A DNA stretch of 64,000 nt from an uncultured Flavobacteriaceae bacterium (lineage in GTDB: Bacteria; Bacteroidota; Bacteroidia; Flavobacteriales; Flavobacteriaceae), in contig CANNAC010000001.1 in the NCBI GenBank assembly GCA_947502495.1, forward strand, positions 372,001 through 436,000. Reading direction: 5' to 3'. Within the stretch, counting starts at the first letter, position 1. Every line of letters starts with the position of its first letter. The translations under genes and the position numbers were made by a program. The notes beneath the pieces are model-generated. The model was not told the DNA's origin. It searched no databases and saw only the letters and a list, made by a program, of their open reading frames with translations. This document shows positions 1-64,000 of this stretch, piece after piece.

Positions 1-873
1 AACAGCATCCTTATAACTTAAAGGTTGTACATCTAATATCGTATTGATTTCACTTGGTTTTCCAATAATTTCAACTCCCATACTATCTACTAAATTGGAA
101 GCTAGTTTATAGGAAGTGGATGTTACAAAATACAGCCAATAGGAAGACAATTTTGCTGTCATTACAGGAACCGTTAAAATGTATCTTTTAAGTTGTCTTA
201 CTTCTGCAAATTGTAATAGCATTTGCTTGTAGGTTAACACTTCTGGGCCAAAAATATCAAAGGACTTGTTGTAGGTTTCTTTTTTGCCTAAACTTTTAAA
301 TAAAAAGGAAAGTACATCGCGAACCGCTAAAGGTTGTGTTTTTGTATGCAACCATTTAGGAGCAATCATAAAAGGTAATTTTTCTACTAAATCTCTAATG
401 ATTTCAAAGGATGAACTACCCGAACCTACAATAATTCCAGCTTTAAATACTGTTAATACATAGCTGTTGGATTGTAAGGTATGCTCTACATTTTTACGCG
501 ATTTAAGATGCTTAGATAAATTTTCGTCATTAATAATTCCACTTAAGTAAATAACTTGTTGTGCTTCCGTTTTTTCTATATAATATTTAAAATTAGATGC
601 GCATTCTTGCTCTAGTTTTTCAAAATCGTTCGATGTATTAGACATGGAATGAATGAGGTAATAAGCAGCATCAATTTCTTTGGGTATATTTTTTAATGTT
701 TCTGGTTTTAAAAAATCGACTTCTATAACATCAATATGTTCTTCTTGTAGGTAGCTTTTATCTGCACGTAATTTATCTCTAACGGCACAAATAACATGAT
801 GCCCTTCATTTACCAATAAAGGAATTAAGCGTTTGCCTATGTAGCCTGTTGCACCTGTTACAAGAATGTTCAT
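1..873 (-). CDS. NAD(P)-binding SDR/epimerase-like protein, 3' end cut by window edge
   Basis: The frame is open from an ATG at 873 to position 1 (291 residues, no stop), so the C-terminus lies outside the window. The protein opens with a beta strand and the Rossmann dinucleotide motif TGATGYIG at about residues 6-13, as in atypical or extended short-chain dehydrogenases. A Tyr-Leu-Ser-Gly segment near residue 115 and a TKTQPLAVRDV segment near residue 190 resemble Rossmann proteins that carry a C-terminal DUF2867 domain. That domain would fall in the missing part. The ATG follows the stop of the upstream kinase gene by only two bases, so the pair is almost certainly one operon with translational coupling. 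The substrate cannot be deduced. It could equally be called an NmrA-like or NAD-dependent epimerase family member. Confidence 0.85.
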   Translation of the reverse strand, partial: MNILVTGATGYIGKRLIPLLVNEGHHVICAVRDKLRADKSYLQEEHIDVIEVDFLKPETLKNIPKEIDAAYYLIHSMSNTSNDFEKLEQECASNFKYYIEKTEAQQVIYLSGIINDENLSKHLKSRKNVEHTLQSNSYVLTVFKAGIIVGSGSSSFEIIRDLVEKLPFMIAPKWLHTKTQPLAVRDVLSFLFKSLGKKETYNKSFDIFGPEVLTYKQMLLQFAEVRQLKRYILTVPVMTAKLSSYWLYFVTSTSYKLASNLVDSMGVEIIGKPSEINTILDVQPLSYKDAV

Positions 874-875
874 TT

Positions 876-2186
876 TTATAAGGTGTGAAAATTGTTAATA
901 TTAATGTGCTTTGCTTTTAAGTCGAACATTAAATTATAGAGTCCAAAAAAGGTTCTATTGATATAAATAAAATGTTTGGAACCCCTGTTTCCATTCATTT
1001 TTCTTAATTGTGTGCTTTTTGAATAATGCTCGCCTAGTGCTGCAATTTCTTGAAAGAAATAAGGATTAGAAAAATCAAAAGTTTCGTCTTGTAAGGGTCT
1101 TGCAAATAGGCTTAGCATTTTGTGAAACATCTCTGTGAAAAATTCGATTTCCTCGGCAGTGTCTTCCTCTTTTAAAATTTCTAGTTCGTATAATTTAGAA
1201 AGAAATATTTCTTCATTTTCTATGTTCTCTTTCTTCGCTAATTCAAAATATGGTTTGTAAAAAGTGTCTGGAATACTTTTCATACAACCAAAATCTAATG
1301 CGATTAAATCTCCTTCGTCGGAAACTAAAAAATTTCCTGGATGTGGATCTGCATGTACTTTTTTGAGCACATGAATTTGATACATATAAAAATCCCATAG
1401 TGCTTGTCCGACTTTATTTGCCGTGTCTTCCTTTTTATTTATTGCTGTAAATTCGGATAGATGTATACCATCCATATAATCCATAGTAATAATTCTATTC
1501 GAAGACAGTTCTTCATAATACTCTGGAAACTTCAGATTAGGAATATGTGCACAAGCTTTTGAAACTTCTATGCTTTGTTCTATTTCTAAAATGTAATTCG
1601 TCTCTTCAATTAATTTGGTTTCTACTTCACTAAAATATTTATCTGAATCTTTTCCTTTAATATTGAACATTTTCATTGCTATAGGTTTCACCATAGCTAA
1701 ATCGGAAGAGATACTTTCTGCAACTCCTGGATATTGGATTTTCACAGCAAGTTTTTTCCCATTTCTTTTTGCTATATGAACTTGGCCAATACTAGCAGCA
1801 TTTACAGAAGTTGCATTAAAAGTATCAAATAATTCGTTGGGAGATTTTCCAAAATATTTTTTAAATGTTTTAATTACAAGCGCAGGAGATAAAGGAGGAA
1901 CCGAAAATTGTGACAAAGAGAATTTTTCTACATAAGCCTGCGGAAGTATGCTTTTTTCCATACTTAACATTTGTGCAACTTTTAATGCACTACCTTTAAG
2001 TTGTTTCAAGCTGTTGTAAATATCTTCTGCATTATTCTTGTTAAGGCGTTCTTTGGCTTTATCTTTAGAATTAACCATTTTATCTCCATAATATTTCATG
2101 TAGTTTACACCAACTTTAGCACCTGTACTTACTATTTTAGATGCGCGTTGTATTTTTGTGATTGGTATTTTATCTATCGTTTTCAT
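876..2186 (-). CDS. ABC1/UbiB (AarF) atypical protein kinase family protein
   Basis: The 436-residue protein has the ABC1 signature set: a KVAQ variant of the KxGQ motif at 69-72, the Ala/Ser/Gly nucleotide loop AASIGQVH at 130-137, the invariant lysine in AVKIQ at about 149, the catalytic HADPHPGN at 278-285 and a metal-binding DFG at 298-300. Family members (UbiB, Coq8, AarF) are ATPase-like kinases linked to isoprenoid-quinone lipid metabolism, and in this phylum presumably menaquinone, which is inference. No transmembrane pair is evident at the C-terminus, unlike UbiB. It is the first gene of an operon with the downstream Rossmann protein (two-base gap). A perfect -7 element lies 36 bases upstream of the ATG. 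The Gly-to-Ala change in KxGQ is unusual relative to Coq8 but may be normal in this subfamily. Confidence 0.88.
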   Translation of the reverse strand: MKTIDKIPITKIQRASKIVSTGAKVGVNYMKYYGDKMVNSKDKAKERLNKNNAEDIYNSLKQLKGSALKVAQMLSMEKSILPQAYVEKFSLSQFSVPPLSPALVIKTFKKYFGKSPNELFDTFNATSVNAASIGQVHIAKRNGKKLAVKIQYPGVAESISSDLAMVKPIAMKMFNIKGKDSDKYFSEVETKLIEETNYILEIEQSIEVSKACAHIPNLKFPEYYEELSSNRIITMDYMDGIHLSEFTAINKKEDTANKVGQALWDFYMYQIHVLKKVHADPHPGNFLVSDEGDLIALDFGCMKSIPDTFYKPYFELAKKENIENEEIFLSKLYELEILKEEDTAEEIEFFTEMFHKMLSLFARPLQDETFDFSNPYFFQEIAALGEHYSKSTQLRKMNGNRGSKHFIYINRTFFGLYNLMFDLKAKHININNFHTL

Positions 2187-2221
2187 GAGCTGAGATATGC
2201 TTAATTTCTTTGAATTATAAA

Positions 2222-2229
2222 CAAATATA
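2222..2229 (-). promoter_or_regulatory. -7 element TATATTTG for the ABC1 kinase operon
   Basis: A minus-strand TATATTTG matches the Bacteroidota TAnnTTTG consensus exactly and ends 36 bases before the ATG at 2186. No TTG was found at the usual 19-base spacing, so only the -7 half is supported. Confidence 0.5.
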
Positions 2230-2471
2230 CAAAATCGTCTAACTTATTTAATTAAAAAGTAGACAAAATAATGATGACGCTATAAGTAAAGCTTATACAG
2301 TATTTGAAAAGGAGTTCAAAACGTATAGGTATTAAGGTTTTTACAGTTTATAACGATTGCTTTTTAGGTAGAAAGCATCCCTTTAATTTAAGCTTTTGTT
2401 AACAATTATAGTTTTACTAATGTGTAATTTTATGGGCTATTACAATTATCAACCATTAAAACTTAAAAACA

Positions 2472-3317
2472 ATGAAAAAACTTTTATTACTTTCTTTAGT
2501 ATTTGCATTCTCGTTTACGGCAAATGCACAAATTGAAACACCACAACCAAGTCCAACTAGTAAAGTGGAACAGAAGGTTGGTTTAACAGATTTTACGTTT
2601 GAATATTCTCGTCCGGGAGTAAAAGGAAGAACCATTTTTGGAGACCTTGTACCTTATGGAAAAGTATGGAGAACAGGAGCAAACTTAAGAACTAAAATAA
2701 CGTTTAATAACCCTATTACTGTAGGAGGAAAAGAACTTAAAGCCGGTACCTATGCTATCTTTACTATTCCACAAGCAACTTCTTGGGAGGTTATCTTTTA
2801 TACGGAGTATGCAGGAGGAGGAGCGCCAGCAACATTAGACGAAAGTAAAGTTGCAGCGAGAGTTTCTGCTGATGTACATGAAATTCCTTTTAATGTAGAA
2901 TCATTTACTATGGATATTAATAACTTATCTAATAATGGTGGAACTTTAGAGTTTCTTTGGGCAAAAACATATGTTGGTGTACCTTTTACAGTACCTACAG
3001 ATGCAGCGGTATCTAAAAGCATCGATAAAATAATGGCAGGACCAGGAGCAGGAGATTATTATGCTGCTGCAGCTTATTATTTAGAAGAAGGAAAAGATAT
3101 CACTAAAGCTAAAGCTTGGATTGATAAAGCTATCGATATGTCTAAAGAAGATCCTAAATTTTGGCAACTAAGAAGACAAGCTTTAATCTATGCAAAAGCT
3201 GGAGATAAAAAAGGAGCTGTTAAAGCTGCTAAAGCTTCTTTAGAATTAGCAGAAAAAGCTGGAAATGCAGATTATGTTAAGATGAATAAAGAATCTATTG
3301 CAGAATGGACTAAATAA
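2472..3317 (+). CDS. DUF2911 domain-containing secreted protein with TPR-like C-terminus
   Basis: The 281-residue protein has a signal peptide at 1-19 ending in Ala-Asn-Ala-Gln. The DUF2911 domain at about 40-180 is recognised from the GRTIFGDLVPYGKVWRTGAN segment, the GKELKAGTYAIF strand and a WEVIFYTEY segment. The last 90 residues are alanine/lysine-rich helices (AAAYYLEEG, AKAWIDKAIDM, QALIYAKAGDKKGA) that read as two to three TPR-like hairpins. DUF2911 has no assigned function. The protein is predicted to be periplasmic. It is monocistronic, with 285 bases upstream and a strong terminator directly downstream. It is common in Flavobacteria and shows no sign of recent transfer. Confidence 0.9.
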   Translation: MKKLLLLSLVFAFSFTANAQIETPQPSPTSKVEQKVGLTDFTFEYSRPGVKGRTIFGDLVPYGKVWRTGANLRTKITFNNPITVGGKELKAGTYAIFTIPQATSWEVIFYTEYAGGGAPATLDESKVAARVSADVHEIPFNVESFTMDINNLSNNGGTLEFLWAKTYVGVPFTVPTDAAVSKSIDKIMAGPGAGDYYAAAAYYLEEGKDITKAKAWIDKAIDMSKEDPKFWQLRRQALIYAKAGDKKGAVKAAKASLELAEKAGNADYVKMNKESIAEWTK

Positions 3318-3336
3318 TACAGTCATCAATAGGCAT

Positions 3337-3366
3337 AAAAAAAGCGACCAATTGGTCGCTTTTTTC
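3337..3366. terminator. Bidirectional intrinsic terminator
   Basis: A perfect 16-base palindrome GCGACCAATTGGTCGC is flanked by an A-run on the left and a T-run on the right. It can terminate both the DUF2911 gene (plus) and the convergent fumarylacetoacetase gene (minus). Confidence 0.9.
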
Positions 3367-3382
3367 TATTTTATATACGTTG

Positions 3383-4675
3383 TTATTTTACTTTCTTTGG
3401 ATTGAACACAGGAAGTAATTTATTGCTTACTTCTCCAAAACCAATTCTGGTTCCATCTTTATCACAATACCCTCTCATGATTACCGTATCGTTATCATTT
3501 ATAAACTTACGTTCCGAACCATCTTTCATGGTAATCGGTTTTTCGCCTCTCCAAGTAATTTCTAGCATAGAACCATAACTATCTGGAGTTGGTCCAGAAA
3601 TAGTACCACTTCCCATCATATCACCAGAATTTATAGGACAACCATTTACAGTGTGATGTGTAAGTTGTTGTGCCATGTTCCAATACAGGTATTTAAAGTT
3701 CGAATTGCTTACCACAGTTTCTTTTGCTTTTTGTGGTTGGATAGCAACTTCTAAATGAATATCAAAACTCTTCTTTCCTTTATATTGTAAATAGTTTAAT
3801 TGTTTTTTTAATGGTTTCGGACTTTCCACTCGATAAGGCTCTAAAGCGTCTAAAGTTACAATCCAAGGCGAAATAGAAGAAGCAAAACTTTTTGCTAAAA
3901 ACGGACCTAATGGCACGTATTCCCATTTCTGAATATCTCTTGCCGACCAATCATTTAATAAAACAAGTCCGAAAATATATTCTTCTGCTTCTTCAATAGG
4001 AATTGGTTCTCCTAAATCATTAGCATCTGTAGTAATAAAAGCCATTTCTAGTTCGAAATCGATTAACTTACTTGGTCCAAAAACAGGTTCTGTAGCTCCT
4101 GCAGGTAAGGTTTGTCCTTGTGGTCTATGAATTGGAATTCCAGAAGGAATGATAGAAGAACTTCTACCGTGATAACCAACAGGAATGTGTAGCCAGTTTG
4201 GTAATAAAGCGTTGTTCGGGTCTCTAAACATAGTACCCACATTGGTAGCATGTTCGATACTAGAGTAAAAATCGGTATAATCCCCAATTTGAACTGGCAA
4301 TTGCATTTCAATTTCGTCTAAACGAAATAATACAATCTCTTTATGTTTTACATTATTTTTAAGTGTATCGTTATCTGCATCAAAAATTTCTGCAATTCTG
4401 TTTCTTACAGCTCTCCAGGTTTTTCTTCCATCAGCAATAAAATCATTTAAAGTATCTTGAAGAAAAATATCGTCCGTTAATGGTATACCTTCAAAGTAAC
4501 CTAATTGATGTAAAGCACCTAAATCTATTGCTGTATCTCCAATTCTTGTTCCGATAGTAATAATGTCATCTCTAGTAAGAAAAACACCAAAAGGTATGTT
4601 TTGAACAGGGAAATCTGAGTTTTTATCTACATGCAACCAGGAAATTCTATCTGGATTATTAGCTGAAATTGGCAT
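3383..4675 (-). CDS. fahA: Fumarylacetoacetase
   Basis: This enzyme hydrolyses fumarylacetoacetate to fumarate and acetoacetate, the last step of tyrosine/homogentisate breakdown in the cytosol. The 430-residue length is normal for the full eukaryote-like FAH. The expected active-site set is visible: the metal Asp in DYTDFY (135), the catalytic His of SIEHA (142), the two metal glutamates in FELEM (208, 210), Asp of NDWSARD (242), Lys of LAKSFA (262), and the substrate loop SGTISGPTPDSYGS. An N-terminal SH3-like domain spans about 15-110. The gene stands alone, facing the DUF2911 gene across a shared terminator and divergent from glyA. A TAGGTTTG -7 element lies 35 bases upstream. No other tyrosine-degradation gene is in the window. 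Confidence 0.95.
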   Translation of the reverse strand: MPISANNPDRISWLHVDKNSDFPVQNIPFGVFLTRDDIITIGTRIGDTAIDLGALHQLGYFEGIPLTDDIFLQDTLNDFIADGRKTWRAVRNRIAEIFDADNDTLKNNVKHKEIVLFRLDEIEMQLPVQIGDYTDFYSSIEHATNVGTMFRDPNNALLPNWLHIPVGYHGRSSSIIPSGIPIHRPQGQTLPAGATEPVFGPSKLIDFELEMAFITTDANDLGEPIPIEEAEEYIFGLVLLNDWSARDIQKWEYVPLGPFLAKSFASSISPWIVTLDALEPYRVESPKPLKKQLNYLQYKGKKSFDIHLEVAIQPQKAKETVVSNSNFKYLYWNMAQQLTHHTVNGCPINSGDMMGSGTISGPTPDSYGSMLEITWRGEKPITMKDGSERKFINDNDTVIMRGYCDKDGTRIGFGEVSNKLLPVFNPKKVK

Positions 4676-4709
4676 AGTATATTTTAAATTAAAAATTATT
4701 AAATCTATT

Positions 4710-4717
4710 CAAACCTA
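4710..4717 (-). promoter_or_regulatory. -7 element TAGGTTTG for fumarylacetoacetase
   Basis: An exact TAnnTTTG match on the minus strand, 35 bases before the ATG at 4675. No clear -33 TTG is present at standard spacing. Confidence 0.45.
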
Positions 4718-4815
4718 CATAACTTTTTAAATTAATGCTAATTTTATAAGATAAAAGTAGGTTCCTATTATGCTATTTAAAAAAATAACATATTCTAGAA
4801 GTAAATATATGTTTT

Positions 4816-4849
4816 TTGATGTATTTAAATAATCTAATTGTTATTTTTG
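4816..4849 (+). promoter_or_regulatory. Promoter of glyA (TTG-N23-TATTTTTG)
   Basis: TTG at 4816-4818 and TATTTTTG at 4842-4849 fit the Bacteroidota promoter form with a slightly long spacer. Transcription would start near 4855. This promoter lies inside the 5' extension of the reading frame, which is the main reason for choosing the ATG at 4906 as the glyA start. Confidence 0.55.
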
Positions 4850-4905
4850 ATAAATATTTAACTATAACTAGATTTCCTACTTTAAGGGAATTAAAATTAA
4901 ACTAT

Positions 4906-6180
4906 ATGCAACGCGACGAACAAATCTTTGAACTTATTCAAGCTGAAAAAGAAAGACAGCTTGAAGGTATTGAATTAATAGCTTCAGAAAACTTTGTAAG
5001 TGACCAAGTAATGGAAGCTGCAGGTTCTGTATTAACGAATAAATATGCAGAAGGATATCCTGGAAAAAGATATTACGGAGGTTGTGAAGTCGTAGATGAA
5101 GTAGAACAACTTGCAATCGATAGAGCAAAAGCGTTATTTGGTGCGGCATATGTAAACGTGCAACCGCATTCTGGAAGTCAGGCAAACACAGCAGTATTTT
5201 TTGCTTGTTTAAATCCTGGGGATACTATTTTAGGTTTCGACTTATCTCATGGCGGACATTTAACTCATGGATCTTCTGTGAATTTTTCTGGTAAATTATA
5301 CAACCCTGTATTTTACGGTGTAAAAAAGGAAACTGGATTAATAGATTATGATCATGTTGCAGAAGTAGCAGAGCGTGAAAAACCAAAATTGATTATTGCA
5401 GGAGCTTCGGCATATTCTCGTGATATGGATTTTAAACGTTTCCGTGCTATAGCAGATTCAGTGGGTGCTATCTTAGTTGCTGATATTTCGCATCCTGCAG
5501 GATTAATTGCAAAAGGAATTTTAAATGACCCATTACCACATTGTCATATTGTAACTACAACAACACATAAAACCTTACGAGGACCAAGAGGAGGAATGAT
5601 TATGATGGGACAAGATTTTGACAACCCATTTGGTCAAAAATTGAAGAATGGAAACTTAAAGAAAATGTCTTCACTTTTAAATTCGGCTGTTTTTCCCGGA
5701 AATCAAGGTGGACCATTAGAACATATTATTGCAGCTAAGGCAATTGCTTTTGGAGAAGCCCTTACCGAAGAGTATATGCATTACATGTTACAAGTAAAGA
5801 AAAATGCAGCGGCAATGGCAGCAGCTTTTGTAAAAAGAGATTATAATATCATTTCTGGTGGTACAGATAACCACATGATGTTAATCGATTTACGTAACAA
5901 AGACATTACAGGAAAAGATGCAGAAAATGCTTTAGTAAAAGCAGATATTACTGTAAATAAAAATATGGTTCCTTTTGATGATAAGAGCCCATTTGTAACT
6001 TCTGGAATTCGTATTGGTACTTCAGCAATTACCACTAGAGGTTTAAAAGAAGCCGATATGGAAGGTATTGTAGATCTAGTAGATCAAGTACTTACCAACT
6101 ATCAAGACGAAGAGATGTTAGAAACAATTGCTGGTAAAGTAAATGCTATGATGCATGATTTACCACTTTTTGTGGATTAA
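4906..6180 (+). CDS. glyA: Serine hydroxymethyltransferase
   Basis: GlyA is a PLP-dependent cytosolic enzyme that converts serine and tetrahydrofolate to glycine and 5,10-methylene-THF, the main source of one-carbon units. From the ATG at 4906 it has 424 residues, typical for bacterial GlyA. It begins [11 protein letters not shown] and continues into ELIASENF at 23-30. Other landmarks are [14 protein letters not shown] (47-60), the PLP-contacting ADISHPAG (192-199), and the Schiff-base lysine in [14 protein letters not shown] (Lys222). The frame stays open 30 codons upstream to a TTG at 4816, but that stretch has no family match and holds the promoter. A strong terminator follows the stop. 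The gene is divergent from fahA. Confidence 0.96.
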
Positions 6181-6211
6181 TATAATAAACATTATTTCGC
6201 TTTCGCGGAAG

Positions 6212-6243
6212 AAAAAAGCCTACTAATTAGTAGGCTTTTTTTA
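6212..6243 (+). terminator. Intrinsic terminator after glyA
   Basis: A 20-base perfect palindrome, AGCCTACTAATTAGTAGGCT, is preceded by an A-run and followed by seven Ts. It sits 31 bases after the glyA stop. Confidence 0.9.
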
Positions 6244-6290
6244 TGCTTTATAATTTTTTGTTTTTCAACTTAGGAAGCACTTTTTTTTGA

Positions 6291-6327
6291 ATTCAAATGC
6301 TTTTTCGCATTTGAAGAAAGAGGAGTT
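6291..6327. repeat. Hairpin repeat, partial copy 1 (downstream side of the DUF559 gene)
   Basis: This copy matches the central 36 bases of the two longer copies at 6749 and 6949. It includes the AAATGC-ttttc-GCATTT hairpin and the trailing GAAAGAGGAG. It ends five bases before the stop codon of the DUF559 gene. Confidence 0.85.
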
Positions 6328-6331
6328 TTGT

Positions 6332-6694
6332 TTATTTAAAGTTATTCTCAATTTCCATTAATACAGAAGCTAGATTATCAAAAACCATTTTGTTTTCAAA
6401 CCTAATTACTTTGTAACTCAAGTTTTCTAAATATTTTGTTCTTACATTGTCTTTTTCAATTTGTAGCGCATTATTGTGTATTTCTCCATCTAATTCAATT
6501 ATTAGCTTATGTTCTGCACAGTAAAAATCGACAATGTAATTACCTATACTATGTTGTTTTGTAAAACGTTTGTTTTTAAATTTTCTAGCTTTTAAAACAT
6601 TCCATAAGAAGGCTTCAGATGGAGTTAACTTTTGTCTTAATTTTGCTCTAAAAGTTTTAAGTTCTTTTTTAGTATGAATTTTATTTTTATTCAT
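6332..6694 (-). CDS. DUF559 domain protein (Vsr/PD-(D/E)xK-like endonuclease fold)
   Basis: The 120-residue protein matches the DUF559 family by the order of its motifs: the ARKFKNKRFTKQHSIGNYIVDFYC core at about 41-64, the LIIELDGEIH active-site strand at about 69-78 (Glu, Asp), and YKVIRFEN near 98-105. DUF559 proteins resemble very-short-patch repair nucleases, so nuclease activity is likely but unproven. The protein lacks a signal peptide. The gene is embedded between copies of a hairpin-forming repeat: one partial copy immediately downstream and two near-identical copies upstream. This layout recalls REP elements with their associated transposase genes. No neighbouring methyltransferase or restriction gene is present. 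Confidence 0.85.
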   Translation of the reverse strand: MNKNKIHTKKELKTFRAKLRQKLTPSEAFLWNVLKARKFKNKRFTKQHSIGNYIVDFYCAEHKLIIELDGEIHNNALQIEKDNVRTKYLENLSYKVIRFENKMVFDNLASVLMEIENNFK

Positions 6695-6748
6695 AGTTTG
6701 AAGTTAAATATTTCTCATCAATTTAACAAAAAAAGCATAATAGTAAAA

Positions 6749-6869
6749 GGCTCTCCTCTTTTTGTAAAGAGGAGAATGAATTTAAATGCTTTTTCGCATT
6801 TGAAGAAAGAGGAGTTAAGATAATTAGGGATTTGAATTTTAAAATGGCTTCGCATTTTAGGTCAAACTC
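6749..6869. repeat. Hairpin repeat, copy 2
   Basis: About 120 bases beginning GGCTCTCCTC. It holds three potential stem-loops: CTCCTCTT/AAGAGGAG, AAATGC/GCATTT and AAAATG/CATTTT. The first 71 bases are identical to copy 3, which begins exactly 200 bases later; the rest is roughly 80% similar. Confidence 0.9.
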
Positions 6870-6895
6870 TCCGCATTTTCTTTTCAGAAAATCCA

Positions 6896-6917
6896 CCTCT
6901 CTTTAGCTAAAGAGAGG
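6896..6917. repeat. 22-base perfect palindrome between hairpin repeats 2 and 3
   Basis: The sequence runs CCTCTCTTT-AGCT-AAAGAGAGG. It resembles the CTCCTCTT stems of the flanking repeats and probably belongs to the same repeat family. It forms a longer and stronger hairpin than they do. Confidence 0.8.
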
Positions 6918-6948
6918 AGCAGGCACCAATTATAATTCACTAAAGTAT

Positions 6949-7070
6949 GGCTCTCCTCTTTTTGTAAAGAGGAGAATGAATTTAAATGCTTTTTCGCATT
7001 TGAAGAAAGAGGAGTTAAGCAAATTAGGAATGTGAATTTTAAAAGAGCTTCGCATTTTGGGTCAAACGTT
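6949..7070. repeat. Hairpin repeat, copy 3
   Basis: Same structure as copy 2, with 71 identical bases and then about 50 diverged ones. It ends just before the 3' end of the beta-helix lipoprotein gene. Together with copies 1 and 2 and the palindrome at 6896 it accounts for the 400-base gap at 6695-7096, where I see no additional gene. Confidence 0.9.
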
Positions 7071-7096
7071 CCTAATTTTCTAACTATAATATTAAT

Positions 7097-8650
7097 CTAC
7101 TCAAAAGTAATATGCTGATAAGCACCAATATCTGGGGAAGCTGTTCTGTTTACACCAAGAATATCTAAAGGAACTTGAGAAGCAAATATTGCATTTGCTT
7201 GATTGTTTGCAGCAGAATCATCACCAATAATAAAATCATTTATAGTGGTATCTCTAAAATTTGGATCTTGATTAAAGATCATGTTTTCATATTTAGTGAG
7301 ATCGGTAAAATCATAATTTTCTCCAGAAAATGTATTTCCAGAATCACTAAATCGCGCTAAGCAATTAGTGAATTTAAAGTTAAAAACTAAAGAAGCATCT
7401 TCAATTTCATCGATTATAAATTCCGGATTATCATTTCCATAGATAATACAGTTATTAAAGTTTGCTTCTGTTAAATCGGCTAAAAAAGTAGCGTCTGCTG
7501 TTTCTTGAAAATTATTGATAAGTAAAGCAGGAAATTGTCTAAAACTATTAGACCAATAGTTCGCAATAGTACAATGTGTAAGGTTATATTTTCCACCTAG
7601 AGTGGCAGCAAAACACGTTTGGCCAGCATTGTTGATTACTAAATTATTTGCTTCAATAGAGGTATTTCTTCCTAAAACACCAAAATTACTAGAATTGTAA
7701 ATTTGTGAATTTGTAATCGTTAACTTGTTTGTAGTTTCATTTGGGTTTCCTTCACTTAAAATACCAACAGATCCATTTTTAATCGTTGCATGATTTATAG
7801 TATTATTAATACTTCCTTCTAATAACCAAATAGTTCCCCATTGTCCGGGTACATCTGCAAAAGCAGGTTCTAATCTATCGCCTTCAAAAATAACTTCGTT
7901 TTCTAATAATTCTTGGTCTGCACTTAGCTCTCCATTTACCTGTAAAGAAGCGCCTTCAGCAACTAAAAGTCCGGAGTCTGCATGAAAGTGTACTCGCGCT
8001 CCAGCTTCAATTTTTAAAGTTTCGTTGTTTGGTACAGCCGCATAACCATAAACTACATAGGGCTTTTGGTTCGTGAAAGTTAATTCATCAGATTCTAAAT
8101 ACCTACCTTGAATTTCGGTTTCAATAGATTCGCCTCCAATATCTATGGTAAGGGTTTCAATAACTCCTGTGGTATTATCTTTATCCGGATAAATAAATAC
8201 AGCATCTTGTACAAGCGTAACCAATTCTACTACTTGTTGGTTGCTTCCAGAATCGAATTCTATTTTATCCGTATATAAAAATTCACCATTAAGATTTGGT
8301 AAACTATTAATATCGATAGTCGTTTCTACAAAAATATACATACTATCTTTAGCCAGGATTTCTACATTATCGAAAGATTTTCCAGCAATACCATCTACGT
8401 TTAATCGGTATTCTGAGCTTTCTCCTAAAGCAAGTTTTACATTAGGGATGCTAATATCTTCGTTACTTCTGTTATATACTTTTAAATTATAGGTACTCGA
8501 ACCAATATTGGTAAATACGGTATCTAAATAAACGGTGTCTTTAGAGAAACTAAGATTACCATCGCTAGAGGAAAAATTAAAGTCTTTTCTACAAGAACTC
8601 CAAAGTAAAAGAAATGAGAAACAGATTAAGAAGTATAGCGTCTTTTTCAT
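7097..8650 (-). CDS. Predicted lipoprotein with right-handed parallel beta-helix repeats
   Basis: The 517-residue protein has a lipoprotein signal: MKKT, a hydrophobic stretch, then LLWSSC with Cys20 as the lipidation site. The N-terminal 150 residues are beta-rich and look like a DUF/Ig-type domain (SFSKDTVYLDTVFTNIGSSTYNLKVYNRS would be an abnormal-spindle-like or choice-of-anchor strand pattern). From about 215 to 460 short repeating strands and asparagine turns (INHATIKNGSVGI, ITNSQIYNSSNFGV, FNNCIIYGNDNPE) indicate a right-handed beta-helix. The tail NRTASPDIGAYQ is the usual end of choice-of-anchor Q/beta-helix proteins in this phylum. No catalytic residues of a polysaccharide lyase can be named. 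It is probably an outer-membrane lipoprotein of unknown role. Confidence 0.8.
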   Translation of the reverse strand: MKKTLYFLICFSFLLLWSSCRKDFNFSSSDGNLSFSKDTVYLDTVFTNIGSSTYNLKVYNRSNEDISIPNVKLALGESSEYRLNVDGIAGKSFDNVEILAKDSMYIFVETTIDINSLPNLNGEFLYTDKIEFDSGSNQQVVELVTLVQDAVFIYPDKDNTTGVIETLTIDIGGESIETEIQGRYLESDELTFTNQKPYVVYGYAAVPNNETLKIEAGARVHFHADSGLLVAEGASLQVNGELSADQELLENEVIFEGDRLEPAFADVPGQWGTIWLLEGSINNTINHATIKNGSVGILSEGNPNETTNKLTITNSQIYNSSNFGVLGRNTSIEANNLVINNAGQTCFAATLGGKYNLTHCTIANYWSNSFRQFPALLINNFQETADATFLADLTEANFNNCIIYGNDNPEFIIDEIEDASLVFNFKFTNCLARFSDSGNTFSGENYDFTDLTKYENMIFNQDPNFRDTTINDFIIGDDSAANNQANAIFASQVPLDILGVNRTASPDIGAYQHITFE

Positions 8651-8748
8651 ATATAATATACAGATTATAAGGCAAAAATAATTAAATGCATTTTAAACGT
8701 TAAAAATATAACTTTTGAAACTAGGTTTTAGTATCTATTTGAAATTAT

Positions 8749-9138
8749 TTAATTTAAAATGGCATCAATTTCTTTGGTTACACGAGTAGGACGTTTTGTT
8801 TGTACAGCCATTAAACACCAAGTAGTCTCTGCTTTTAGTAGTAGTTTTTGCGTACTATTATTGTGCATTTCTATAATGCTTTTTGCGGTGGCTCCTTGCG
8901 CATCTATAAATTGTGTCGTTATTTTTACTTCGTCATATAAGTGTGCAGAAGCTTTATAGTCTACAAGATGTTTACGAACGACCCAAAAATAGGCTTTGTA
9001 AATATCTTCCGTAGCTATTTGTTGCCAGTGTGCTTTGGCAATATCTTGAATCCATTGTATATAGCGAATATTGTTGACGTGGTTGAGTTCGTCTAAGTCT
9101 TCTTTAGTAACGGTAACCGTAAATTCGAAGGTTTTCAT
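8749..9138 (-). CDS. Acyl-CoA thioesterase, hotdog fold (copy 1)
   Basis: A YbgC/4-hydroxybenzoyl-CoA thioesterase-type hotdog protein of about 129 residues. It shows the family motif DLDELNHVNNIRYIQW near the N-terminus, with the Asp/His/Asn catalytic region, followed by the long hotdog helix. An ATG three codons further upstream (9147) is also possible. I prefer 9138 because it makes the protein start MKTFEF, like the neighbouring paralogue, which starts MKTFET. Its physiological substrate is unknown. The paralogue lies 260 bases upstream on the same strand, so this is a tandem duplication. Confidence 0.85.
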   Translation of the reverse strand: MKTFEFTVTVTKEDLDELNHVNNIRYIQWIQDIAKAHWQQIATEDIYKAYFWVVRKHLVDYKASAHLYDEVKITTQFIDAQGATAKSIIEMHNNSTQKLLLKAETTWCLMAVQTKRPTRVTKEIDAILN

Positions 9139-9409
9139 AAAGTCCATTTAATAGCGTATTAAATTAAAAATTGTGTTCAATAAAAGGTTGCTATTAATCC
9201 AAGACTTTCTTTTGGAAAGTATGATACTTTAAATATAGGAAAGCATATAGTTTCTGAAAATTAAATCAGGTATAAAACCATTTTTCTAGTTATCGTGTAA
9301 TAACTTCAAAGTCAAAAGGTTTGTGTTCCTATTTTAGGAAACAGAATATTTTGTTTGTAGAGAAAGTGATATGCTTTGAAATATGCGGGCTAAAAGGATC
9401 TATTATTTT

Positions 9410-9799
9410 TTATATAAATAGATTGCGAATCTCAGGAGTTATGCGAGCAGGTTTTTGTGTTTTCTTACTAATTAAACACCAATTGGTTATTGATGTAGCT
9501 AATAAGGCATCCGTTTTTTTGTTGTAGATATCTACAATTCGGATAGATGTTACGCCTTCCGATTTAGTAACATAGGTTTTAATTAAAAGGTTATCGCCTA
9601 AATATGCAGCTTGTTTATAGTCTATATGATTGGATAACATTACCCAGAAATATTCACTTTTAATAGTAGGAGTAGCAATTTGTTCCCAATTTTGCTTTGC
9701 AATATCATTTACCCATTGCACGTAACGTACGTTGTTCACATGATTTAGATCATCTAAATCATGTGCAGTAACAACGATATTGGTTTCAAATGTTTTCAA
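9410..9799 (-). CDS. Acyl-CoA thioesterase, hotdog fold (copy 2), TTG start
   Basis: The 129-residue hotdog thioesterase has DLDDLNHVNNVRYVQW at about 14-29, aligned without gaps to copy 1. The start is TTG at 9797-9799. No in-frame ATG gives a complete N-terminus, and the resulting MKTFETNIVV matches the start of copy 1. The TTG begins one base after the TAA of the upstream glutaminyl cyclase gene, so translation is probably coupled. Differences between the two copies in the central region suggest different acyl substrates. Confidence 0.87.
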   Translation of the reverse strand: MKTFETNIVVTAHDLDDLNHVNNVRYVQWVNDIAKQNWEQIATPTIKSEYFWVMLSNHIDYKQAAYLGDNLLIKTYVTKSEGVTSIRIVDIYNKKTDALLATSITNWCLISKKTQKPARITPEIRNLFI

Positions 9800-9800
9800 A

Positions 9801-10835
9801 TTATTCTTTAATGATTTCTACTTCAAATAACTTATCCCAACGTTTTCCTGTAATAAAAAGCGTTTTCGTTTCCGGGTTGTACGCAATACCATTTAATACA
9901 TCTAAACCTTGGTGTTGTGTTACTTTACTTTTTAATGGTGAAAAATCGATAACACCTTCAATTGCTCCATTGCTAGGATTTATAATAGCAACACCATTTT
10001 TTTGATAGCGATTGGCGTAAATTTTTCCGTTTACCCATTCTAGTTCGTTTAGTCCAACAACTTTTCCTTGATTGTGGTATGCTTGTATATAGCTTTCTTC
10101 GGCAAGTGTTTCTGGGTTGATCGTCCAGATTTTTTCTGTTCCATCACTTTTATATAAGGTTTTCGTGTCATTACAAATTCCCCAACCTTCTTTGCTATTA
10201 TTATATTTAAAACTTCCTGTTTTTTCAAAAGTATCTACATCATACACAAAACCGGTTCCGCTTTGCCAAGTAAGTTGGTATACTTTATTATTTAAAACCG
10301 TTAAACCTTCTCCAAAATACGCGTTTTCTAAATCTATGTTTTTAAGAACTTCTCCAGTTTTATAGTTCACTTTTCGAAGTTTCGATTCGCCACGTTGCCC
10401 AGTGCTTTCGTATAATTCGTTATTGTAGAACTCTAATCCTTGGGTGTAGGATGTAATGTCATGCGGATATTCGTTTATAATTTTATAGGTATATACTTTA
10501 GGAGTAGCATTATTTAAAACGGTTAGCTTTTGAGAAACCGTTTGTGTTTCTCCATCGAATGTGATGGTTGCTTCTAAGGTATGTTCTCCAAGCTTTGTAT
10601 TTTGCAAAGTGCTTTTTTCGGAAATAGTTTCTCCATTTAAGGTATAACTTACAGATGCAATAGGATGCTTTTTAGGATTTTTTATAGACAGATTTAATGC
10701 TTCTCCAAGCGATAAAGCATTGTTTTTTGCGTTGGTAACTAGGGAAAAGTCATTTTTTTTCTGTGTTGCATTGCTTCCGCAGGACACAATAAAAGTTGCT
10801 AAAAATATGATTGTGAGTATTTTGAATGTTCTCAT
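9801..10835 (-). CDS. Glutaminyl-peptide cyclotransferase (glutamine cyclotransferase family), lipoprotein
   Basis: The 344-residue protein belongs to the plant/bacterial five-bladed beta-propeller glutaminyl cyclases, which form N-terminal pyroglutamate on exported proteins. A lipoprotein signal ends in FIVSC (Cys19), placing it in the periplasm or outer membrane. A short Ig-like domain fills about 25-110. The propeller follows, with family hallmarks YTQGLEF, ESTGQRGESKLRK, YFGEGL, QLTWQSGTGFVYD, EGWGIC, LNELEW, IYANRYQKN and HQGLDVLNGIAYNP. Mature T9SS and SPI proteins often have N-terminal Gln after their Ala-Gln cleavage sites, so an exported cyclase fits this phylum well. It overlaps functionally with nothing else nearby. 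The thioesterase gene follows after one base. Confidence 0.92.
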   Translation of the reverse strand: MRTFKILTIIFLATFIVSCGSNATQKKNDFSLVTNAKNNALSLGEALNLSIKNPKKHPIASVSYTLNGETISEKSTLQNTKLGEHTLEATITFDGETQTVSQKLTVLNNATPKVYTYKIINEYPHDITSYTQGLEFYNNELYESTGQRGESKLRKVNYKTGEVLKNIDLENAYFGEGLTVLNNKVYQLTWQSGTGFVYDVDTFEKTGSFKYNNSKEGWGICNDTKTLYKSDGTEKIWTINPETLAEESYIQAYHNQGKVVGLNELEWVNGKIYANRYQKNGVAIINPSNGAIEGVIDFSPLKSKVTQHQGLDVLNGIAYNPETKTLFITGKRWDKLFEVEIIKE

Positions 10836-10889
10836 GATGTCTTAAAAGTTTTATGCAAGATATTTATTAAAATTCGGTTAAAAAAAACA

Positions 10890-10919
10890 TTGTGAAAAAA
10901 TTAAAAGGTTGTATATTTG
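10890..10919 (+). promoter_or_regulatory. Canonical Bacteroidota promoter of the SRP RNA gene
   Basis: TTG (10890-10892), a 19-base spacer, then TATATTTG (10912-10919). Both elements and the spacing match the sigma-A consensus of the phylum. The RNA's first G (10925) is six bases after the -7 box. Confidence 0.85.
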
Positions 10920-10924
10920 CACTC

Positions 10925-11017
10925 GGCAAGTCCTACACAACTAGCTCCTGTTGAATCCTCCAGGTCGGGAACGAAGCAAAGGTAAATGGTTGAGCAGTGT
11001 GATGTAGGTAGCTTGCC
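10925..11017 (+). ncRNA. ffs: Small signal recognition particle RNA (4.5S-type)
   Basis: The 93-base RNA closes with GGCAAG at the 5' end pairing with CTTGCC at the 3' end. The apical domain contains the invariant CAGGTCGGGAACGAAGCA, that is, the GGAA tetraloop and the asymmetric internal loop recognised by Ffh. It binds Ffh for co-translational targeting of membrane proteins. A run of seven Ts (11018-11024) directly follows and completes an intrinsic terminator. Confidence 0.96.
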
Positions 11018-11118
11018 TTTTTTTATGCAATAAACTCAAATCTTGAAAGCAATAGCTAATCAGGATTTTTTTGGTTTATAGAAGTTCCTATATAATGGGA
11101 ATCTCTCCATTAAAATTG

Positions 11119-11126
11119 TATTTTTG
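11119..11126 (+). promoter_or_regulatory. -7 element TATTTTTG for the SDR gene
   Basis: An exact TAnnTTTG match 19 bases before the ATG at 11146. No TTG lies at the standard upstream spacing. The resulting leader would be very short. Confidence 0.45.
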
Positions 11127-11145
11127 AAATCTTAAAAATACATTT

Positions 11146-11949
11146 ATGTCTAAAGTTGTTTTAATTACTGGAGGTTCTTCAGGAATTGGTAAATCTGTTG
11201 GAGAATTTTTAACAGAAAAAGGGTACACGGTTTATGGAACTAGTAGAAATCCGAATAAGTATACGTCTAGTATATTTAAAATAATCGCTTTAGATGTCAC
11301 CAAAACGGAAACTATAGCAACTGCTATTAATACCGTAATAGAAGCTGAAGGTAGAATAGATGTGCTTATCAATAATGCTGGAGTTGGTATTACAGGACCA
11401 ATTGAAGAAATACCGGAAGCCGAAATTAAGGCGAATTTTGAAACTAATTTTTTTGGACCAATAAACGTTATTAAGGCTGTTTTGCCACAAATGCGCAAGC
11501 AACATGCCGGTTTAATCATAAATATTACTTCCATTGCTGGATATATGGGACTTCCATATAGAGGTATTTACTCTGCAAGTAAAGGTGCTTTAGAGATTAT
11601 TACCGAAGCTTTTAGAATGGAAATAAAAGACTTTAATATAGAGATGACTAATGTTGCGCCTGGTGATTTTGCAACCAATATCGCTTCCGGAAGGTTTCAT
11701 GCGCCGATACAAGAAAATTCACCATACCAAAAACCGTATGGTAATACACTAAAATTAATGGATGCACATGTAGATGAAGGTAAAGATCCTTTACTTATGG
11801 CAAAAGCCGTTTTCAAAGTTATAAATACCAAAAAGCCAAAAGGACATTATAAAGTTGGAGAGTTTATGCAAAAATTCTCTATTGTTTTAAAACGTATATT
11901 ACCAGATAAGATGTATGAAAAAATGTTATTAAACCATTACAAATTGTAA
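11146..11949 (+). CDS. SDR family oxidoreductase
   Basis: This 267-residue classical short-chain dehydrogenase has the cofactor loop TGGSSGIG at 8-15, NNAG at 76-79, catalytic Ser129 and the YxxxK pair Tyr142/Lys146 in IYSASKGAL. The residues after the second strand (GTSRNPNKY, with Ser-Arg) suggest NADPH preference; this is inference. The C-terminal extension (PKGHYKVGEFMQKFSIVLKRILPDKMYEKML) is typical of the 17-beta-hydroxysteroid-dehydrogenase-like subgroup. The substrate is unknown. The gene is monocistronic and sits between SRP RNA and the T9SS protein pair. Confidence 0.92.
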   Translation: MSKVVLITGGSSGIGKSVGEFLTEKGYTVYGTSRNPNKYTSSIFKIIALDVTKTETIATAINTVIEAEGRIDVLINNAGVGITGPIEEIPEAEIKANFETNFFGPINVIKAVLPQMRKQHAGLIINITSIAGYMGLPYRGIYSASKGALEIITEAFRMEIKDFNIEMTNVAPGDFATNIASGRFHAPIQENSPYQKPYGNTLKLMDAHVDEGKDPLLMAKAVFKVINTKKPKGHYKVGEFMQKFSIVLKRILPDKMYEKMLLNHYKL

Positions 11950-12005
11950 GGTAGCGGATCATTCTACTAACTAAAGAATAATTATGAATTAGATTTCTAT
12001 TCCTG

Positions 12006-12021
12006 CCTGTCTGCAGATAGG
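12006..12021. repeat. Short imperfect palindrome
   Basis: CCTGTCTGCAGATAGG is a palindrome with one mismatched pair, preceded by an overlapping CCTG. It lies 18 bases before the ATG of the choice-of-anchor L gene, in the region where a ribosome would bind. Dispersed CCTGCCTG-type palindromes are common in flavobacterial genomes. Confidence 0.4.
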
Positions 12022-12038
12022 TAAACCAAAAAATAAAT

Positions 12039-14471
12039 ATGAGAAAAATAAAAAAAGGGTTTGTGTTATTTTTTATGCTTTTTGCAGCTACTAATTATGC
12101 GCAAATAATTAGTATTAATGATTCCGCAGATCCAGAATCTAATTATGATTTACAGCAATTAATAAAAGATGTTCTTATAGATAGTGATTGTGCAGTTATT
12201 GATAATTTTTCTGCGCAAGCATCTGGTTTGCCAACAAGTACTCAAACAAAAAGTTATGGGTATTTTAAAACCCCAACGGGTAGTAATTTTCCTTTTGAAA
12301 GCGGTCTTATTCTAACTACAGGAAGAGCTTTTGCGGCAGGAAACGTAAGGGATACCAGTATTCCTTACCCTGATTTTGGGAATGGATTACCTGGAGATGC
12401 AGATCTAGAAGCTGCTTTATTACAAAACAACACGAATGACGCAACGTTTGTTAAGTTTAATTTTACGCCAACATCGAGTGATTTTAGTTTTAGATTTTTG
12501 ATGGCATCCGAAGAATATGACGGAGGAACAGAATGTTCTTTTGCAGATAGTTTTGCGTTTTTACTAAGAGAAGCAGGTACAATTGCATATACTAATTTAG
12601 CTGTTTTACCAGACGGAACTCCAGTAAGTGTTACTAATATTAATAACTCGGGATCTTGTACCGCAAATGTAAATTACTTTGCAGGATATAATCTTGGGAG
12701 TACTAATTATGGAGGAAGAACAAAGGTTTTAACTGCAAATGCTTCCGTAACTCCGAATCAAGTTTATGAAATAAAAATTGTGGTTGCAGATCAAGGAGAT
12801 TCTGCTTATGATTCTGCTATTTTTTTAGAAGCTGGAAGTTTTAATATTGGTTTAAATATTGGTGCTGATGTTACATTCTCTTCTGGGAATCCTGTTTGTG
12901 GGAGTACTACATATACCTTAGATACACAAGTGCCAATTACAGATGCGGCACATAAATGGTTTAAGGACACTGTTGAAATTATTGGAGAAAATGACCAGAC
13001 TTTAGATGTTACAACAGCAGGTGTTTATAGAGTAGAAGTAACCTACGGAACCAATTGTACTACAGAAGACGAAATTACTATAGAGTTTACTCAAAATCCG
13101 ATTGCAAATCCTATTGTAGATCAGTTTGTTTGTGATGATAATAATGATGGTTTTAGTGTTTATAATTTTCAGGTGTTTAATGAAACAGTCCTTGGTACCC
13201 AATCTGCAGCAAATTATAATGTAAGCTATCATCTATCTCAAAACGATGCAGAAAATGATGTAGATGCGATTACTACGGATTATAGAAACCAAAATGCATA
13301 TCAATTAGAAACCATATTTGTAAGAATAGAAGATAATACCTATAGCTATTGTTATAGTACTACAACTTTTGATATTAATGTTTTTAATTCCTTAACGGCT
13401 TCAAATCCATCCCCATTACATGCTTGTGATATAGATACGGATGGATTTAATACTTTCGATTTAACCCTAGCAGAATCCGATATTTTAAATGGTTTACCTG
13501 CTACAAATTATTCGTTTGATTATTACGAAAAGGAAGCAGATGCCATTCTTGGTAATGCTACACAAATAACGACACCTACAAATTTTAATAATACAATAGC
13601 AACGCTACAAATTGTATACGTAAGAGTGCAACCAATAACTAATGAATGCTTTCAAGTAGTACCAATAATACTTATTGTACATCCTTTATTAGACATTGAT
13701 TTAGACGATAAATATCTTATTTGTTTAGCCGCAAATGATAGTGTTCTAGTTCCTGTAGAAGTGGATCCGGCACTACAAACATCTCCAATAGATACAAATT
13801 TAAGTGAAACAACTTACACTTTTCAATGGTATACTGGTGAAAATGTTTTAGCAGCAAATAGTATTCCAGGGGAAACCCAAGCTACATATAATGCTACAAC
13901 CATTGGTTTTTATACGGTACAGGTAACCAATATCATTTCTGGTTGTATTTATGTAGATACTACAGAAGTGGTTTCTTCTTATCCTCCAGAAAGCATTTCT
14001 GTAGAAGTATTAACAGATGCTTTTTCTGAGAACAGTATGTTAGAAGTAACCGTTACCGGAATTGGTGCGTATGAGTTTAGTTTATATGAAGGCTATTGGC
14101 AGAGTTCTCCTGTATTTAGTAATGTGTTAGGAGGTGAGCATATGGTTAAAGTTAGAGATGTTTATAATTGTGAAGAATTATCCTATGATGTTGTTATTGT
14201 AGATTATCCGAAGGTTTTTACACCTAATAATGATGGGTTTAATGATACCTGGAATATTCTAGGAACTAAAAACCAATTAGGAGCAAAAATTTATATTTTC
14301 GATAGATATGGAAAGCTTATGAAACAGTTAAGTCCTTCAAGTATTGGTTGGGACGGTACTTTTAATGGGGATAAAATGCCAACTTCCGATTATTGGTTTA
14401 CCGTAGAATATCTAGAACCATTAAACAACACGAAGAAAGAATTTACAGCGCATTTTACACTTAAAAGATAG
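12039..14471 (+). CDS. Choice-of-anchor L protein with T9SS type B sorting domain
   Basis: The 810-residue secreted protein has a signal peptide at about 1-22 ending in Tyr-Ala-Gln. A choice-of-anchor L domain fills about 35-275 (SYGYFKTPTGSNFPFESGLILTTG, then FLMASEEYDGGTECSFADSFAF). Then comes an Ig/PKD-like domain and two repeat units of roughly 100 residues that begin with an acidic, possibly Ca-binding CDDNNDG or CDIDTDG motif. The gliding-motility-associated C-terminal domain (FTPNNDGFNDTWNILG through IYIFDRYGKLMKQL and GWDGTFNG) closes the protein. Type B domains direct export through T9SS and surface attachment. The last 350 residues are nearly the same as those of the 1231-residue protein downstream. 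It is probably a surface adhesin-like protein. Confidence 0.9.
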   Translation: MRKIKKGFVLFFMLFAATNYAQIISINDSADPESNYDLQQLIKDVLIDSDCAVIDNFSAQASGLPTSTQTKSYGYFKTPTGSNFPFESGLILTTGRAFAAGNVRDTSIPYPDFGNGLPGDADLEAALLQNNTNDATFVKFNFTPTSSDFSFRFLMASEEYDGGTECSFADSFAFLLREAGTIAYTNLAVLPDGTPVSVTNINNSGSCTANVNYFAGYNLGSTNYGGRTKVLTANASVTPNQVYEIKIVVADQGDSAYDSAIFLEAGSFNIGLNIGADVTFSSGNPVCGSTTYTLDTQVPITDAAHKWFKDTVEIIGENDQTLDVTTAGVYRVEVTYGTNCTTEDEITIEFTQNPIANPIVDQFVCDDNNDGFSVYNFQVFNETVLGTQSAANYNVSYHLSQNDAENDVDAITTDYRNQNAYQLETIFVRIEDNTYSYCYSTTTFDINVFNSLTASNPSPLHACDIDTDGFNTFDLTLAESDILNGLPATNYSFDYYEKEADAILGNATQITTPTNFNNTIATLQIVYVRVQPITNECFQVVPIILIVHPLLDIDLDDKYLICLAANDSVLVPVEVDPALQTSPIDTNLSETTYTFQWYTGENVLAANSIPGETQATYNATTIGFYTVQVTNIISGCIYVDTTEVVSSYPPESISVEVLTDAFSENSMLEVTVTGIGAYEFSLYEGYWQSSPVFSNVLGGEHMVKVRDVYNCEELSYDVVIVDYPKVFTPNNDGFNDTWNILGTKNQLGAKIYIFDRYGKLMKQLSPSSIGWDGTFNGDKMPTSDYWFTVEYLEPLNNTKKEFTAHFTLKR
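13428..14471 (+). repeat. 3' segment shared with 17545-18588 (copy A)
   Basis: Aligned at a constant offset of 4117 bases to copy B. Similarity rises from about 80% at the left to about 95% over the final 500 bases, and the stop codons coincide. This looks like duplication followed by gene conversion anchored at the sorting domain. Confidence 0.9.
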
Positions 14472-14566
14472 ATGAAAATTTAGTAAGTATATTGGCACTA
14501 CTTTAAAATATGCTAAAGCTATATTTACAACATAAAATAAGAATAAACGTTAAAAAAAGAGATTGG

Positions 14567-14899
14567 ATGAAAAAAATACTTTTTACCTGCTTATTTCTAG
14601 TAACTACTTTAATCGTTACTGCACAGAATAATGCAAAGGATTTAAATATAAATGAAATCCACACGTCATATATGCAAGTGTTAAAACTTGAAAAAGCAGA
14701 TGCGAAAAAGTTTAAAAAAATATTTATCAAATATAATAAGGAACTGTTTTCTGCTGAAAAAACAGAGAATAAATCCCTGTACAATAAGGTTTTAAAAAAA
14801 ATGGATTTAGAAGTATATGCTATTTGTACAACAGTACAGTTTGATGCCTATAAAAAATTAAAATTAGAGTTAGAGCCAAGTAAAAAATATAGATGGTAA
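14567..14899 (+). CDS. Small secreted hypothetical protein
   Basis: A 110-residue protein from the ATG at 14567. It has a clear signal peptide (MKKILFTCLFLVTTLIVTAQ) and then a charged, helical mature part rich in lysine and glutamate (KLEKADAKKFKKIFIKYNKELFSAEKTENK). An in-frame ATG at 14510 would put 19 charged residues ahead of the signal peptide and is rejected. It overlaps the next gene by seven bases: its TAA is 14897-14899 and the downstream ATG starts at 14893, so the two are co-translated. No family is recognised. It may be a periplasmic partner of the T9SS proteins on either side. Confidence 0.75.
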   Translation: MKKILFTCLFLVTTLIVTAQNNAKDLNINEIHTSYMQVLKLEKADAKKFKKIFIKYNKELFSAEKTENKSLYNKVLKKMDLEVYAICTTVQFDAYKKLKLELEPSKKYRW

Positions 14900-17800
14900 T
14901 AAATAAAGAAGTATACGGATCCATTATTTTATTTTTAGTTTCCATTGCTATGTATGCGCAGGGTACAATTTGTGCAAATACAAATGCATTTTGTGCTGAT
15001 AATTCAGGACAGTTTAATTTTTCAAACAGTACAAACTCTGGATCCGCAGAGGCAGGACCAAATTACGGCTGCTTAACTACGCAACCTAACCCTGCATGGT
15101 TTTATATAAAAATAGGTGCTACTGGGAACCTAAATATGCAAATTGAACAAAATTCATTAGCAGATTTTACAGGAACAGGTATTGATGTAGACTTTATTTG
15201 CTATGGGCCTTTTACACAGGCTGAAATTCAAGGAGGTACTTCTTGTAATAATTTAACGAATGTAAATACTGTGGATTGTAGTTATTCTCCGAACGCTATA
15301 GAAACCCTAAATATTACAAATGCTATCGCCGGACAATATTATATGCTGCTAATCACTAATTTTGATAATAGTCCTGGTTTTATCAATATGGAACTACTCG
15401 CTACAAGTACTGGAGGAACAGATTGCTCTATTGTATCTGGTAATTTAGGTGCGGATCAAGATTTATGTTTGGGAGAACTGCCAACTCTCGATGGTACTAC
15501 TATTGGAGCTACTTCATATACCTGGGAAGTAGATACAACACCTTATAATTTAACAGAAGACTTTACAGCAGTAACTGGTGTAGCAACAGATCCAACCTAT
15601 ACTATTACAAATAACCTAACAGGGATTTATAGAGTTACAGTTAGTGATGGCACAGCTTCCGATTTTGATGATGTATTAATTGTTTTTCACGATATACCTA
15701 CAGCAAATCCAATATCTAATCTATTTATTTGCGATGATAATAACGATGGTTCTATTAATTATGATTTAACAACGCTATATCCACAAATACTATTAACTCA
15801 AAGTACAGCAGATTTTGAAATAAATTATTTTGAAGGAATGGCAGATTATACTGCAGGAATACAAATTCCAGATTATACCAATTATATAAATTCAAATCAA
15901 ACAAATACTATTATTGCTGAAATTAGAAATATTTCAAATAATTCCTGTTTGGCAATAACAACATTTGAAATTCAAGTTTTTGATGGCGCATTGCCATCCA
16001 TGACAGTTCCAGATTTATCTTTTTGTGATAATACAAGTGTGGGTTCAGACAATGATGGAATTATTACGTTTAATTTAGAAGATAGAAAGTTAGCTATTTT
16101 AAATACGCAAAATGATGCAGATTTCACATTAACTTTTTTTACAGATGCTGCTTTTACTAATCCAATAGCAACAGCAGATGTTACCAATTACACGAATGAT
16201 CCAAGCTTGAATAATGCTAACGGAGAGCAGACAATTTATGTTAAAATGACTAGTAATTTGAATGCTAGTTGTACATCTAATACCTCCTTTAAAATTATTG
16301 TTTTTCCTTTGCCAACCATAACACCAATTGTTGAGCTTAAACAATGTGATGATGATATAGATGGTATAACCTTATTCAATCTTACGGAAGCTAATATTTT
16401 AATTTCCGACAACTCCACTAACGAGTTTTTTACCTATTATTTAACACAAGCAGAGGCCGAAGCAGGACTTGTGGCAAATCAAATTACAAATCCTACAAAC
16501 TATTCAAACCCTACAGCATTAAGTAGTTTTGTTTATTCAAGAATAGAAACTGCTAATGGTTGTTATAGAACAGCTAGAATTAATTTAATAGTGGGAGCAA
16601 CTCAAATTCCCACAAGTTTTCAATTAAATTATTCGGTTTGTGATGATTATTTAATAGATAATGATAACAGAAATGGTGTTGCTGCTTTTAATTTTAGTGA
16701 TGCAAGTGCGCAGCTAATAGCATTATTTCCAGCAGGACAAAACATTACTTTAACTTATTATAGATCTTTACTAGATGCCTTAGCAGAAACGAACCCTATT
16801 TTAGATATAAGCAATCATAGAAATGATACTTCGCCAAATGTACAAGCAATTTTTGTTAGAGTAGATAATGAGGATGTAAATGCTTGTTTAGGTTTAGGAC
16901 AACATATTACTTTAACAGTGGATCCATTACCAGATTTAAATACGATAACAGACTATCCAGAATGTAGTGATACAATTTCTGCAACTTTTGACCTTAGTAG
17001 TAAAGATGCTGAAGTTATCGGTGCACAAACAACACCTATTTTAATTAGTTATCATGATAATATATTAGACGCAGAAAGTAATGCAAGTCCTATTACAAGT
17101 CCTTATTTAAGTACGGTTGCTTCTAAAACTATTTATGTTAGAGCACAATTTGATACGAACAATAATGGTATTACAGATCCAGAGGAATGCTTTACTACAG
17201 ACATGCGTTTTAATTTAATAATTAATCTAAATCCTGAAGTTTTTGCACCAACACCTATTCGTATTTGTAGTCAAATGGTTACTAATGAATATGATGTAAC
17301 TATTAGGGCAAATGAAATTACAGGAGGAGATAATACTATTTCCTTAACCTATTTTGAAACGCAAGCAGATTTGGTTGCCAACAACGCAATTCCAGATCCA
17401 ACAGAATATATTAGTACGGTTTTAAATAATACCATTGAAGTTTTGGCAACAGGAGCTAATGGTTGTACATCACAAGTAACCTTAATGCTAAATACAAATT
17501 TATTTGATAATTTTGAAACAAACCCGATGCCTCTTGAAGTATGCGATATAGATACAGATGGTTTTGATAGTTTTGATTTAACCTTAGCCGAATCTGATAT
17601 TTTAAACGGTTTACCAGCAGCTAATTATTCATTTGATTATTACCAAGATGAAGCCGATGCCATTCTAGGTAACGCCATGCAAATTATCACACCTACTAAC
17701 TTTAATAATACCGCAGCAACAACGCAAATTGTTTATGCCAGAGTGCAACCAATAACCAATGCCTGTTTTCAAGTTGTTCCAGTAACACTTGTTGTGCATC

Positions 17801-18588
17801 CATTTGTAGAAATTGGACTCCATGAGAAATATCTTATTTGTTTAGCCGCAGATGATAGTGTATTGGTTCCTGTAGAAGACGATACAGCAATTCAAACAGC
17901 GCCAATAGATACCAATTTAAGTGATACTGAATTTATTTTTCAATGGTATGAAGGCCAAGACGTAGTGCCTGCAAACGCTATAATAGGAGCAACGGAATCT
18001 ATCTATAATGCTACAACTATTGGTTTTTATACGGTATTTGTTACTAATATACTTTCACAATGTACGTATATAGATACTACAGAAGTAGTTTCTTCTTATC
18101 CTCCAGAAAGTATTTCTGTAGAAGTGCTAACAGATGCTTTTTCAGAGAACAGTATGTTCGAGGTAACCGTTACCGGAATTGGTACGTATGAGTTTAGTTT
18201 ATATGAAGGTTATTGGCAAAGTTCTCCAATATTTACTAATGTTTTAGGTGGAGAACATATGGTTAAAGTTAGAGATGTTTATAATTGTGAAGAATTATCC
18301 TACGATGTTGTTATTGTAGATTATCCGAAAGTTTTTACACCTAATAATGATGGGTTTAATGATACCTGGAATATTCTAGGAACTAAAAACCAATTGGGAG
18401 CAAAAATTTATATTTTTGATAGATATGGAAAGCTTATGAAACAGTTAAGTCCTTCAAGTATTGGTTGGGACGGAACGTTTAAAGGGGATGAAATGCCAAC
18501 TTCCGATTATTGGTTTACCGTAGAATATCTAGAGCCATTAAACAACACGAAGAAAGAATTTAAAGCCCATTTTACACTTAAAAGATAG
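14893..18588 (+). CDS. Large repeat protein with T9SS type B sorting domain
   Basis: A 1231-residue secreted protein. The signal peptide spans about 1-23 (ending Met-Tyr-Ala-Gln). An N-terminal domain at about 24-180 has paired cysteines and an aromatic core (NPAWFYIKIG, MQIEQNS, DVDFICYGPF). An Ig/PKD-like domain follows. Seven consecutive units of 85-100 residues come next, each starting with a Cys-acidic motif (CDDNNDG, CDNTSVGSDNDG, CDDDIDG, CDDYLIDNDN, CSDT, CSQM, CDIDTDG). The gliding-motility-associated type B C-terminal domain ends it. It has the same architecture as the 810-residue neighbour but seven repeat units in place of two and no choice-of-anchor L domain. It is predicted to be a surface-exposed, long filamentous protein. 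Confidence 0.9.
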   Translation: MVINKEVYGSIILFLVSIAMYAQGTICANTNAFCADNSGQFNFSNSTNSGSAEAGPNYGCLTTQPNPAWFYIKIGATGNLNMQIEQNSLADFTGTGIDVDFICYGPFTQAEIQGGTSCNNLTNVNTVDCSYSPNAIETLNITNAIAGQYYMLLITNFDNSPGFINMELLATSTGGTDCSIVSGNLGADQDLCLGELPTLDGTTIGATSYTWEVDTTPYNLTEDFTAVTGVATDPTYTITNNLTGIYRVTVSDGTASDFDDVLIVFHDIPTANPISNLFICDDNNDGSINYDLTTLYPQILLTQSTADFEINYFEGMADYTAGIQIPDYTNYINSNQTNTIIAEIRNISNNSCLAITTFEIQVFDGALPSMTVPDLSFCDNTSVGSDNDGIITFNLEDRKLAILNTQNDADFTLTFFTDAAFTNPIATADVTNYTNDPSLNNANGEQTIYVKMTSNLNASCTSNTSFKIIVFPLPTITPIVELKQCDDDIDGITLFNLTEANILISDNSTNEFFTYYLTQAEAEAGLVANQITNPTNYSNPTALSSFVYSRIETANGCYRTARINLIVGATQIPTSFQLNYSVCDDYLIDNDNRNGVAAFNFSDASAQLIALFPAGQNITLTYYRSLLDALAETNPILDISNHRNDTSPNVQAIFVRVDNEDVNACLGLGQHITLTVDPLPDLNTITDYPECSDTISATFDLSSKDAEVIGAQTTPILISYHDNILDAESNASPITSPYLSTVASKTIYVRAQFDTNNNGITDPEECFTTDMRFNLIINLNPEVFAPTPIRICSQMVTNEYDVTIRANEITGGDNTISLTYFETQADLVANNAIPDPTEYISTVLNNTIEVLATGANGCTSQVTLMLNTNLFDNFETNPMPLEVCDIDTDGFDSFDLTLAESDILNGLPAANYSFDYYQDEADAILGNAMQIITPTNFNNTAATTQIVYARVQPITNACFQVVPVTLVVHPFVEIGLHEKYLICLAADDSVLVPVEDDTAIQTAPIDTNLSDTEFIFQWYEGQDVVPANAIIGATESIYNATTIGFYTVFVTNILSQCTYIDTTEVVSSYPPESISVEVLTDAFSENSMFEVTVTGIGTYEFSLYEGYWQSSPIFTNVLGGEHMVKVRDVYNCEELSYDVVIVDYPKVFTPNNDGFNDTWNILGTKNQLGAKIYIFDRYGKLMKQLSPSSIGWDGTFKGDEMPTSDYWFTVEYLEPLNNTKKEFKAHFTLKR
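17545..18588 (+). repeat. 3' segment shared with 13428-14471 (copy B)
   Basis: See copy A. The sorting-domain portion differs by only a handful of substitutions per 250 bases, for example Asn-Gly-Asp-Lys versus Lys-Gly-Asp-Glu in one loop. Confidence 0.9.
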
Positions 18589-18616
18589 TTTGTTAATCGA
18601 ACAATAAAAGAACGAA

Positions 18617-19048
18617 ATGGGAATATTAGGAAAACTATTTGGCACAGATAAACTAAAAATTACAGATGCTGATTTTGGGGAAATAGAAAGTTTTAGCACC
18701 AACGGAAATAGAATCGGTTGGCTGGTGAATAGAAAATATCTAGATACCGATGTTGAAATATTAATAGATGGAAATACGGAAGGTCTTTTTAAAGTCCAAA
18801 AGCAAATTTTATTAGACACATTAAATAATGAGGTCGCTATAAAGTTGGAAGCAGAAAATGCACTAAAAGAACAATATGCAAATGCAGAAATAGAATTTGT
18901 GTCTTTAGATACCCATTTTCAGTTAAAAGGAATTTCTGTAAATACCGAAGGATTTGAAATGATCTTTCAGGAAAAAGAAGGTAAAAATTATTTCTTTTCT
19001 GTTCATTTTGAAAACAATAAACAAATAGGCGTTTCTATCGACGGATAG
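18617..19048 (+). CDS. Hypothetical cytoplasmic protein
   Basis: The 143-residue protein starts at an ATG 28 bases after the T9SS gene. It has no signal peptide or membrane segment. The N-terminus MGILGKLFGTDKLKITDADFG is followed by alternating beta strands (GRIGWLVNRKYLDTDVEILIDG is approximate in order) and one helix (ALKEQYANAEIEF). I do not recognise a family. The small alpha/beta composition and acidic character suggest a DUF of the kind used as immunity or regulatory proteins, but that is speculation. Lack of a terminator before it suggests cotranscription with the T9SS gene. Confidence 0.7.
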   Translation: MGILGKLFGTDKLKITDADFGEIESFSTNGNRIGWLVNRKYLDTDVEILIDGNTEGLFKVQKQILLDTLNNEVAIKLEAENALKEQYANAEIEFVSLDTHFQLKGISVNTEGFEMIFQEKEGKNYFFSVHFENNKQIGVSIDG

Positions 19049-19083
19049 GAGATAGGAGAAGTCGTAAATGCTGTGTTAGTCTG

Positions 19084-20517
19084 CTATTGATTCAATAATC
19101 CTAAAAGCTCTTCTTCAAATTGAACAGAAAATAAATTGGTGTGCGGATCAATAATTTTTCCTTTTCTGTCTACTAGCATTACTTTTATTATTGGGTTTAT
19201 TGCCAATGCCTCTTTTGCTTCTTTAGGGTTTTTTAATTGGTATTCGTGTTGGTACGTTAAACCATATTGTTGCAAAATTCTGCTATTATCTCTTAAATGC
19301 GAATCATCGATATTTATAGAGATGAAGTTTACTTCCGGATATTTTAACATTAACTCCTTTACTTTAGTATGACTTTCTTGTAAATGAGATTTGTAATTTT
19401 TAGACCAAAAATATAAAGCAGTAGGTTTTCTAATTAATTTATGTAAATCTACTTGCTGATTCTTATAATTTACCAAAGTTACATTTGGTATTTTGTTTCC
19501 AATTTGTAATTGTTTTAAAGACTTAACTAATTTTTCAATATAGTTTTTGTCATTGGTGTCGGTGCTTTTTTCGTAATAAAAGTCTAGAAAAGAATCTAGC
19601 TCTTTAATGTTTTTAGTTTTGTTTATGTAGTCGATAGAAGATATACTTAACAAAGGGTTTTTAATGTCTTTGTCTGTGATTAAGCTATCAATTAGTTTTA
19701 GTTTATCTAAATTATAACAGTAAGAATTTCTTTTTAATATACTGTCTTTCGAGTTTTTTAAATGTTCTGATAAAGCTAGATTTTTAAAATGATATCTTAA
19801 AAAAGTCTTATAGGTAAAGTAATCTTTTAAAGCAATACTATTATAATCTATATCCTTTCTGTAGTTGTAAAAATTTTGAGGTAAGGATTGTAAGTTCTTT
19901 ATTTCATTATCTCCGTAATATGCAAATGGGTAAATTTCTTTACTTAAATAGTAGTTGTAGTCTATGTTGGCTTTTGAAATTTCCTGAAACAATTCCGAAG
20001 TTATATTTTTTTGAATAAAGTGGTTTAAGCTCGTGCTTCTATGTTTTCTAATAGAATCTATTTTTTTCTCAAAAGCAATAGGTTCTAATTGGTAATAGCT
20101 TAATATTTTCTCATTAATTTCTTCATTCTCAAGAAACATGTTAATTAAATAGTTATTCTTTTTTGCTCCATTGCCTGTAAATACTAAAGATTCATCAAAA
20201 TCAATAGTATTTATTCTAACCATAACACTATCCTTAGGTTCTAATAAAGCTAGTTGAAACTCTTCACCATGCTGGGATTGTAGTTTAAAAGTGTATAGAC
20301 CACTTTCTAAAGCATTCAATTTATATAGAAATCTATTTTTATTATCTAATAAAATAGTATCTATAATGATATTCGATTTGCGTATAATAACCTGTTTATC
20401 AATAGGATTGATTATTTCTCCACCAATATAAGCCGTTTCCCCTTTATCTGCAGCAAGATCTTTTTTGCAAGAAGAAAGGGTAAGTGTTACTAATAGTAAG
20501 GAAAAAAGTAATCTCAT
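19084..20517 (-). CDS. TlpA-like thioredoxin-fold lipoprotein lacking the CxxC motif
   Basis: From the ATG at 20517 the protein has 477 residues. It has a lipoprotein signal ending LTLSSC (Cys17), a DUF4369-like beta domain at about 28-120, a long helical middle, and a C-terminal thioredoxin-like fold from about 340. At the place where TlpA proteins have FWxxWCxxC it reads YFWSKNYKSHLQES, so both redox cysteines are missing and disulfide chemistry is not expected. The reading frame extends 17 codons upstream to 20568, but a TACTTTTG -7 element (20551-20558) lies there, and the ATG at 20517 gives the cleaner lipoprotein signal. It is predicted to be periplasm-facing and membrane-anchored. The role is unknown. 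Confidence 0.82.
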   Translation of the reverse strand: MRLLFSLLLVTLTLSSCKKDLAADKGETAYIGGEIINPIDKQVIIRKSNIIIDTILLDNKNRFLYKLNALESGLYTFKLQSQHGEEFQLALLEPKDSVMVRINTIDFDESLVFTGNGAKKNNYLINMFLENEEINEKILSYYQLEPIAFEKKIDSIRKHRSTSLNHFIQKNITSELFQEISKANIDYNYYLSKEIYPFAYYGDNEIKNLQSLPQNFYNYRKDIDYNSIALKDYFTYKTFLRYHFKNLALSEHLKNSKDSILKRNSYCYNLDKLKLIDSLITDKDIKNPLLSISSIDYINKTKNIKELDSFLDFYYEKSTDTNDKNYIEKLVKSLKQLQIGNKIPNVTLVNYKNQQVDLHKLIRKPTALYFWSKNYKSHLQESHTKVKELMLKYPEVNFISINIDDSHLRDNSRILQQYGLTYQHEYQLKNPKEAKEALAINPIIKVMLVDRKGKIIDPHTNLFSVQFEEELLGLLNQ

Positions 20518-20550
20518 AATTGGGTAAAAAACTAAGTTAAGGTGCTTTAA

Positions 20551-20558
20551 CAAAAGTA
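20551..20558 (-). promoter_or_regulatory. -7 element TACTTTTG for the thioredoxin-fold lipoprotein
   Basis: An exact TAnnTTTG match on the minus strand, 33 bases before the chosen ATG at 20517. It supports the shorter start. Confidence 0.5.
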
Positions 20559-20656
20559 TGCGATGCAAGTTATACCTCTTGTTAATTCGTTGTTAAAAGT
20601 TGAAAACAAAGTCATCTAATTGCAATTTTTATAACGTATTATTTTCACCAAAGAAG

Positions 20657-20688
20657 TTTCTTCTTATGGCTAGAATTATTTACTTTTG
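20657..20688 (+). promoter_or_regulatory. Promoter of the ABC-F gene
   Basis: A perfect -7 element TACTTTTG (20681-20688) with a weak TTTC (20657-20660) at the -33 position. Transcription from about 20694 would give a leader of roughly 105 bases containing a 16-codon open frame. Confidence 0.55.
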
Positions 20689-20710
20689 CAAAAACTTACA
20701 ATCAAGCTTT

Positions 20711-20761
20711 ATGTCAAGGAGTAAAACTCATTCATTTGTAAGTGCACGAAGTGCTTTTTAA
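20711..20761 (+). other. Possible leader peptide ORF in the ABC-F 5' leader (16 codons)
   Basis: ATG to TAA encodes MSRSKTHSFVSARSAF, with five serines in sixteen residues and an early AGG-AGT codon pair. It lies wholly between the predicted transcription start and the ABC-F start, 37 bases before the latter. No strong ribosome binding site is visible, as is usual in this phylum. Leader peptides are known regulators of several ABC-F genes, but translation here is inference. Confidence 0.35.
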
Positions 20762-20798
20762 ATATATAAAAATATCTGAGTAAAAATTAAAGACAAAT

Positions 20799-22424
20799 AT
20801 GTTATCAGTTTCTAATCTTTCCGTTCAATTTGGAAAACGAATTCTTTTTGATGAAGTAAATACAACTTTTAATAACGGAAATTGCTATGGTATTATTGGA
20901 GCCAATGGAGCAGGAAAATCTACCTTTTTAAAAATTATTGCTGGAAAGCAAGATCCAACTTCTGGACATGTACATTTAGAAGCGGGTAAACGTATGTCTG
21001 TTTTAGAACAGGATCACAACTTGCATGATGAAGACACGGTTTTAGATACGGTTTTAAAAGGAAATAAGCCACTATATAAAATTAAAGCAGAAATTGATGC
21101 GCTTTATGCAGACTATACCGATGAGAACGCTGAAAAAATTGGCGAACTACAAGTGAAGTTTGAAGAGATGAATGGTTGGAACGCAGAAAGCGATGCCGCT
21201 ACCATGCTTTCTAATTTAGGAATCAAAGAAGATGCGCATTATACCTTAATGAAAGATTTGGATGGTAAACAAAAAGTACGTGTCTTATTAGCACAAGCTT
21301 TGTTTGGTAGTCCAGATGTTTTAATTATGGATGAGCCTACCAATGATTTAGATTACGAAACAATTTCATGGTTAGAAAACTTTCTGGCTAATTACGATAG
21401 TTGTGTAATTGTGGTTTCTCACGATAGACACTTTTTAGATTCTGTTTGTACACATATTTCAGATATTGATTTCGGAAAAATTAATCACTTCTCAGGGAAC
21501 TACACGTTTTGGTATGAGTCTTCTCAATTAGCAGCAAGACAACATGCACAACAAAACAAAAAAGCGGAAGATAAAAAGAAAGAACTAGAAGAGTTTATTC
21601 GTCGTTTCTCTGCAAACGTTGCAAAATCGAAACAAGCAACAAGTAGAAAGAAAATGATCGATAAGTTAAATATTGAAGATATTAGACGTTCTAGTCGTCG
21701 TTACCCAGCACTTATTTTTGAAAGAGATAGAGAAGCAGGAGATCAAATATTAAATATTGAAGGATTATCTGCTTCTATTGAAGGAGAAATACTTTTTAAA
21801 GACATTGACTTAAATTTAAATAAAGGAGATAAAGTTGTAGTGTTTTCTAGAGATTCTAGAGCTACAACTGCATTCTACGAAATTTTAAATAACAAAGAAC
21901 AACCAGATGCAGGAAAATTTGCTTGGGGAGTTACTACTTCACAATCTTATTTACCTTTAGATAATAGTGAATTTTTTAAAAATGATTTATCGCTAGTAGA
22001 TTGGTTACGTCAGTGGGCAACTACAGAAGAAGAAAGAGAAGAAGTTTATATTAGAGGTTTTTTAGGAAAAATGATTTTTAGTGGAGAAGAAGCACTAAAG
22101 CAATCGAATGTACTTTCTGGAGGAGAAAAAGTACGTTGTATGTTATCTAGAATGATGATGGTAAGAGCTAATGTTTTACAATTAGACGAACCAACAAACC
22201 ATTTAGATTTAGAAAGTATAACCGCGTTTAATAACTCCCTTAAGAACTTTAAAGGTACTGTGTTGTTTTCTACACATGATCATGAGTTTGCGCAAACACT
22301 AGCAAATAGAGTAGTAGAGCTTACACCAAACGGAGTAATAGACAGACATACTACTTTTGATGAGTACATGCAAGATTCTAAAATTAAAGAATTACGTAAT
22401 CAAATGTATTCGGTTAAAGCATAA
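20799..22424 (+). CDS. ABC-F family ATPase (YbiT-like), with one degenerate ATP site
   Basis: A 541-residue soluble protein with two ABC domains joined by a charged linker (about 240-315), the layout of ABC-F translation factors that act at the ribosomal E site. Domain 1 has Walker A GANGAGKST (34-42), a changed signature LDGKQ (154-158) and Walker B with catalytic Glu179 in MDEPTNDLD. Domain 2 has a ruined Walker A (FSRDSRATT, 349-357), an intact LSGGE (439-443) and LQLDEPTNHLD (460-470). In the ABC dimer the lost Walker A and the altered signature face each other, so one site looks inactive and the other complete. It is more likely a housekeeping translation factor than an antibiotic-resistance protein, since no resistance context is visible. 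Confidence 0.9.
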   Translation: MLSVSNLSVQFGKRILFDEVNTTFNNGNCYGIIGANGAGKSTFLKIIAGKQDPTSGHVHLEAGKRMSVLEQDHNLHDEDTVLDTVLKGNKPLYKIKAEIDALYADYTDENAEKIGELQVKFEEMNGWNAESDAATMLSNLGIKEDAHYTLMKDLDGKQKVRVLLAQALFGSPDVLIMDEPTNDLDYETISWLENFLANYDSCVIVVSHDRHFLDSVCTHISDIDFGKINHFSGNYTFWYESSQLAARQHAQQNKKAEDKKKELEEFIRRFSANVAKSKQATSRKKMIDKLNIEDIRRSSRRYPALIFERDREAGDQILNIEGLSASIEGEILFKDIDLNLNKGDKVVVFSRDSRATTAFYEILNNKEQPDAGKFAWGVTTSQSYLPLDNSEFFKNDLSLVDWLRQWATTEEEREEVYIRGFLGKMIFSGEEALKQSNVLSGGEKVRCMLSRMMMVRANVLQLDEPTNHLDLESITAFNNSLKNFKGTVLFSTHDHEFAQTLANRVVELTPNGVIDRHTTFDEYMQDSKIKELRNQMYSVKA

Positions 22425-22436
22425 AAAAAATAGATT

Positions 22437-22474
22437 AAAAAAAAATCCTGAAGTTAACCTTCAGGATTTTTTTT
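22437..22474 (+). terminator. Intrinsic terminator after the ABC-F gene
   Basis: A 10-bp stem AATCCTGAAG/CTTCAGGATT with a five-base loop is followed by a T-run. Confidence 0.9.
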
Positions 22475-22536
22475 GCTTGAAATGCAAACGAAATTGCTAG
22501 TACGCATGGGTAACAAAACAATGCTTTGTTTTCTAT

Positions 22537-22773
22537 CTATTCCTGCATCTCTGCAGTAATACTTTCTACTACTGGTAAGGCAGTATCCAATTCGTCTTTA
22601 TTTACATATAGCTCTTGTGTGCCTTGGTTGAATGTACCAAAACCTCCTAGTCTGCCAGATTCCGATTCATCTTTTATAATCGCTCGAATGCCAATAGCTT
22701 CTAATTTGTTAACCATTAATTGGGTAACAATAAAATTTCCTGTGTAGACTTTAATATAATTAGACTCTTCCAT
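22537..22773 (-). CDS. DUF2007 domain (putative signal-transducing) protein
   Basis: The 78-residue cytoplasmic protein fits the DUF2007 pattern: an N-terminal strand (YIKVYTGNF), a helix that selects sequence elements (VTQLMVNKLEAIGIRAIIKDE), a glycine-rich turn (GRLGGFG) and a final strand-helix (QELYVNKDELDTALPVVESI). The family is a small ferredoxin-like fold of unproven function, sometimes compared with PII-type regulators. The gene is monocistronic and convergent with the ABC-F gene. Confidence 0.85.
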   Translation of the reverse strand: MEESNYIKVYTGNFIVTQLMVNKLEAIGIRAIIKDESESGRLGGFGTFNQGTQELYVNKDELDTALPVVESITAEMQE

Positions 22774-22952
22774 AGTTTTTAGATTTTGTGTTCTCTTAAA
22801 GTTACAAAATATTTATCATATTTTGAAGTAATTTACTTATTTTCAAGAGTGTTTATAGTCGGTGATTCTTTTGTTTACTTACGTTCTTTAAAAGTTAACG
22901 AAAAATATATCACTTAAATTGCAGCGAAATCGAAATATAACATTTTAAAAAC

Positions 22953-22960
22953 TATCTTTG
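22953..22960 (+). promoter_or_regulatory. -7 element TATCTTTG for the cold-shock gene
   Basis: A perfect TAnnTTTG, 30 bases before the ATG at 22991. No TTG at standard spacing. The short leader argues against the long cold-induced 5' UTR known from E. coli cspA. Confidence 0.5.
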
Positions 22961-22990
22961 TCATTATAAATTAATCAATACTATATTACG

Positions 22991-23185
22991 ATGAGTAAAG
23001 GAACAGTAAAATTTTTCAATGATTCTAAAGGATTTGGATTTATTGTAGAAGACGACAACAACAAAGAACATTTTGTACACATTTCTGGTTTAATCGATGA
23101 GATTAGAGAAGGAGATGCTGTAGAATTTGAACTTACAGAAGGAAAAAAAGGATTAAACGCAATAAACGTTAAAGTAATAGACTAA
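22991..23185 (+). CDS. Cold-shock domain protein (CspA family)
   Basis: The 64-residue single cold-shock domain has the RNA-binding motifs KGFGFI (RNP1, about 13-18) and HFVHIS (RNP2, about 27-32). It begins MSKGTVKFFN as usual. These proteins act as RNA chaperones that melt secondary structure. Length and motifs are canonical. A strong terminator lies 24 bases after the stop. Confidence 0.95.
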   Translation: MSKGTVKFFNDSKGFGFIVEDDNNKEHFVHISGLIDEIREGDAVEFELTEGKKGLNAINVKVID

Positions 23186-23208
23186 GTATTACAATTCTTT
23201 AAAAGAAC

Positions 23209-23240
23209 AAAAGCCTTTTCAGTAATGAAAAGGCTTTTTT
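23209..23240 (+). terminator. Intrinsic terminator after the cold-shock gene
   Basis: The stem AAAAGCCTTTTC/GAAAAGGCTTTT with a six-base loop is followed by Ts. Confidence 0.9.
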
Positions 23241-23301
23241 GTGTTGGTATTTTATTAGATTTTTAAAATTACATGGTTGTACGTTTTAATTTTATTAAGG
23301 A

Positions 23302-23490
23302 TTAAGTACCAAAGTAATTATATAATCGGTATGCTCCAAAGCCAACCATTACCAAAGATAATGCTAGTCTTAAAGTCGTGATTAATTCATTTCCGAAAAA
23401 ATATCGGTAAACAATATAACTACCAAGACCTAAAAATATTAATCCAGAGATTAAGCTAAATACACTTTTTTGTGGTGTTCTATTTTCCAT
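23302..23490 (-). CDS. Small two-helix membrane protein
   Basis: A 62-residue protein with two predicted transmembrane helices: about 11-30 (FSLISGLIFLGLGSYIVYRY) and 40-57 (LRLALSLVMVGFGAYRLYNY). Glycine and tyrosine lie at matching positions in each helix. No family is recognised. It starts nine bases after the pheT stop, so it is the downstream gene of a pheT operon. Confidence 0.7.
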   Translation of the reverse strand: MENRTPQKSVFSLISGLIFLGLGSYIVYRYFFGNELITTLRLALSLVMVGFGAYRLYNYFGT

Positions 23491-23499
23491 ATTTTGTGT

Positions 23500-25926
23500 T
23501 TATCTTAACTCCGCGCCAAGCTGTTTTTCAAAATTTGCTTGTAACTTATTCATGATCTTATCAATCTGCTTATCGGTAAGCGTCTTGTTTTCGTCTTGAA
23601 TAGTAAAACTAACCGCATAACTCTTTTTACCTTTTGGTAAGTTCTTCCCTTGATATACATCAAATAAGTTTACTGCTTTTAAAAGCTGTTTTTCTGTTTG
23701 TTTTGCAATCGTATGAATCGATTCAAAAGAAACAGCATCATCTAATAACAGCGCAAAATCTCTACGTACTTCTGGGTACTTCGGAATTTCTTTAAATTTG
23801 ATTTTATTGTGTTTCGCAACTTCAATAATATTATCCCAATTAAAATCGGCAAATAATACTTCTTGGTTAATTCCGAAATGCTTTAAAATATTCTTCTTAA
23901 CTAAACCGAAGCTTACTAGTTTGTTTTTTCCTAAACCTAAAGTTAATCCTTCACTAAAAATTGCATCTTTAGTTGGTGTCTCTTTAAACCTAGAAATTCC
24001 TAAGCGTTCTAGTATGCTTATAATGGTTCCTTTAAAGTAAAAGAAGTCACTAGGTTTGTTTAAACCATTCCAAGCTTCTGCAGTTCTATTTCCTGTTACT
24101 AGAAGGGTAAGGTGCTTATGTTCTTCACGGTTTTCGCTAAAGTTATGGTAGGTCTTTCCGAATTCAAAAAACTTAACATTACTACGTTTTCTATTGATAT
24201 TATAAGAAAGAGCTTCTAAACCAGAAAATAAAAGCGATTGTCTCATTACGGACAAATCATTACTCAATGGATTTAGCATTACTATATTGTGTTCTTCTTT
24301 TAGCTGCTCGTCTAACTTAATATACTCTGGCGTGGTAAGCGAGTTAGCAAGCATTTCATAAAAACCTTGAGATGCTAATTGATTACCAATAACATTCTGC
24401 AATTTATGATCTTCAAATTTGGAAGAGTTAGAAATGGATGCGTTTAATTTATTGGTAAAACCAATATTATTATAACCATAAACACGTAGAATTTCTTCAA
24501 TGATGTCTGCCTCACGTTGCACGTCATTTCGGTATGCAGGAACGGTTAAGCCTAAGCCTGTTTCGGTTACGTTATTTATTTTAATATCTAAAGAACTTAA
24601 AATACGTTTAATCGTTTCTTTTGGTATTTCTTGACCGATTAGCTTTTCTGCATTTTCAAAACTTAAACGAACTTGAAAGTCTTCTATTTTATTAGGATAC
24701 GCATCAATAATATCACTTGTAAGTTCTCCACCAGCAAGCTCTATAATTAATAATGCAGCGCGTTTTAAGGCGTATTCTGTAATATTTGGATCAATACCTC
24801 TTTCAAATCTAAAAGAAGCATCTGTGTTTAGTGCATGACGTTTTGCTGTTTTACGAATGCTTATTGGGTTAAAGTAAGCACTTTCTAAAAAGATACTCGT
24901 AGTGTGTTCGGTAACTCCAGAAGCGATTCCGCCAAAAACACCAGCAATACACATTGGTTTTTCTGCATCACAGATCATTAAATCATCTTCGTGTAGCTCT
25001 CTTTCTACCTCGTCAAGCGTAGTAAATTTGGTTCCGGCAGCAACCGTTTTTACTTCAATTTTATTACCGATAATTTTTGCTGCATCAAAGGCATGAAGTG
25101 GTTGACCAAGTTCGTGTAATACATAATTGGTAACATCTACTATATTATTTTTTGGCGTTAAGCCAATAGATTTTAATCGGTGTTTTAGCCAATCTGGAGA
25201 TTCTGTAACTTTTAAACCAGAAATAGTAACGCCACAATATCTTGGTGCTAATTCTTTGTTTTGCACATCTACGTCTATCTTAAGCGTTCTGCTATCCACA
25301 TGAAAAGAACTAACGGAAGGTGTAATTAACTCGACATTAATATCTTTTTGTAAAAAACCAGCTTTAAGATCTCTTGCGGTACCATAATGACTCATGGCAT
25401 CTGCTCGGTTTGGCGTCAATCCGATTTCAAAAACCTGATCGTTTTCAATATTAAATAGAGTAGAAGCAAGCGTTCCAACAACAGTGTCTTCGGCTAAAAC
25501 CATAATACCATCGTGCGATTTCCCTAAACCAAGTTCATCTTCGGCGCAAATCATTCCATGACTTTCTTCGCCACGAATTTTTCCTTTTTTAATAGTCCAA
25601 GCTTCGCCTTCTTCCGTGTATAATGTACTTCCAATAGTAGCAACAGGTACTTTTTGTCCTGCAGCAACATTTGGTGCGCCACAAACTATTTGTACAGGTT
25701 CGTCTGCACCAATATTAACCGTAGTAATCTTTAGTCTGTCTGCATTTGGGTGTTGTATGCAAGTGAGTACTTCTCCAACAACAATGCCTTTTAGTCCTCC
25801 TTTAACAGATTCGTAATCTACAATGCCTTCTACTTCTAAACCTAAGTCTGTTAGTAATTCCTCGGTTTGCTCTGCTGTCCAATCGGTTTTTATAAACTGT
25901 TTTAACCAGTTGTATGATATTTTCAT
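23500..25926 (-). CDS. pheT: Phenylalanine--tRNA ligase beta subunit
   Basis: The 808-residue protein has the normal PheT length and order: MKISYNWLKQFI start, tRNA-binding OB domain (VVGEVLTCIQHPNADRLKITTVN, about 45-70), B3/B4 editing domain (GLTPNRADAMSHYG; HALNTDASFRFERGID near 365-380), B5 domain, catalytic-like core, and C-terminal FDX-ACB domain (KYPEVRRDFALLLDD onward). It pairs with PheS, which is not in this window, to charge tRNA-Phe. A consensus promoter (TTG-N19-TATCTTTG) sits just upstream. The small membrane protein gene follows at nine bases. Confidence 0.97.
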   Translation of the reverse strand: MKISYNWLKQFIKTDWTAEQTEELLTDLGLEVEGIVDYESVKGGLKGIVVGEVLTCIQHPNADRLKITTVNIGADEPVQIVCGAPNVAAGQKVPVATIGSTLYTEEGEAWTIKKGKIRGEESHGMICAEDELGLGKSHDGIMVLAEDTVVGTLASTLFNIENDQVFEIGLTPNRADAMSHYGTARDLKAGFLQKDINVELITPSVSSFHVDSRTLKIDVDVQNKELAPRYCGVTISGLKVTESPDWLKHRLKSIGLTPKNNIVDVTNYVLHELGQPLHAFDAAKIIGNKIEVKTVAAGTKFTTLDEVERELHEDDLMICDAEKPMCIAGVFGGIASGVTEHTTSIFLESAYFNPISIRKTAKRHALNTDASFRFERGIDPNITEYALKRAALLIIELAGGELTSDIIDAYPNKIEDFQVRLSFENAEKLIGQEIPKETIKRILSSLDIKINNVTETGLGLTVPAYRNDVQREADIIEEILRVYGYNNIGFTNKLNASISNSSKFEDHKLQNVIGNQLASQGFYEMLANSLTTPEYIKLDEQLKEEHNIVMLNPLSNDLSVMRQSLLFSGLEALSYNINRKRSNVKFFEFGKTYHNFSENREEHKHLTLLVTGNRTAEAWNGLNKPSDFFYFKGTIISILERLGISRFKETPTKDAIFSEGLTLGLGKNKLVSFGLVKKNILKHFGINQEVLFADFNWDNIIEVAKHNKIKFKEIPKYPEVRRDFALLLDDAVSFESIHTIAKQTEKQLLKAVNLFDVYQGKNLPKGKKSYAVSFTIQDENKTLTDKQIDKIMNKLQANFEKQLGAELR

Positions 25927-25948
25927 TTACCTTCTTTAAATTGAACTG

Positions 25949-25978
25949 CAAAGATAAAATAATGCAGTTAGCATTCAA
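25949..25978 (-). promoter_or_regulatory. Consensus promoter of pheT
   Basis: On the minus strand: TTG (25976-25978), a 19-base spacer, TATCTTTG (25949-25956). Same geometry as the SRP RNA promoter. The ATG is at 25926. Confidence 0.8.
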
Positions 25979-26570
25979 GCATTGTGATAAGTTTTGTGGT
26001 ATCTTTTATAGGTGTCTTATTTTTGTAAAATATAGGAATAGTGAATCTGGTATAAAATTTTAAGAATACGACATCGTGACTTCTTCTTTATGTTGTAAAT
26101 AAAAGTAGGGAAACAGCGATGAAAAATAAGTGGAAAGAAGTTGTTTGAGGAGAATAGTTAGAGGTAAACAATCTTCTAATTTAGGAATAGTTCCTTATCG
26201 GATTCTAATACCTATGCGCAGCTTCCTGTAACGGAAAACACTCCGGTACATCGAATACAATAGCGGATTAATTATATTAAATAGAAGTTAAATAGGAAAA
26301 CATTGTTGTGTAATGTATGTTTAAGTTTTACTTAAGATGATATTGGTTTTTAATATTGATTTTCAGCGTTATGTGTTTTTAATAGGATTAAAATAAGAGA
26401 GAAAATATTTTTGTTTTAAAACGAATGGAAGCTCCTTTTTTTTAAGAGTAATGAATATGGATTCGTAGCTAGCTGTTTCTGAAAATTTTTGAAGAAAAAG
26501 GGAGTCTAACCGCGAAATCAAGTAAGTAGCAACATTAAATTGTAGAAGTAAAACGACATATAAATAACTT
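25979..26570. other. Intergenic stretch without recognised gene
   Basis: About 590 bases between the pheT promoter and the terminator of the VOC gene. Stops are frequent in all frames. I found no RNA fold, repeat or promoter here that I could defend. It may be the decayed remains of a lost gene. Confidence 0.5.
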
Positions 26571-26605
26571 AAAAGATGTGAGTCTGTTGGGGGAACTCAC
26601 ATCTT
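26571..26605 (-). terminator. Intrinsic terminator after the VOC gene
   Basis: A 10-bp stem AGATGTGAGT/ACTCACATCT with an 11-base loop is followed on the minus strand by TTTTAAG. The U-tract is short, so strength is moderate. Confidence 0.65.
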
Positions 26606-26627
26606 CGAATAATTATTTAGCAAGCTT

Positions 26628-27143
26628 TTATTTGGCGTAAGCGCCAGAAGAGTAGGTTAGCTCGTAGCTATGGGTGTAGATTTCAAAAACAATCCCAAAA
26701 GGATCTTCTACATAACACATTTTAAAAGGTTTATCTTTTGGGTAGTATTCTCTAATTGGCATTCTTTGTTTTCCGCCATAAGAAACAATCTTTTCAATTA
26801 ATTCTTCAATGTTTGGGTCTTGTACGCAGAAATGAAAAAGACCGGTATTAAAAGGATTAAATGCAGGCGCTTCCTTCATCCCGTTTGGGAAGGAAAATAA
26901 TTCTATACCAACACCATCTGAAGTAGATAGATGTGCGATTTCAAAGGTTTCCCAATCGTTTCCAAAAACATCAATACACATTTGACCAATAGCTGTTTCT
27001 GCTTCTTTTTTAACAGTGGAAGGCTCCATAATAACATACCAGCCCATTACTTCGGAATAGAATTTTACTGCTGCTTTAATATCTGGAACGGTAAGTCCGA
27101 TATGTGAAAAGGATTTTGGATAGTCTTTATGCTTTGTCATCAT
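26628..27143 (-). CDS. VOC (glyoxalase/bleomycin-resistance fold) family protein
   Basis: The 171-residue protein has two beta-alpha-beta-beta-beta modules of the vicinal-oxygen-chelate fold. Likely metal ligands are His in FSHIGLTVPD (about 13), Glu in VGIELFSFP, His in GLFHFCVQDPN and Glu in IVFEIYTHSYE. This gives a complete H-E-H-E set, so the protein is probably an active metalloenzyme of the lactoylglutathione lyase or related detoxification type. Start is the first of two adjacent ATG codons. It is divergent from an HxlR regulator across a 117-base region with a dyad that overlaps its -33 element, so it is very likely that regulator's target. Confidence 0.88.
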   Translation of the reverse strand: MMTKHKDYPKSFSHIGLTVPDIKAAVKFYSEVMGWYVIMEPSTVKKEAETAIGQMCIDVFGNDWETFEIAHLSTSDGVGIELFSFPNGMKEAPAFNPFNTGLFHFCVQDPNIEELIEKIVSYGGKQRMPIREYYPKDKPFKMCYVEDPFGIVFEIYTHSYELTYSSGAYAK

Positions 27144-27158
27144 TTATATTTTAGATTA

Positions 27159-27189
27159 CAAAATTAATCTATATTTGTCATATAGGCAA
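27159..27189 (-). promoter_or_regulatory. Promoter of the VOC gene
   Basis: On the minus strand: TTG (27187-27189), a 20-base spacer, TAATTTTG (27159-27166). The start codon at 27143 is only about 10 bases past the expected transcription start. Confidence 0.7.
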
Positions 27190-27215
27190 TAACTTACTAA
27201 AAAGTAGTATAGTTA
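27190..27215. promoter_or_regulatory. Imperfect dyad, candidate HxlR operator
   Basis: TAACTTACT (27190-27198) faces AGTAGTATAGTTA (27203-27215) around a short A-rich centre, giving matched TAACT/AGTTA and TACT/AGTA arms. It abuts the -33 element of the VOC promoter and lies 45 bases upstream of the regulator's start. HxlR-type regulators bind dyads in such divergent promoters. Confidence 0.5.
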
Positions 27216-27260
27216 CCTAAACGAGTAAAATACTGAATATTAATACAATAAAATTGAATT

Positions 27261-27572
27261 TTGAATAAAGAAATAGATTGTCCGTTGCATTACACCATGA
27301 ATTTAATAGGAACAAAATGGAAACCTTTAATATTATTTCATCTTTTAGAAGGCGGATTGCGTTCTGGGGTTTTGCAAAAGCAAATTATAGGTATTTCAAA
27401 TAAAATGTTTACGCAAACGGTAAGAGAATTAGAAAAAGATGGGCTTATTACCAGAAAAGTGTATCCGGTGGTTCCTCCTAAAGTAGAGTATGCATTGAGT
27501 AAAAGAGGAAAGTCTTTAGAAACTGTGTTAAGAAGCCTGGATAAATGGGGATTAGAAGATGTTAAAAGCTAG
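27261..27572 (+). CDS. HxlR family winged-helix transcriptional regulator, TTG start
   Basis: The 103-residue protein matches HxlR: CPLHYTMNLIGTKWKPLILFHLLEGGLR at about 7-34 (the conserved Cys and KWK), the recognition helix ISNKMFTQTVRELEKDGL, and the wing TRKVYPVVPPKVEYALSKRG. The start is TTG at 27261; an in-frame TGA lies two codons upstream, and the first internal ATG would remove the conserved cysteine. HxlR members sense reactive electrophiles such as aldehydes and quinones, often through that cysteine. The divergent VOC enzyme and the convergent second VOC gene suit a detoxification role. Confidence 0.9.
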   Translation: MNKEIDCPLHYTMNLIGTKWKPLILFHLLEGGLRSGVLQKQIIGISNKMFTQTVRELEKDGLITRKVYPVVPPKVEYALSKRGKSLETVLRSLDKWGLEDVKS

Positions 27573-27576
27573 CTCA

Positions 27577-28455
27577 TTAAGAATGTGTTAAAACTATTTT
27601 GTTTCCAGTAGCATCATTTAGCCAAAAAGCATTTTCTTTTTCTTCGTATTCATAAACGTTTTTTAAGGCTTGTTCTAGTTTCTCTTTAGTCTTAAAGTTT
27701 ATCTGAAAATGTTTCATTCCAGCATTTTCTTTAGGAGCTAACGGTTTGTTTATGCCATGCCAAGAATTTAAAGCTATTCTGTGCTGGTAAGCTCCTCCGT
27801 CTCCCAAATCGGCATACAAAAACTGTGGTAAATAGTTAAAAGGTGTGTATCCTATTTTTTTGTAGAATTCATGAGACTTTTCAATGCTATTGGCGTACAG
27901 ATGTAAGTGACCGATATAAGTGTCTTTTGAGATAGAATTATTTGTATTCTTATCTGATAAATCTTTTAGTATTTCATTTATATCTAGATAGGTAGTAGCG
28001 CTTTTTATATTGCCATTAGCGTCTTCTATCCTTAAACCGTTATCAATATCTACTTTTTTAAATCTTTCGGGAGTTTCTAAGGTGAGCTCTAGGTTTATAC
28101 CGTCTGTATCCTCTAAATAAAGAGATTTAGACATGGTGTGATCTACTGGATGAAAAGGATAATTGTTTATCGCTAATCTGTTTAACATACTAGCAAACTC
28201 TTGTTTGTTTGGAGCATGTATAGCAAAATGATAAAGGCCACTAAAGCCTTTATTAAATCGTTTTGTCGCATTTTCATGAACTACAACTAATGTTTTGGTT
28301 TCTGTGCCAAACTCAGCAATGGAATTGGAGTTTTTTCTTAGTTTCATTCCAATTATGGTAGTCCAAAAAGTAGTAGCTTTTGCGATACTGGTATTATTCA
28401 AGTGAATTGCCTCAAATGAGGCAAATCTACTTGAACTGCTATTAATTGGATTCAT
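27577..28455 (-). CDS. VOC family protein with two VOC domains (CatE-like)
   Basis: The 292-residue protein is a tandem of two VOC modules, about 12-130 and 165-290, as in Bacillus CatE-type extradiol dioxygenase relatives. The first has His in FEAIHLNN, His in GLYHFAIHAPN and Glu in INLELTLETPE. The second has His in GHLHLYANS and MKHFQINF, but the final position reads NKIVLTHS without a glutamate. Its stop is four bases from the stop of the convergent HxlR gene. The start lies 26 bases after the DoxX stop, so DoxX and this gene form an operon. The substrate is not predictable. Confidence 0.85.
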   Translation of the reverse strand: MNPINSSSSRFASFEAIHLNNTSIAKATTFWTTIIGMKLRKNSNSIAEFGTETKTLVVVHENATKRFNKGFSGLYHFAIHAPNKQEFASMLNRLAINNYPFHPVDHTMSKSLYLEDTDGINLELTLETPERFKKVDIDNGLRIEDANGNIKSATTYLDINEILKDLSDKNTNNSISKDTYIGHLHLYANSIEKSHEFYKKIGYTPFNYLPQFLYADLGDGGAYQHRIALNSWHGINKPLAPKENAGMKHFQINFKTKEKLEQALKNVYEYEEKENAFWLNDATGNKIVLTHS

Positions 28456-28481
28456 TATTTAGGGAGTATAATTGAAAAAAA

Positions 28482-28892
28482 TTAATGCTTTGAAATTATT
28501 GGGGCTTTTTTGCTTCTTCCCCAAGCTATAAATAGAAAGATTGCTATCAATACTATATTTATTCCTATAGCAGAAAATTCACTTCTAGTAATATGAAATA
28601 TAACAGCAAATACCATTACAAGAGCAAGACCTAATGCAGCCCAAACCGTTAGAATTGGTTTGAAACGAAATATAGATGGTACAAGTAAGCCTAGTCCTCC
28701 AAAAAACTCACTAATCCCAATAAATCGTACTAATTCAGAAGGGGTAGAAGTAACCCATGGTAATGATTTTGCCAATGCTTCTATGGGCTGTGAAGCTTTC
28801 ATTAATCCTACCGTTATAAACATAATAGCTAATAGTCCTTGTGCAATCCAAAGTATAATATGTAATGCTTTGTTGTTTTTCTGTTCTGTCAT
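28482..28892 (-). CDS. DoxX family membrane protein
   Basis: The 136-residue protein has four predicted transmembrane helices (about 12-30, 58-76, 82-100, 106-124). The DoxX signature is present: LWIAQGLLAIMFITVGLMKASQP at the N-terminus and FIGISEFFGGLGLLVPSIFRFKP in the middle. DoxX proteins are linked loosely to thiol/quinone oxidation or redox stress. It is cotranscribed with the downstream two-domain VOC protein. The upstream Crp-like gene is separated by 88 bases. Confidence 0.87.
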   Translation of the reverse strand: MTEQKNNKALHIILWIAQGLLAIMFITVGLMKASQPIEALAKSLPWVTSTPSELVRFIGISEFFGGLGLLVPSIFRFKPILTVWAALGLALVMVFAVIFHITRSEFSAIGINIVLIAIFLFIAWGRSKKAPIISKH

Positions 28893-28980
28893 TTCTTGAT
28901 TATTTATTTCTTTGTATAGTACAAATTTGACGCAATACTAATTAATAAAAAATAAGATACCTTAAGAAATGAGTTTGTGT

Positions 28981-29499
28981 TTACTTTTCTGCTATTTTTC
29001 GTCTTATGTCACTTAAATATTCTGGAGTAACGCCAATGTAAGAGGCGATATGTTTAAGCGGAAGCCTTTGTGTTAAAGTAGGGTAGGTTTCTGTGAAGTC
29101 CATATAACGTTGTTCCGCTGTTGCGCTTAATAAACCAATAATACGTTTGTTTGAAGCTATTAAATTGTTTCTAAACTTTATTGCTATATCTACTACCGAT
29201 TCTTTGTCTAAGCTGTCAATTTCTTTAAATCCTGATTTTGAAACTATAGCTACTTCTGACTTTTCTAGTGCTTCTATAAAGACCAATGAAGGCACTTGGT
29301 TAGTAAAACTATCTATGTCTGAAATCATCCAGGATTCCGGTGCAAATTGCATAATGTGTTCTTTTCCAGCTTTGTCTATTGCGTAGCTTTTAAGGCATCC
29401 GCTTTTTACAAAATAGCCATATTTAGCGATTTCTCCTTGTTTTAAAAGTATTTCTCCTTTAGCAATAATTTTTGTCTCTTTTATTTTAATATTTTTCAT
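28981..29499 (-). CDS. Crp/Fnr family transcriptional regulator
   Basis: The 172-residue protein has a cyclic-nucleotide-binding-like barrel (about 10-110: KGEILLKQGEIAKYGYFVKSGCLKSY) and a C-terminal winged helix ending HIASYIGVTPEYLSDIRRKI, typical of the Bacteroidota Crp/Fnr group. The barrel lacks an evident cAMP-binding RxS motif or Fnr cysteine cluster, so the effector is unknown. At 172 residues it is shorter than E. coli Crp, mostly in the linker. Gene order suggests that it could control DoxX-VOC. Confidence 0.87.
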   Translation of the reverse strand: MKNIKIKETKIIAKGEILLKQGEIAKYGYFVKSGCLKSYAIDKAGKEHIMQFAPESWMISDIDSFTNQVPSLVFIEALEKSEVAIVSKSGFKEIDSLDKESVVDIAIKFRNNLIASNKRIIGLLSATAEQRYMDFTETYPTLTQRLPLKHIASYIGVTPEYLSDIRRKIAEK

Positions 29500-29553
29500 T
29501 TTTAGGAGGATGAATTGTTAGCTAGTCTTCTATTCTAGAGGGTTTTGTAAAGA

Positions 29554-31656
29554 TTATGAAATATAATTCCAAATATTTCGATACTTACTCATTTGTCGGT
29601 ACGTATTTAAAATGCTTTGATTTTCTGTGGCGGCTAAAGAAGGGTCTTTTGTTAGTACTTGTTTTGCGTGAAAACGTGCTAGTTGTAAGATGTCATTGTC
29701 TTTAATGATATCTGCAATTTTAAGGTTTAATATGCCGCTTTGTTGGGTTCCCATAATATCTCCAGGGCCTCGTAAGCGTAAATCTACTTCCGCAATTTCA
29801 AAGCCATCACTGGTTCTTGTCATGGTTTGTATCCGTTGTTTGCTATTTTCTGTGAGTTTATGACTTGTCATAAGTATGCAGTAACTCTGTTCTGCGCCAC
29901 GACCTACGCGTCCACGTAATTGGTGTAACTGCGCTAATCCAAAGCGTTCGGCGCTTTCTACGATCATCACAGATGCGTTTGGTACATTGACACCCACTTC
30001 AATTACGGTAGTAGCAACCATGATTTGCGTTTCGCCTTTAATAAAGCGTTGCATCTCATATTCTTTATCTGCAGGTTTCATTTTACCGTGTACGATAGAG
30101 ATTTGGTATTCTGGCATTGGGAAATCTCTAGAGATACTTTCATAGCCATCCATTAAATCTTTATAGTCCATTTTTTCGCTTTCCTGAATTAATGGATACA
30201 CCACATAAACTTGTCTTCCTTTGGCGATTTCATCCCGAATAAATCGGAAGACTTTTAACCTATTTGCATCATATCTATGGACTGTTTTTATAGGCTTTCT
30301 TCCTGCTGGTAATTCGTCAATTAAAGAGATGTCTAAATCGCCATAAACAGACATGGCTAATGTTCTAGGAATTGGCGTTGCGGTCATTACTAAAATGTGT
30401 GGAGGAGAAGTGTTTTTCTTCCATAACTTACTTCTTTGAGCTACGCCAAATCGATGTTGTTCATCGATAATTGCAAGGCCTAAATTTTTAAATTTAACTT
30501 TATCTTCTAGTAGTGCATGTGTGCCAATTAGTATCTGTAAGTCGCCATTTTCTAGTTCTTCATGAATAATTCTTCTTTCTGAAGTAGTACTTGAACCGGT
30601 TAATAGTTTTATATTGATATTCAATTCATTACACATTTCAAGTAAACCATCATAGTGCTGTACTGACAAAATAGCAGTAGGCGCCATTAGGCAAGCTTGA
30701 AATCCGTTGTCAAGTGCTATTAGCATTGACATAAGTGCAACTATGGTCTTTCCGGAGCCTACATCTCCTTGTAAAAGACGATTCATTTGCGCATTGCTTC
30801 CTAAATCGTGACGGATTTCTTTTAAAACACGTTTTTGTGCATTGGTTAATTCGAAAGGTAAATGCTCCTTGAAAAAAGTGTTGAAATAATTTCCGACGGT
30901 TTTAAAAGGGAAGCCTTTTATCTTTGATTTATGGATTAGATTTTTTAAAATTAACTGTAATTGTATGTAAAATAATTCTTCAAATTTTAGTCTAAATTGT
31001 GCCTTAGAAAGTAGCTCTGGCGTCTTCGGAAAATGCACATTAAAAACAGCTTCCGGTTTTGAAATTAAATGCAATTCAGAACGCATATTTTCTGGTAGTG
31101 TTTCTATGAATTTCCCGTTACTTTCTAAAAACAATTGTTGCATGATTTTGGTCATCACACGATTTGTAATTCCTTTATTCGATAGTTTTTCGGTAGAAGG
31201 ATAAATGGCTTGCATGGAAGAACGTAAATTCGCTTCATGGTCTTTTTGTAACTCAATATCTGGATGTGGCATGCTAAACTTCCCACTAAACCAATTGGTT
31301 TTTCCAAAGATTACATAGGTGGTATTTAGTTTTAGACTTTCTCTAATCCATTTTTGGCCTCTAAACCAAACCAGTTCCATGGTTCCTGTCTCGTCTTGAA
31401 GTGTTGCTACTAATCGTTTGCCGCGTTTCTGAGCAATTTCTTCAAACTTGATAATCTTTCCAATTACCTGAACATCTGCATTGTTACGCTGTAATTGGTT
31501 GATTTTGTAGTATTGTGTGCGATCTATATATCGATTCGGAAAAAGATTAAGAAGATCTTGATAGGTATGAATGCCTAATTCCTTGCGAAGCAAATCTGCG
31601 CGATTTGGTCCAACACCTTTTAAATAATCAATAGGAGTTTGCAAGTTTATACTCAT
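29554..31656 (-). CDS. recG: ATP-dependent DNA helicase RecG
   Basis: RecG remodels stalled replication forks and Holliday junctions. The 700-residue product (from ATG 31656) has the wedge/OB domain at about 60-150, then helicase motifs: QGDVGSGKT (Walker A), a DEQHRFGV box in place of DEAD, TATPIPRTL, and ERFGLAQLHQLRGRVGRG (motif VI). The frame is open a further 31 codons to 31749, but MSINLQTPIDYLKGVGPNRADLL is the usual RecG beginning. The M1 peptidase gene is divergent. Confidence 0.95.
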   Translation of the reverse strand: MSINLQTPIDYLKGVGPNRADLLRKELGIHTYQDLLNLFPNRYIDRTQYYKINQLQRNNADVQVIGKIIKFEEIAQKRGKRLVATLQDETGTMELVWFRGQKWIRESLKLNTTYVIFGKTNWFSGKFSMPHPDIELQKDHEANLRSSMQAIYPSTEKLSNKGITNRVMTKIMQQLFLESNGKFIETLPENMRSELHLISKPEAVFNVHFPKTPELLSKAQFRLKFEELFYIQLQLILKNLIHKSKIKGFPFKTVGNYFNTFFKEHLPFELTNAQKRVLKEIRHDLGSNAQMNRLLQGDVGSGKTIVALMSMLIALDNGFQACLMAPTAILSVQHYDGLLEMCNELNINIKLLTGSSTTSERRIIHEELENGDLQILIGTHALLEDKVKFKNLGLAIIDEQHRFGVAQRSKLWKKNTSPPHILVMTATPIPRTLAMSVYGDLDISLIDELPAGRKPIKTVHRYDANRLKVFRFIRDEIAKGRQVYVVYPLIQESEKMDYKDLMDGYESISRDFPMPEYQISIVHGKMKPADKEYEMQRFIKGETQIMVATTVIEVGVNVPNASVMIVESAERFGLAQLHQLRGRVGRGAEQSYCILMTSHKLTENSKQRIQTMTRTSDGFEIAEVDLRLRGPGDIMGTQQSGILNLKIADIIKDNDILQLARFHAKQVLTKDPSLAATENQSILNTYRQMSKYRNIWNYIS

Positions 31657-31792
31657 AAAAGCGAAATTAAACAATTCCTTTGAAAGAAGGAATCCCAAAA
31701 AGTGTAGTTCTTCATAGATTTTAGTTTTGGTGTAATTTTCAAATAGCAAAACTTATGTGTACTTTGGCGTAATGGTTGTTATTTAGAGCTTT

Positions 31793-33766
31793 ATGAAACG
31801 TATTTTATTTTTATTATTTATCCTTATTTCTGCTGCAAGTCATGCGCAACAAACAGATATTGTGGACTTTAAAAAGTTGGATGCTGTTGTGTTTTTTAAT
31901 CAGATTAAAATAGATAGCACACTTTATGATTCTTTGGAAGTTCGCTTCGATATATTAAAGAAAACAGATTCTATTTATTTGGATGCTGTTGGTATGAAGT
32001 TTAAAAATATAGCTTTAAACGGAAAAAAAGTAAAGTACCACAATGACGGTAAAAAGCTAATTATCTATAGCAAATTCAAGCCTTCAGAAGAAAATAAGCT
32101 TCAATTTTTGTTTTTTGCTTCGCCTAAAAAAGCCATGTATTTTGTGGGATGGAATGATGAAGCGCGAAACCAAATATGGACGCAAGGACAAGGGAAATAT
32201 ACCAGTCATTGGCTTCCAAGTATTGATGATATGAACGATAAGATAGAGTTTGATCTTACTTTTGCGGCACCAAAAGGCTATGAAGTAATTTCTAACGGAA
32301 ATTTAGTTTTAGAAAATGAAGGTCCGGATTATGTACTCTGGAAATACGATATGCAAAAACCAATGTCTAGCTATTTGGCTGCTTTGGTAGTTGGTAAATA
32401 TGATAAAAAAGTAGCAACTGCAAAAAGTGGAATTCCTTTAGAAATGTACTACTATCCCGAAGATTCACTAAAAGTAGAGTCTACGTATCGATATACAAAA
32501 GAGATGTTTGATTTTCTAGAGGAAGAAATAGGATTTGGGTATCCGTGGCAAAATTACAAGCAAATCCCTGTACATGATTTCTTGTATGCAGGAATGGAAA
32601 ATACGAGTTGTACTATTTTTTCGGATGCTTTTATGATTGACGAGATAGCATTTGTAGATAAAAACTACGTAAATGTAAATGCGCACGAGCTTGCACACCA
32701 ATGGTTTGGTGATTTGGTAACCGAAACTTCAGGAACCCATCATTGGTTACAGGAAGGTTTTGCAACGTATTACGCATTACTTGCAGAGCGACACGTTTTT
32801 GGTGATGATTATTACTATTTTAAATTATATGAATACGCACAAGAGTTAGCGGCGCAAGATCGGTTAGGGACAAGTACCGAAGTTATGAATGCCAAAGCGA
32901 GTAGCTTAACGTTTTATAAGAAAGGAGCTATCGTTTTATATATGTTGCATGAAAAAGTTGGGGATATCGCTTTTAAAGCGGCAGTTAAGAGTTATTTAGA
33001 GAAGTATGCATTTCAAAATGTGGAGACTTCGAATTTTATAGATGAAGTTGCGCAAGCAAGCGAACAAGATTTAAGTGCTTTTGTTGCTAAATGGTTACAA
33101 GATAAAACCTTTTATTATGAGGAAGTAGAAGCTTCTTTGCAAAGGCAATCAGAATTTATTACCGAATATGTCATGGTAGATTGTGCAGCGGCTAATGCGA
33201 AGTGTGATTATTACTTGACTTCTGGGATTTCAGACGAAGCTAAAAGCAAAATAATAGCTCAGGTTCCAGGGAAAATTACTTCCGAAGTATTTAAAAACAG
33301 TATTAAAGTAAGGCAAGCAATAGCGCAAAGTATTGTAGAGATTCCTTCCGAATTAAAGAAAGATTATGAATCGCTTTTAGAAGATAAATCCTATATAACT
33401 ATAGAAGCCGCTTTGTATAACCTTTGGATTAATTTTCCGGAAGAAAGAAGTGTATATTTAGAGAAGACAAAGCATGTGATTGGTTTGCCTAATAAAAACG
33501 TTAGATTACTTTGGTTAACATTATCTTTGGTGACTCCAGATTATGCGGCAGAGGAAAAGAATGCGCATTTAAACGAGTTGGTTGCATATACATCACCCGT
33601 GTATAATTATGAGATAAGAATGCAGGCGTTTTCGTTTTTAGATAATTTAAAAATTGTAAATGACGATGTTTTAAAGCATTATAAGCAAGCGGAGCAACAT
33701 CATAATTGGAGATTGAAAAAGTTTGCGAAAGCTTTTGCCCAAAGAAATAAAGAAAACGAAAAATAA
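31793..33766 (+). CDS. M1 family aminopeptidase, secreted
   Basis: The 657-residue protein has a signal peptide at about 1-18. The M1 domain arrangement follows: N-terminal beta saddle, the exopeptidase GxMEN-like motif AGMENTS near residue 265, and the zinc site HELAHQWFG (about 299-307) with the third ligand Glu 18-19 residues later in HWLQEGFATYY. The C-terminal helical region is from about 440. It is a periplasmic or surface zinc aminopeptidase releasing N-terminal residues. Eighteen bases separate it from the patatin gene, so they are probably cotranscribed. Confidence 0.92.
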   Translation: MKRILFLLFILISAASHAQQTDIVDFKKLDAVVFFNQIKIDSTLYDSLEVRFDILKKTDSIYLDAVGMKFKNIALNGKKVKYHNDGKKLIIYSKFKPSEENKLQFLFFASPKKAMYFVGWNDEARNQIWTQGQGKYTSHWLPSIDDMNDKIEFDLTFAAPKGYEVISNGNLVLENEGPDYVLWKYDMQKPMSSYLAALVVGKYDKKVATAKSGIPLEMYYYPEDSLKVESTYRYTKEMFDFLEEEIGFGYPWQNYKQIPVHDFLYAGMENTSCTIFSDAFMIDEIAFVDKNYVNVNAHELAHQWFGDLVTETSGTHHWLQEGFATYYALLAERHVFGDDYYYFKLYEYAQELAAQDRLGTSTEVMNAKASSLTFYKKGAIVLYMLHEKVGDIAFKAAVKSYLEKYAFQNVETSNFIDEVAQASEQDLSAFVAKWLQDKTFYYEEVEASLQRQSEFITEYVMVDCAAANAKCDYYLTSGISDEAKSKIIAQVPGKITSEVFKNSIKVRQAIAQSIVEIPSELKKDYESLLEDKSYITIEAALYNLWINFPEERSVYLEKTKHVIGLPNKNVRLLWLTLSLVTPDYAAEEKNAHLNELVAYTSPVYNYEIRMQAFSFLDNLKIVNDDVLKHYKQAEQHHNWRLKKFAKAFAQRNKENEK

Positions 33767-33784
33767 CAAACTAAAAATAATTTA

Positions 33785-34696
33785 ATGCGAGCATTAGTAA
33801 TATCTGGTGGTGGAAGCAAAGGTGCTTTTGCCGGTGGCGTAGCGCAATATTTAATAGAACACGAAAAACGCGAATACGATATGTATTTGGGTACTTCTAC
33901 AGGAAGTTTGTTGGTGCCGCATTTGGCATTGCATGATGTTGGTAAGCTATATGATATGTTTACTAATGTGAGTCAGCATAATATTTTTAGCGTAAACCCT
34001 TTTGTGCAGCATAAAAAGGATGGAAGAGAATATGTATCTATTAATTATGTGAATTCTATTTGGCAGTTTATTAAGCGCAAAAGAACTTTTGGGGAGAGTA
34101 AAAGCTTGCGAAGACATATAAAGCGAAATTTTACGGAACAGGAGTTTAATGCGATTAGAAAAAGCGGAAAAGATGTAGTAGTTACTGTTTCTAATCTTTC
34201 TAAAAACAGAGTAGAGTATAAGTCTATTAAAGATTATGGTTATGAGGAGTTTTGTAATTGGATTTGGATATCGTGTAATTATATTCCGTTTATGTCTTTA
34301 GCAAAAGTGGATGGTTTTGAGTACGCTGATGGTGCTTTTGGTTGTGTCGTACCTATACGAGAAGCGGTTTCTCGCGGTGCAACAGAGATTGATGCTATTA
34401 TTTTAGAAAGCGAAAATATGGAGTACAATAAAGTACTTGGTAAAAACCCTTTTTCACTAATGCTAAATCTATTTGGTCACTTATTAGATCAGGTAGAGAA
34501 AAGTGATATTGCTATTGGTAAATTGGCAGCAAAGCATAGAAATGTAAAGCTAAATTTATACTATACACCAACAAAGCTTACCGAAAATTCTTTGATTTTT
34601 AGTAAAAAACTAATGACTGCTTGGTGGTTAGATGGTTTTTTATATGCAGAAACGAAGCATGGAAAAGAATCTAGTACGGTTGCAGTAAAATATTAG
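33785..34696 (+). CDS. Patatin-like phospholipase
   Basis: The 303-residue protein has the oxyanion loop GGGSKGAFAGG (7-17), nucleophile elbow GTSTGSL (Ser in about 36-42), and catalytic Asp in DGAFG (about 187). These form the Ser-Asp dyad of patatin lipid acyl hydrolases. There is no signal peptide, so it is probably cytosolic. It follows the M1 peptidase gene by 18 bases. Confidence 0.9.
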   Translation: MRALVISGGGSKGAFAGGVAQYLIEHEKREYDMYLGTSTGSLLVPHLALHDVGKLYDMFTNVSQHNIFSVNPFVQHKKDGREYVSINYVNSIWQFIKRKRTFGESKSLRRHIKRNFTEQEFNAIRKSGKDVVVTVSNLSKNRVEYKSIKDYGYEEFCNWIWISCNYIPFMSLAKVDGFEYADGAFGCVVPIREAVSRGATEIDAIILESENMEYNKVLGKNPFSLMLNLFGHLLDQVEKSDIAIGKLAAKHRNVKLNLYYTPTKLTENSLIFSKKLMTAWWLDGFLYAETKHGKESSTVAVKY

Positions 34697-34717
34697 TTTT
34701 CTTTTAAAATTTCAGAC

Positions 34718-35236
34718 TTAAAACAATTTACTTACTTCATCTCTAATATAAGATAAACCAGCGTGACTTGGTGGATGACCTTCTATCATTTCGGTTAAAA
34801 GGACTTCACGGAGTTTGTTGGCAGAGTCTGTTTTTTCCAGTAATGTAGCTTTTCGAATTAATTGAATCGTTGCGTTTTTGGAAGCATTAATAACGTTCCA
34901 GCATGCATCACTAACATAGATTTGTTGCGATAAATTATGCTCCATTTCTTGTTCTATGGAAGCTATCAATAAAGATTCATAATCTTCTTTGCTTGAAGAA
35001 GTTGGATTTACTCTTAAAAGTAATTTTGCAGGAACGATTCGTTCTAGAAACAAGGTTAAACGTTCGTAGGCTTGCAAGCGTAACGGGAACGATTCTTTTT
35101 GCAATTCTTTATGCATTAAAAAGGTTCTTCGATTGTTTTCGTTTTCTACATGTTCTTTAAAAAACAAGTACGCAATTGCTCCTGTTACTAAAGCAGGAAT
35201 AATATACATCAATAGGTTTAAAAGTTGTTGTTCCAT
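34718..35236 (-). CDS. Membrane-anchored hypothetical protein
   Basis: The 172-residue protein has one N-terminal transmembrane helix (about 5-25, LLNLLMYIIPALVTGAIAYLFF) followed by a charged helical cytosolic part (ENENNRRTFLMHKELQKESFPLRLQAYERLTLFLERI). It is conserved-looking and flavobacterial in style, with a repeated Leu/Arg heptad pattern compatible with a coiled coil. I do not assign a function. It is convergent with the patatin gene. Confidence 0.75.
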   Translation of the reverse strand: MEQQLLNLLMYIIPALVTGAIAYLFFKEHVENENNRRTFLMHKELQKESFPLRLQAYERLTLFLERIVPAKLLLRVNPTSSSKEDYESLLIASIEQEMEHNLSQQIYVSDACWNVINASKNATIQLIRKATLLEKTDSANKLREVLLTEMIEGHPPSHAGLSYIRDEVSKLF

Positions 35237-35412
35237 AGTTTCAAATATATAATTACAAACATAAGTCGTTTTTTATAATGCCACAAATTATCTGTTCATG
35301 GAATGAAATGGTTCTTTCCATACGCGAAAACGACCGTTCGTTGAATGGTTGGGTGTAGTCCTTTTATTACATGGTATTTTGCGCCTGCTATTAATCAGTA
35401 CTCAGTAAAGTA

Positions 35413-35457
35413 AATCGTCAGTGAGAAAACAGCCTTTTTTGCTGGCGATTCTTTTTT
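35413..35457 (+). terminator. Terminator-like hairpin with no annotated upstream gene
   Basis: AATCGTCAG (35413-35421) pairs with CTGGCGATT (35442-35450), one wobble pair, and an inner CAGC/GCTG can also form. Six or more Ts follow. No plus-strand gene ends within 700 bases upstream, so it may close a small RNA starting around 35388. The 317-base gap here otherwise holds only the promoter region of the next gene. Confidence 0.5.
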
Positions 35458-35468
35458 ATTTGAAAAAG

Positions 35469-35498
35469 GGGTAACATTTCACATCGTTTTTGGATATA
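35469..35498 (+). promoter_or_regulatory. GGGTAACA box and TATA element, unit 1
   Basis: GGGTAACA at 35469-35476 and GATATA ending at 35498 (TATA starts exactly 26 bases after the box start). Identical in geometry to the boxes at 41441 and 48093. It sits 85 bases before the ATG at 35554. Confidence 0.65.
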
Positions 35499-35553
35499 GA
35501 AATAGAAAGCCAAAATAACGAAGCTTTTTTTTAATCTTTAAAATTTAAGAATC

Positions 35554-38358
35554 ATGAAGAAAACACTACTATTACTTGCTCTTTTTATAGCAACCCTAAC
35601 ACAAGCACAAACGGTATTAATTCCTAATGGAGGATTTAACGATGCTTTAGATATTGGTTTTTGGTCTGTTGCTTCAACACCCGCTACCAAATCTTGGTTT
35701 GATGGAGGATGCCAAGCTATGTTTGTAGATAATTTAGGAAATCCAGCAACAACGGTAACTTCTTCCGTTTTTAGTGTTGGGTTATCTGGAGATTATGAGT
35801 TGGAATTAGAATATGCAGTAATATATAGTGGAACTGCTGCTATATTTGAGTTAGTAGATGCTAATAGTGCAGTTATTAGTGCAACTTCCATTAATACAGT
35901 TACAGGTACTTGTACCGATTGGCCAAGTCCTAAGCATAGTTCATTAGTGTTCGCTAATTTGCCTGCTGGAAATTACCAATTACGAATAACAATTCCTTCG
36001 AGTCAGTTTTTTCTAGATGGCGTATCATTAGGAGCTTATAATCCTATAACGGTAAGTGGTAATGTAAATACTACTGGTTGTACTAATAATAATATGCTGA
36101 ATAATTTTCCGATGAAAATTACAGACTTAAGTGATAACTCTTCGGCATATACCGCTACCGTCAATGGTGTTTATAATTTTATATTACCAAATACTTCAGG
36201 TAATTTTTTAATAGAACCTGTTAATAATGGTAATATAGTTGCTACTCCAAATGGTATTAATTTAACCATTAACTCTTCATCTACGTCTTATATAAATAAC
36301 GATTTCTGTTTGACTAGTAATATTAATGGAGTAGAAGTGCAAGCACAATTAGTAAGTCAAAATTTAGCTAGACCAGGATTTGTTGCTTCCTACGATTTAA
36401 TTTATGGAAATAATGGAAATATAACAACAGGAAGTGAGTCTCTTATTTTAAATTTTGATAGCTCTAGACTAGCGTATATTACTAATTCCGCATCCGTTTT
36501 ACCAACAAGTGTAACAAGTGGTACTATTACTTGGTCTTATAGCAATTTAACACCTTTAGAGTTTAGGAATATTACACTTTCATTTAACGTACTATCGCCT
36601 CCTACTGTAAATAGTGGAGATGTTTTAAGCTTTACGGGAAACATTACTCCAACTTTGGATGTTAATCCGGTTAATAATAGTATTAATTTCAATCAAACGG
36701 TGGTAAATGGTTATGACCCTAATGATTTGTTGTGTATGGAAGGAGATGAAATCTCTACAACCCAAATTGGAGATGACTTAACATACAGAATTCGTTTTCA
36801 AAATACAGGAACAGCTTCTGCTGTAAACATTTCGGTTAAAACAGATTTAGATGCAGATTTAGATTGGTCTACGTTTCAGCCAATTGCTGCTTCACATGCG
36901 TATACAACGACAGTTGCGAACGGAAATGAGCTGACGTATACTTTTAATAATATTAATTTAGACGATGCAACAACAAATGAGCCAGGAAGTCATGGTTGGA
37001 TTTTTTATAAAATAAAACCTAAAAGTACAGTTGCAGTTGGGGATACATTTGACGCTACTGCTAGTATTTATTTTGATTTTAATCCTGCTGTGGTTACAAA
37101 TACATATACTACAAATATAGTATCACCTGCATTAACTTACGTACCAGATGATAATTTTGAAGCTCGTTTAATTGCACTAGGTCATGATTCTGGTTCTTTG
37201 GATGATTATGTGCCAACAGCAAATATAGACGCATTAACCACTTTAGATTTAGAAGATCAAGGTATTGTTGATATGACAGGAATAGAAGATTTTGTCGCAT
37301 TAGAATTCTTGTATTGTCATACCAATTCTATTGCTACTTTAGACGTGTCTTCCAATATAAATTTAACTACGCTAAATTGTAGTGGCAATGCTTTAACAAC
37401 TCTAGATGTTACATTAAATCCTAGCTTAACGTATTTGTCATGTAGTCAAAATCAGATTTCGAGCTTAACGATTAATAATTCCAGTCTGTTAACCGATTTA
37501 TTAATTAACAACAATCAATTAACAAGTTTTGATGCTTCTAGTCTTTCTAATTTAATAGACTTTAGATCTGGAGATAACCTACTAACCAGTCTTAATGTTA
37601 AAAATGGAAATAATACCAATTTTGTTTTATTTCAAGCAGGAAATAACCCAAACTTAACTTGCATTCAAGTAGATGATGCAGCTTGGAGCAGAACAAATTG
37701 GACCAATGTAGATGCGCAAACGGGTTTTAATGAAGATTGTGCAACAACATCTTATGATAACTACGAACCTAATGATAGTTTTGCGCAAGCTGTAAATATT
37801 CCACTTTGTAATATTTATAATCCTACTATTGGGGAGTCAGGCGATTTAGATTTCTTTACATTCCCTTTAGAGGCAGGTGTTGGTACGGAAGTTAAAATAA
37901 ATAATATTCCAGTAGGTTTAACGTATAAAGTAACCTTTATTGATAGTTATCAACAAACAACGCCACCATTTTATGTAACTAGTTCCGATCCGTTAACCAG
38001 ATACGTTTATTCCCCAATAGGCGGCTTCTATTATGTTAAAATAGAAAGTAACAATGCGAACTACAGTGTACTTCCTTATCAAATAGAAGTGTCTAATGCA
38101 AATTGTAGCTTAAGTGTTTCCGAAGTATTTAAAAGTAGTTTTAATGCTTTTCCTAATCCGGTAAAGAATAGTCTTACGGTATCTATACAAGAAGCTGCTA
38201 ATTATAGTTTAATAACTGTAAATGGGCAAATTATTAAACAAGGACAACTTCAAAAAGGAAACAACAGCTTAAATACTTCCAATCTATCTAACGGTTTATA
38301 CTTTTTACAAGTTAGAACGAAGGAAGGTGTTTCCACTAAAAAAATTGTAAAACAATAA
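35554..38358 (+). CDS. Secreted LRR-containing protein with T9SS type A sorting domain
   Basis: The 934-residue protein starts with a signal peptide (about 1-18). An N-terminal carbohydrate-binding-like beta domain with paired cysteines comes next (about 20-165). A DUF11/DUF7619-type domain spans about 385-520 (YDPNDLLCMEGDEIS, then YRIRFQNTGTASA). A leucine-rich-repeat block of about 21-residue units is at 545-730 (LTTLNCSGNALTTLDVT and similar). A pre-peptidase-like (PPC) beta domain is at about 745-850 (NYEPNDSFAQAVNI). The type A sorting domain at 860-934 (FPNPVKNSLTV to KKIVKQ) directs T9SS export. It leads the first unit of the island: the next gene follows after ten bases. Confidence 0.88.
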   Translation: MKKTLLLLALFIATLTQAQTVLIPNGGFNDALDIGFWSVASTPATKSWFDGGCQAMFVDNLGNPATTVTSSVFSVGLSGDYELELEYAVIYSGTAAIFELVDANSAVISATSINTVTGTCTDWPSPKHSSLVFANLPAGNYQLRITIPSSQFFLDGVSLGAYNPITVSGNVNTTGCTNNNMLNNFPMKITDLSDNSSAYTATVNGVYNFILPNTSGNFLIEPVNNGNIVATPNGINLTINSSSTSYINNDFCLTSNINGVEVQAQLVSQNLARPGFVASYDLIYGNNGNITTGSESLILNFDSSRLAYITNSASVLPTSVTSGTITWSYSNLTPLEFRNITLSFNVLSPPTVNSGDVLSFTGNITPTLDVNPVNNSINFNQTVVNGYDPNDLLCMEGDEISTTQIGDDLTYRIRFQNTGTASAVNISVKTDLDADLDWSTFQPIAASHAYTTTVANGNELTYTFNNINLDDATTNEPGSHGWIFYKIKPKSTVAVGDTFDATASIYFDFNPAVVTNTYTTNIVSPALTYVPDDNFEARLIALGHDSGSLDDYVPTANIDALTTLDLEDQGIVDMTGIEDFVALEFLYCHTNSIATLDVSSNINLTTLNCSGNALTTLDVTLNPSLTYLSCSQNQISSLTINNSSLLTDLLINNNQLTSFDASSLSNLIDFRSGDNLLTSLNVKNGNNTNFVLFQAGNNPNLTCIQVDDAAWSRTNWTNVDAQTGFNEDCATTSYDNYEPNDSFAQAVNIPLCNIYNPTIGESGDLDFFTFPLEAGVGTEVKINNIPVGLTYKVTFIDSYQQTTPPFYVTSSDPLTRYVYSPIGGFYYVKIESNNANYSVLPYQIEVSNANCSLSVSEVFKSSFNAFPNPVKNSLTVSIQEAANYSLITVNGQIIKQGQLQKGNNSLNTSNLSNGLYFLQVRTKEGVSTKKIVKQ

Positions 38359-38367
38359 TTATATATT

Positions 38368-39399
38368 ATGAAAACAATTAAAACAGCATGCTTTACTATG
38401 TTAATAGCTGCTTTTATTACTAGTTGTGATTCCGACGAAGATAATGATGTAACAACCGTTTGTGATGCTAAGTTTTACACAATGGCTGTAGACATCCCAG
38501 ATTCATCGGTTGGTGTTTTTGATATTTTTGAATACGAAAAATCCAACGTGCTCTCGACGCCAATGGCGCTTACTTCGGGAAATGCATTGAATAATGCGAC
38601 TGGAGGACCGTTAAGTGAAATGCTATCGGCAATAAATCCGAATACAGGAGAAATCACATATCAGTTTACCTATCATCCCGCTATATTTAAGTACAATATC
38701 AATTCGAATACGGTAACGCAAAGTACTTTCAATGGCGGTTATAATTATGAATACTTAGGGAACAGTTTATACTCTATAAAACACACCTATATTGGTTCTA
38801 GTGTATTATCGGATTATACCATAATTGATGCGTCTGGTAGTGCTGTTGGTCAAACAATTCAAAATGTAGATATTAGTAATTCTGGAGCAACTACATTATT
38901 GCTATTCAAATCCACATCAAATAATCAAGACAAGCTGTATTATTTAGCGAATACCAAACTTCTTACTTACAATAAAACAACAGATACTTGGAGTGATGAT
39001 CTTTTGGAAACGTATAATGAAACTACAAATAAGGTTTTTTATAGAAGTCTGGAGTATGTGGATGATAATACGCTTTATATTTTAAAGTCGGATGAGACTA
39101 TTGCTAGTAGCTATACGCTAGAACTTTTAAAAGTAGATATAAGTGGAAGTGTACCACAAGTTTCTGTAATAAAAGATTTGACAAACAGTCTTAGTTTAAG
39201 TGCGAATACGCTTTTAGCTCCTGGAGGAGATAGACAAATAAATGCAGCTTATGATGCTTGTGATGACAGTTTCTATTTTAATTACACCAATCCATTTACC
39301 ATGAATTCTATCGTTTTTGAAATTAAACTCATAAGCGATACTGTAAATGAATACCCCGTAAATGGTAAGTATTTATACGGCTTAGACATTATAAATTAA
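38368..39399 (+). CDS. Predicted surface lipoprotein, beta-propeller-like
   Basis: The 343-residue lipoprotein signal ends AFITSC, followed by DSDEDNDV. This acidic stretch after the lipidated cysteine resembles the lipoprotein export signal that sends Bacteroidota lipoproteins to the cell surface. The rest is beta-rich with repeated Tyr-x-Leu and Asn-x-Tyr strands (LYYLANTKLLTYNKTTDTW, LYILKSDETI), suggesting a propeller. No family is recognised. It is in an operon with the T9SS protein upstream (ten bases). Confidence 0.78.
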   Translation: MKTIKTACFTMLIAAFITSCDSDEDNDVTTVCDAKFYTMAVDIPDSSVGVFDIFEYEKSNVLSTPMALTSGNALNNATGGPLSEMLSAINPNTGEITYQFTYHPAIFKYNINSNTVTQSTFNGGYNYEYLGNSLYSIKHTYIGSSVLSDYTIIDASGSAVGQTIQNVDISNSGATTLLLFKSTSNNQDKLYYLANTKLLTYNKTTDTWSDDLLETYNETTNKVFYRSLEYVDDNTLYILKSDETIASSYTLELLKVDISGSVPQVSVIKDLTNSLSLSANTLLAPGGDRQINAAYDACDDSFYFNYTNPFTMNSIVFEIKLISDTVNEYPVNGKYLYGLDIIN

Positions 39400-39433
39400 T
39401 TCTATTTAATAAAAATAATAAACATCCCTAATT

Positions 39434-39880
39434 ATGAAATCAATTCTAAAAATAATTTTATTACTAGTAGTTACAGTTACACTGTTTAACTGCGATAATG
39501 ATGATAACGATGCGCCAAATACTAATGTTTGTAACTATCAAGGAGTTACTATAGAAGACGCAAACGGCAATGTATACACACAAATTGCAGCATCCGATTT
39601 ACAAACAGATTATTTTCCTAATAACGACGGACCAGGTTTAGCGGCTGTAGAAGTTTGGGATACCACTGTTCCAGGGCAGACATTTATTGTGACTAGAGCA
39701 TTAACAGTAGGTGCGGTAGATACAAATCCGGAGATTAGAATAAATAATATCGATTACACGGGAACAATAACTTGTCAACGTGCAGGATCTCTAGTAGGAG
39801 AAGAGTTAAGGTTGGATGTTGTTGTAAATTCCTTAGGCGAAGGAGAAGTATGTGTGACCATTGATTATGTGGCGCCTTAA
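39434..39880 (+). CDS. Small acidic lipoprotein, CQRAG family paralogue 1
   Basis: The 148-residue lipoprotein signal ends LFNC followed by DNDDNDAPN, a likely surface-export signal. The mature domain begins CNYQGVTIEDANGN, has a TDYFPNNDGPGL segment and ends with ITCQRAGSLVGEELRLDVVVN and CVTIDY. Two more genes in the island (41509 and 43462) encode the same layout. Three conserved cysteines in the mature part suggest a disulfide-stabilised beta sandwich. I know no described family; function unknown. Confidence 0.78.
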   Translation: MKSILKIILLLVVTVTLFNCDNDDNDAPNTNVCNYQGVTIEDANGNVYTQIAASDLQTDYFPNNDGPGLAAVEVWDTTVPGQTFIVTRALTVGAVDTNPEIRINNIDYTGTITCQRAGSLVGEELRLDVVVNSLGEGEVCVTIDYVAP

Positions 39881-39919
39881 TCCTAAAAATGTAATCGATA
39901 ACAAAGCATTAAACAATAT

Positions 39920-40720
39920 ATGTTTCCAAAATTATTTGATTTCTCTCTGCCAGATTTCTTGGCAAGCCTTTTTGGTGTAGAACAAGTTACAGTCTATTCC
40001 TATGCTACTTTAATTGCATTGGGTACATTAATAGCAGCGCTTTATACAAAGAGGAGTGCTAAAAAAGGGTTAGGGATTACAAAGCTTTCCAATAGTTTTT
40101 TCTATGGGATTTTTGCGGCAGGTTTTGTTGGCGGAAAGTTGTTTTACTACCTACAAGATCCTTTGCTATATATGCAAGATCCGAGTTTAATGTCTAATAA
40201 TTTTTCAGGCGGATTTGTGTTTTATGGATCATTTGTAGTGATTGTTCCTTATGTGATTTGGTACTTAAAAAAGCATGACATTCCCGTTTTACCCATGTTA
40301 GACATATTTGCAGTTACAACTACTATCGTGCATGCAATTGGGCGATTAGGTTGCTTTGCAGCAGGATGTTGTTACGGAGCGCCAACAGATAGTAGTATCG
40401 GATTAATTTTTCCAACGACACATGGTATTTCGGTGCACCCAACACAATTGTATGAAGCGATGCTATTACTCGTAATTATGGCAATACTATTAGTAGTTAA
40501 AAAGTACAAACAATTTAACGGACAGGTTTTCTTTCTCTATTTAATGCTCTATGCTTTTGGAAGAGGAATCTTAGAGCTTTTTAGAGGAGATGATCGAGGT
40601 TTTGTGATAGAGAATATACTATCGCATTCTCAATTTATCGCACTTTGTCTTATCTCAGTATCTGCTTATTTCTATTACAAAATTTATAAACAAATTAATA
40701 TAAACACACTTAATACTTAA
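39920..40720 (+). CDS. Divergent prolipoprotein diacylglyceryl transferase (Lgt) paralogue
   Basis: A 266-residue membrane protein with about seven transmembrane helices, in the Lgt fold family: GGKLFYYLQD (71-80), HAIGRLGCFAAGCCYG (138-153), HPTQLYEA (173-180) and GRGILELFRGDDRG (about 222-235). It departs from typical Lgt in two places. The HGG loop with the essential His is FYG (101-103) here, and the GRxGNFxNxE motif is GRLGCFAAGCCYG. The cell probably has a standard lgt elsewhere. Whether this one transfers diacylglycerol is open. It lies amid eight lipoprotein genes, and the lipoprotein next to it starts only four bases after its stop. Confidence 0.82.
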   Translation: MFPKLFDFSLPDFLASLFGVEQVTVYSYATLIALGTLIAALYTKRSAKKGLGITKLSNSFFYGIFAAGFVGGKLFYYLQDPLLYMQDPSLMSNNFSGGFVFYGSFVVIVPYVIWYLKKHDIPVLPMLDIFAVTTTIVHAIGRLGCFAAGCCYGAPTDSSIGLIFPTTHGISVHPTQLYEAMLLLVIMAILLVVKKYKQFNGQVFFLYLMLYAFGRGILELFRGDDRGFVIENILSHSQFIALCLISVSAYFYYKIYKQININTLNT

Positions 40721-40724
40721 AATC

Positions 40725-41417
40725 ATGAAAAAACATTTTTTAAAGACAATATTACCTACATTACTACTAGTAGGAGCAGTATTTATAATAGGAGCTGGAT
40801 GCAGCGGTCCCGCAGATGGTCAATCTACCTTTTGGCCAGATTTAGATGGTGATGGTTATGGTGATGCCTTTGTTGGAAACGGAACGATTTATGACGATGA
40901 TAATTTTCCTGATGGTTATGTGACTAATAGAGGCGATTGTGACGACACTAACGCGGCTATTAATCCTGGAGCTACAGAGATTCCAGATAATGACATTGAT
41001 GAAGACTGTAACGACCTTTTCGGAATAACCTTTTATAAAGATTCGGATAATGATGGTTTTGGAGATCCAAATGCTGGAAATGTTTTTGAAATTAGTTTTG
41101 GCGATCCTGCTCCAAATGGTATGGTGTATAATAATGCCGATTGCGATGATACTAACGATATGATAAACCCAAAAGCAGATGAAGTTGTTGGTAATAATAT
41201 AGACGATAACTGTGATGGTTATGTAGATATTATGGAGTATTACACCGATGCAGATGGCGATGGTTATGGAGCGGGTGATGCATTACCACCACCAGCAGTT
41301 GGAGTACATAATAATTTAGACTGTGATGATACTAACCCAGAAGTGTATCCGTATGCTATGGAAGTTGAAAATGGTATCGATGATGATTGTGATGGAATAG
41401 TAGATGAACTTTTTTAA
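40725..41417 (+). CDS. MopE-like lipoprotein with metal-binding repeats
   Basis: The 230-residue lipoprotein has a signal ending FIIGAGC (Cys27). The mature part carries three copies of the putative metal-binding MopE motif: DGDGYGDA plus GDCDDTNAAINPGATEIPDNDIDEDCND, and two similar blocks ending in NIDDNCDGYVD and GIDDDCDGIVD. The motif resembles EF-hand-like calcium loops and the copper-binding MopE domain. It starts four bases after the Lgt paralogue stop, so the two are tightly linked and likely function together. A 23-base spacer separates its stop from the next GGGTAACA box. Confidence 0.88.
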   Translation: MKKHFLKTILPTLLLVGAVFIIGAGCSGPADGQSTFWPDLDGDGYGDAFVGNGTIYDDDNFPDGYVTNRGDCDDTNAAINPGATEIPDNDIDEDCNDLFGITFYKDSDNDGFGDPNAGNVFEISFGDPAPNGMVYNNADCDDTNDMINPKADEVVGNNIDDNCDGYVDIMEYYTDADGDGYGAGDALPPPAVGVHNNLDCDDTNPEVYPYAMEVENGIDDDCDGIVDELF

Positions 41418-41440
41418 ATACTAAAAAAAAATCCATTATA

Positions 41441-41470
41441 GGGTAACAATTTCTTTGTTGGTTTGATATA
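41441..41470 (+). promoter_or_regulatory. GGGTAACA box and TATA element, unit 2
   Basis: GGGTAACA at 41441-41448 and GATATA ending at 41470 (26 bases from box start to TATA). It lies 68 bases before the ATG at 41509 and just after the end of the preceding unit. Confidence 0.65.
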
Positions 41471-41508
41471 AGGGAAATGTATAACTAATATAAAAACAAA
41501 TAACAATT

Positions 41509-41940
41509 ATGAAAACAACGATCAAAACCCTTTGTCTACTAGTTTTAACACTAGTATTATTTAACTGCGATAATGATGATGGAGATGCAGACAATCAAGA
41601 CGATTGTAATTTTGCAGGATTTACTTTTTTAGACACTGCAAACAATACACAAACATTAATTGGTGAATCTGATTTAACCACCGATTTCTATTATACATCT
41701 TCTAATGGGCCAGAAGTAGAAATCTATAAATCTAGCGATCCTGGAAATTTTTGGTTTGTAACCTTAGTTGTAACAGACGGAGCAACGGGAACAGGACAGT
41801 TAAGTGTTAATGGGACCATATATACTGTAAATGTTGCTTGTCAAAGAGCGGGTAATGCTATAGGCGAAGAATTTCGATACGATATTACTGGAGCCGGTTT
41901 AGAAGCAGAATATTGTGTTATAATTGACTTATACCATTAG
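41509..41940 (+). CDS. Small acidic lipoprotein, CQRAG family paralogue 2
   Basis: The 143-residue lipoprotein signal ends LFNC, then DNDDGDADN. The mature domain shows CNFAGFTFLDTANNTQTLI, DLTTDF, GTGQLSVNGTIYTVNVACQRAGNAIGEEFRYDI and a final CVIIDL, collinear with paralogues 1 and 3. It heads the second transcription unit of the island, with its own GGGTAACA box. The next gene follows after 86 bases. Function unknown. Confidence 0.78.
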   Translation: MKTTIKTLCLLVLTLVLFNCDNDDGDADNQDDCNFAGFTFLDTANNTQTLIGESDLTTDFYYTSSNGPEVEIYKSSDPGNFWFVTLVVTDGATGTGQLSVNGTIYTVNVACQRAGNAIGEEFRYDITGAGLEAEYCVIIDLYH

Positions 41941-42026
41941 AGATAACAGGTAAAAGAATATAGTCACTTCTAATGTTCTAGATAGGAATAGTGCAAGTGT
42001 AGTTCAATATTTAAATACTTAAAAAC

Positions 42027-43451
42027 ATGAAAAAGATACAAATAGTATTATTTCTAATTATTGCAACCTTTTTAGGTTGCAGTAATCAGAATGGAGAAGG
42101 AGGGGTTGATGAAAATCCTTGCGAGATTGGAGATCAAGGTATGGTTCTGACCGAAAGTAATTCTCCAAACCCAGTATATCTTCAATTTGACGATTCTAGA
42201 ATGGTTGTTCAATATGTAACAGGGCATCCAGATGGAGATTATTTCCACATGTATAGTACAAATGTTTCTCCAGCCGTAGATCTATATACTTTTGCAATTA
42301 ACGCTGGAGATACATCTACTTTTGACCAAAATTTTAATGTTACTGCCGGAAGTTATTTGGCGGTAGATGGTACACCTTACCCGCAAAGCAATACATTGGT
42401 TTTAAATACTATAATTGGAGGATCACAAGTTGGTGATGCGGTAAAAATGGAATTTGAAGGAGATTATGACGGCGATGAGATTCATATAACTGGTGAGTTA
42501 TGTTTAACTATAGATGAAGTAATTGGGGTACAAGATTTTGTTTATATCACAGACGGATTAAGTCTTAAAGTTGTAGATGTTTCGGATCCATATGCTCCTT
42601 CTATGGCAACAACAATACCTCTACCATCTTCTCATTACGTTAAAGTTATTAATAATAGTGTTGCTTTGGTAGGGCAAATAGATAGCGCAGAACCTTATGT
42701 AAATACGATTAATATTTCGAATCCAGGAACTAGTTATGTGATGGCTACAACGGCAAAGAACAGTTCAAATACTATTTTAACAGATGTGACAACGCTAGAT
42801 AATAAGGCGGTATTAACAGATCTTCATTTTAGAAATAAAACGTTGGAGATTAATACCAATCAAATGGTAGGTATTGGAGATATTCACGGTGGGTTTGGTA
42901 TAACAAATGTAGCCGATGCGTATTTGATTTTATTAGATGGTTTGGGAGTGTCTACCTACGGCATAGATGCTAATTATGATCTTTCTTATCCTTTTCTTCC
43001 GAGTAATGCTACGTTGCAATGGACGTCGTTGGTAGGTAACAGGTTTGACCGAGTAGAAACAGACGGTACTTATTCTTATATAGCGAATGTAGAAGGTCAG
43101 AAATTATTAAAGGTAGACGTGACTAATTCAGCTATTAATCAGTTAAGTTCTTTGGATATTGCTGGGCATCCTTCCTCTTTAGCGATTTATAATAATTACG
43201 CTTTTGTAACCATGTCTCCAACAGGGACAGTGCCTTATAATGCCGGTTTTGATGGCATTAAAATGATTAATTTAACCAGCATGCAGGTTGTAGATAGTAG
43301 TGTACTATCCAATACAAGCGGTGTAGTTGTTTATGGTAGTTATGCGTACGTAACCGATGGAAACGGTTTGCATATCTATGATATTAGTTCAGGAAGTTTA
43401 AGTTTAATTACAACATACAACCCAGGATTTGGTAATTACATATCCATTTAA
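42027..43451 (+). CDS. LVIVD-type beta-propeller lipoprotein
   Basis: The 474-residue lipoprotein has a signal ending ATFLGC (Cys18) and an SNQNGEGG linker. The N-terminal 150 residues form a beta domain that resembles the end of the CQRAG proteins. The C-terminal 300 residues hold LVIVD-like repeats (VYITDGLSLKVVDVSDPYAP, YSYIANVEGQKLLKVDV, YAYVTDGNGLHIYDIS) that form a propeller. Such domains usually bind ligands at the cell surface. The downstream gene starts ten bases after the stop, at 43462. Confidence 0.82.
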   Translation: MKKIQIVLFLIIATFLGCSNQNGEGGVDENPCEIGDQGMVLTESNSPNPVYLQFDDSRMVVQYVTGHPDGDYFHMYSTNVSPAVDLYTFAINAGDTSTFDQNFNVTAGSYLAVDGTPYPQSNTLVLNTIIGGSQVGDAVKMEFEGDYDGDEIHITGELCLTIDEVIGVQDFVYITDGLSLKVVDVSDPYAPSMATTIPLPSSHYVKVINNSVALVGQIDSAEPYVNTINISNPGTSYVMATTAKNSSNTILTDVTTLDNKAVLTDLHFRNKTLEINTNQMVGIGDIHGGFGITNVADAYLILLDGLGVSTYGIDANYDLSYPFLPSNATLQWTSLVGNRFDRVETDGTYSYIANVEGQKLLKVDVTNSAINQLSSLDIAGHPSSLAIYNNYAFVTMSPTGTVPYNAGFDGIKMINLTSMQVVDSSVLSNTSGVVVYGSYAYVTDGNGLHIYDISSGSLSLITTYNPGFGNYISI

Positions 43452-43461
43452 AACTATTCTT

Positions 43462-43908
43462 ATGAGAAAAATATGCCTATTACTACTTTTATTATGTACC
43501 ATGACATCTTGTGATAATGATGATGACATTAATAATGATGCAACAAATCAAGACCAATGTAATTATCAAGGGTTCTCGTATTTGGATACGAATAACAACG
43601 ATCAAACATTAATTCAGGAGTCCGAATTAAACACGCAACATTTTCCAAATGCAAGTAACGGACCTTATGGTGCTCCAGGAATAGAAATCGCATCGTTTAC
43701 AAGTTCACCGACGCTGTTTTTTACTACCAATGCCATAGAATTAAATGAAACTGGAACGGGTTGGATTTCTATAAACGGTGCGCAACTAGAAGCGGTAACC
43801 GTTACTTGTCAACGTGCAGGAACCGCAGTAGGTGATGAAGTGCGATTAGATGTTGTCTTCGGGGCAATTGAAGTAGAGTTTTGTGTTATTATTGATGAAG
43901 TTTTATAA
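43462..43908 (+). CDS. Small acidic lipoprotein, CQRAG family paralogue 3
   Basis: From the ATG at 43462 the product is 148 residues. The lipoprotein signal ends TMTSC, then DNDDDINND. The domain carries CNYQGFSYLDTNNNDQTLI, the ESELNTQHFP segment, WISINGAQLEAVTVTCQRAGTAVGDEVRLDVVF and CVIIDEVL. A longer frame opens at 43429 inside the upstream gene, but its extra 11 residues spoil the lipoprotein signal. It is closest to paralogue 1 in the DYFP/QHFP region. Confidence 0.78.
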   Translation: MRKICLLLLLLCTMTSCDNDDDINNDATNQDQCNYQGFSYLDTNNNDQTLIQESELNTQHFPNASNGPYGAPGIEIASFTSSPTLFFTTNAIELNETGTGWISINGAQLEAVTVTCQRAGTAVGDEVRLDVVFGAIEVEFCVIIDEVL

Positions 43909-43919
43909 ATATATTGAAG

Positions 43920-44237
43920 ATGAAAATAGCATTAAAAGGTTTTGTGTTTCTTATTTGTTTGCTTGTTTTTAATTGCAAGAATGAAAGTAATACACAGGGG
44001 ATAGAAGAAGACGCTAAATCGGAAACGTTGAAATCGTTAACGGAAGACGAAAAAAGAGAGATAGTAGCATACTATTTAATTCACGGTAAAAAAATGACCG
44101 AAAAAGATTTTTATAAAATTATCTTTTTGAATGATTTTGTAGATGGAGTTAAAGTCATTTATTACGAAGATAGCAATGCTTTTTTTGGTCTTAAGTTTTC
44201 GGAAGCATTAGATTTTTATAAGGCTAATAAAAAGTAG
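43920..44237 (+). CDS. Small lipoprotein, hypothetical
   Basis: A 105-residue protein from the ATG at 43920 (a TTG two codons upstream is also possible). The lipoprotein signal ends LLVFNC, then KNESNTQGIEED. The helical mature part (SLTEDEKREIVAYYLIHGKKMTEKDF) is lysine- and glutamate-rich. It is the last gene of unit 2, 11 bases after the CQRAG paralogue 3 stop. No family recognised. Confidence 0.7.
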   Translation: MKIALKGFVFLICLLVFNCKNESNTQGIEEDAKSETLKSLTEDEKREIVAYYLIHGKKMTEKDFYKIIFLNDFVDGVKVIYYEDSNAFFGLKFSEALDFYKANKK

Positions 44238-44357
44238 AACAGCAAAAGCTGTTTTGAAATTAGACAAACCTTTTTAGTTCTCTTTAAAGATCGGTTATAA
44301 TAGGGATTGCATTAATTGTATGTAAAACCGAAGCATGCAAAACAATTACAAAACCAT

Positions 44358-44365
44358 TACATTTG
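44358..44365 (+). promoter_or_regulatory. -7 element TACATTTG for the LytS/LytTR operon
   Basis: An exact TAnnTTTG match 53 bases before the ATG at 44418. No TTG at the standard -33 spacing. An AGGG-containing stretch about 50 bases further upstream is only loosely like the GGGTAACA boxes. Confidence 0.5.
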
Positions 44366-44417
44366 TAATACAACACAAAAATAAAAACGATTGAAGTATA
44401 AAAAACGCCATATCCCA

Positions 44418-47339
44418 ATGCTATCCTTTTTGATAAGGCGTTTTTATTCTGTGTTTCCTGTTTTTTTTAAAAAGACAGAAATACTAGCAAGGCAACAAAT
44501 ATTTACTTTCTTTATTTGTTTTTCGGTTGCTACTTCCTTTGCACAACAGTACACCAATTATTCTACAAAAGATGGTTTACCAAGCAACCATGTATATACT
44601 ATTATACAAGATGCCAAAGGCTTTATGTGGTTTTTAACCGATAAAGGAATGACAAGGTTTAATGGAAATCAATTAATAACATTTACAACCAAAGATGGAT
44701 TGCCAAATAATGATGTTTGGGATGCGTATCCAACGCCTGATGGTAAAGTTTGGTATATGTCTAAATCTGCAAGTTTGGGCTATGTAAAAGACGATTCTAT
44801 TTTATCCTTTCCTAATAGTAATAAAAACAAAATTATTAATCCAATATATTCGTCGCAAGTAGGAGATTCTGTTTATCCATCTGGTCCAAATAGAACTTTT
44901 ACATTAAAGGATAAGCAATGGATTGGTGAGTCTAGTAGATCTATTAATAACTTGTTTTTAGACAAGGTAAAAGTCAGACATAGTTCTGTGGCTAATATTA
45001 GATTTGAAGGAGATGGGAAGATAAATTTATACGATAAAAAAAATAATGTAATAACTAGTTTTTATTCTAAAGTTGTTCATGGAAAAACGGGTACCAGAGG
45101 ACAATTAAATGATAGTTTATATTTCTGGACTACAAATAAAAATTATACAATACTTAATTTCAATACTCTAAAAATAAAAACAATTCATCTAAAGAATAAG
45201 ATAGATCTAGAGGAAGTTAATAATTTAAGAATCAATTTAGTCAATTGCGCTTTGCAAATTTCGGGTAACGGATTTGTATCTAAGTTAGATGAAAACTATG
45301 AAATAGTTGATCCGTTCTTTTTTCCTAAAAATATGCAAGCCCATTTTGGTTTAATAGATAAGTTAAATACCATTTGGATTGCCACTTTTAATAATGGCGT
45401 TTACAAGTTGCCTTATGTAAAGCGAAATGTAAAATATGAATTGCTCAATGAGAAAATTCAAAGCTTCAATATTATAAACAAGGAATTAATTGTAGGTGTA
45501 TATGGAAAAGGATTCTATAAATATGATAAACAAGAAAAAGCATTTCAAGAATTTATAAAAAGGGACGATTATGTTTTTGGTGCAAGCCGAATAAATCAAT
45601 TAAACACCAATTTCTACCTATTTAAAAATGCCTTATCTAAAGAAGTAAATGAAACTATTTCCACGGTAGATCTTTCCGAAATTTACATGCAAGATTATGA
45701 TATAAATGAATTAGGGCGTAAACTCTTATATTTTGAGGGCAAGTTGTATGGGAATTTTTCGTTTGGAATTAATCAGTTGAATTTAAATTCTTTAAAAGTA
45801 GAGAAAGAATTCCGTCAAAAAGGAGCGAATGATATTGTTTGTTTTAAAGACCGCTTATTAATTGCAACGACCAATGGTTTGAAGGAAATTAAAAACGATT
45901 CCTTACAACCTATAGTGTTTAAGAATGAAACATTTAATAAATCTATTTTAAGTATTAAAAAAATAGATGAAAGTAGCATTATAATTAATACGGATGGTTT
46001 TGGTGCGTATATTTCAGATTTAAAAGAAATAAAACCTTTAGTTTCTACAGCCTTTTTAATTGTTGAAGAAGCTTTTATTCAGAATAAAAACTTATGGTTA
46101 GCAACAAATACGGGTGTTTTAAAATTCATAAAAAAAAATAACGAGTATCAACTAGATAAACAATTTACAATAGAAGATGGTTTGCCAACAGACCACATAA
46201 ACACGGTGTTTGTAGATGATGAAAACCTAATAGTAGGTACCAATAATGGCATAGCAATTTTACCAAAAAACAAGGAAAGCATACCGCAGTTATTAGACGT
46301 GTATATTGGGGAAGCCAAGTATAATAATAAGAATATAACAGCAGATAGTAACACCTTTAAATACACCGAAAATAATAACGTTAATATTACAGTCGCAAAT
46401 ATAGATTTCTCAGAAAATAACACCGATTTCTTGTATGATTTTAAGTTGGAACCTTCTCAGGAAAATTGGACAACCACCAATACAAATATTTTCAACTTTA
46501 ATAACTTGCAACCAGACACATATGTTTTTCATTTTAAGTCTGGGACTATCCTTAAGCAATTGCATTTTACTATAAAACCATTGTGGTGGCAGACATTTTG
46601 GATTAAAGTCTTGGTTATATTATTGGGTGTTTTTTTAGTAGCTTTAATCTCTAGGTTTTTTGTGAAACGTTCTCAATTTAAAAAGAATCAAAAAGTTTTT
46701 GAAGACAAACGCCTAAGTGAATTACAGTTAAAAGCATTACGATCTCAAATGAATCCACATTTTGTATTCAACTCGCTTTCGGCAATTCAATATTATATTG
46801 GTGAAAATGATTTTGAAGCTTCAGAAACCTATTTAGTGAAATTCTCAAAGCTTATTCGTCAATTTTTTGAGCTTTCTAAAGAAAACGAAATCTCTTTAGC
46901 TGTAGAAATAAGCTTGCTTAACAATTATTTAGAAATTGAAAAACTTCGGTTTAAAGAAAAACTAAATTTCACTATACATGTAGATCCTAGTTTAGATAAG
47001 GAAAATACTAAAATACCAACCATGTTATTGCAGCCAATAGTAGAAAATGCGGTAAATCATGGTGTTTTTAATAAAATGGAAAATGGCTTAGTAGCATTGC
47101 GTTTTATATATATAGATTCTCAAACTTTTAAAGTAGAAATTGTAGACGATGGCGTAGGTTTTGTGAATACCAAGAAGCGACAAAATAAAAGCGTTAAATC
47201 TTCAAACGTATTAAAAGATAGATTACATTTTTTTAATTATTCTGAAAAATGGGAAATCAGTTATAAAGAAGAAGAAGTACATCCAGATAAAAAAGATAAA
47301 GGGAATAAATCGGTGTTTTTAATTAAGATAATTAAATAA
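44418..47339 (+). CDS. LytS-type sensor histidine kinase with Reg_prop/Y_Y_Y sensor
   Basis: About 973 residues from ATG 44418; a TTG at 44391 would add nine residues. Two-component beta-propeller repeats follow the signal peptide (GLPSNHVYTIIQDAKGFMWFLTDKGMTRFNG; GLPTDHINTVFVD). A Y_Y_Y domain lies before a transmembrane helix at about 721-746. The kinase domain has the His_kinase/LytS motif RSQMNPHFVFNSL with phospho-acceptor His near 781, and the N-box LLQPIVENAVNHG. The sensor is periplasmic, the kinase cytosolic. The stop overlaps the regulator's start by one base (TAATG). Confidence 0.93.
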   Translation: MLSFLIRRFYSVFPVFFKKTEILARQQIFTFFICFSVATSFAQQYTNYSTKDGLPSNHVYTIIQDAKGFMWFLTDKGMTRFNGNQLITFTTKDGLPNNDVWDAYPTPDGKVWYMSKSASLGYVKDDSILSFPNSNKNKIINPIYSSQVGDSVYPSGPNRTFTLKDKQWIGESSRSINNLFLDKVKVRHSSVANIRFEGDGKINLYDKKNNVITSFYSKVVHGKTGTRGQLNDSLYFWTTNKNYTILNFNTLKIKTIHLKNKIDLEEVNNLRINLVNCALQISGNGFVSKLDENYEIVDPFFFPKNMQAHFGLIDKLNTIWIATFNNGVYKLPYVKRNVKYELLNEKIQSFNIINKELIVGVYGKGFYKYDKQEKAFQEFIKRDDYVFGASRINQLNTNFYLFKNALSKEVNETISTVDLSEIYMQDYDINELGRKLLYFEGKLYGNFSFGINQLNLNSLKVEKEFRQKGANDIVCFKDRLLIATTNGLKEIKNDSLQPIVFKNETFNKSILSIKKIDESSIIINTDGFGAYISDLKEIKPLVSTAFLIVEEAFIQNKNLWLATNTGVLKFIKKNNEYQLDKQFTIEDGLPTDHINTVFVDDENLIVGTNNGIAILPKNKESIPQLLDVYIGEAKYNNKNITADSNTFKYTENNNVNITVANIDFSENNTDFLYDFKLEPSQENWTTTNTNIFNFNNLQPDTYVFHFKSGTILKQLHFTIKPLWWQTFWIKVLVILLGVFLVALISRFFVKRSQFKKNQKVFEDKRLSELQLKALRSQMNPHFVFNSLSAIQYYIGENDFEASETYLVKFSKLIRQFFELSKENEISLAVEISLLNNYLEIEKLRFKEKLNFTIHVDPSLDKENTKIPTMLLQPIVENAVNHGVFNKMENGLVALRFIYIDSQTFKVEIVDDGVGFVNTKKRQNKSVKSSNVLKDRLHFFNYSEKWEISYKEEEVHPDKKDKGNKSVFLIKIIK

Positions 47340-48079
47340 TGAGCAATATAACAGCCATATTGGTAGATGATGAGGTTTCAAATTTAAAAGGATTACAACG
47401 TAAAATTGAAAAATTGTTTCCTAATATTCAAATTTCTGGAGCTTTTCAAAAACCGGAAGATGCTATAGAGGCAATTCAGAAACAAGAACCAAATATTCTT
47501 TTTTTAGATATTGAAATGCCTAGAATTAGTGGTTTTGAGTTACTTGCTAAATTAAGTGACGTTAATTTTCAAGTTATTTTTGTAACTGCTTATAATGAGT
47601 ATGCTCTAGAAGCTTTTAAAAAGAATGCCATAGGTTATGTTTTAAAGCCTATTGATAATAACGATTTAGTGGAAGCGGTACATAATGCAATGAATATTGT
47701 TAAATTAAAAAATGAAAGTGAAAACAACTCTAAATTGGTAACTTTATTAGAAGAAAATATATCTAAAAACAATAAGATAATTGTGCCAACCCAAAAAGGA
47801 GTTTCTTTTATACCTCAGGATGAGGTGTTGCATTTAGAGGGATATGAAGGCTATACTAAAATTCATTTAATAAATAATACAACCATAATAAGTTCTTACA
47901 ATTTAGGTAAGTTCGAAAAATTACTAAACTCCAAATTTTTTAAATGCCACAAATCACATATTATTAATCTAGATAAAGTCCGTCATTTTGAAAATGAAGG
48001 ATATGTAGTTCTAGAAAATGCGTATCGTGTTCCCATATCTAAAACCAATAAAAAGGCATTTTTAAGTTTGTTTCAATAA
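47339..48079 (+). CDS. LytTR response regulator
   Basis: The 246-residue protein has a receiver domain with acidic pocket VDDE (9-12), phospho-acceptor Asp57 in LFLDIEMP, a T/S switch in VTAY and Lys in VLKPID. The LytTR DNA-binding domain occupies about 140-246 (LHLEGYEGYTKIHL, KFFKCHKSHIINLDKV). LytTR proteins bind pairs of short direct repeats upstream of targets. Its partner kinase overlaps it by one base, and it is followed by an AGGGTAACA box that leads into the 48165 gene. Confidence 0.95.
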   Translation: MSNITAILVDDEVSNLKGLQRKIEKLFPNIQISGAFQKPEDAIEAIQKQEPNILFLDIEMPRISGFELLAKLSDVNFQVIFVTAYNEYALEAFKKNAIGYVLKPIDNNDLVEAVHNAMNIVKLKNESENNSKLVTLLEENISKNNKIIVPTQKGVSFIPQDEVLHLEGYEGYTKIHLINNTTIISSYNLGKFEKLLNSKFFKCHKSHIINLDKVRHFENEGYVVLENAYRVPISKTNKKAFLSLFQ

Positions 48080-48092
48080 ATTTCAGAAAATA

Positions 48093-48122
48093 GGGTAACA
48101 ATAGTTCAAGTAGGTTTATGTA
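48093..48122 (+). promoter_or_regulatory. GGGTAACA box and TATA-like element, unit 3
   Basis: GGGTAACA at 48093-48100, with TGTA (48119-48122) at the same 26-base offset where the other two sites have TATA. It lies 72 bases before the ATG at 48165. Confidence 0.6.
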
Positions 48123-48164
48123 ATACTATAAACTATAAATTTTGAACGTTTAAAACCTTAAATT

Positions 48165-49910
48165 ATGAAAAATAGAAACACCAAATCCAAATTATTACTG
48201 AGTCTAATACTTGTAATAGGAATCTTATTTACATCCTGTGATCCCAAAGATGTTAACGAGTCTTATGAACCAGGAGAAAATAATGAAATAGGTTTAGACT
48301 TAGGGCAAAGCGTACAACACGATTTTATGGGTCGAATTGTGGATGAATCCAATGTTCCAATAGAAAACGTAATGGTCTCTATCGGATCAAAAATGGAGTC
48401 TACAGATGCCAATGGTATGTTTATTATTAATAATGCAAATGTAAAAAAAAGACAAGCATTTATTGTAGCAGAAAAACCTGGTTATCTAAAAGGAATGCAA
48501 AGTCTGGTGCCTACTCAAGGTACAAATACGGTGCGCTTAATGTTAATTCCTCTAAATGTAATAGCAACGATTTCCTCTGGAGGAGATAGTGAAGTGAACT
48601 TACCAAACGGAACTATCGTTAAGTTTGATGGTGCGTTTAAAGAGGAAAACGGAAATGCCTATTCCGGAAATGTAGATGTGATCATGTATCATTTAGATCC
48701 TTCAAACCCGGATATTGATGCAATAATGCCTGGTAATTTACAAGCTGAAAATGCTAGTGGTGAAGAACGTATTCTGGAGTCTTACGGCATGTTAAATGTA
48801 GAATTAAGAGGAACGTCTGGTCAAGAATTAAATATAGCAGATGATCATTTCGCAGAAATTGAAATGCCAGTAGATCCTGCACAAAGCGGTAATGCACCAG
48901 CAACGATTCCTTTATGGCATTTTGATGAAGTAAACGGGTATTGGATAGAAGATGGAGAAGCGATTTTAATTGGAGGGAAATATGTTGGTGAAGTTTCTCA
49001 TTTTTCATGGTGGAACTGTGACGCACAATTTCCAACAGTTACCTTATGTTTAAATGTGGTGGATGCTGCAAATATTCCATTATCTAATGTAAAAGTCGAA
49101 ATGTTTAGAAGTGGAGCAACCTATCCAAGAACAGGAATCTCTAATGGTAATGGTGAAATATGTGGTTTAATACCAGCAAATGAAACCTTAACAATAAAAA
49201 CATTCGATCAATGTGGTATAGAAGTATATTCTACAACTATAGGTCCTTTTTCAACAAATACCAGTTATGGTGATTTAGTGTTGCCAACAGTATCTGCAGC
49301 AGTAATTACTGGTAATCTAGTGGATTGTTCTAGTGCTAACGTTACTAATGGTTATGCAGCTGTAACCTATGGAAACCAATATGCAACTGTAGATGTAACC
49401 AATGGAAGTTTTTCTTTAAGTGTAATCCAATGTGCTTCTTTAGCCGATTTTACTTTAGAAGGCGTTGATTTTGATACTTTTCAAACAACTACAGCGTTGC
49501 CTTTTACTTTTAATAATACCAACGTTGGAAATATAATTGCTTGTTCTTCGGTAACAGAGTTTATTAGTGTGCGAGTAGATAATAATCCAACAGATTATTT
49601 TTTAGCAAGTATAAATGCAAGTGCTAACCAATCAAGCCCTGGAATCTCTATTGGGTCTCAAACAAATCTGAACTACTTCCATGTTGGATTAGGGACTACA
49701 ACACTAGGTAACTATTCTTTAGATCAGTTTGGTTTTGAAGTATCCAATATAAATTTAGATTATTCTATACCAACTAATTTACAACTAAATTTATCTAATT
49801 ATGGTACGGCTGGTAACTATATAGACGCAACTATTAACGGAACCTATACGGATACTTCAGGAAATGTGAGAAACCTTTCTGTAACCATACACGTAATAAG
49901 AGATATGTAA
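48165..49910 (+). CDS. Carboxypeptidase-regulatory-like domain lipoprotein
   Basis: The 581-residue lipoprotein signal ends LFTSC (Cys25) followed by DPKDVNESYEPGE. A carboxypeptidase regulatory-like (CarboxypepD_reg) domain is at about 55-130 (GRIVDESNVPIENVMVSIGSKMESTDANGMFII). Several Ig/beta sandwich domains follow, including a second CarboxypepD_reg-like segment with CLNVVDAANIPLSNVKVEMFRSG. The C-terminus is a mixed beta domain ending near IHVIRDM. No sorting domain is seen. It is a surface-type structural lipoprotein under its own GGGTAACA box, right after the LytTR gene. Confidence 0.85.
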   Translation: MKNRNTKSKLLLSLILVIGILFTSCDPKDVNESYEPGENNEIGLDLGQSVQHDFMGRIVDESNVPIENVMVSIGSKMESTDANGMFIINNANVKKRQAFIVAEKPGYLKGMQSLVPTQGTNTVRLMLIPLNVIATISSGGDSEVNLPNGTIVKFDGAFKEENGNAYSGNVDVIMYHLDPSNPDIDAIMPGNLQAENASGEERILESYGMLNVELRGTSGQELNIADDHFAEIEMPVDPAQSGNAPATIPLWHFDEVNGYWIEDGEAILIGGKYVGEVSHFSWWNCDAQFPTVTLCLNVVDAANIPLSNVKVEMFRSGATYPRTGISNGNGEICGLIPANETLTIKTFDQCGIEVYSTTIGPFSTNTSYGDLVLPTVSAAVITGNLVDCSSANVTNGYAAVTYGNQYATVDVTNGSFSLSVIQCASLADFTLEGVDFDTFQTTTALPFTFNNTNVGNIIACSSVTEFISVRVDNNPTDYFLASINASANQSSPGISIGSQTNLNYFHVGLGTTTLGNYSLDQFGFEVSNINLDYSIPTNLQLNLSNYGTAGNYIDATINGTYTDTSGNVRNLSVTIHVIRDM

Positions 49911-49937
49911 TACGTGTTAGTTTCTAATAGTTAAGAT

Positions 49938-49970
49938 AAAAAAAAGAGGCTTCCTAGAAGCCTCTTTTTT
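49938..49970. terminator. Bidirectional intrinsic terminator
   Basis: A 10-bp stem AAGAGGCTTC/GAAGCCTCTT with a three-base loop is flanked by A- and T-runs. It lies between the 48165 lipoprotein and the convergent glutamate synthase-like gene. Confidence 0.9.
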
Positions 49971-49979
49971 ATTTCCATT

Positions 49980-51539
49980 TTATTCTTTATTTCCACCTAA
50001 ACACATACAATCCTTTAAACTTTGCATACCATTAAAAGGTACTGGCGTTTTTTCGTAACCATAAGTTCCGCTTAGTTCTTTAGATAAGTTATGATCATCT
50101 ACATTAATTTCAATATCACTCATTTTAAATTCACAAGGATGCTCATAACCTGCCGCATGCGTGATTTCTATAAATTCTTTTCTAAACGTTTTAAAATATT
50201 GTGCCAAACGTACCGATTTTAAAGTAGGATCTATACCACTTTGCAACCATTTACTTTGCGTAGCTACACCACTCGGACATTTATTCGTATGACATACTTG
50301 TGCTTGTATACAACCAATACTCATCATAGCTTCACGAGCAACATTTATACAATCTGCACCCATTGCAAAAGCCATTGCAGCTTTAGCAGGAAAACCTAAT
50401 TTACCACTTCCAATAAATACAATACGTTCGCTTAAGCCTTTACGTTGAAATAATTTGTATAAATCACCAAAACCATAAACCCAAGGTAAACTTACGTGAT
50501 CTGCAAAACTTGGAGGTGCGGCTCCAGTACCACCTTCACCACCATCAACAGTAATGAAATCAGGACCTTTTCCTGTCGCTTTCATAATATCTGCTAGTTC
50601 TTCCCATTGCTCTAATTTTCCTATAGCAGCTTTAATACCAACAGGTAATCCTGTAGCTTCCGCAATTTGTTCGATAAAATCTAACATTTCAGGAACATTG
50701 CTAAAGGCTTTATGATTTGGTGGAGATAGTACATCTTTACCGATTTCAACACCTCTAATTTCAGCGATTTCTGGAGTTATTTTAGCTCCTGGTAAAACAC
50801 CTCCTTTTCCTGGTTTAGCTCCTTGTGATAATTTTACTTCAATAGCACGAATAAAAGGATTTTTTTCTACTAGTTTTATCATCTTTTCCATAGAAAATCC
50901 ACCATCCGGAGCGCGAACACCAAAATAACCTGTTCCAAAATGAAAAACAACATCGCCACCGTGACTATGGTGCGGAGACAAACCACCTTCTCCAGTGTTG
51001 TGATAAGCGCCAGCCATTTGAACACCTTTATTCATAGATTCCACAGCTTTAGCCGAAAGGGAACCAAAACTCATAGCAGAAACATTAATTACGGAAGCTG
51101 GTCTAAATGGTTTTTTACGTTGGTTAAATTCCCCCATTATTTTAGCACAAGGTAAAAAGCAATGATCTATAGTGTTTGGATGATTGGGCCCGATTTGATA
51201 TGGCATCATCGCATTATTAATAAAAAGATGTTGGTGTGCATAGATATCTCTATCTGTACCAAATCCTTCGTAGTTGTTTTCTTTTTTTGCCGAAGCGTAA
51301 ATCCAACCACGTTCAATTCTATTAAAAGGTAACTCCTCTCTGTTATTAGCAACAAAATATTGACGAATTTCTGGTCCGATGCTTTCAAATAGATATCGAA
51401 CATGACCAACAATAGGAAAGTTGTGACTAATAGTATGTGATTTTTGAATGAAGACATCTCGAATAGCTACTAATGCTAAACCTATGATTATCCACATCCA
51501 CCAAGATATAGCACTTAAGAAATTGAAAAGAGTTTCCAT
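49980..51539 (-). CDS. FMN-binding glutamate synthase family protein
   Basis: The 519-residue protein resembles the FMN/3Fe-4S domain of GltB without glutaminase or NADPH-binding parts. A transmembrane helix occupies about 12-30 (WWMWIIIGLALVAIRDVF). The TIM-barrel core contains HNTGEGGLSPHH, LSQGAKPGKGG, TVDGGEGGTGAAP and the cluster motif CIQAQVCHTNKCPSG. This single-domain, membrane-anchored type is found widely in bacteria and its true reaction is not settled. Stand-alone gene. Confidence 0.92.
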   Translation of the reverse strand: METLFNFLSAISWWMWIIIGLALVAIRDVFIQKSHTISHNFPIVGHVRYLFESIGPEIRQYFVANNREELPFNRIERGWIYASAKKENNYEGFGTDRDIYAHQHLFINNAMMPYQIGPNHPNTIDHCFLPCAKIMGEFNQRKKPFRPASVINVSAMSFGSLSAKAVESMNKGVQMAGAYHNTGEGGLSPHHSHGGDVVFHFGTGYFGVRAPDGGFSMEKMIKLVEKNPFIRAIEVKLSQGAKPGKGGVLPGAKITPEIAEIRGVEIGKDVLSPPNHKAFSNVPEMLDFIEQIAEATGLPVGIKAAIGKLEQWEELADIMKATGKGPDFITVDGGEGGTGAAPPSFADHVSLPWVYGFGDLYKLFQRKGLSERIVFIGSGKLGFPAKAAMAFAMGADCINVAREAMMSIGCIQAQVCHTNKCPSGVATQSKWLQSGIDPTLKSVRLAQYFKTFRKEFIEITHAAGYEHPCEFKMSDIEINVDDHNLSKELSGTYGYEKTPVPFNGMQSLKDCMCLGGNKE

Positions 51540-51760
51540 TTTGAATATTTTTTTTCAAAAATAAAACTTAATAAACGAACAGCTTTATAAAAAGTTGAAA
51601 ACCTATTTAAAAATTCAATTAATGGCTAAAATGTTTTTTAATTGGGTTTTCGTAATCTGTGAAAAAAAAGCTATTTGTAGTCTGTTTCGGTCTTTATAGC
51701 TTAAAAAAACATACACGACATAACTGTTTGGAAATAAGTCTATAACGTTGTTTTTTTATA

Positions 51761-51823
51761 CTACGTACCCCTACGTAAATTGATGTGGTGTTAATGCTTT
51801 ATATCGTTGAATGTTATAATTTG
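51761..51823 (+). promoter_or_regulatory. TACGTA-CCCC-TACGTA element and promoter core of the 2482-residue gene
   Basis: CTACGTACCCCTACGTA (51761-51777) followed by AATTGAT, then, after a fixed gap, GAATGTTATAATTTG (51809-51823). The same arrangement occurs at 60369. The two 6-base palindromes are centred ten bases apart. The rest of the 338-base gap (51540-51877) holds nothing I recognise. Confidence 0.7.
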
Positions 51824-51877
51824 TGGAATAAAGTTGTGCTGTAGTTAGCAGTATTTCACTTATTAATTATTGTCCTT

Positions 51878-54800
51878 ATGAAAAAATACCTACTAGTAGT
51901 TCTTGTCATTTTTATTAGTCACATAGCACGCTCACAGTGTATGCAAATAGAAATCCCATTGGAAGAAAGAATAAATGCTTCCTCAATTATTGTAGAAGGA
52001 GAAGTGATTGCAAAACAAAGTTATTGGGATGCAAAACAGCAAAATATTTTTACAGTAAATACCGTAAAACCTTATAAAACTTTTAAAGGTTCATTATCTA
52101 ATACTGCACCTATAGAAATTATTACATTAGGAGGTACTGTTGCTGATACTAAAATGGATGTTAGCAATGCTCTGCAACTTAACACAGGAGATATTGGTAT
52201 GTTCCTTTTAAAAGCTTCTTCCGTTTCATTAACAAAACGTGGGAACTTTTTAACCACAGTAGAAGGGACGCAAGGTTCTATTAAGTATGATAGGTACGAT
52301 GCTTCTGCAAGCGATGGTTTTAAACGGTATACATCTGTAGTAAGCGAATTATATCCGCTTATTCAATCTAAAGCAGGGCGAAGTTTTACAACTCTAGAAG
52401 CGGTAAACATATTTCAGGATACCTCTCGTAGAGTAGGTTCTATTTCTAATATTAGTCCAACAACCGCTAATGCAGGTGTAAGTGATATTCTTACCATTAA
52501 TGGTAGTGGTTTTGGCTCAAGTCAAGGTCATATCGATTTTATAGACGCTAATGGTGATGGAACAGCTTGGATTTCTACCTTCCCTAGTGATGTTATATCC
52601 TGGAGTGCTACTCAAATAAAAGTAAAAGTGATTTCTAGAGCGAGTACAGGGCTAATAAGGATAATAGATTCCTCTAATGGAATAGCACAAAGTAGTCAAG
52701 TTTTAACCGTGAACTGGGCGCATTCAAATCCAAATGTAGACACGGGTTCGGGCGAAATACGGTATGAAAATACGCTAAGGGGCAAGGATGCCAATGGCGG
52801 TTACGAATTTAAATTTGCTCCTAATTTTAGCGCAACAAACGTGCAAGATTCTTTTAATAGAGCTTTAGCCACTTGGAACTGTGGTTCTGGGGTTAATTTT
52901 GAAATAGCAGGGTCGACTACCGTTGATGAAATTGCCAGTGACGGCACCAATGTTATAGTCTATCAAGCATTGGGTTTAGGAACTTTGGCTTCCGCTATAA
53001 CGTGGTCTACTTACTGTACTATAAATGGTGTGCTCCAAGGATGGTACGTTAGTGAAATGGACATTAGGGTTAATAGCAATCAAAATTGGCACTATGGAAA
53101 CGGGATTCCTGGTGATATTACAAAATATAATTTTGAAACGGTGGCTTTACATGAACTTGGTCATGCACAGCAATTGGGGCATGTAGGACAACAAGGTGAC
53201 ATTATGTATTATTCCTTAGCACCAGGAACAAGAAATGCAGAATTAAGTACCGAGACATTAAATGGCGCAAATTATGTAATGAATAAAAGTACTACAACTA
53301 GTGTTTGTGGTCAGCCAGTAATGACGCCATATGCAGGAAGTATTTGCTGTAACGACCCAGAAATTGTAGCAAATCCTATAAATACTACTAACTGCATTAA
53401 CGAAACAGAAAATTTTAGCATTACAGCAAATTATGCGACAGGTTTTCAATGGGAAGTAAACACTGGATCAGCTTGGGCTACTATAACAAATAATACGACC
53501 TATAGTGGGGCACAAAGCAGCACGCTTTCGGTAACTAAAATTGCCACAAGTATGAACGGTTATCAATACAGATGTATTGCTAGTAATAGTTGTACAAATA
53601 CTGCAACTTCCAATGCAGTAACTTTAACCGCAGATAAGCCTGAAGTAACGCTCTCTGCAACAGAAGAAACACCATGCGATACCAACGATGGTACAATAAC
53701 ATTTACATTTTTAGATAATCCTAATCGTACAGGAATTCAGTTTAGTATAAATGGCGGAACCACATATACAAGTATTTACGATGATAATTCAGGGTCTGTA
53801 ACTCTAACAGATTTAGCACCAAACACGTATTCTGTATATTCTAGATGGGGAAACGGTCAATGCGAAGTAGAAGTTGGAGATATTACTGTAGTAGAAAGAA
53901 CTAATCCTGAGGCATCTGTTGTAGATTCTACTCCTTCAGATTGTAGCTCAGCAACAGGAAGTGTAACCCTAAATTGGGTTGTAGACCCTATTAGAACGGA
54001 CATAGAGTTTAGTACAGATGGAGGTGTTAGTTACCCACATTCTACAACTAATCCATCTGGTACCATAACTATAGGTAGCTTACCATCTGGTACAACAGAT
54101 CTTTGGGTACGTTGGGGAAACGCAGATTGTCCTATAGATATGGAAGATGTTACCATTTCGAATTCAAATTGCGATTTTAGTAATGGTTTTATTACCACTT
54201 GGGAAACAGTAAATGATGGGACGACTAATAGCAATAGTATTGCCATACCAATTGCTAGCACTGGTACTTATAATTATCATGTAGATTGGGGAGACGGCCA
54301 GTTTGACTATAATGTAACGGGAGGTATTACACATCCTTACGCAACACCAGGAACCTACCAAGTTAAAATAATAGGAGATTTTCCTCATATTTATTTTAAT
54401 AATACTGGCGATAAGCAAAAAATACTATCTGTAGAGCAATGGGGTGCTAATTCTTGGTCGAGTATGGAAAATGCTTTTCATGGTTGCAATAATTTAATTA
54501 TAAACGCTACCGATAACCCAGATTTAAGTAATGTTACAGACATGTCTTTTATGTTTACATTTTGTAGCTCTTTTAATCAAGATATAAATACTTGGGATGT
54601 TAGTAATGTAACAAACATGGCACATACTTTTAGAAATACGGCAGCTTATAATCAAAATCTAAGTGGATGGGTTGTTAGCAATGTAACTAATATGACCAGT
54701 ATGTTTTGGAATGCTAATGTTTTTAATCAAGATATTAGTGCTTGGGATGTAAGTAGTGTCACCAATATGTCGTTAATGTTTCGTAGTGCCGATAATTTTA

Positions 54801-57800
54801 ATCAAGATATTGGAGCTTGGGATGTTGGTAAGGTTACAAATATGAATCTCATGTTAGCTGGAGCGCTTTCTTTTGATCAGAATTTAGGAAATTGGGATAT
54901 TAGTAGTGTTACAAATATGTCCACGATGTTTTTTGCAAACAGTTTATCTATTGATAATTACGACGCTACATTAATAGGTTGGAGCACCTTAGTTACCACA
55001 GGAGCTAATCCAGAAACACAAATTCCAGAAAACATAACATTTAGTGGCGCTAATAGTCAGTATTGTATAGGTGAAAATGCCCGTAATAGTTTAATGGCAT
55101 CACCTTACGATTGGATCATTACAGATGCAGGTCAAGCATGTGCTTCTGCTTTTATTACAACATGGAAAACAGATAATCCGGGAACTTCAAATGCTAATAG
55201 TATTACCATACCTACACAAGGTACAGACCCTTATAATTACAATGTAGATTGGGGAGATGGTTTAACTAATAGTAATATTGCATCAAGCATAACACATCAA
55301 TATGCCACAGCAGGAACATATACCGTAACCATAACTGGAGACTATCCATGGTTTTGGTCTGGAAGTTCTGGAGATAAAGACAAATTACTATCTGTAGAGC
55401 AATGGGGAGACCAAGTATGGCAAAGTATGCATGCTAGTTTTTATGGTTGCTCGAATGTCGTTATTAATGCTACAGATAAACCAGACCTGTCACAGGTTAC
55501 TTCATTTTACCGTATTTTTCGTCAGGCTCCTGCTATAAATCAAGCTATTATTGGTACTTGGGATGTTGGTACCATAACGAATATGGAACAAGCCTTTACT
55601 GGTGCCACAACATTTAATCAAGACGTAAGCAGTTGGGACATGAGTAATGTAACAACGACACTTAATATGTTTTCTGGTGCACTTGCATTTAATCAGAATA
55701 TAAGTGGATGGGACGTTGGTAACGTTACAAACATATCCCATATGTTTAGAAATGCAGTAGCTTTTAACCAAGCTATTGGGAGTTGGGATGTTAAAAATGT
55801 GGAATTTATGAACCGTATGTTTGAAGGTGCAGTAGCCTTTAATCAAGACCTTGGTAATTGGGACATAAGTAAAGTAACCAATATGGCTAGCATGTTTGAT
55901 GGTATTACTTTATCGGTTTCAAATTACGATAACACCCTAGTAGGCTGGAACACTTTAGTGTTGCCAGAAACACAAATACCAGAAAATATTAACTTTGGTG
56001 GAGGTGATAGTAAATTTTGTGCAGGAGAAGCTGCAAGAACTAGTTTAATGAGTACGCCATATAGTTGGACCATAATAGATGGTGATAAAGATTGTCCAGA
56101 TCTTCCTTTTATTACCACTTGGCAAACTACAGCAGCAAATGAAACCATTACCATACCAACAACTGGTACAGGTTATAATTATGACATAGATTGGGATAAC
56201 AATGGTACTTTTGATGATTTTGGAATTACAGGAAATGCAACTCATACCTATGCAACTGCAGGAACGCATACAATAGCAATAAGAGGTGATTTTCCACGTA
56301 TTTATTTTAATTACGGGTCTCAAAGAACTAAAATAGTTTCCATAGACCAGTGGGGAACTGGTAGTTGGACCAATATGAGGAATGCTTTTATGGGTTGTAA
56401 TAATTTAGTAATAAATGCTGCAGATAGCCCAGATTTAAGTAATGTAACAGACATGTCTTCCATGTTTGCCTATAATGCAGCATTAAATCAAAACCTTAAT
56501 CATTGGGATGTTACTAATATTACTAACATGCAGTTAATGTTTTATCAAGCAACTGCTTTTAACCAAAAGTTAAGCAATTGGAATGTAGGTAATGTAACAA
56601 ACATGAATAACATGTTTAATAATGCTACTTCTTTTAACCAAGATTTGTCTACTTGGAATGTAAGGCAAGTTACCACAATGAATGGGATGTTTTACAATGC
56701 CATTGCTTTTGATCAAGATATAGGTGATTGGGATATAAGCGCAGTATTAAATATTGACGCTATGTTTGAAAATGTAACACTTTCTGTTATAAATTACGAT
56801 AATTTATTAATTGGTTGGAATACGCAAGATGTTGGAGAAACCATACCACTTAATTTAACTTTTCATGCTGGAGATAGTAATTATTGCAATGGTGATGCTG
56901 CAAGAGATAATTTAATAACTACACACGGTTGGTCTATTACAGACGGCAACAGTTGCGTAGGTTTTGTAACCACATGGGAAACAACAACAGCAAACGAAAC
57001 CATTACCATTCCAACTACAGGTGCGGGATACAATTACGATATAGATTGGGAAAGCGACGGAATTTATGATGATTTTGGAGTTACCGGTAATGCTACACAT
57101 ACCTATGTAAATCCAGGAATATACACGGTTACTATTAAAGGCGATTTTCCACAAATTTATTTTAATTATTCAGCAGATAGAAATAAAATTCTAGCAGTAG
57201 AAAAATGGGGAATTTCCAATTGGAGGTCTATGCAAAAAGCTTTTGCAGGATGTAGTAACTTAGTAATTATTGCAGGAGACAACCCAGATTTAAGCAATGT
57301 TACTAATATGTCTCACATGTTTAGTGGTGTTGCAACTATTATTCAAGACCTTAGCAGTTGGGACGTTAGTAATGTAACAGATATGTCTTATACCTTTGAT
57401 AGTGTTAATTCTTTTAACCAAGACATTAGCAGTTGGGATGTTAGTAATGTAACAGACATGTCTTATATGTTTAGAGATGCTTCCACCTTCAACAAGGATA
57501 TTAGTAGCTGGAATGTATCCAATGTTACCAATATGTCTTTTATGTTTTCAAGCACCAATTCTTTTAACCAAAATTTAAGTAGTTGGGATGTTAGTGGCGT
57601 TACAGATATGTCGTATATGTTTTATTATGCTTTCAAATTTAATCAAGACATTAGTAATTGGGATGTTAGTAGTGTTACCACTATGGAAAATATGTTTGCT
57701 ACCGCAAAAGATTTTAATAAAAGTTTAAGCAGTTGGGATGTTAGTAGTGTTACCAATATGGCTTCCATGTTTAATAATGCAGATGATTTTAATGCTGATT

Positions 57801-59326
57801 TAAGTGGTTGGAATGTTGGTAATGTAACTACAATGGAAAGCATGTTTAGCGAAGCAGCAGTTTTTAATCAAGATATAAATTTATGGAACGTAATTAACGT
57901 AACCAATATGTCTAATTTGTTTTATGAAGCTTCAGCATTCAATCAAGAATTAAGTAATTGGGATGTAGATAATGTAGCTAGTATGTCTGCAATGTTTGCA
58001 TCGGCATCAGTCTTTAATAAAGATATAAGTAGTTGGAATGTAGGTAGTGTTACAGATATGTTCGCAATGTTTTCTGGAGCCTCAGCTTTCAATCAAAATA
58101 TAGGTGCTTGGAACGTAGGTAGTGTTGCAGATATGTCATATATGTTTTCGTCTTCAGGAGTATTTAATCAAGATCTGGGTAGTTGGAATGTAAGTAACGT
58201 TAAATATATGATAGGTATGTTTTATTTATCAACTGCTTTTAATCGAGACCTAGGCAATTGGGATATTGGTTTAGTAACAAATATGACCAATATGTTTTAT
58301 GGTGTTACGCTTTCAATTTCAAATTACGACAACACCTTAATAGGTTGGAATACTATAGTTGCTCCAGAAACTCAAATACAAACAGGAGTCTCATTTAGTG
58401 GTGGTAATAGTAAGTATTGTGCAGGAGAAGCAGCTAAAGATAATTTAACAAACCCGCTAGGACATGGCTGGACTATTATAGATGAAGGTAGTAACTGCGC
58501 AGTAATTTCTCCTAAAGTAATATTACAAGGTGCCGCTTTAAACCCTGATATAGGTGAGGAATCTTTAATGCGAGACGACTTACGTGTGGCAGGATTTCTT
58601 CCTGTAACAAGCCCTTATGCAGATGGTATTGAAGTCAATGCTACAGTGTTTAATACAGGTGGAACTTTGGGAACAGGACCTATAGCCGATAATATTGTAG
58701 ACTGGGTATATGTAGAATTACGAGATAAAACAAATAATACAGTTGTCTTAGCAGGGCAATCTGCTTTATTACAACGTGATGGAAATGTTGTTGCTATTGA
58801 TGGTCTTTCTAGTCTAAGTTTTGATTTGGGTGCAGACAATTATTATGTTGTAGTGAAGCATCGTAACCATTTAGGGGTTATGACAGCGAACCCTGTAGTT
58901 TTAGGTGTTTTTGCTCCTACAGTAGATTTTACAGACGCCAACAACCCAATTACTTATGGGAACAATGCACAAAGCTCTTTTGGGATGCCAAGTGGCATTT
59001 TAGGAATGTGGACAGGTGATGCAAATAATGATGGACGATTAAATTACTTAGGAGCGTTTTCAGAAAGCCCATCCATAAGAAATCAAGTATTTACAGATAC
59101 AAATAACTCCGTATTTGGTGGTCCACCAAGCCCAAGTTATTCCTCTTTAGGCTATTTTAATACTGATGTAGATATGAACGGTTCTACTAAATACTTAGGA
59201 ACATTAAGCGATGTTTTATCGGTAAGAAACAATATTTTTAACAATCCGAGTAATTCCGTATTTGGAGGTCCACCAAGTCCAACGTATCTATTTTTACAAC
59301 AATTACCGGAAGGTGCAAATAATTAA
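51878..59326 (+). CDS. Giant secreted protein: IPT, metzincin-type site, PKD and DUF285 (BspA-like) repeats, dockerin-like tail
   Basis: A 2482-residue secreted protein with a signal peptide at about 1-19. An IPT/TIG domain follows at about 188-290. A metalloprotease-like domain carries HELGHAQQLGH (His425, Glu426, His429, His435) and a Met-turn-like DIMYY at 443, the metzincin pattern. Ig-like and SprB-like domains span 485-770. Then come four blocks (starts near residues 771, 1092, 1411 and 1696), each with a PKD-like entry (YDIDW, then THTY and GDFPxIYFN) and a run of 25-residue DUF285 units (FNQDISSWDVSNVTDMSYMF type): 6, 6, 5 and 14 units. The tail (about 2209-2482) has dockerin-like loops GDANNDGRLNYLG and DVDMNGSTKYLG. 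No T9SS sorting domain is obvious. Probably an adhesin or surface protease. Confidence 0.88.
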   Translation: MKKYLLVVLVIFISHIARSQCMQIEIPLEERINASSIIVEGEVIAKQSYWDAKQQNIFTVNTVKPYKTFKGSLSNTAPIEIITLGGTVADTKMDVSNALQLNTGDIGMFLLKASSVSLTKRGNFLTTVEGTQGSIKYDRYDASASDGFKRYTSVVSELYPLIQSKAGRSFTTLEAVNIFQDTSRRVGSISNISPTTANAGVSDILTINGSGFGSSQGHIDFIDANGDGTAWISTFPSDVISWSATQIKVKVISRASTGLIRIIDSSNGIAQSSQVLTVNWAHSNPNVDTGSGEIRYENTLRGKDANGGYEFKFAPNFSATNVQDSFNRALATWNCGSGVNFEIAGSTTVDEIASDGTNVIVYQALGLGTLASAITWSTYCTINGVLQGWYVSEMDIRVNSNQNWHYGNGIPGDITKYNFETVALHELGHAQQLGHVGQQGDIMYYSLAPGTRNAELSTETLNGANYVMNKSTTTSVCGQPVMTPYAGSICCNDPEIVANPINTTNCINETENFSITANYATGFQWEVNTGSAWATITNNTTYSGAQSSTLSVTKIATSMNGYQYRCIASNSCTNTATSNAVTLTADKPEVTLSATEETPCDTNDGTITFTFLDNPNRTGIQFSINGGTTYTSIYDDNSGSVTLTDLAPNTYSVYSRWGNGQCEVEVGDITVVERTNPEASVVDSTPSDCSSATGSVTLNWVVDPIRTDIEFSTDGGVSYPHSTTNPSGTITIGSLPSGTTDLWVRWGNADCPIDMEDVTISNSNCDFSNGFITTWETVNDGTTNSNSIAIPIASTGTYNYHVDWGDGQFDYNVTGGITHPYATPGTYQVKIIGDFPHIYFNNTGDKQKILSVEQWGANSWSSMENAFHGCNNLIINATDNPDLSNVTDMSFMFTFCSSFNQDINTWDVSNVTNMAHTFRNTAAYNQNLSGWVVSNVTNMTSMFWNANVFNQDISAWDVSSVTNMSLMFRSADNFNQDIGAWDVGKVTNMNLMLAGALSFDQNLGNWDISSVTNMSTMFFANSLSIDNYDATLIGWSTLVTTGANPETQIPENITFSGANSQYCIGENARNSLMASPYDWIITDAGQACASAFITTWKTDNPGTSNANSITIPTQGTDPYNYNVDWGDGLTNSNIASSITHQYATAGTYTVTITGDYPWFWSGSSGDKDKLLSVEQWGDQVWQSMHASFYGCSNVVINATDKPDLSQVTSFYRIFRQAPAINQAIIGTWDVGTITNMEQAFTGATTFNQDVSSWDMSNVTTTLNMFSGALAFNQNISGWDVGNVTNISHMFRNAVAFNQAIGSWDVKNVEFMNRMFEGAVAFNQDLGNWDISKVTNMASMFDGITLSVSNYDNTLVGWNTLVLPETQIPENINFGGGDSKFCAGEAARTSLMSTPYSWTIIDGDKDCPDLPFITTWQTTAANETITIPTTGTGYNYDIDWDNNGTFDDFGITGNATHTYATAGTHTIAIRGDFPRIYFNYGSQRTKIVSIDQWGTGSWTNMRNAFMGCNNLVINAADSPDLSNVTDMSSMFAYNAALNQNLNHWDVTNITNMQLMFYQATAFNQKLSNWNVGNVTNMNNMFNNATSFNQDLSTWNVRQVTTMNGMFYNAIAFDQDIGDWDISAVLNIDAMFENVTLSVINYDNLLIGWNTQDVGETIPLNLTFHAGDSNYCNGDAARDNLITTHGWSITDGNSCVGFVTTWETTTANETITIPTTGAGYNYDIDWESDGIYDDFGVTGNATHTYVNPGIYTVTIKGDFPQIYFNYSADRNKILAVEKWGISNWRSMQKAFAGCSNLVIIAGDNPDLSNVTNMSHMFSGVATIIQDLSSWDVSNVTDMSYTFDSVNSFNQDISSWDVSNVTDMSYMFRDASTFNKDISSWNVSNVTNMSFMFSSTNSFNQNLSSWDVSGVTDMSYMFYYAFKFNQDISNWDVSSVTTMENMFATAKDFNKSLSSWDVSSVTNMASMFNNADDFNADLSGWNVGNVTTMESMFSEAAVFNQDINLWNVINVTNMSNLFYEASAFNQELSNWDVDNVASMSAMFASASVFNKDISSWNVGSVTDMFAMFSGASAFNQNIGAWNVGSVADMSYMFSSSGVFNQDLGSWNVSNVKYMIGMFYLSTAFNRDLGNWDIGLVTNMTNMFYGVTLSISNYDNTLIGWNTIVAPETQIQTGVSFSGGNSKYCAGEAAKDNLTNPLGHGWTIIDEGSNCAVISPKVILQGAALNPDIGEESLMRDDLRVAGFLPVTSPYADGIEVNATVFNTGGTLGTGPIADNIVDWVYVELRDKTNNTVVLAGQSALLQRDGNVVAIDGLSSLSFDLGADNYYVVVKHRNHLGVMTANPVVLGVFAPTVDFTDANNPITYGNNAQSSFGMPSGILGMWTGDANNDGRLNYLGAFSESPSIRNQVFTDTNNSVFGGPPSPSYSSLGYFNTDVDMNGSTKYLGTLSDVLSVRNNIFNNPSNSVFGGPPSPTYLFLQQLPEGANN
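54188..58497 (+). repeat. Coding repeat region: four super-blocks with 75-base DUF285 units
   Basis: Blocks begin near 54188, 55151, 56108 and 56963. Within each, the 25-residue unit (75 bases) recurs, about 31 times overall. The last block is the longest (14 units) and the most homogeneous, suggesting recent tandem expansion. Confidence 0.88.
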
Positions 59327-59352
59327 ACAAACCCCAATAAAAATAAAACCTA

Positions 59353-60198
59353 ATGAAAACAAAATTACTTTTAGTTATTACTGTATTATTTACTTTGAAT
59401 ATTCATTCACAGAGTTATACATTTACCCTTGTTCAAAATAGCACCTATAATTATACTGTTGCGGCAGTTCCTGATTTTTCGTCTGTAGGAGGAGCAACAG
59501 AACCTTTTACTTTAGAATCTATGATTGTAACGATTATGCTTCCAGATGACGGCGTAAATCCTGCATTAATAGACGAAGGAACAATTATATTTCATTATCT
59601 AAGTTTAGATAGTGTGTCCACTTATACTGCCGAAAATTTAGATAGTGCAGATCCGGGATATGATAGAAGTGCAAACATAGTGGCTGCACCTTCAGGATCC
59701 GCATTGTTACCTGCACATACCGTTGGAGAACTTATTCCATTAATAACCTTTGATATAACTGGCTCGGTAACTAATGGAGTTATTAGTATATTAGCTAATG
59801 ATGATCCTTTAGCAATAGCAGCAAATAATATATCACCTAACTTTTTTGATAGTTTTTTTAGTGTAGATGATGATGGTAATGCAGGAGCAAATTCTCCTAC
59901 AGATTTATATGTTGGGCAGTCTGGAACAACAAGTTATAGTTTTTCAACTTTAAGTGTTGTGTCAAATTCTTTAGTCACTACTTCCGTATATCCAAACCCA
60001 GTAAAAAACAAGGTAACTATTGTATTACAAGATAATGCCACTTATATGCTTTTAGATATCAACGGTAGATTAGTTAAAAAAGGGAAGTTACTAGAAGGTA
60101 ATAACCATTTAGACTTGTCTATTTTATCTAACGGAATATATATACTGAAGCTAAAAACAGATAATCACATAACCATCAAAAAAATAATCAAAGAGTAA
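59353..60198 (+). CDS. Secreted protein with T9SS type A sorting domain
   Basis: The 281-residue protein has a signal peptide at about 1-20 (ending Ile-His-Ser-Gln). A beta-sandwich at about 20-195 (YTFTLVQNSTYNYTVAAVP, then LIPLITFDITGSVTNGVISILAND) is followed by a type A sorting domain at about 205-281 (YPNPVKNKVTIVLQDN to KKIIKE). The beta domain loosely recalls cohesin-like folds, which would fit the dockerin-like loops of the preceding protein, but this is only a suggestion. It starts 26 bases after the giant gene and is in its operon. A terminator follows. Confidence 0.85.
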   Translation: MKTKLLLVITVLFTLNIHSQSYTFTLVQNSTYNYTVAAVPDFSSVGGATEPFTLESMIVTIMLPDDGVNPALIDEGTIIFHYLSLDSVSTYTAENLDSADPGYDRSANIVAAPSGSALLPAHTVGELIPLITFDITGSVTNGVISILANDDPLAIAANNISPNFFDSFFSVDDDGNAGANSPTDLYVGQSGTTSYSFSTLSVVSNSLVTTSVYPNPVKNKVTIVLQDNATYMLLDINGRLVKKGKLLEGNNHLDLSILSNGIYILKLKTDNHITIKKIIKE

Positions 60199-60220
60199 CC
60201 CTAGCTATTAATCAATGTTT

Positions 60221-60264
60221 AAAAGCGTCTTCTTACTATGCTATAGTTTGAGGGCGTTTTTTTT
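60221..60264 (+). terminator. Intrinsic terminator after the giant operon
   Basis: AAAAGCGTCTTC pairs with GAGGGCGTTTTT, with a few G-U pairs, around a 17-base loop, followed by a T-run. Confidence 0.65.
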
Positions 60265-60368
60265 GTTAACATGTAAACCGATTTAGTATAAGAATAAAGG
60301 AGATGAGGTGTAAAATAATTTCAGAATTTAAAACCCTGAAAATTAATGAATTAAGCGGTTTTCGAGCC

Positions 60369-60431
60369 CTACGTACCCCTACGTAAATTGATAGAGCTTT
60401 ACTGTTTTTCTCCATAGAATGTTATAATTTA
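60369..60431 (+). promoter_or_regulatory. TACGTA-CCCC-TACGTA element and promoter core of the DUF1566-like gene
   Basis: The same 24-base block as at 51761 (CTACGTACCCCTACGTA plus AATTGAT), and GAATGTTATAATTT starting at 60418, 49 bases after the element start (48 at the other site). The 346-base gap 60199-60544 contains this element and the terminator above and nothing else I can support. Confidence 0.7.
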
Positions 60432-60544
60432 CATGGCAAGAGTGCTAATGGCGAAAGATAAATTGCTTTATAATACTTCGGTTTAGGAAGACATAAGATA
60501 AAAGAAATCAAGCTTTAAAATTATTAAAAAGTAACTCCAGACAT

Positions 60545-61183
60545 ATGAAAAAAGTAAACACAATTTTAGCAGGTACTAGGCAATTGTTACGTGTGCCTTA
60601 TGACTTGCATGCAAAAATGGCTAAAAGTGTAACAAATCCAAAAGATAGACAAGATACTACAACTGTAGATCTACTAGCACAACCTGCAATCGTGGGTGAC
60701 TTAAGAGCTGGTGGCGTAGTTTTTTGGGTAGACCCAAAGGATAATACGCACGGTTTGGTATGTGCCATAGAAGATCAAAGTTCAGACATTAGATGGGGAA
60801 CATCTGCCATAACCGGTGCAAGCGCAACAGTAGTTGGGGCAGGAGAGAAGAATACAATGGCAATAATAGGAACAAATTATAATCTCGTAGAAACTAGTTA
60901 TGCTGCAGGTTTAGCAAGAGCATATCGTGGAGGTGGTTTTGAAGATTGGTTCTTACCTAGTAATAAAGAGTTGCACGAAATGTATCAAAAAGCAGCAGTG
61001 ATTGATAATATTGCAGTAGTTAGCGGTGGTGTCGTACTTTTTAAATCTGGTAATTATTATTGGAGTTCTTCAGAACTTAGTCCTAATAAAGAATACGCCT
61101 GGACAAAGAGTTTTGGTACTGGAGATATGATCTACTGGCGCAAGTACAAATCCGGTCGTGTGCGTGCAGTTCGATATTTTTAG
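60545..61183 (+). CDS. FISUMP/DUF1566-like (Lcl C-terminal) protein, N-terminally truncated
   Basis: The 212-residue product matches the C-terminal domain of Bacteroidota DUF1566/Lcl proteins: GGVVFWVDPKDNTHGLVCA (about 57-75), GFEDWFLPSNKELHEMY (about 134-150), YYWSSSE (about 176-182) and GRVRAVRYF at the end. Its beginning, TRQLLRVPYDLHAKMAKSV, is the standard linker that in relatives follows a long signal-peptide-bearing N-terminal part. Here it appears fused directly to MKKVNTILAG without any hydrophobic signal. It therefore looks like a deletion derivative, possibly a pseudogene that keeps its promoter. Confidence 0.75.
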   Translation: MKKVNTILAGTRQLLRVPYDLHAKMAKSVTNPKDRQDTTTVDLLAQPAIVGDLRAGGVVFWVDPKDNTHGLVCAIEDQSSDIRWGTSAITGASATVVGAGEKNTMAIIGTNYNLVETSYAAGLARAYRGGGFEDWFLPSNKELHEMYQKAAVIDNIAVVSGGVVLFKSGNYYWSSSELSPNKEYAWTKSFGTGDMIYWRKYKSGRVRAVRYF

Positions 61184-61206
61184 ATGCAATAACAAATGGC
61201 TTATGT

Positions 61207-61836
61207 TTATAGAAACACAAGTTCTTTATGTACTTTAGTCCAATCTAATAAATTATTAGTGTTTAATTTAGCTATAATGTTCGTTCGGTGTTTTTGTACG
61301 GTTCTTACAGAAATAAAAAGAGATTCTGCGATGTCTTTTGTGCTTTTGTCTTGTGAAATTAATTGAAGTATTTTAATTTCAGATGGCGATAAATTCTGTA
61401 GTTTTTCAAGTTCTGGAGAAATTTGATTTTCATAAACTGCTTTAAATACCGAGCTAAAATAGGTTCCGCCATTATTGATGACTAGTATGCATTTTTCAAT
61501 TTCATCAAAAGGTTCATCCTTTAGTAAATATCCAGAAATATTTAGTGTTTTCGCTTTAAGTACATATCTATTTTCTTTATGAGATGTAAGTACTATGAAT
61601 TTGGTATTTATGTTTTTGTTTTCACATTTTTTTATCACATCAAACCCAGAAAGTAAAGGCATTTGAATATCCAGAATAGCAATATCTGGTTTGTGTTTTA
61701 AAATTAACGCTAAAACTTTCTTTCCATCTTCAGCGGTTGCAATAACATTATAATTATTGCTTATTAATTCTTCTGTCAATCCTTTTAATAGCAAAGGATG
61801 GTCGTCTGCTATTATAATTTTATTTTTTTTTGGCAT
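61207..61836 (-). CDS. LuxR/NarL-type response regulator
   Basis: The 209-residue protein has a receiver domain with acidic pair Asp11-Asp12, phospho-acceptor Asp56 in ILDIQMP, the TS pair at 84-85 and Lys106 in LLKDEP. The C-terminal LuxR helix-turn-helix is about 145-209 (LSPSEIKILQLISQDKSTKDIAESLFISVRTVQKHRTNIIAKL). The gene overlaps the upstream kinase by 17 bases. Regulators of this class bind inverted or direct short repeats, and the TACGTA pairs at 51761 and 60369 are candidate sites. Confidence 0.94.
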   Translation of the reverse strand: MPKKNKIIIADDHPLLLKGLTEELISNNYNVIATAEDGKKVLALILKHKPDIAILDIQMPLLSGFDVIKKCENKNINTKFIVLTSHKENRYVLKAKTLNISGYLLKDEPFDEIEKCILVINNGGTYFSSVFKAVYENQISPELEKLQNLSPSEIKILQLISQDKSTKDIAESLFISVRTVQKHRTNIIAKLNTNNLLDWTKVHKELVFL

Positions 61837-64000
61837 TTTTCACTGGTATTTGGGCGGTAATGGTTGTTCCGTTTTCTAAGGTACTATTTATGGTTAACTC
61901 TCCATTTAGTATGCGAATGCGTTCGTGTATTGTTTTTAGGCCTAAACTATTTTTTATTTTCGCATTGGTAAGATGAAATCCTTTTCCGTTATCTTCAATA
62001 GTTATTATAATGAGGTTTTGTTCTTTTATAAGACTTACTGATAGTGCTTTTGCTTCCGCATGTTTTAAAACATTATTGGTGCATTCCTGAATAAAACGAT
62101 AGCAGTTTAACGCTTGTGCTTCATTAAAAAAAGCATCGATTTTATTCACTTCTCCAGAAACAAATAAGCTAGTTTCTTTATCTATATCTAAAATTAATTG
62201 CTCAATACTTTCGGTTAGTCCAAGTTGTTTTAATAATGGCGGATATAAACCACGAGAAAGAGTTCTTACTTCTTCTAAAGTGTTATGGGTAAGGGTGGTT
62301 ATTTCGTCTTGATTGGTGTTTTGTGCTTTCTTTTTAATTAAAGTAAGTTGCTGACTAATACTATCATGAAGTTCTATGGCAATTCGGCTTCGTTCTTCTT
62401 CTTGAGACTGTATTAAACCTTGTGAAAAGTTTTCCTGAAGGAGTTTTTTAATTTGCGCCTGTTTTAACATCCATAATAAAATGGCTATAATGATGAGGCT
62501 AATTAACGCAATAAACCACCAGGTTTTATAAATAAATTCTCGACTCTTTATAGTGATGTTTAAGGAATCTGCTATTTTTTTTCTAGAAAAATCTAAGGCT
62601 TCAATTTCTAAGGTGTAATTTCCAGCTGCTAAATTCGGAATTTGAATTACATTCTGGTGTTTTAAGTCTACCCATTCCTTTTTGTTTAAACGATACCTAA
62701 AATTGTAATCTTGCGTAATTTTGACTGCGTTTTTTAAAGCAAAATGAAGCTCTAACGCTCTGTTTTCTGTTGGAAGTATAATGGGATTGTTAGCTTCTAA
62801 ATCGATACGATTAAAGTTGGTCGTGTATTTCTTTAAGTCATTATCATATTTATTTACTTGAAGTAAAACTAATTCGGAAACATCTTTTTTTACTTCTAAA
62901 TCTTCTGGTCTAAAATAGTTTAGTCCTTGAATCGTACCTACTAAAAATACATTATCATGCGTTTTTAAAGCACTATATCTATTCGCTTCGTTATTGCTTA
63001 AGCCTTCATTTTTAGAAAAACGGGTTGAGGTTTTATCTTTTGGATTATAGGATACAATACCGTTAAAAGTATTAATCCACCAAAGATCCTTGTTAAAAAG
63101 AATAGTCGCAATTCCGGCCTTTAAATCGTCTTTATAGAGTGTTGTGAAACTTTCGTTTTCCGGATTAAAGCCTATTATGTTTCCTGCTCTTGTTCCTAAT
63201 AAGTAGCCGTAATCTTTATGATAATCACACATTAAAATATAAGGATCTTCCAGTTGCGTTTTCTCATTATAGAATTTATGTTCTTTTGTTTTTAGATTAT
63301 AGGTTAGCAGTCCTTTATCTGTTCCTGCGACTACTAAATTGCTGTTTTTTTGTATTTCAAGATCGTAAATATATAAGGAGTCTGTTGCAACTAGCGGTTT
63401 ATGCGTTTTAGTACTTGTGTTAAACTCCATTAAATTATAATTCTGTGTACCATAAATAATCGTACTATCTGTAGAACGTTCCATGCATATTACGGTATAA
63501 TGGTTAAAGCGCTCGGTATTTAATGTCTTTATATTCGTTTTTAAAATGGAACCTTCATTGCTACTCCAAACAATACTATCATTTTCTTTAATGAGGTTTC
63601 GTGAAGATCTTGGGGTTAGTAATTTATTGTTTAGTTTAAGATTTAAAGGGTTTACTTCATTTGTTGTAGTATTTACATTATACCATCCTTTAAGCTCTGT
63701 AGATATTAGGTAATTTGAAGTATCTATTTCGTGAATAGACCGTATACTATTTGTTTTTAAAAAGGTTTTTATTTTTTCTGAAGGAAATTCATAATAATAT
63801 AATTCATTATTATAAGCCGTCCAGAACCCTTCTTTTAAATTATTGGAAACAATTTCAAAACCAAAGTCCACATCAGAATAGCTAACCTTTTCTGTGTACA
63901 TCGTTTTAAAACCATCTGATTCTAATAGGTTAAAATGCATTTCATCTTTTAGCAAGGATATTATAATATGATTACCTAAAGCGTCATTATAAGCATTAAA
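61820..64000 (-). CDS. Sensor histidine kinase (Reg_prop/Y_Y_Y, HisKA_3), 5' end cut by window edge
   Basis: The reading frame is open from the stop at 61820 to the right edge (64000), so the true start lies outside. A beta-propeller of two-component Reg_prop repeats (NLMEFNTSTKTHKPL, GLLTYNLKTKEHKFY, GLNYFRPEDLEV) is followed by a Y_Y_Y domain (YNFRYRLNKKEWVDLKHQ, NYTLEIEALDF) and a transmembrane helix (WWFIALISLIIIAILLWML). The HisKA_3 box is EEERSRIAIELHDSISQQL, with an HATPase domain (ENGKGF-like IEDNGKGFHL, HERIRILNGEL). It senses an external, likely polysaccharide-type ligand, which is inference from the family. Translation overlaps the LuxR-type regulator by 17 bases. Confidence 0.93.
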   Translation of the reverse strand, partial: FNAYNDALGNHIIISLLKDEMHFNLLESDGFKTMYTEKVSYSDVDFGFEIVSNNLKEGFWTAYNNELYYYEFPSEKIKTFLKTNSIRSIHEIDTSNYLISTELKGWYNVNTTTNEVNPLNLKLNNKLLTPRSSRNLIKENDSIVWSSNEGSILKTNIKTLNTERFNHYTVICMERSTDSTIIYGTQNYNLMEFNTSTKTHKPLVATDSLYIYDLEIQKNSNLVVAGTDKGLLTYNLKTKEHKFYNEKTQLEDPYILMCDYHKDYGYLLGTRAGNIIGFNPENESFTTLYKDDLKAGIATILFNKDLWWINTFNGIVSYNPKDKTSTRFSKNEGLSNNEANRYSALKTHDNVFLVGTIQGLNYFRPEDLEVKKDVSELVLLQVNKYDNDLKKYTTNFNRIDLEANNPIILPTENRALELHFALKNAVKITQDYNFRYRLNKKEWVDLKHQNVIQIPNLAAGNYTLEIEALDFSRKKIADSLNITIKSREFIYKTWWFIALISLIIIAILLWMLKQAQIKKLLQENFSQGLIQSQEEERSRIAIELHDSISQQLTLIKKKAQNTNQDEITTLTHNTLEEVRTLSRGLYPPLLKQLGLTESIEQLILDIDKETSLFVSGEVNKIDAFFNEAQALNCYRFIQECTNNVLKHAEAKALSVSLIKEQNLIIITIEDNGKGFHLTNAKIKNSLGLKTIHERIRILNGELTINSTLENGTTITAQIPVKNAKKK

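Follow-up and report, generated by a model that had tools for sequence, protein, structure and literature searches.

The box GGGTAACA and the KATATA-type hexamer 16 bases past it very probably form a promoter for one ECF sigma factor. Such a promoter would have GGGTAACA as its -35 element, a spacer of 16 bases, and KATATAA as its -10 element, and a sigma-type reader is suggested because a sigma factor requires an invariant distance to the -10 hexamer, here KATATA. The window analyzed here, a stretch of 64,000 nucleotides from an uncultured Flavobacteriaceae bacterium, contains three such putative promoters on its plus strand. An earlier note made from the sequence alone had placed identical boxes at 35469, 41441, and 48093, and our window search located them at 35469 to 35476 (promoter 1), 41441 to 41448 (promoter 2), and 48093 to 48100 (promoter 3). 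The -10 elements, each 16 bases past its -35 element, are GATATA at 35493 to 35498, GATATA at 41465 to 41470, and TATGTA at 48117 to 48122, which differs from KATATA by one base. The TATA, TATA, and TGTA described in that note at 26 bases past the respective box starts were recovered, as was a box-to-gene distance of 68 to 85 bases, measured as 85, 68, and 72 bases to the ATGs at 35554, 41509, and 48165.

All genes of the island are on the plus strand. The first gene of unit 1 (35554 to 38358) encodes a T9SS-sorted protein with DUF7619 and leucine-rich repeats. The remainder of the unit (38368 to 41417) includes lipoprotein-like genes at 38368 and 39434, a gene for an Lgt-family prolipoprotein diacylglyceryl transferase at 39920, and a MopE-type metal-binding lipoprotein-like gene at 40725. 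Unit 2 (41509 to 44237) consists of lipoprotein-like genes at 41509, 42027 (LVIVD repeat), 43462, and 43914, and unit 3 (48165 to 49910) encodes a lipoprotein-like protein with a carboxypeptidase-regulatory-like match below the Pfam cut-off. The lipoprotein calls of unit 1 are based on N-termini judged by eye. The Lgt-family enzyme and the several lipoprotein-like genes of this distal target island may hint at envelope remodelling. A LytS-type sensor kinase with Reg_prop and His_kinase domains (44391 to 47339) and a LytTR response regulator (47339 to 48079) form the sole regulator (44391 to 48079) that was recognized among the genes between positions 35469 and 48122, in agreement with the earlier note. 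The kinase gene would be transcribed either by read-through from unit 2 or from its own promoter; TACATTTG at 44358 to 44365 resembles the primary -7 box, but its frequency within the window does not clearly exceed chance.

In the source genome and across Flavobacteriaceae, GGGTAACA-N16-KATATA lies next to an ECF sigma gene and is oriented away from it, and both the sigma factor and its putative promoter are found again in many marine flavobacteria. Eighty sigma loci (1.56 Mb) were gathered by protein rather than by motif and scanned with spacers of 6 to 26 bases. The two elements were paired 140 times at a spacer of 16 and 3 times at any other spacer, a fixed -35/-10 spacing at the sigma factor's own locus (140/143) as expected for an ECF sigma factor; four rearranged patterns and each of 20 Markov sets gave no matches. 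All 140 sites lie upstream of the sigma gene and divergent from it. The exact element was present in 74 of the 80 loci, and the remaining six have one-mismatch forms. Among 149 family genomes, the element was found in 18 of the 19 with a sigma ortholog versus 6 of the 130 without one (Fisher p, 3.5e-17). The sigma-bearing genome with no perfect element (G125) has a one-mismatch form at its sigma locus, and the six of 130 genomes with the element and without the ortholog count against the sigma reading. When spacers of 12 to 20 bases were pooled over the 149 genomes, a hand count gave no excess (98 matches versus 131 for the reversed control), the counts being 54 versus 15 in genomes with the sigma factor and 44 versus 116 in genomes without it. 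A narrower element pattern gave 18 matches versus 10 for the control. Three pattern matches were rejected: that of L003 was read by eye as lying within a small coding gene, that of L005 falls within a 784-codon ORF, and that of G020 falls within an ORF.

The sigma gene itself lies outside the window (G000:C3:404373-404951, corresponding to L129:8374-8955). Its product has sigma-70 regions 2 and 4 only and ~190 residues, as is typical of ECF sigma factors. TIGR02937 matched residues 26 to 180 (53.3 bits; cut-off, 42.9), Pfam Sigma70_r2 scored 28.1 bits (cut-off, 24), no separate Pfam region 4 match was obtained, and the PDB match was the ECF sigma factor SigL (E, 9.4e-5). The sequence RKKKS in its C-terminal part is present in 14 of 14 aligned orthologs. 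The gene after it encodes a protein of 248 residues for which a single membrane helix and TPR helices are predicted; its model shows helices at the N-terminus, another at residues 93 to 112, and the TPR helices. An ORF of 240 to 259 codons starts -20 to +60 bases from the sigma stop codon in 76 of the 80 loci, and the sigma factor with a TPR partner occurs in Oceanihabitans, Lacinutrix, Olleya, Flavivirga, Winogradskyella, Bizionia, Tamlana, and other Flavobacteriaceae. The partner matched the antisigma model NF052375 (E, 2.3e-5, far below the family cut-off), and solved anti-sigma domains were absent among the matches seen for it, in which the TPR part alone matched. This TPR membrane protein is probably the anti-sigma factor of the adjacent sigma factor.

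An envelope signal sensed at the TPR domain could set the sigma factor free, and RNA polymerase carrying it would then transcribe the divergent sigma operon, which encodes a small exported protein, a lipoprotein, and a PKD/DUF7619/DUF7849 protein together with a CHAT/TPR protein, a retropepsin-like protease, and a LuxR-type response regulator. In the genus, the freed sigma factor would also direct transcription of the three units of the window, with their surface lipoproteins and T9SS protein, and LytS/LytTR would be a neighbor or passenger. DUF7619 is common to the T9SS-sorted protein of unit 1 and the sigma-operon protein L129:4501-6462, and blastp with the former gave matches in 40 of the 80 sigma loci (best E, 1e-8).

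The island boxes were compared in seven genomes of the genus, all of which have LytS/LytTR and four of which have the sigma factor. The four sigma-bearing genomes keep the boxes wherever these are readable. In the three sigma-less genomes, the boxes are decayed or were not seen, bar one intact in G001; in two of the three, no intact island box was seen, and the third has one intact and one decayed. Promoter 1 has orthologous copies of its -35 element in G001, G002, G003, and G004 and a -35 element with two mismatches in the sigma-less G005. That promoter 1 is intact in G001, yet a sigma factor of the same clade was not found there, counts against the sigma reading. Promoter 3 has orthologous copies with a perfect TATATA -10 element in G004 and G003, and the five perfect elements of the whole G004 genome are the three in the island and two in the sigma operon.

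With the two Oceanihabitans loci left out of the training set, a sigma-promoter matrix ranked the three boxes as the top three sites of the window (28.5, 18.8, and 18.4 bits), with the next-best score at -3.0 bits. Promoters 1 and 3 score lower than every site used for training (minimum, 22.9 bits), and 1 of 40 random windows reached 18.1 bits. Promoter 2 was the second-best match of the sigma-promoter profile genome-wide; promoter 3, with its imperfect -10 element, ranked eighth (E, 0.21), which counts against reading it as a sigma promoter. Conserved, promoter-proximal boxes with fixed spacing support the joining of the three units into one regulon. To this extent the candidate LytTR regulon of the earlier note stands, but not with LytTR as the reader, as the element follows the sigma factor.

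The 8-mer alone was also counted. About one plus-strand copy had been expected by chance and four had been reported; we counted five plus-strand copies in the window (22508, 22722, 35469, 41441, and 48093) and none on its minus strand. Shuffled sequences gave an expectation of 1.32 copies for the two strands together, with five copies reached in 2 of 100 shuffles. The boxes at 22508 and 22722 were rejected as promoters of the same type, KATATA being absent at 16 bases. Genome-wide, no enrichment of GGGTAACA alone was found (45 copies versus 89 for the reversed control), a result in line with mere chance clustering of an 8-mer, but the spacing rule and the conservation at orthologous positions in the genus make that explanation extremely improbable. 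The composite GGGTAACA-N13-TTTGATATA with zero or one mismatch occurs at three sites in the 4.07-Mb genome, namely, the boxes at 35469 and 41441 and a site adjoining a sigma-factor gene. The box at 48093 has three mismatches to this composite, and no genome-wide excess was seen with up to three mismatches (26 sites versus 27 for the control).

The box was previously proposed to be bound by the LytTR response regulator of the island, acting as an activator at -33. Its -35 position holds, whereas a LytTR activator as its reader is very unlikely. The LytS/LytTR pair is encoded between units 2 and 3, and the genome G122 has a related island in which a spacer-15 form of the element lies ahead of lipoprotein genes leading to LytS/LytTR. 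G001, with LytS/LytTR and no sigma factor, has one intact box. Nevertheless, the LytTR reader is disfavored because of the co-occurrence counts, the genus comparison, and the repeat scan. Fifteen sigma-bearing genomes of the family have no LytS match, and 14 of them carry the element, which also recurs at orthologous ECF-sigma loci. With at most the best five LytS candidates scored per genome, the site did not co-occur with the regulator: five family genomes have a LytS match of at least 40% identity but no sigma ortholog, and none of them has the element; when all LytS matches at an E of 1e-60 are counted, 13 genomes are without the sigma factor, and one of these has the element. LytS/LytTR is universal in the genus, yet the island boxes track sigma presence, the G001 box excepted. 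The boxes do not match the LytTR repeat consensus: repeats of this type are absent at the three boxes, the direct-repeat pairs expected upstream of LytTR targets are lacking at the three genes, and the window has a single such pair, at 50212. The nearest regulator should thus not be assumed to be the reader of a motif.

Another factor traveling with the sigma operon could bind the box, for example, the LuxR-type regulator encoded at the far end of this operon in the source genome, with KATATA as an ordinary -10 element. We regard this as highly improbable, since the two elements, where both are exact, are the same distance apart in 140 of 143 cases and always have the same orientation, and the -10 element is unlike the primary flavobacterial TAnnTTTG given in PMC9723704. 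There is just as little to be expected of a paralogous ECF sigma factor with the same -35 element (L130:5802-6365). Its divergent lipoprotein/CHAT operon likewise has GGGTAACA ahead, but this site is without KATATA at 16 bases. Moreover, close orthologs of the paralog were found in only two (G000 and G004) of the seven genus genomes, whereas G002 and G003 (the latter an 84% complete assembly) keep island boxes.

In the sigma operons, where a promoter comes immediately after a stop codon, it overlaps a hairpin that resembles a terminator and is conserved. We tentatively consider that the -35 box of these promoters might be the left arm of the hairpin and that the regulon might use terminator-promoters. 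With the -35 box as a hairpin arm, read-through from the preceding gene would therefore be cut and the next gene restarted by the sigma factor only; if true, the sigma factor alone would control every gene in a tandem array of surface-protein genes. No strong hairpin was found at the three window boxes (-2.0, -5.2, and -0.1 kcal/mol); the second was weakly better than shuffles, 8 of 200 being equally good.

A literature search over titles and the beginnings of abstracts, mostly without subscription papers, found no earlier description of the motif or the sigma system. The letters GGGTAAC or GGGTAACA occur in PMC7755780, PMC2533406, PMC4236526, and PMC8419279, and further ECF-controlled start sites possibly await discovery in F. 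psychrophilum, according to PMC9723704.

The ECF promoters proposed here would provide a sharply defined promoter rule for an ECF sigma factor with a TPR partner, together with a regulon that is small and can be checked. ECF promoters usually have AAC in the -35 element and a spacer of about 16 bases. The system resembles known pairs of ECF sigma factors and membrane anti-sigma factors in its AAC-containing -35 element with a 16-base spacer, in having a sigma gene followed by the gene of a one-helix membrane protein, and in its few target promoters, but it differs in the AT-rich KATATAA -10 element and in the TPR domain of the probable anti-sigma factor. It shares with LytTR two-component systems the presence of a LytS/LytTR pair in the island, whereas its boxes follow the sigma factor. 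Surface or T9SS functions of Bacteroidota are also under ECF-type control in the case of the SM6 promoters of F. psychrophilum (PMC9723704) and of PorXY-SigP, which acts on T9SS genes in Porphyromonas gingivalis (PMC4800418). However, the -10 element is different here, the sigma factors were compared via family models only, and the putative targets encode lipoproteins and a T9SS-sorted protein rather than the secretion machine. Dma/Das (ECF21) of Bacteroides (PMC13088901) likewise combines a Bacteroidota sigma factor with an envelope-spanning partner, but Dma ends in a beta-barrel, whereas the partner described here has 248 residues, one predicted membrane helix, and TPR helices.

The octamer GGGTAACA (the box) occurs on the plus strand at 35469, 41441, and 48093, as the earlier note had it, and TATA, TATA, and TGTA begin 26 bases past the respective box starts, also as described there. 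The hexamers following the three boxes are GATATA, GATATA, and TATGTA, each after a gap of exactly 16 bases. Distances from the box starts to the ATGs of the following surface-protein genes (units 1 to 3) are 85, 68, and 72 bases, in agreement with the claimed range of 68 to 85. However, the window contains five plus-strand copies of the box and not four, a number reached by 2 of 100 shuffles, and the box is not enriched genome-wide: the whole genome has 45 copies compared with 89 of the reversed control, and the 8-mer by itself thus proves nothing. The lipoprotein island of the window also carries a gene for an Lgt-family prolipoprotein diacylglyceryl transferase (39920 to 40720), and at 51878 to 59326 lies the gene for a 2,482-residue protein that combines eleven DUF285 stretches with a matrixin-like peptidase domain and PKD.

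A fourth site shows what the boxes are. The composite GGGTAACA-N13-TTTGATATA, with at most one mismatch, was found at three sites in the whole genome (4.07 Mb), namely, boxes 35469 and 41441 and a site on another contig. This last site is upstream of genes for a small exported protein and a lipoprotein and divergent from a gene encoding a 193-residue ECF sigma factor (C3:404373-404951), which is followed by a gene for a 248-residue membrane/TPR protein (here, the partner). We read the box as a −35 and the KATATA-type hexamer 16 bases on as a −10 (together, the element) of promoters used by this sigma factor and not as binding sites of the LytTR protein encoded between units 2 and 3. In 60 genomes, own included, GGGTAACA-N{16,19}-GATATA had 18 matches in nine genomes versus 10 for the reversed control; the spacer was 16 in all 18, several of which adjoin the same sigma gene, and one is inside an ORF.

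The spacing is strict at sigma loci. Among 80 loci chosen for the resemblance of their protein to the sigma factor (the top-ranking 80 of 373 relatives; 1,558,343 bases), GGGTAACA plus KATATA with spacers of 6 to 26 occurred 140 times at 16, once at 17, twice at 24, and nowhere else, while four rearranged control patterns in the same loci and each of 20 Markov sets gave no matches. All 140 spacer-16 sites are upstream of the sigma gene and divergent from it, and 74 loci have at least one, with one-mismatch forms in the remaining six. At 139 of 140 sites, an ATG opening at least 70 codons comes next, the median distance being 73 bases. For the 140 sites, 138 downstream genes were identified; a crude, uncontrolled test gave all 138 a hydrophobic N-terminal stretch and 73 of them a lipobox-like cysteine.

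A sigma ortholog of at least 57% identity is present in 19 of 149 family genomes, and six more have a distant paralog only (30 to 34% identity). The spacer-16 element was found in 18 of the 19 sigma-bearing genomes and in 6 of the 130 others (Fisher's P = 3.5e-17). The sigma locus of the nineteenth carries the element with one mismatch, and one of the six ortholog-less genomes with the element has a distant paralog. Over spacers 12 to 20, sigma-bearing genomes had 43 matches at 16 and 11 at all others, whereas genomes without the ortholog were roughly flat (44 in total, 6 at 16). The reversed control totaled 131 (summed by hand from the table): forward and control matches were 54 versus 15 with sigma and 44 versus 116 without, and the excess is therefore limited to sigma-bearing genomes and, within them, to spacer 16. 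If LytTR bound the boxes, the element would be expected to co-occur with LytS, scored here on at most five best candidates per genome. Of 15 genomes that have the sigma but no LytS match, 14 carry it; among sigma-less genomes, it was found in none of the five with a LytS match of at least 40% and in 1 of 13 with any match at E 1e-60. In other genera, an element lies 230 bases upstream of a gene with curli-like repeats, seen by eye (L132:6928, minus strand), and a spacer-15 form precedes the lipoprotein genes of a related LytS/LytTR island (L119:7462).

Within the genus, LytS, followed by LytTR, is present in all seven genomes and sigma in four (G000, the own genome, G002, G003, and G004). G000 and G004 have three boxes, box 3 of G004 with a perfect −10; G002 has two, its unit-3 gene not being seen; and in G003, boxes 1 and 3 lie on different contigs, the available ones not covering the box 2 stretch. 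All five perfect elements of the G004 genome are in the island (three) or the sigma operon (two). In sigma-less G005, box 1 has two mismatches and box 2 was not seen, and the stretch read in G006 showed neither boxes nor first genes of units 1 to 3. The intact box 1 of G001 is the exception among sigma-less genomes: a search of it down to E 1e-10 gave no related sigma, box 2 is decayed, and the unit-3 gene was not seen. Five identical 30-base pattern matches in succession in G006 (C14:150127-153099) suggest a repeat array.

When a weight matrix was built from 135 distinct sites, with the two Oceanihabitans loci left out, its three best matches in the window were the three boxes, of which 1 and 3 are weak; since the training sites were picked by exact match to both elements, only its other columns are independent of that choice. 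A sequence-only Infernal profile of 69 of the 137 exact-match sites, searched against the whole genome, gave 51.7 bits for the sigma site, 30.1 for box 41441, 19.2 for a boxless hit (C3:345959), 18.7 for box 35469, 16.5 for the second promoter of the sigma operon, and 13.8 for box 48093 (rank 8 of 22, E 0.21), with several intermediate and weaker hits also lacking the box.

A terminator-like hairpin overlaps promoters directly after stop codons at L129:7728-7769 (minus strand) and 33 sites in L139 to L215, the left arm of its stem including the −35 box. Terminators behind stop codons are common anyway. In sites not picked by a stem-favoring pattern, folding energies had medians of −14.3 kcal/mol for 48 of 140 promoters within 60 bases of the upstream stop of an open frame of at least 90 codons (first promoters excluded), −2.3 for 31 other downstream promoters, and −1.1 for 61 first, divergent promoters (48 versus 61, Mann-Whitney P = 8e-19). 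Among 35 aligned hairpins (34 distinct), the two pairs just outside the box had both-sided changes in three and four rows, and a single row had such a change at the outermost pair; these eight cells were matched by 0 of 500 shuffles and the three covarying pairs by 28 of 500, counts that lean toward pairing because 33 of the 35 sites were picked by a pattern favoring a paired stem. At the second sigma-operon promoter of the own genome, the box reads GGGTAGCC and the stem is retained; no strong hairpin was found at the window boxes.

The genes following the sigma site encode, in order, the small exported protein, the lipoprotein, a PKD/DUF7619/DUF7849 protein, a CHAT/TPR protein, a retropepsin-like protease, and a LuxR-type response regulator; from order and strand, the six probably form one operon. 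DUF7619 is found both in the PKD protein and in the product of the window's first target gene. At 61207 to 63955, a regulator gene adjoins a Y_Y_Y-domain histidine kinase gene, and the regulator has blastp matches in 61 of the 80 sigma loci. A second, paralogous ECF sigma with a TPR partner is encoded on contig C6 (L130:5002-9637); its divergent lipoprotein and CHAT/TPR genes have GGGTAACA upstream without KATATA at 16 bases.

We infer that the partner is an anti-sigma factor, which would sense some signal. The sigma factor shares 98% and 95% identity with two records from Oceanihabitans, and the window therefore probably belongs to this genus. The sigma sequence profile had one match among solved proteins at E ≤ 0.001, the ECF sigma factor SigL. 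The partner model (mean pLDDT 77, the N-terminal half less sure) has N-terminal helices, a helix at residues 93 to 112 taken as a putative membrane span, and a TPR domain like that of YbgF.
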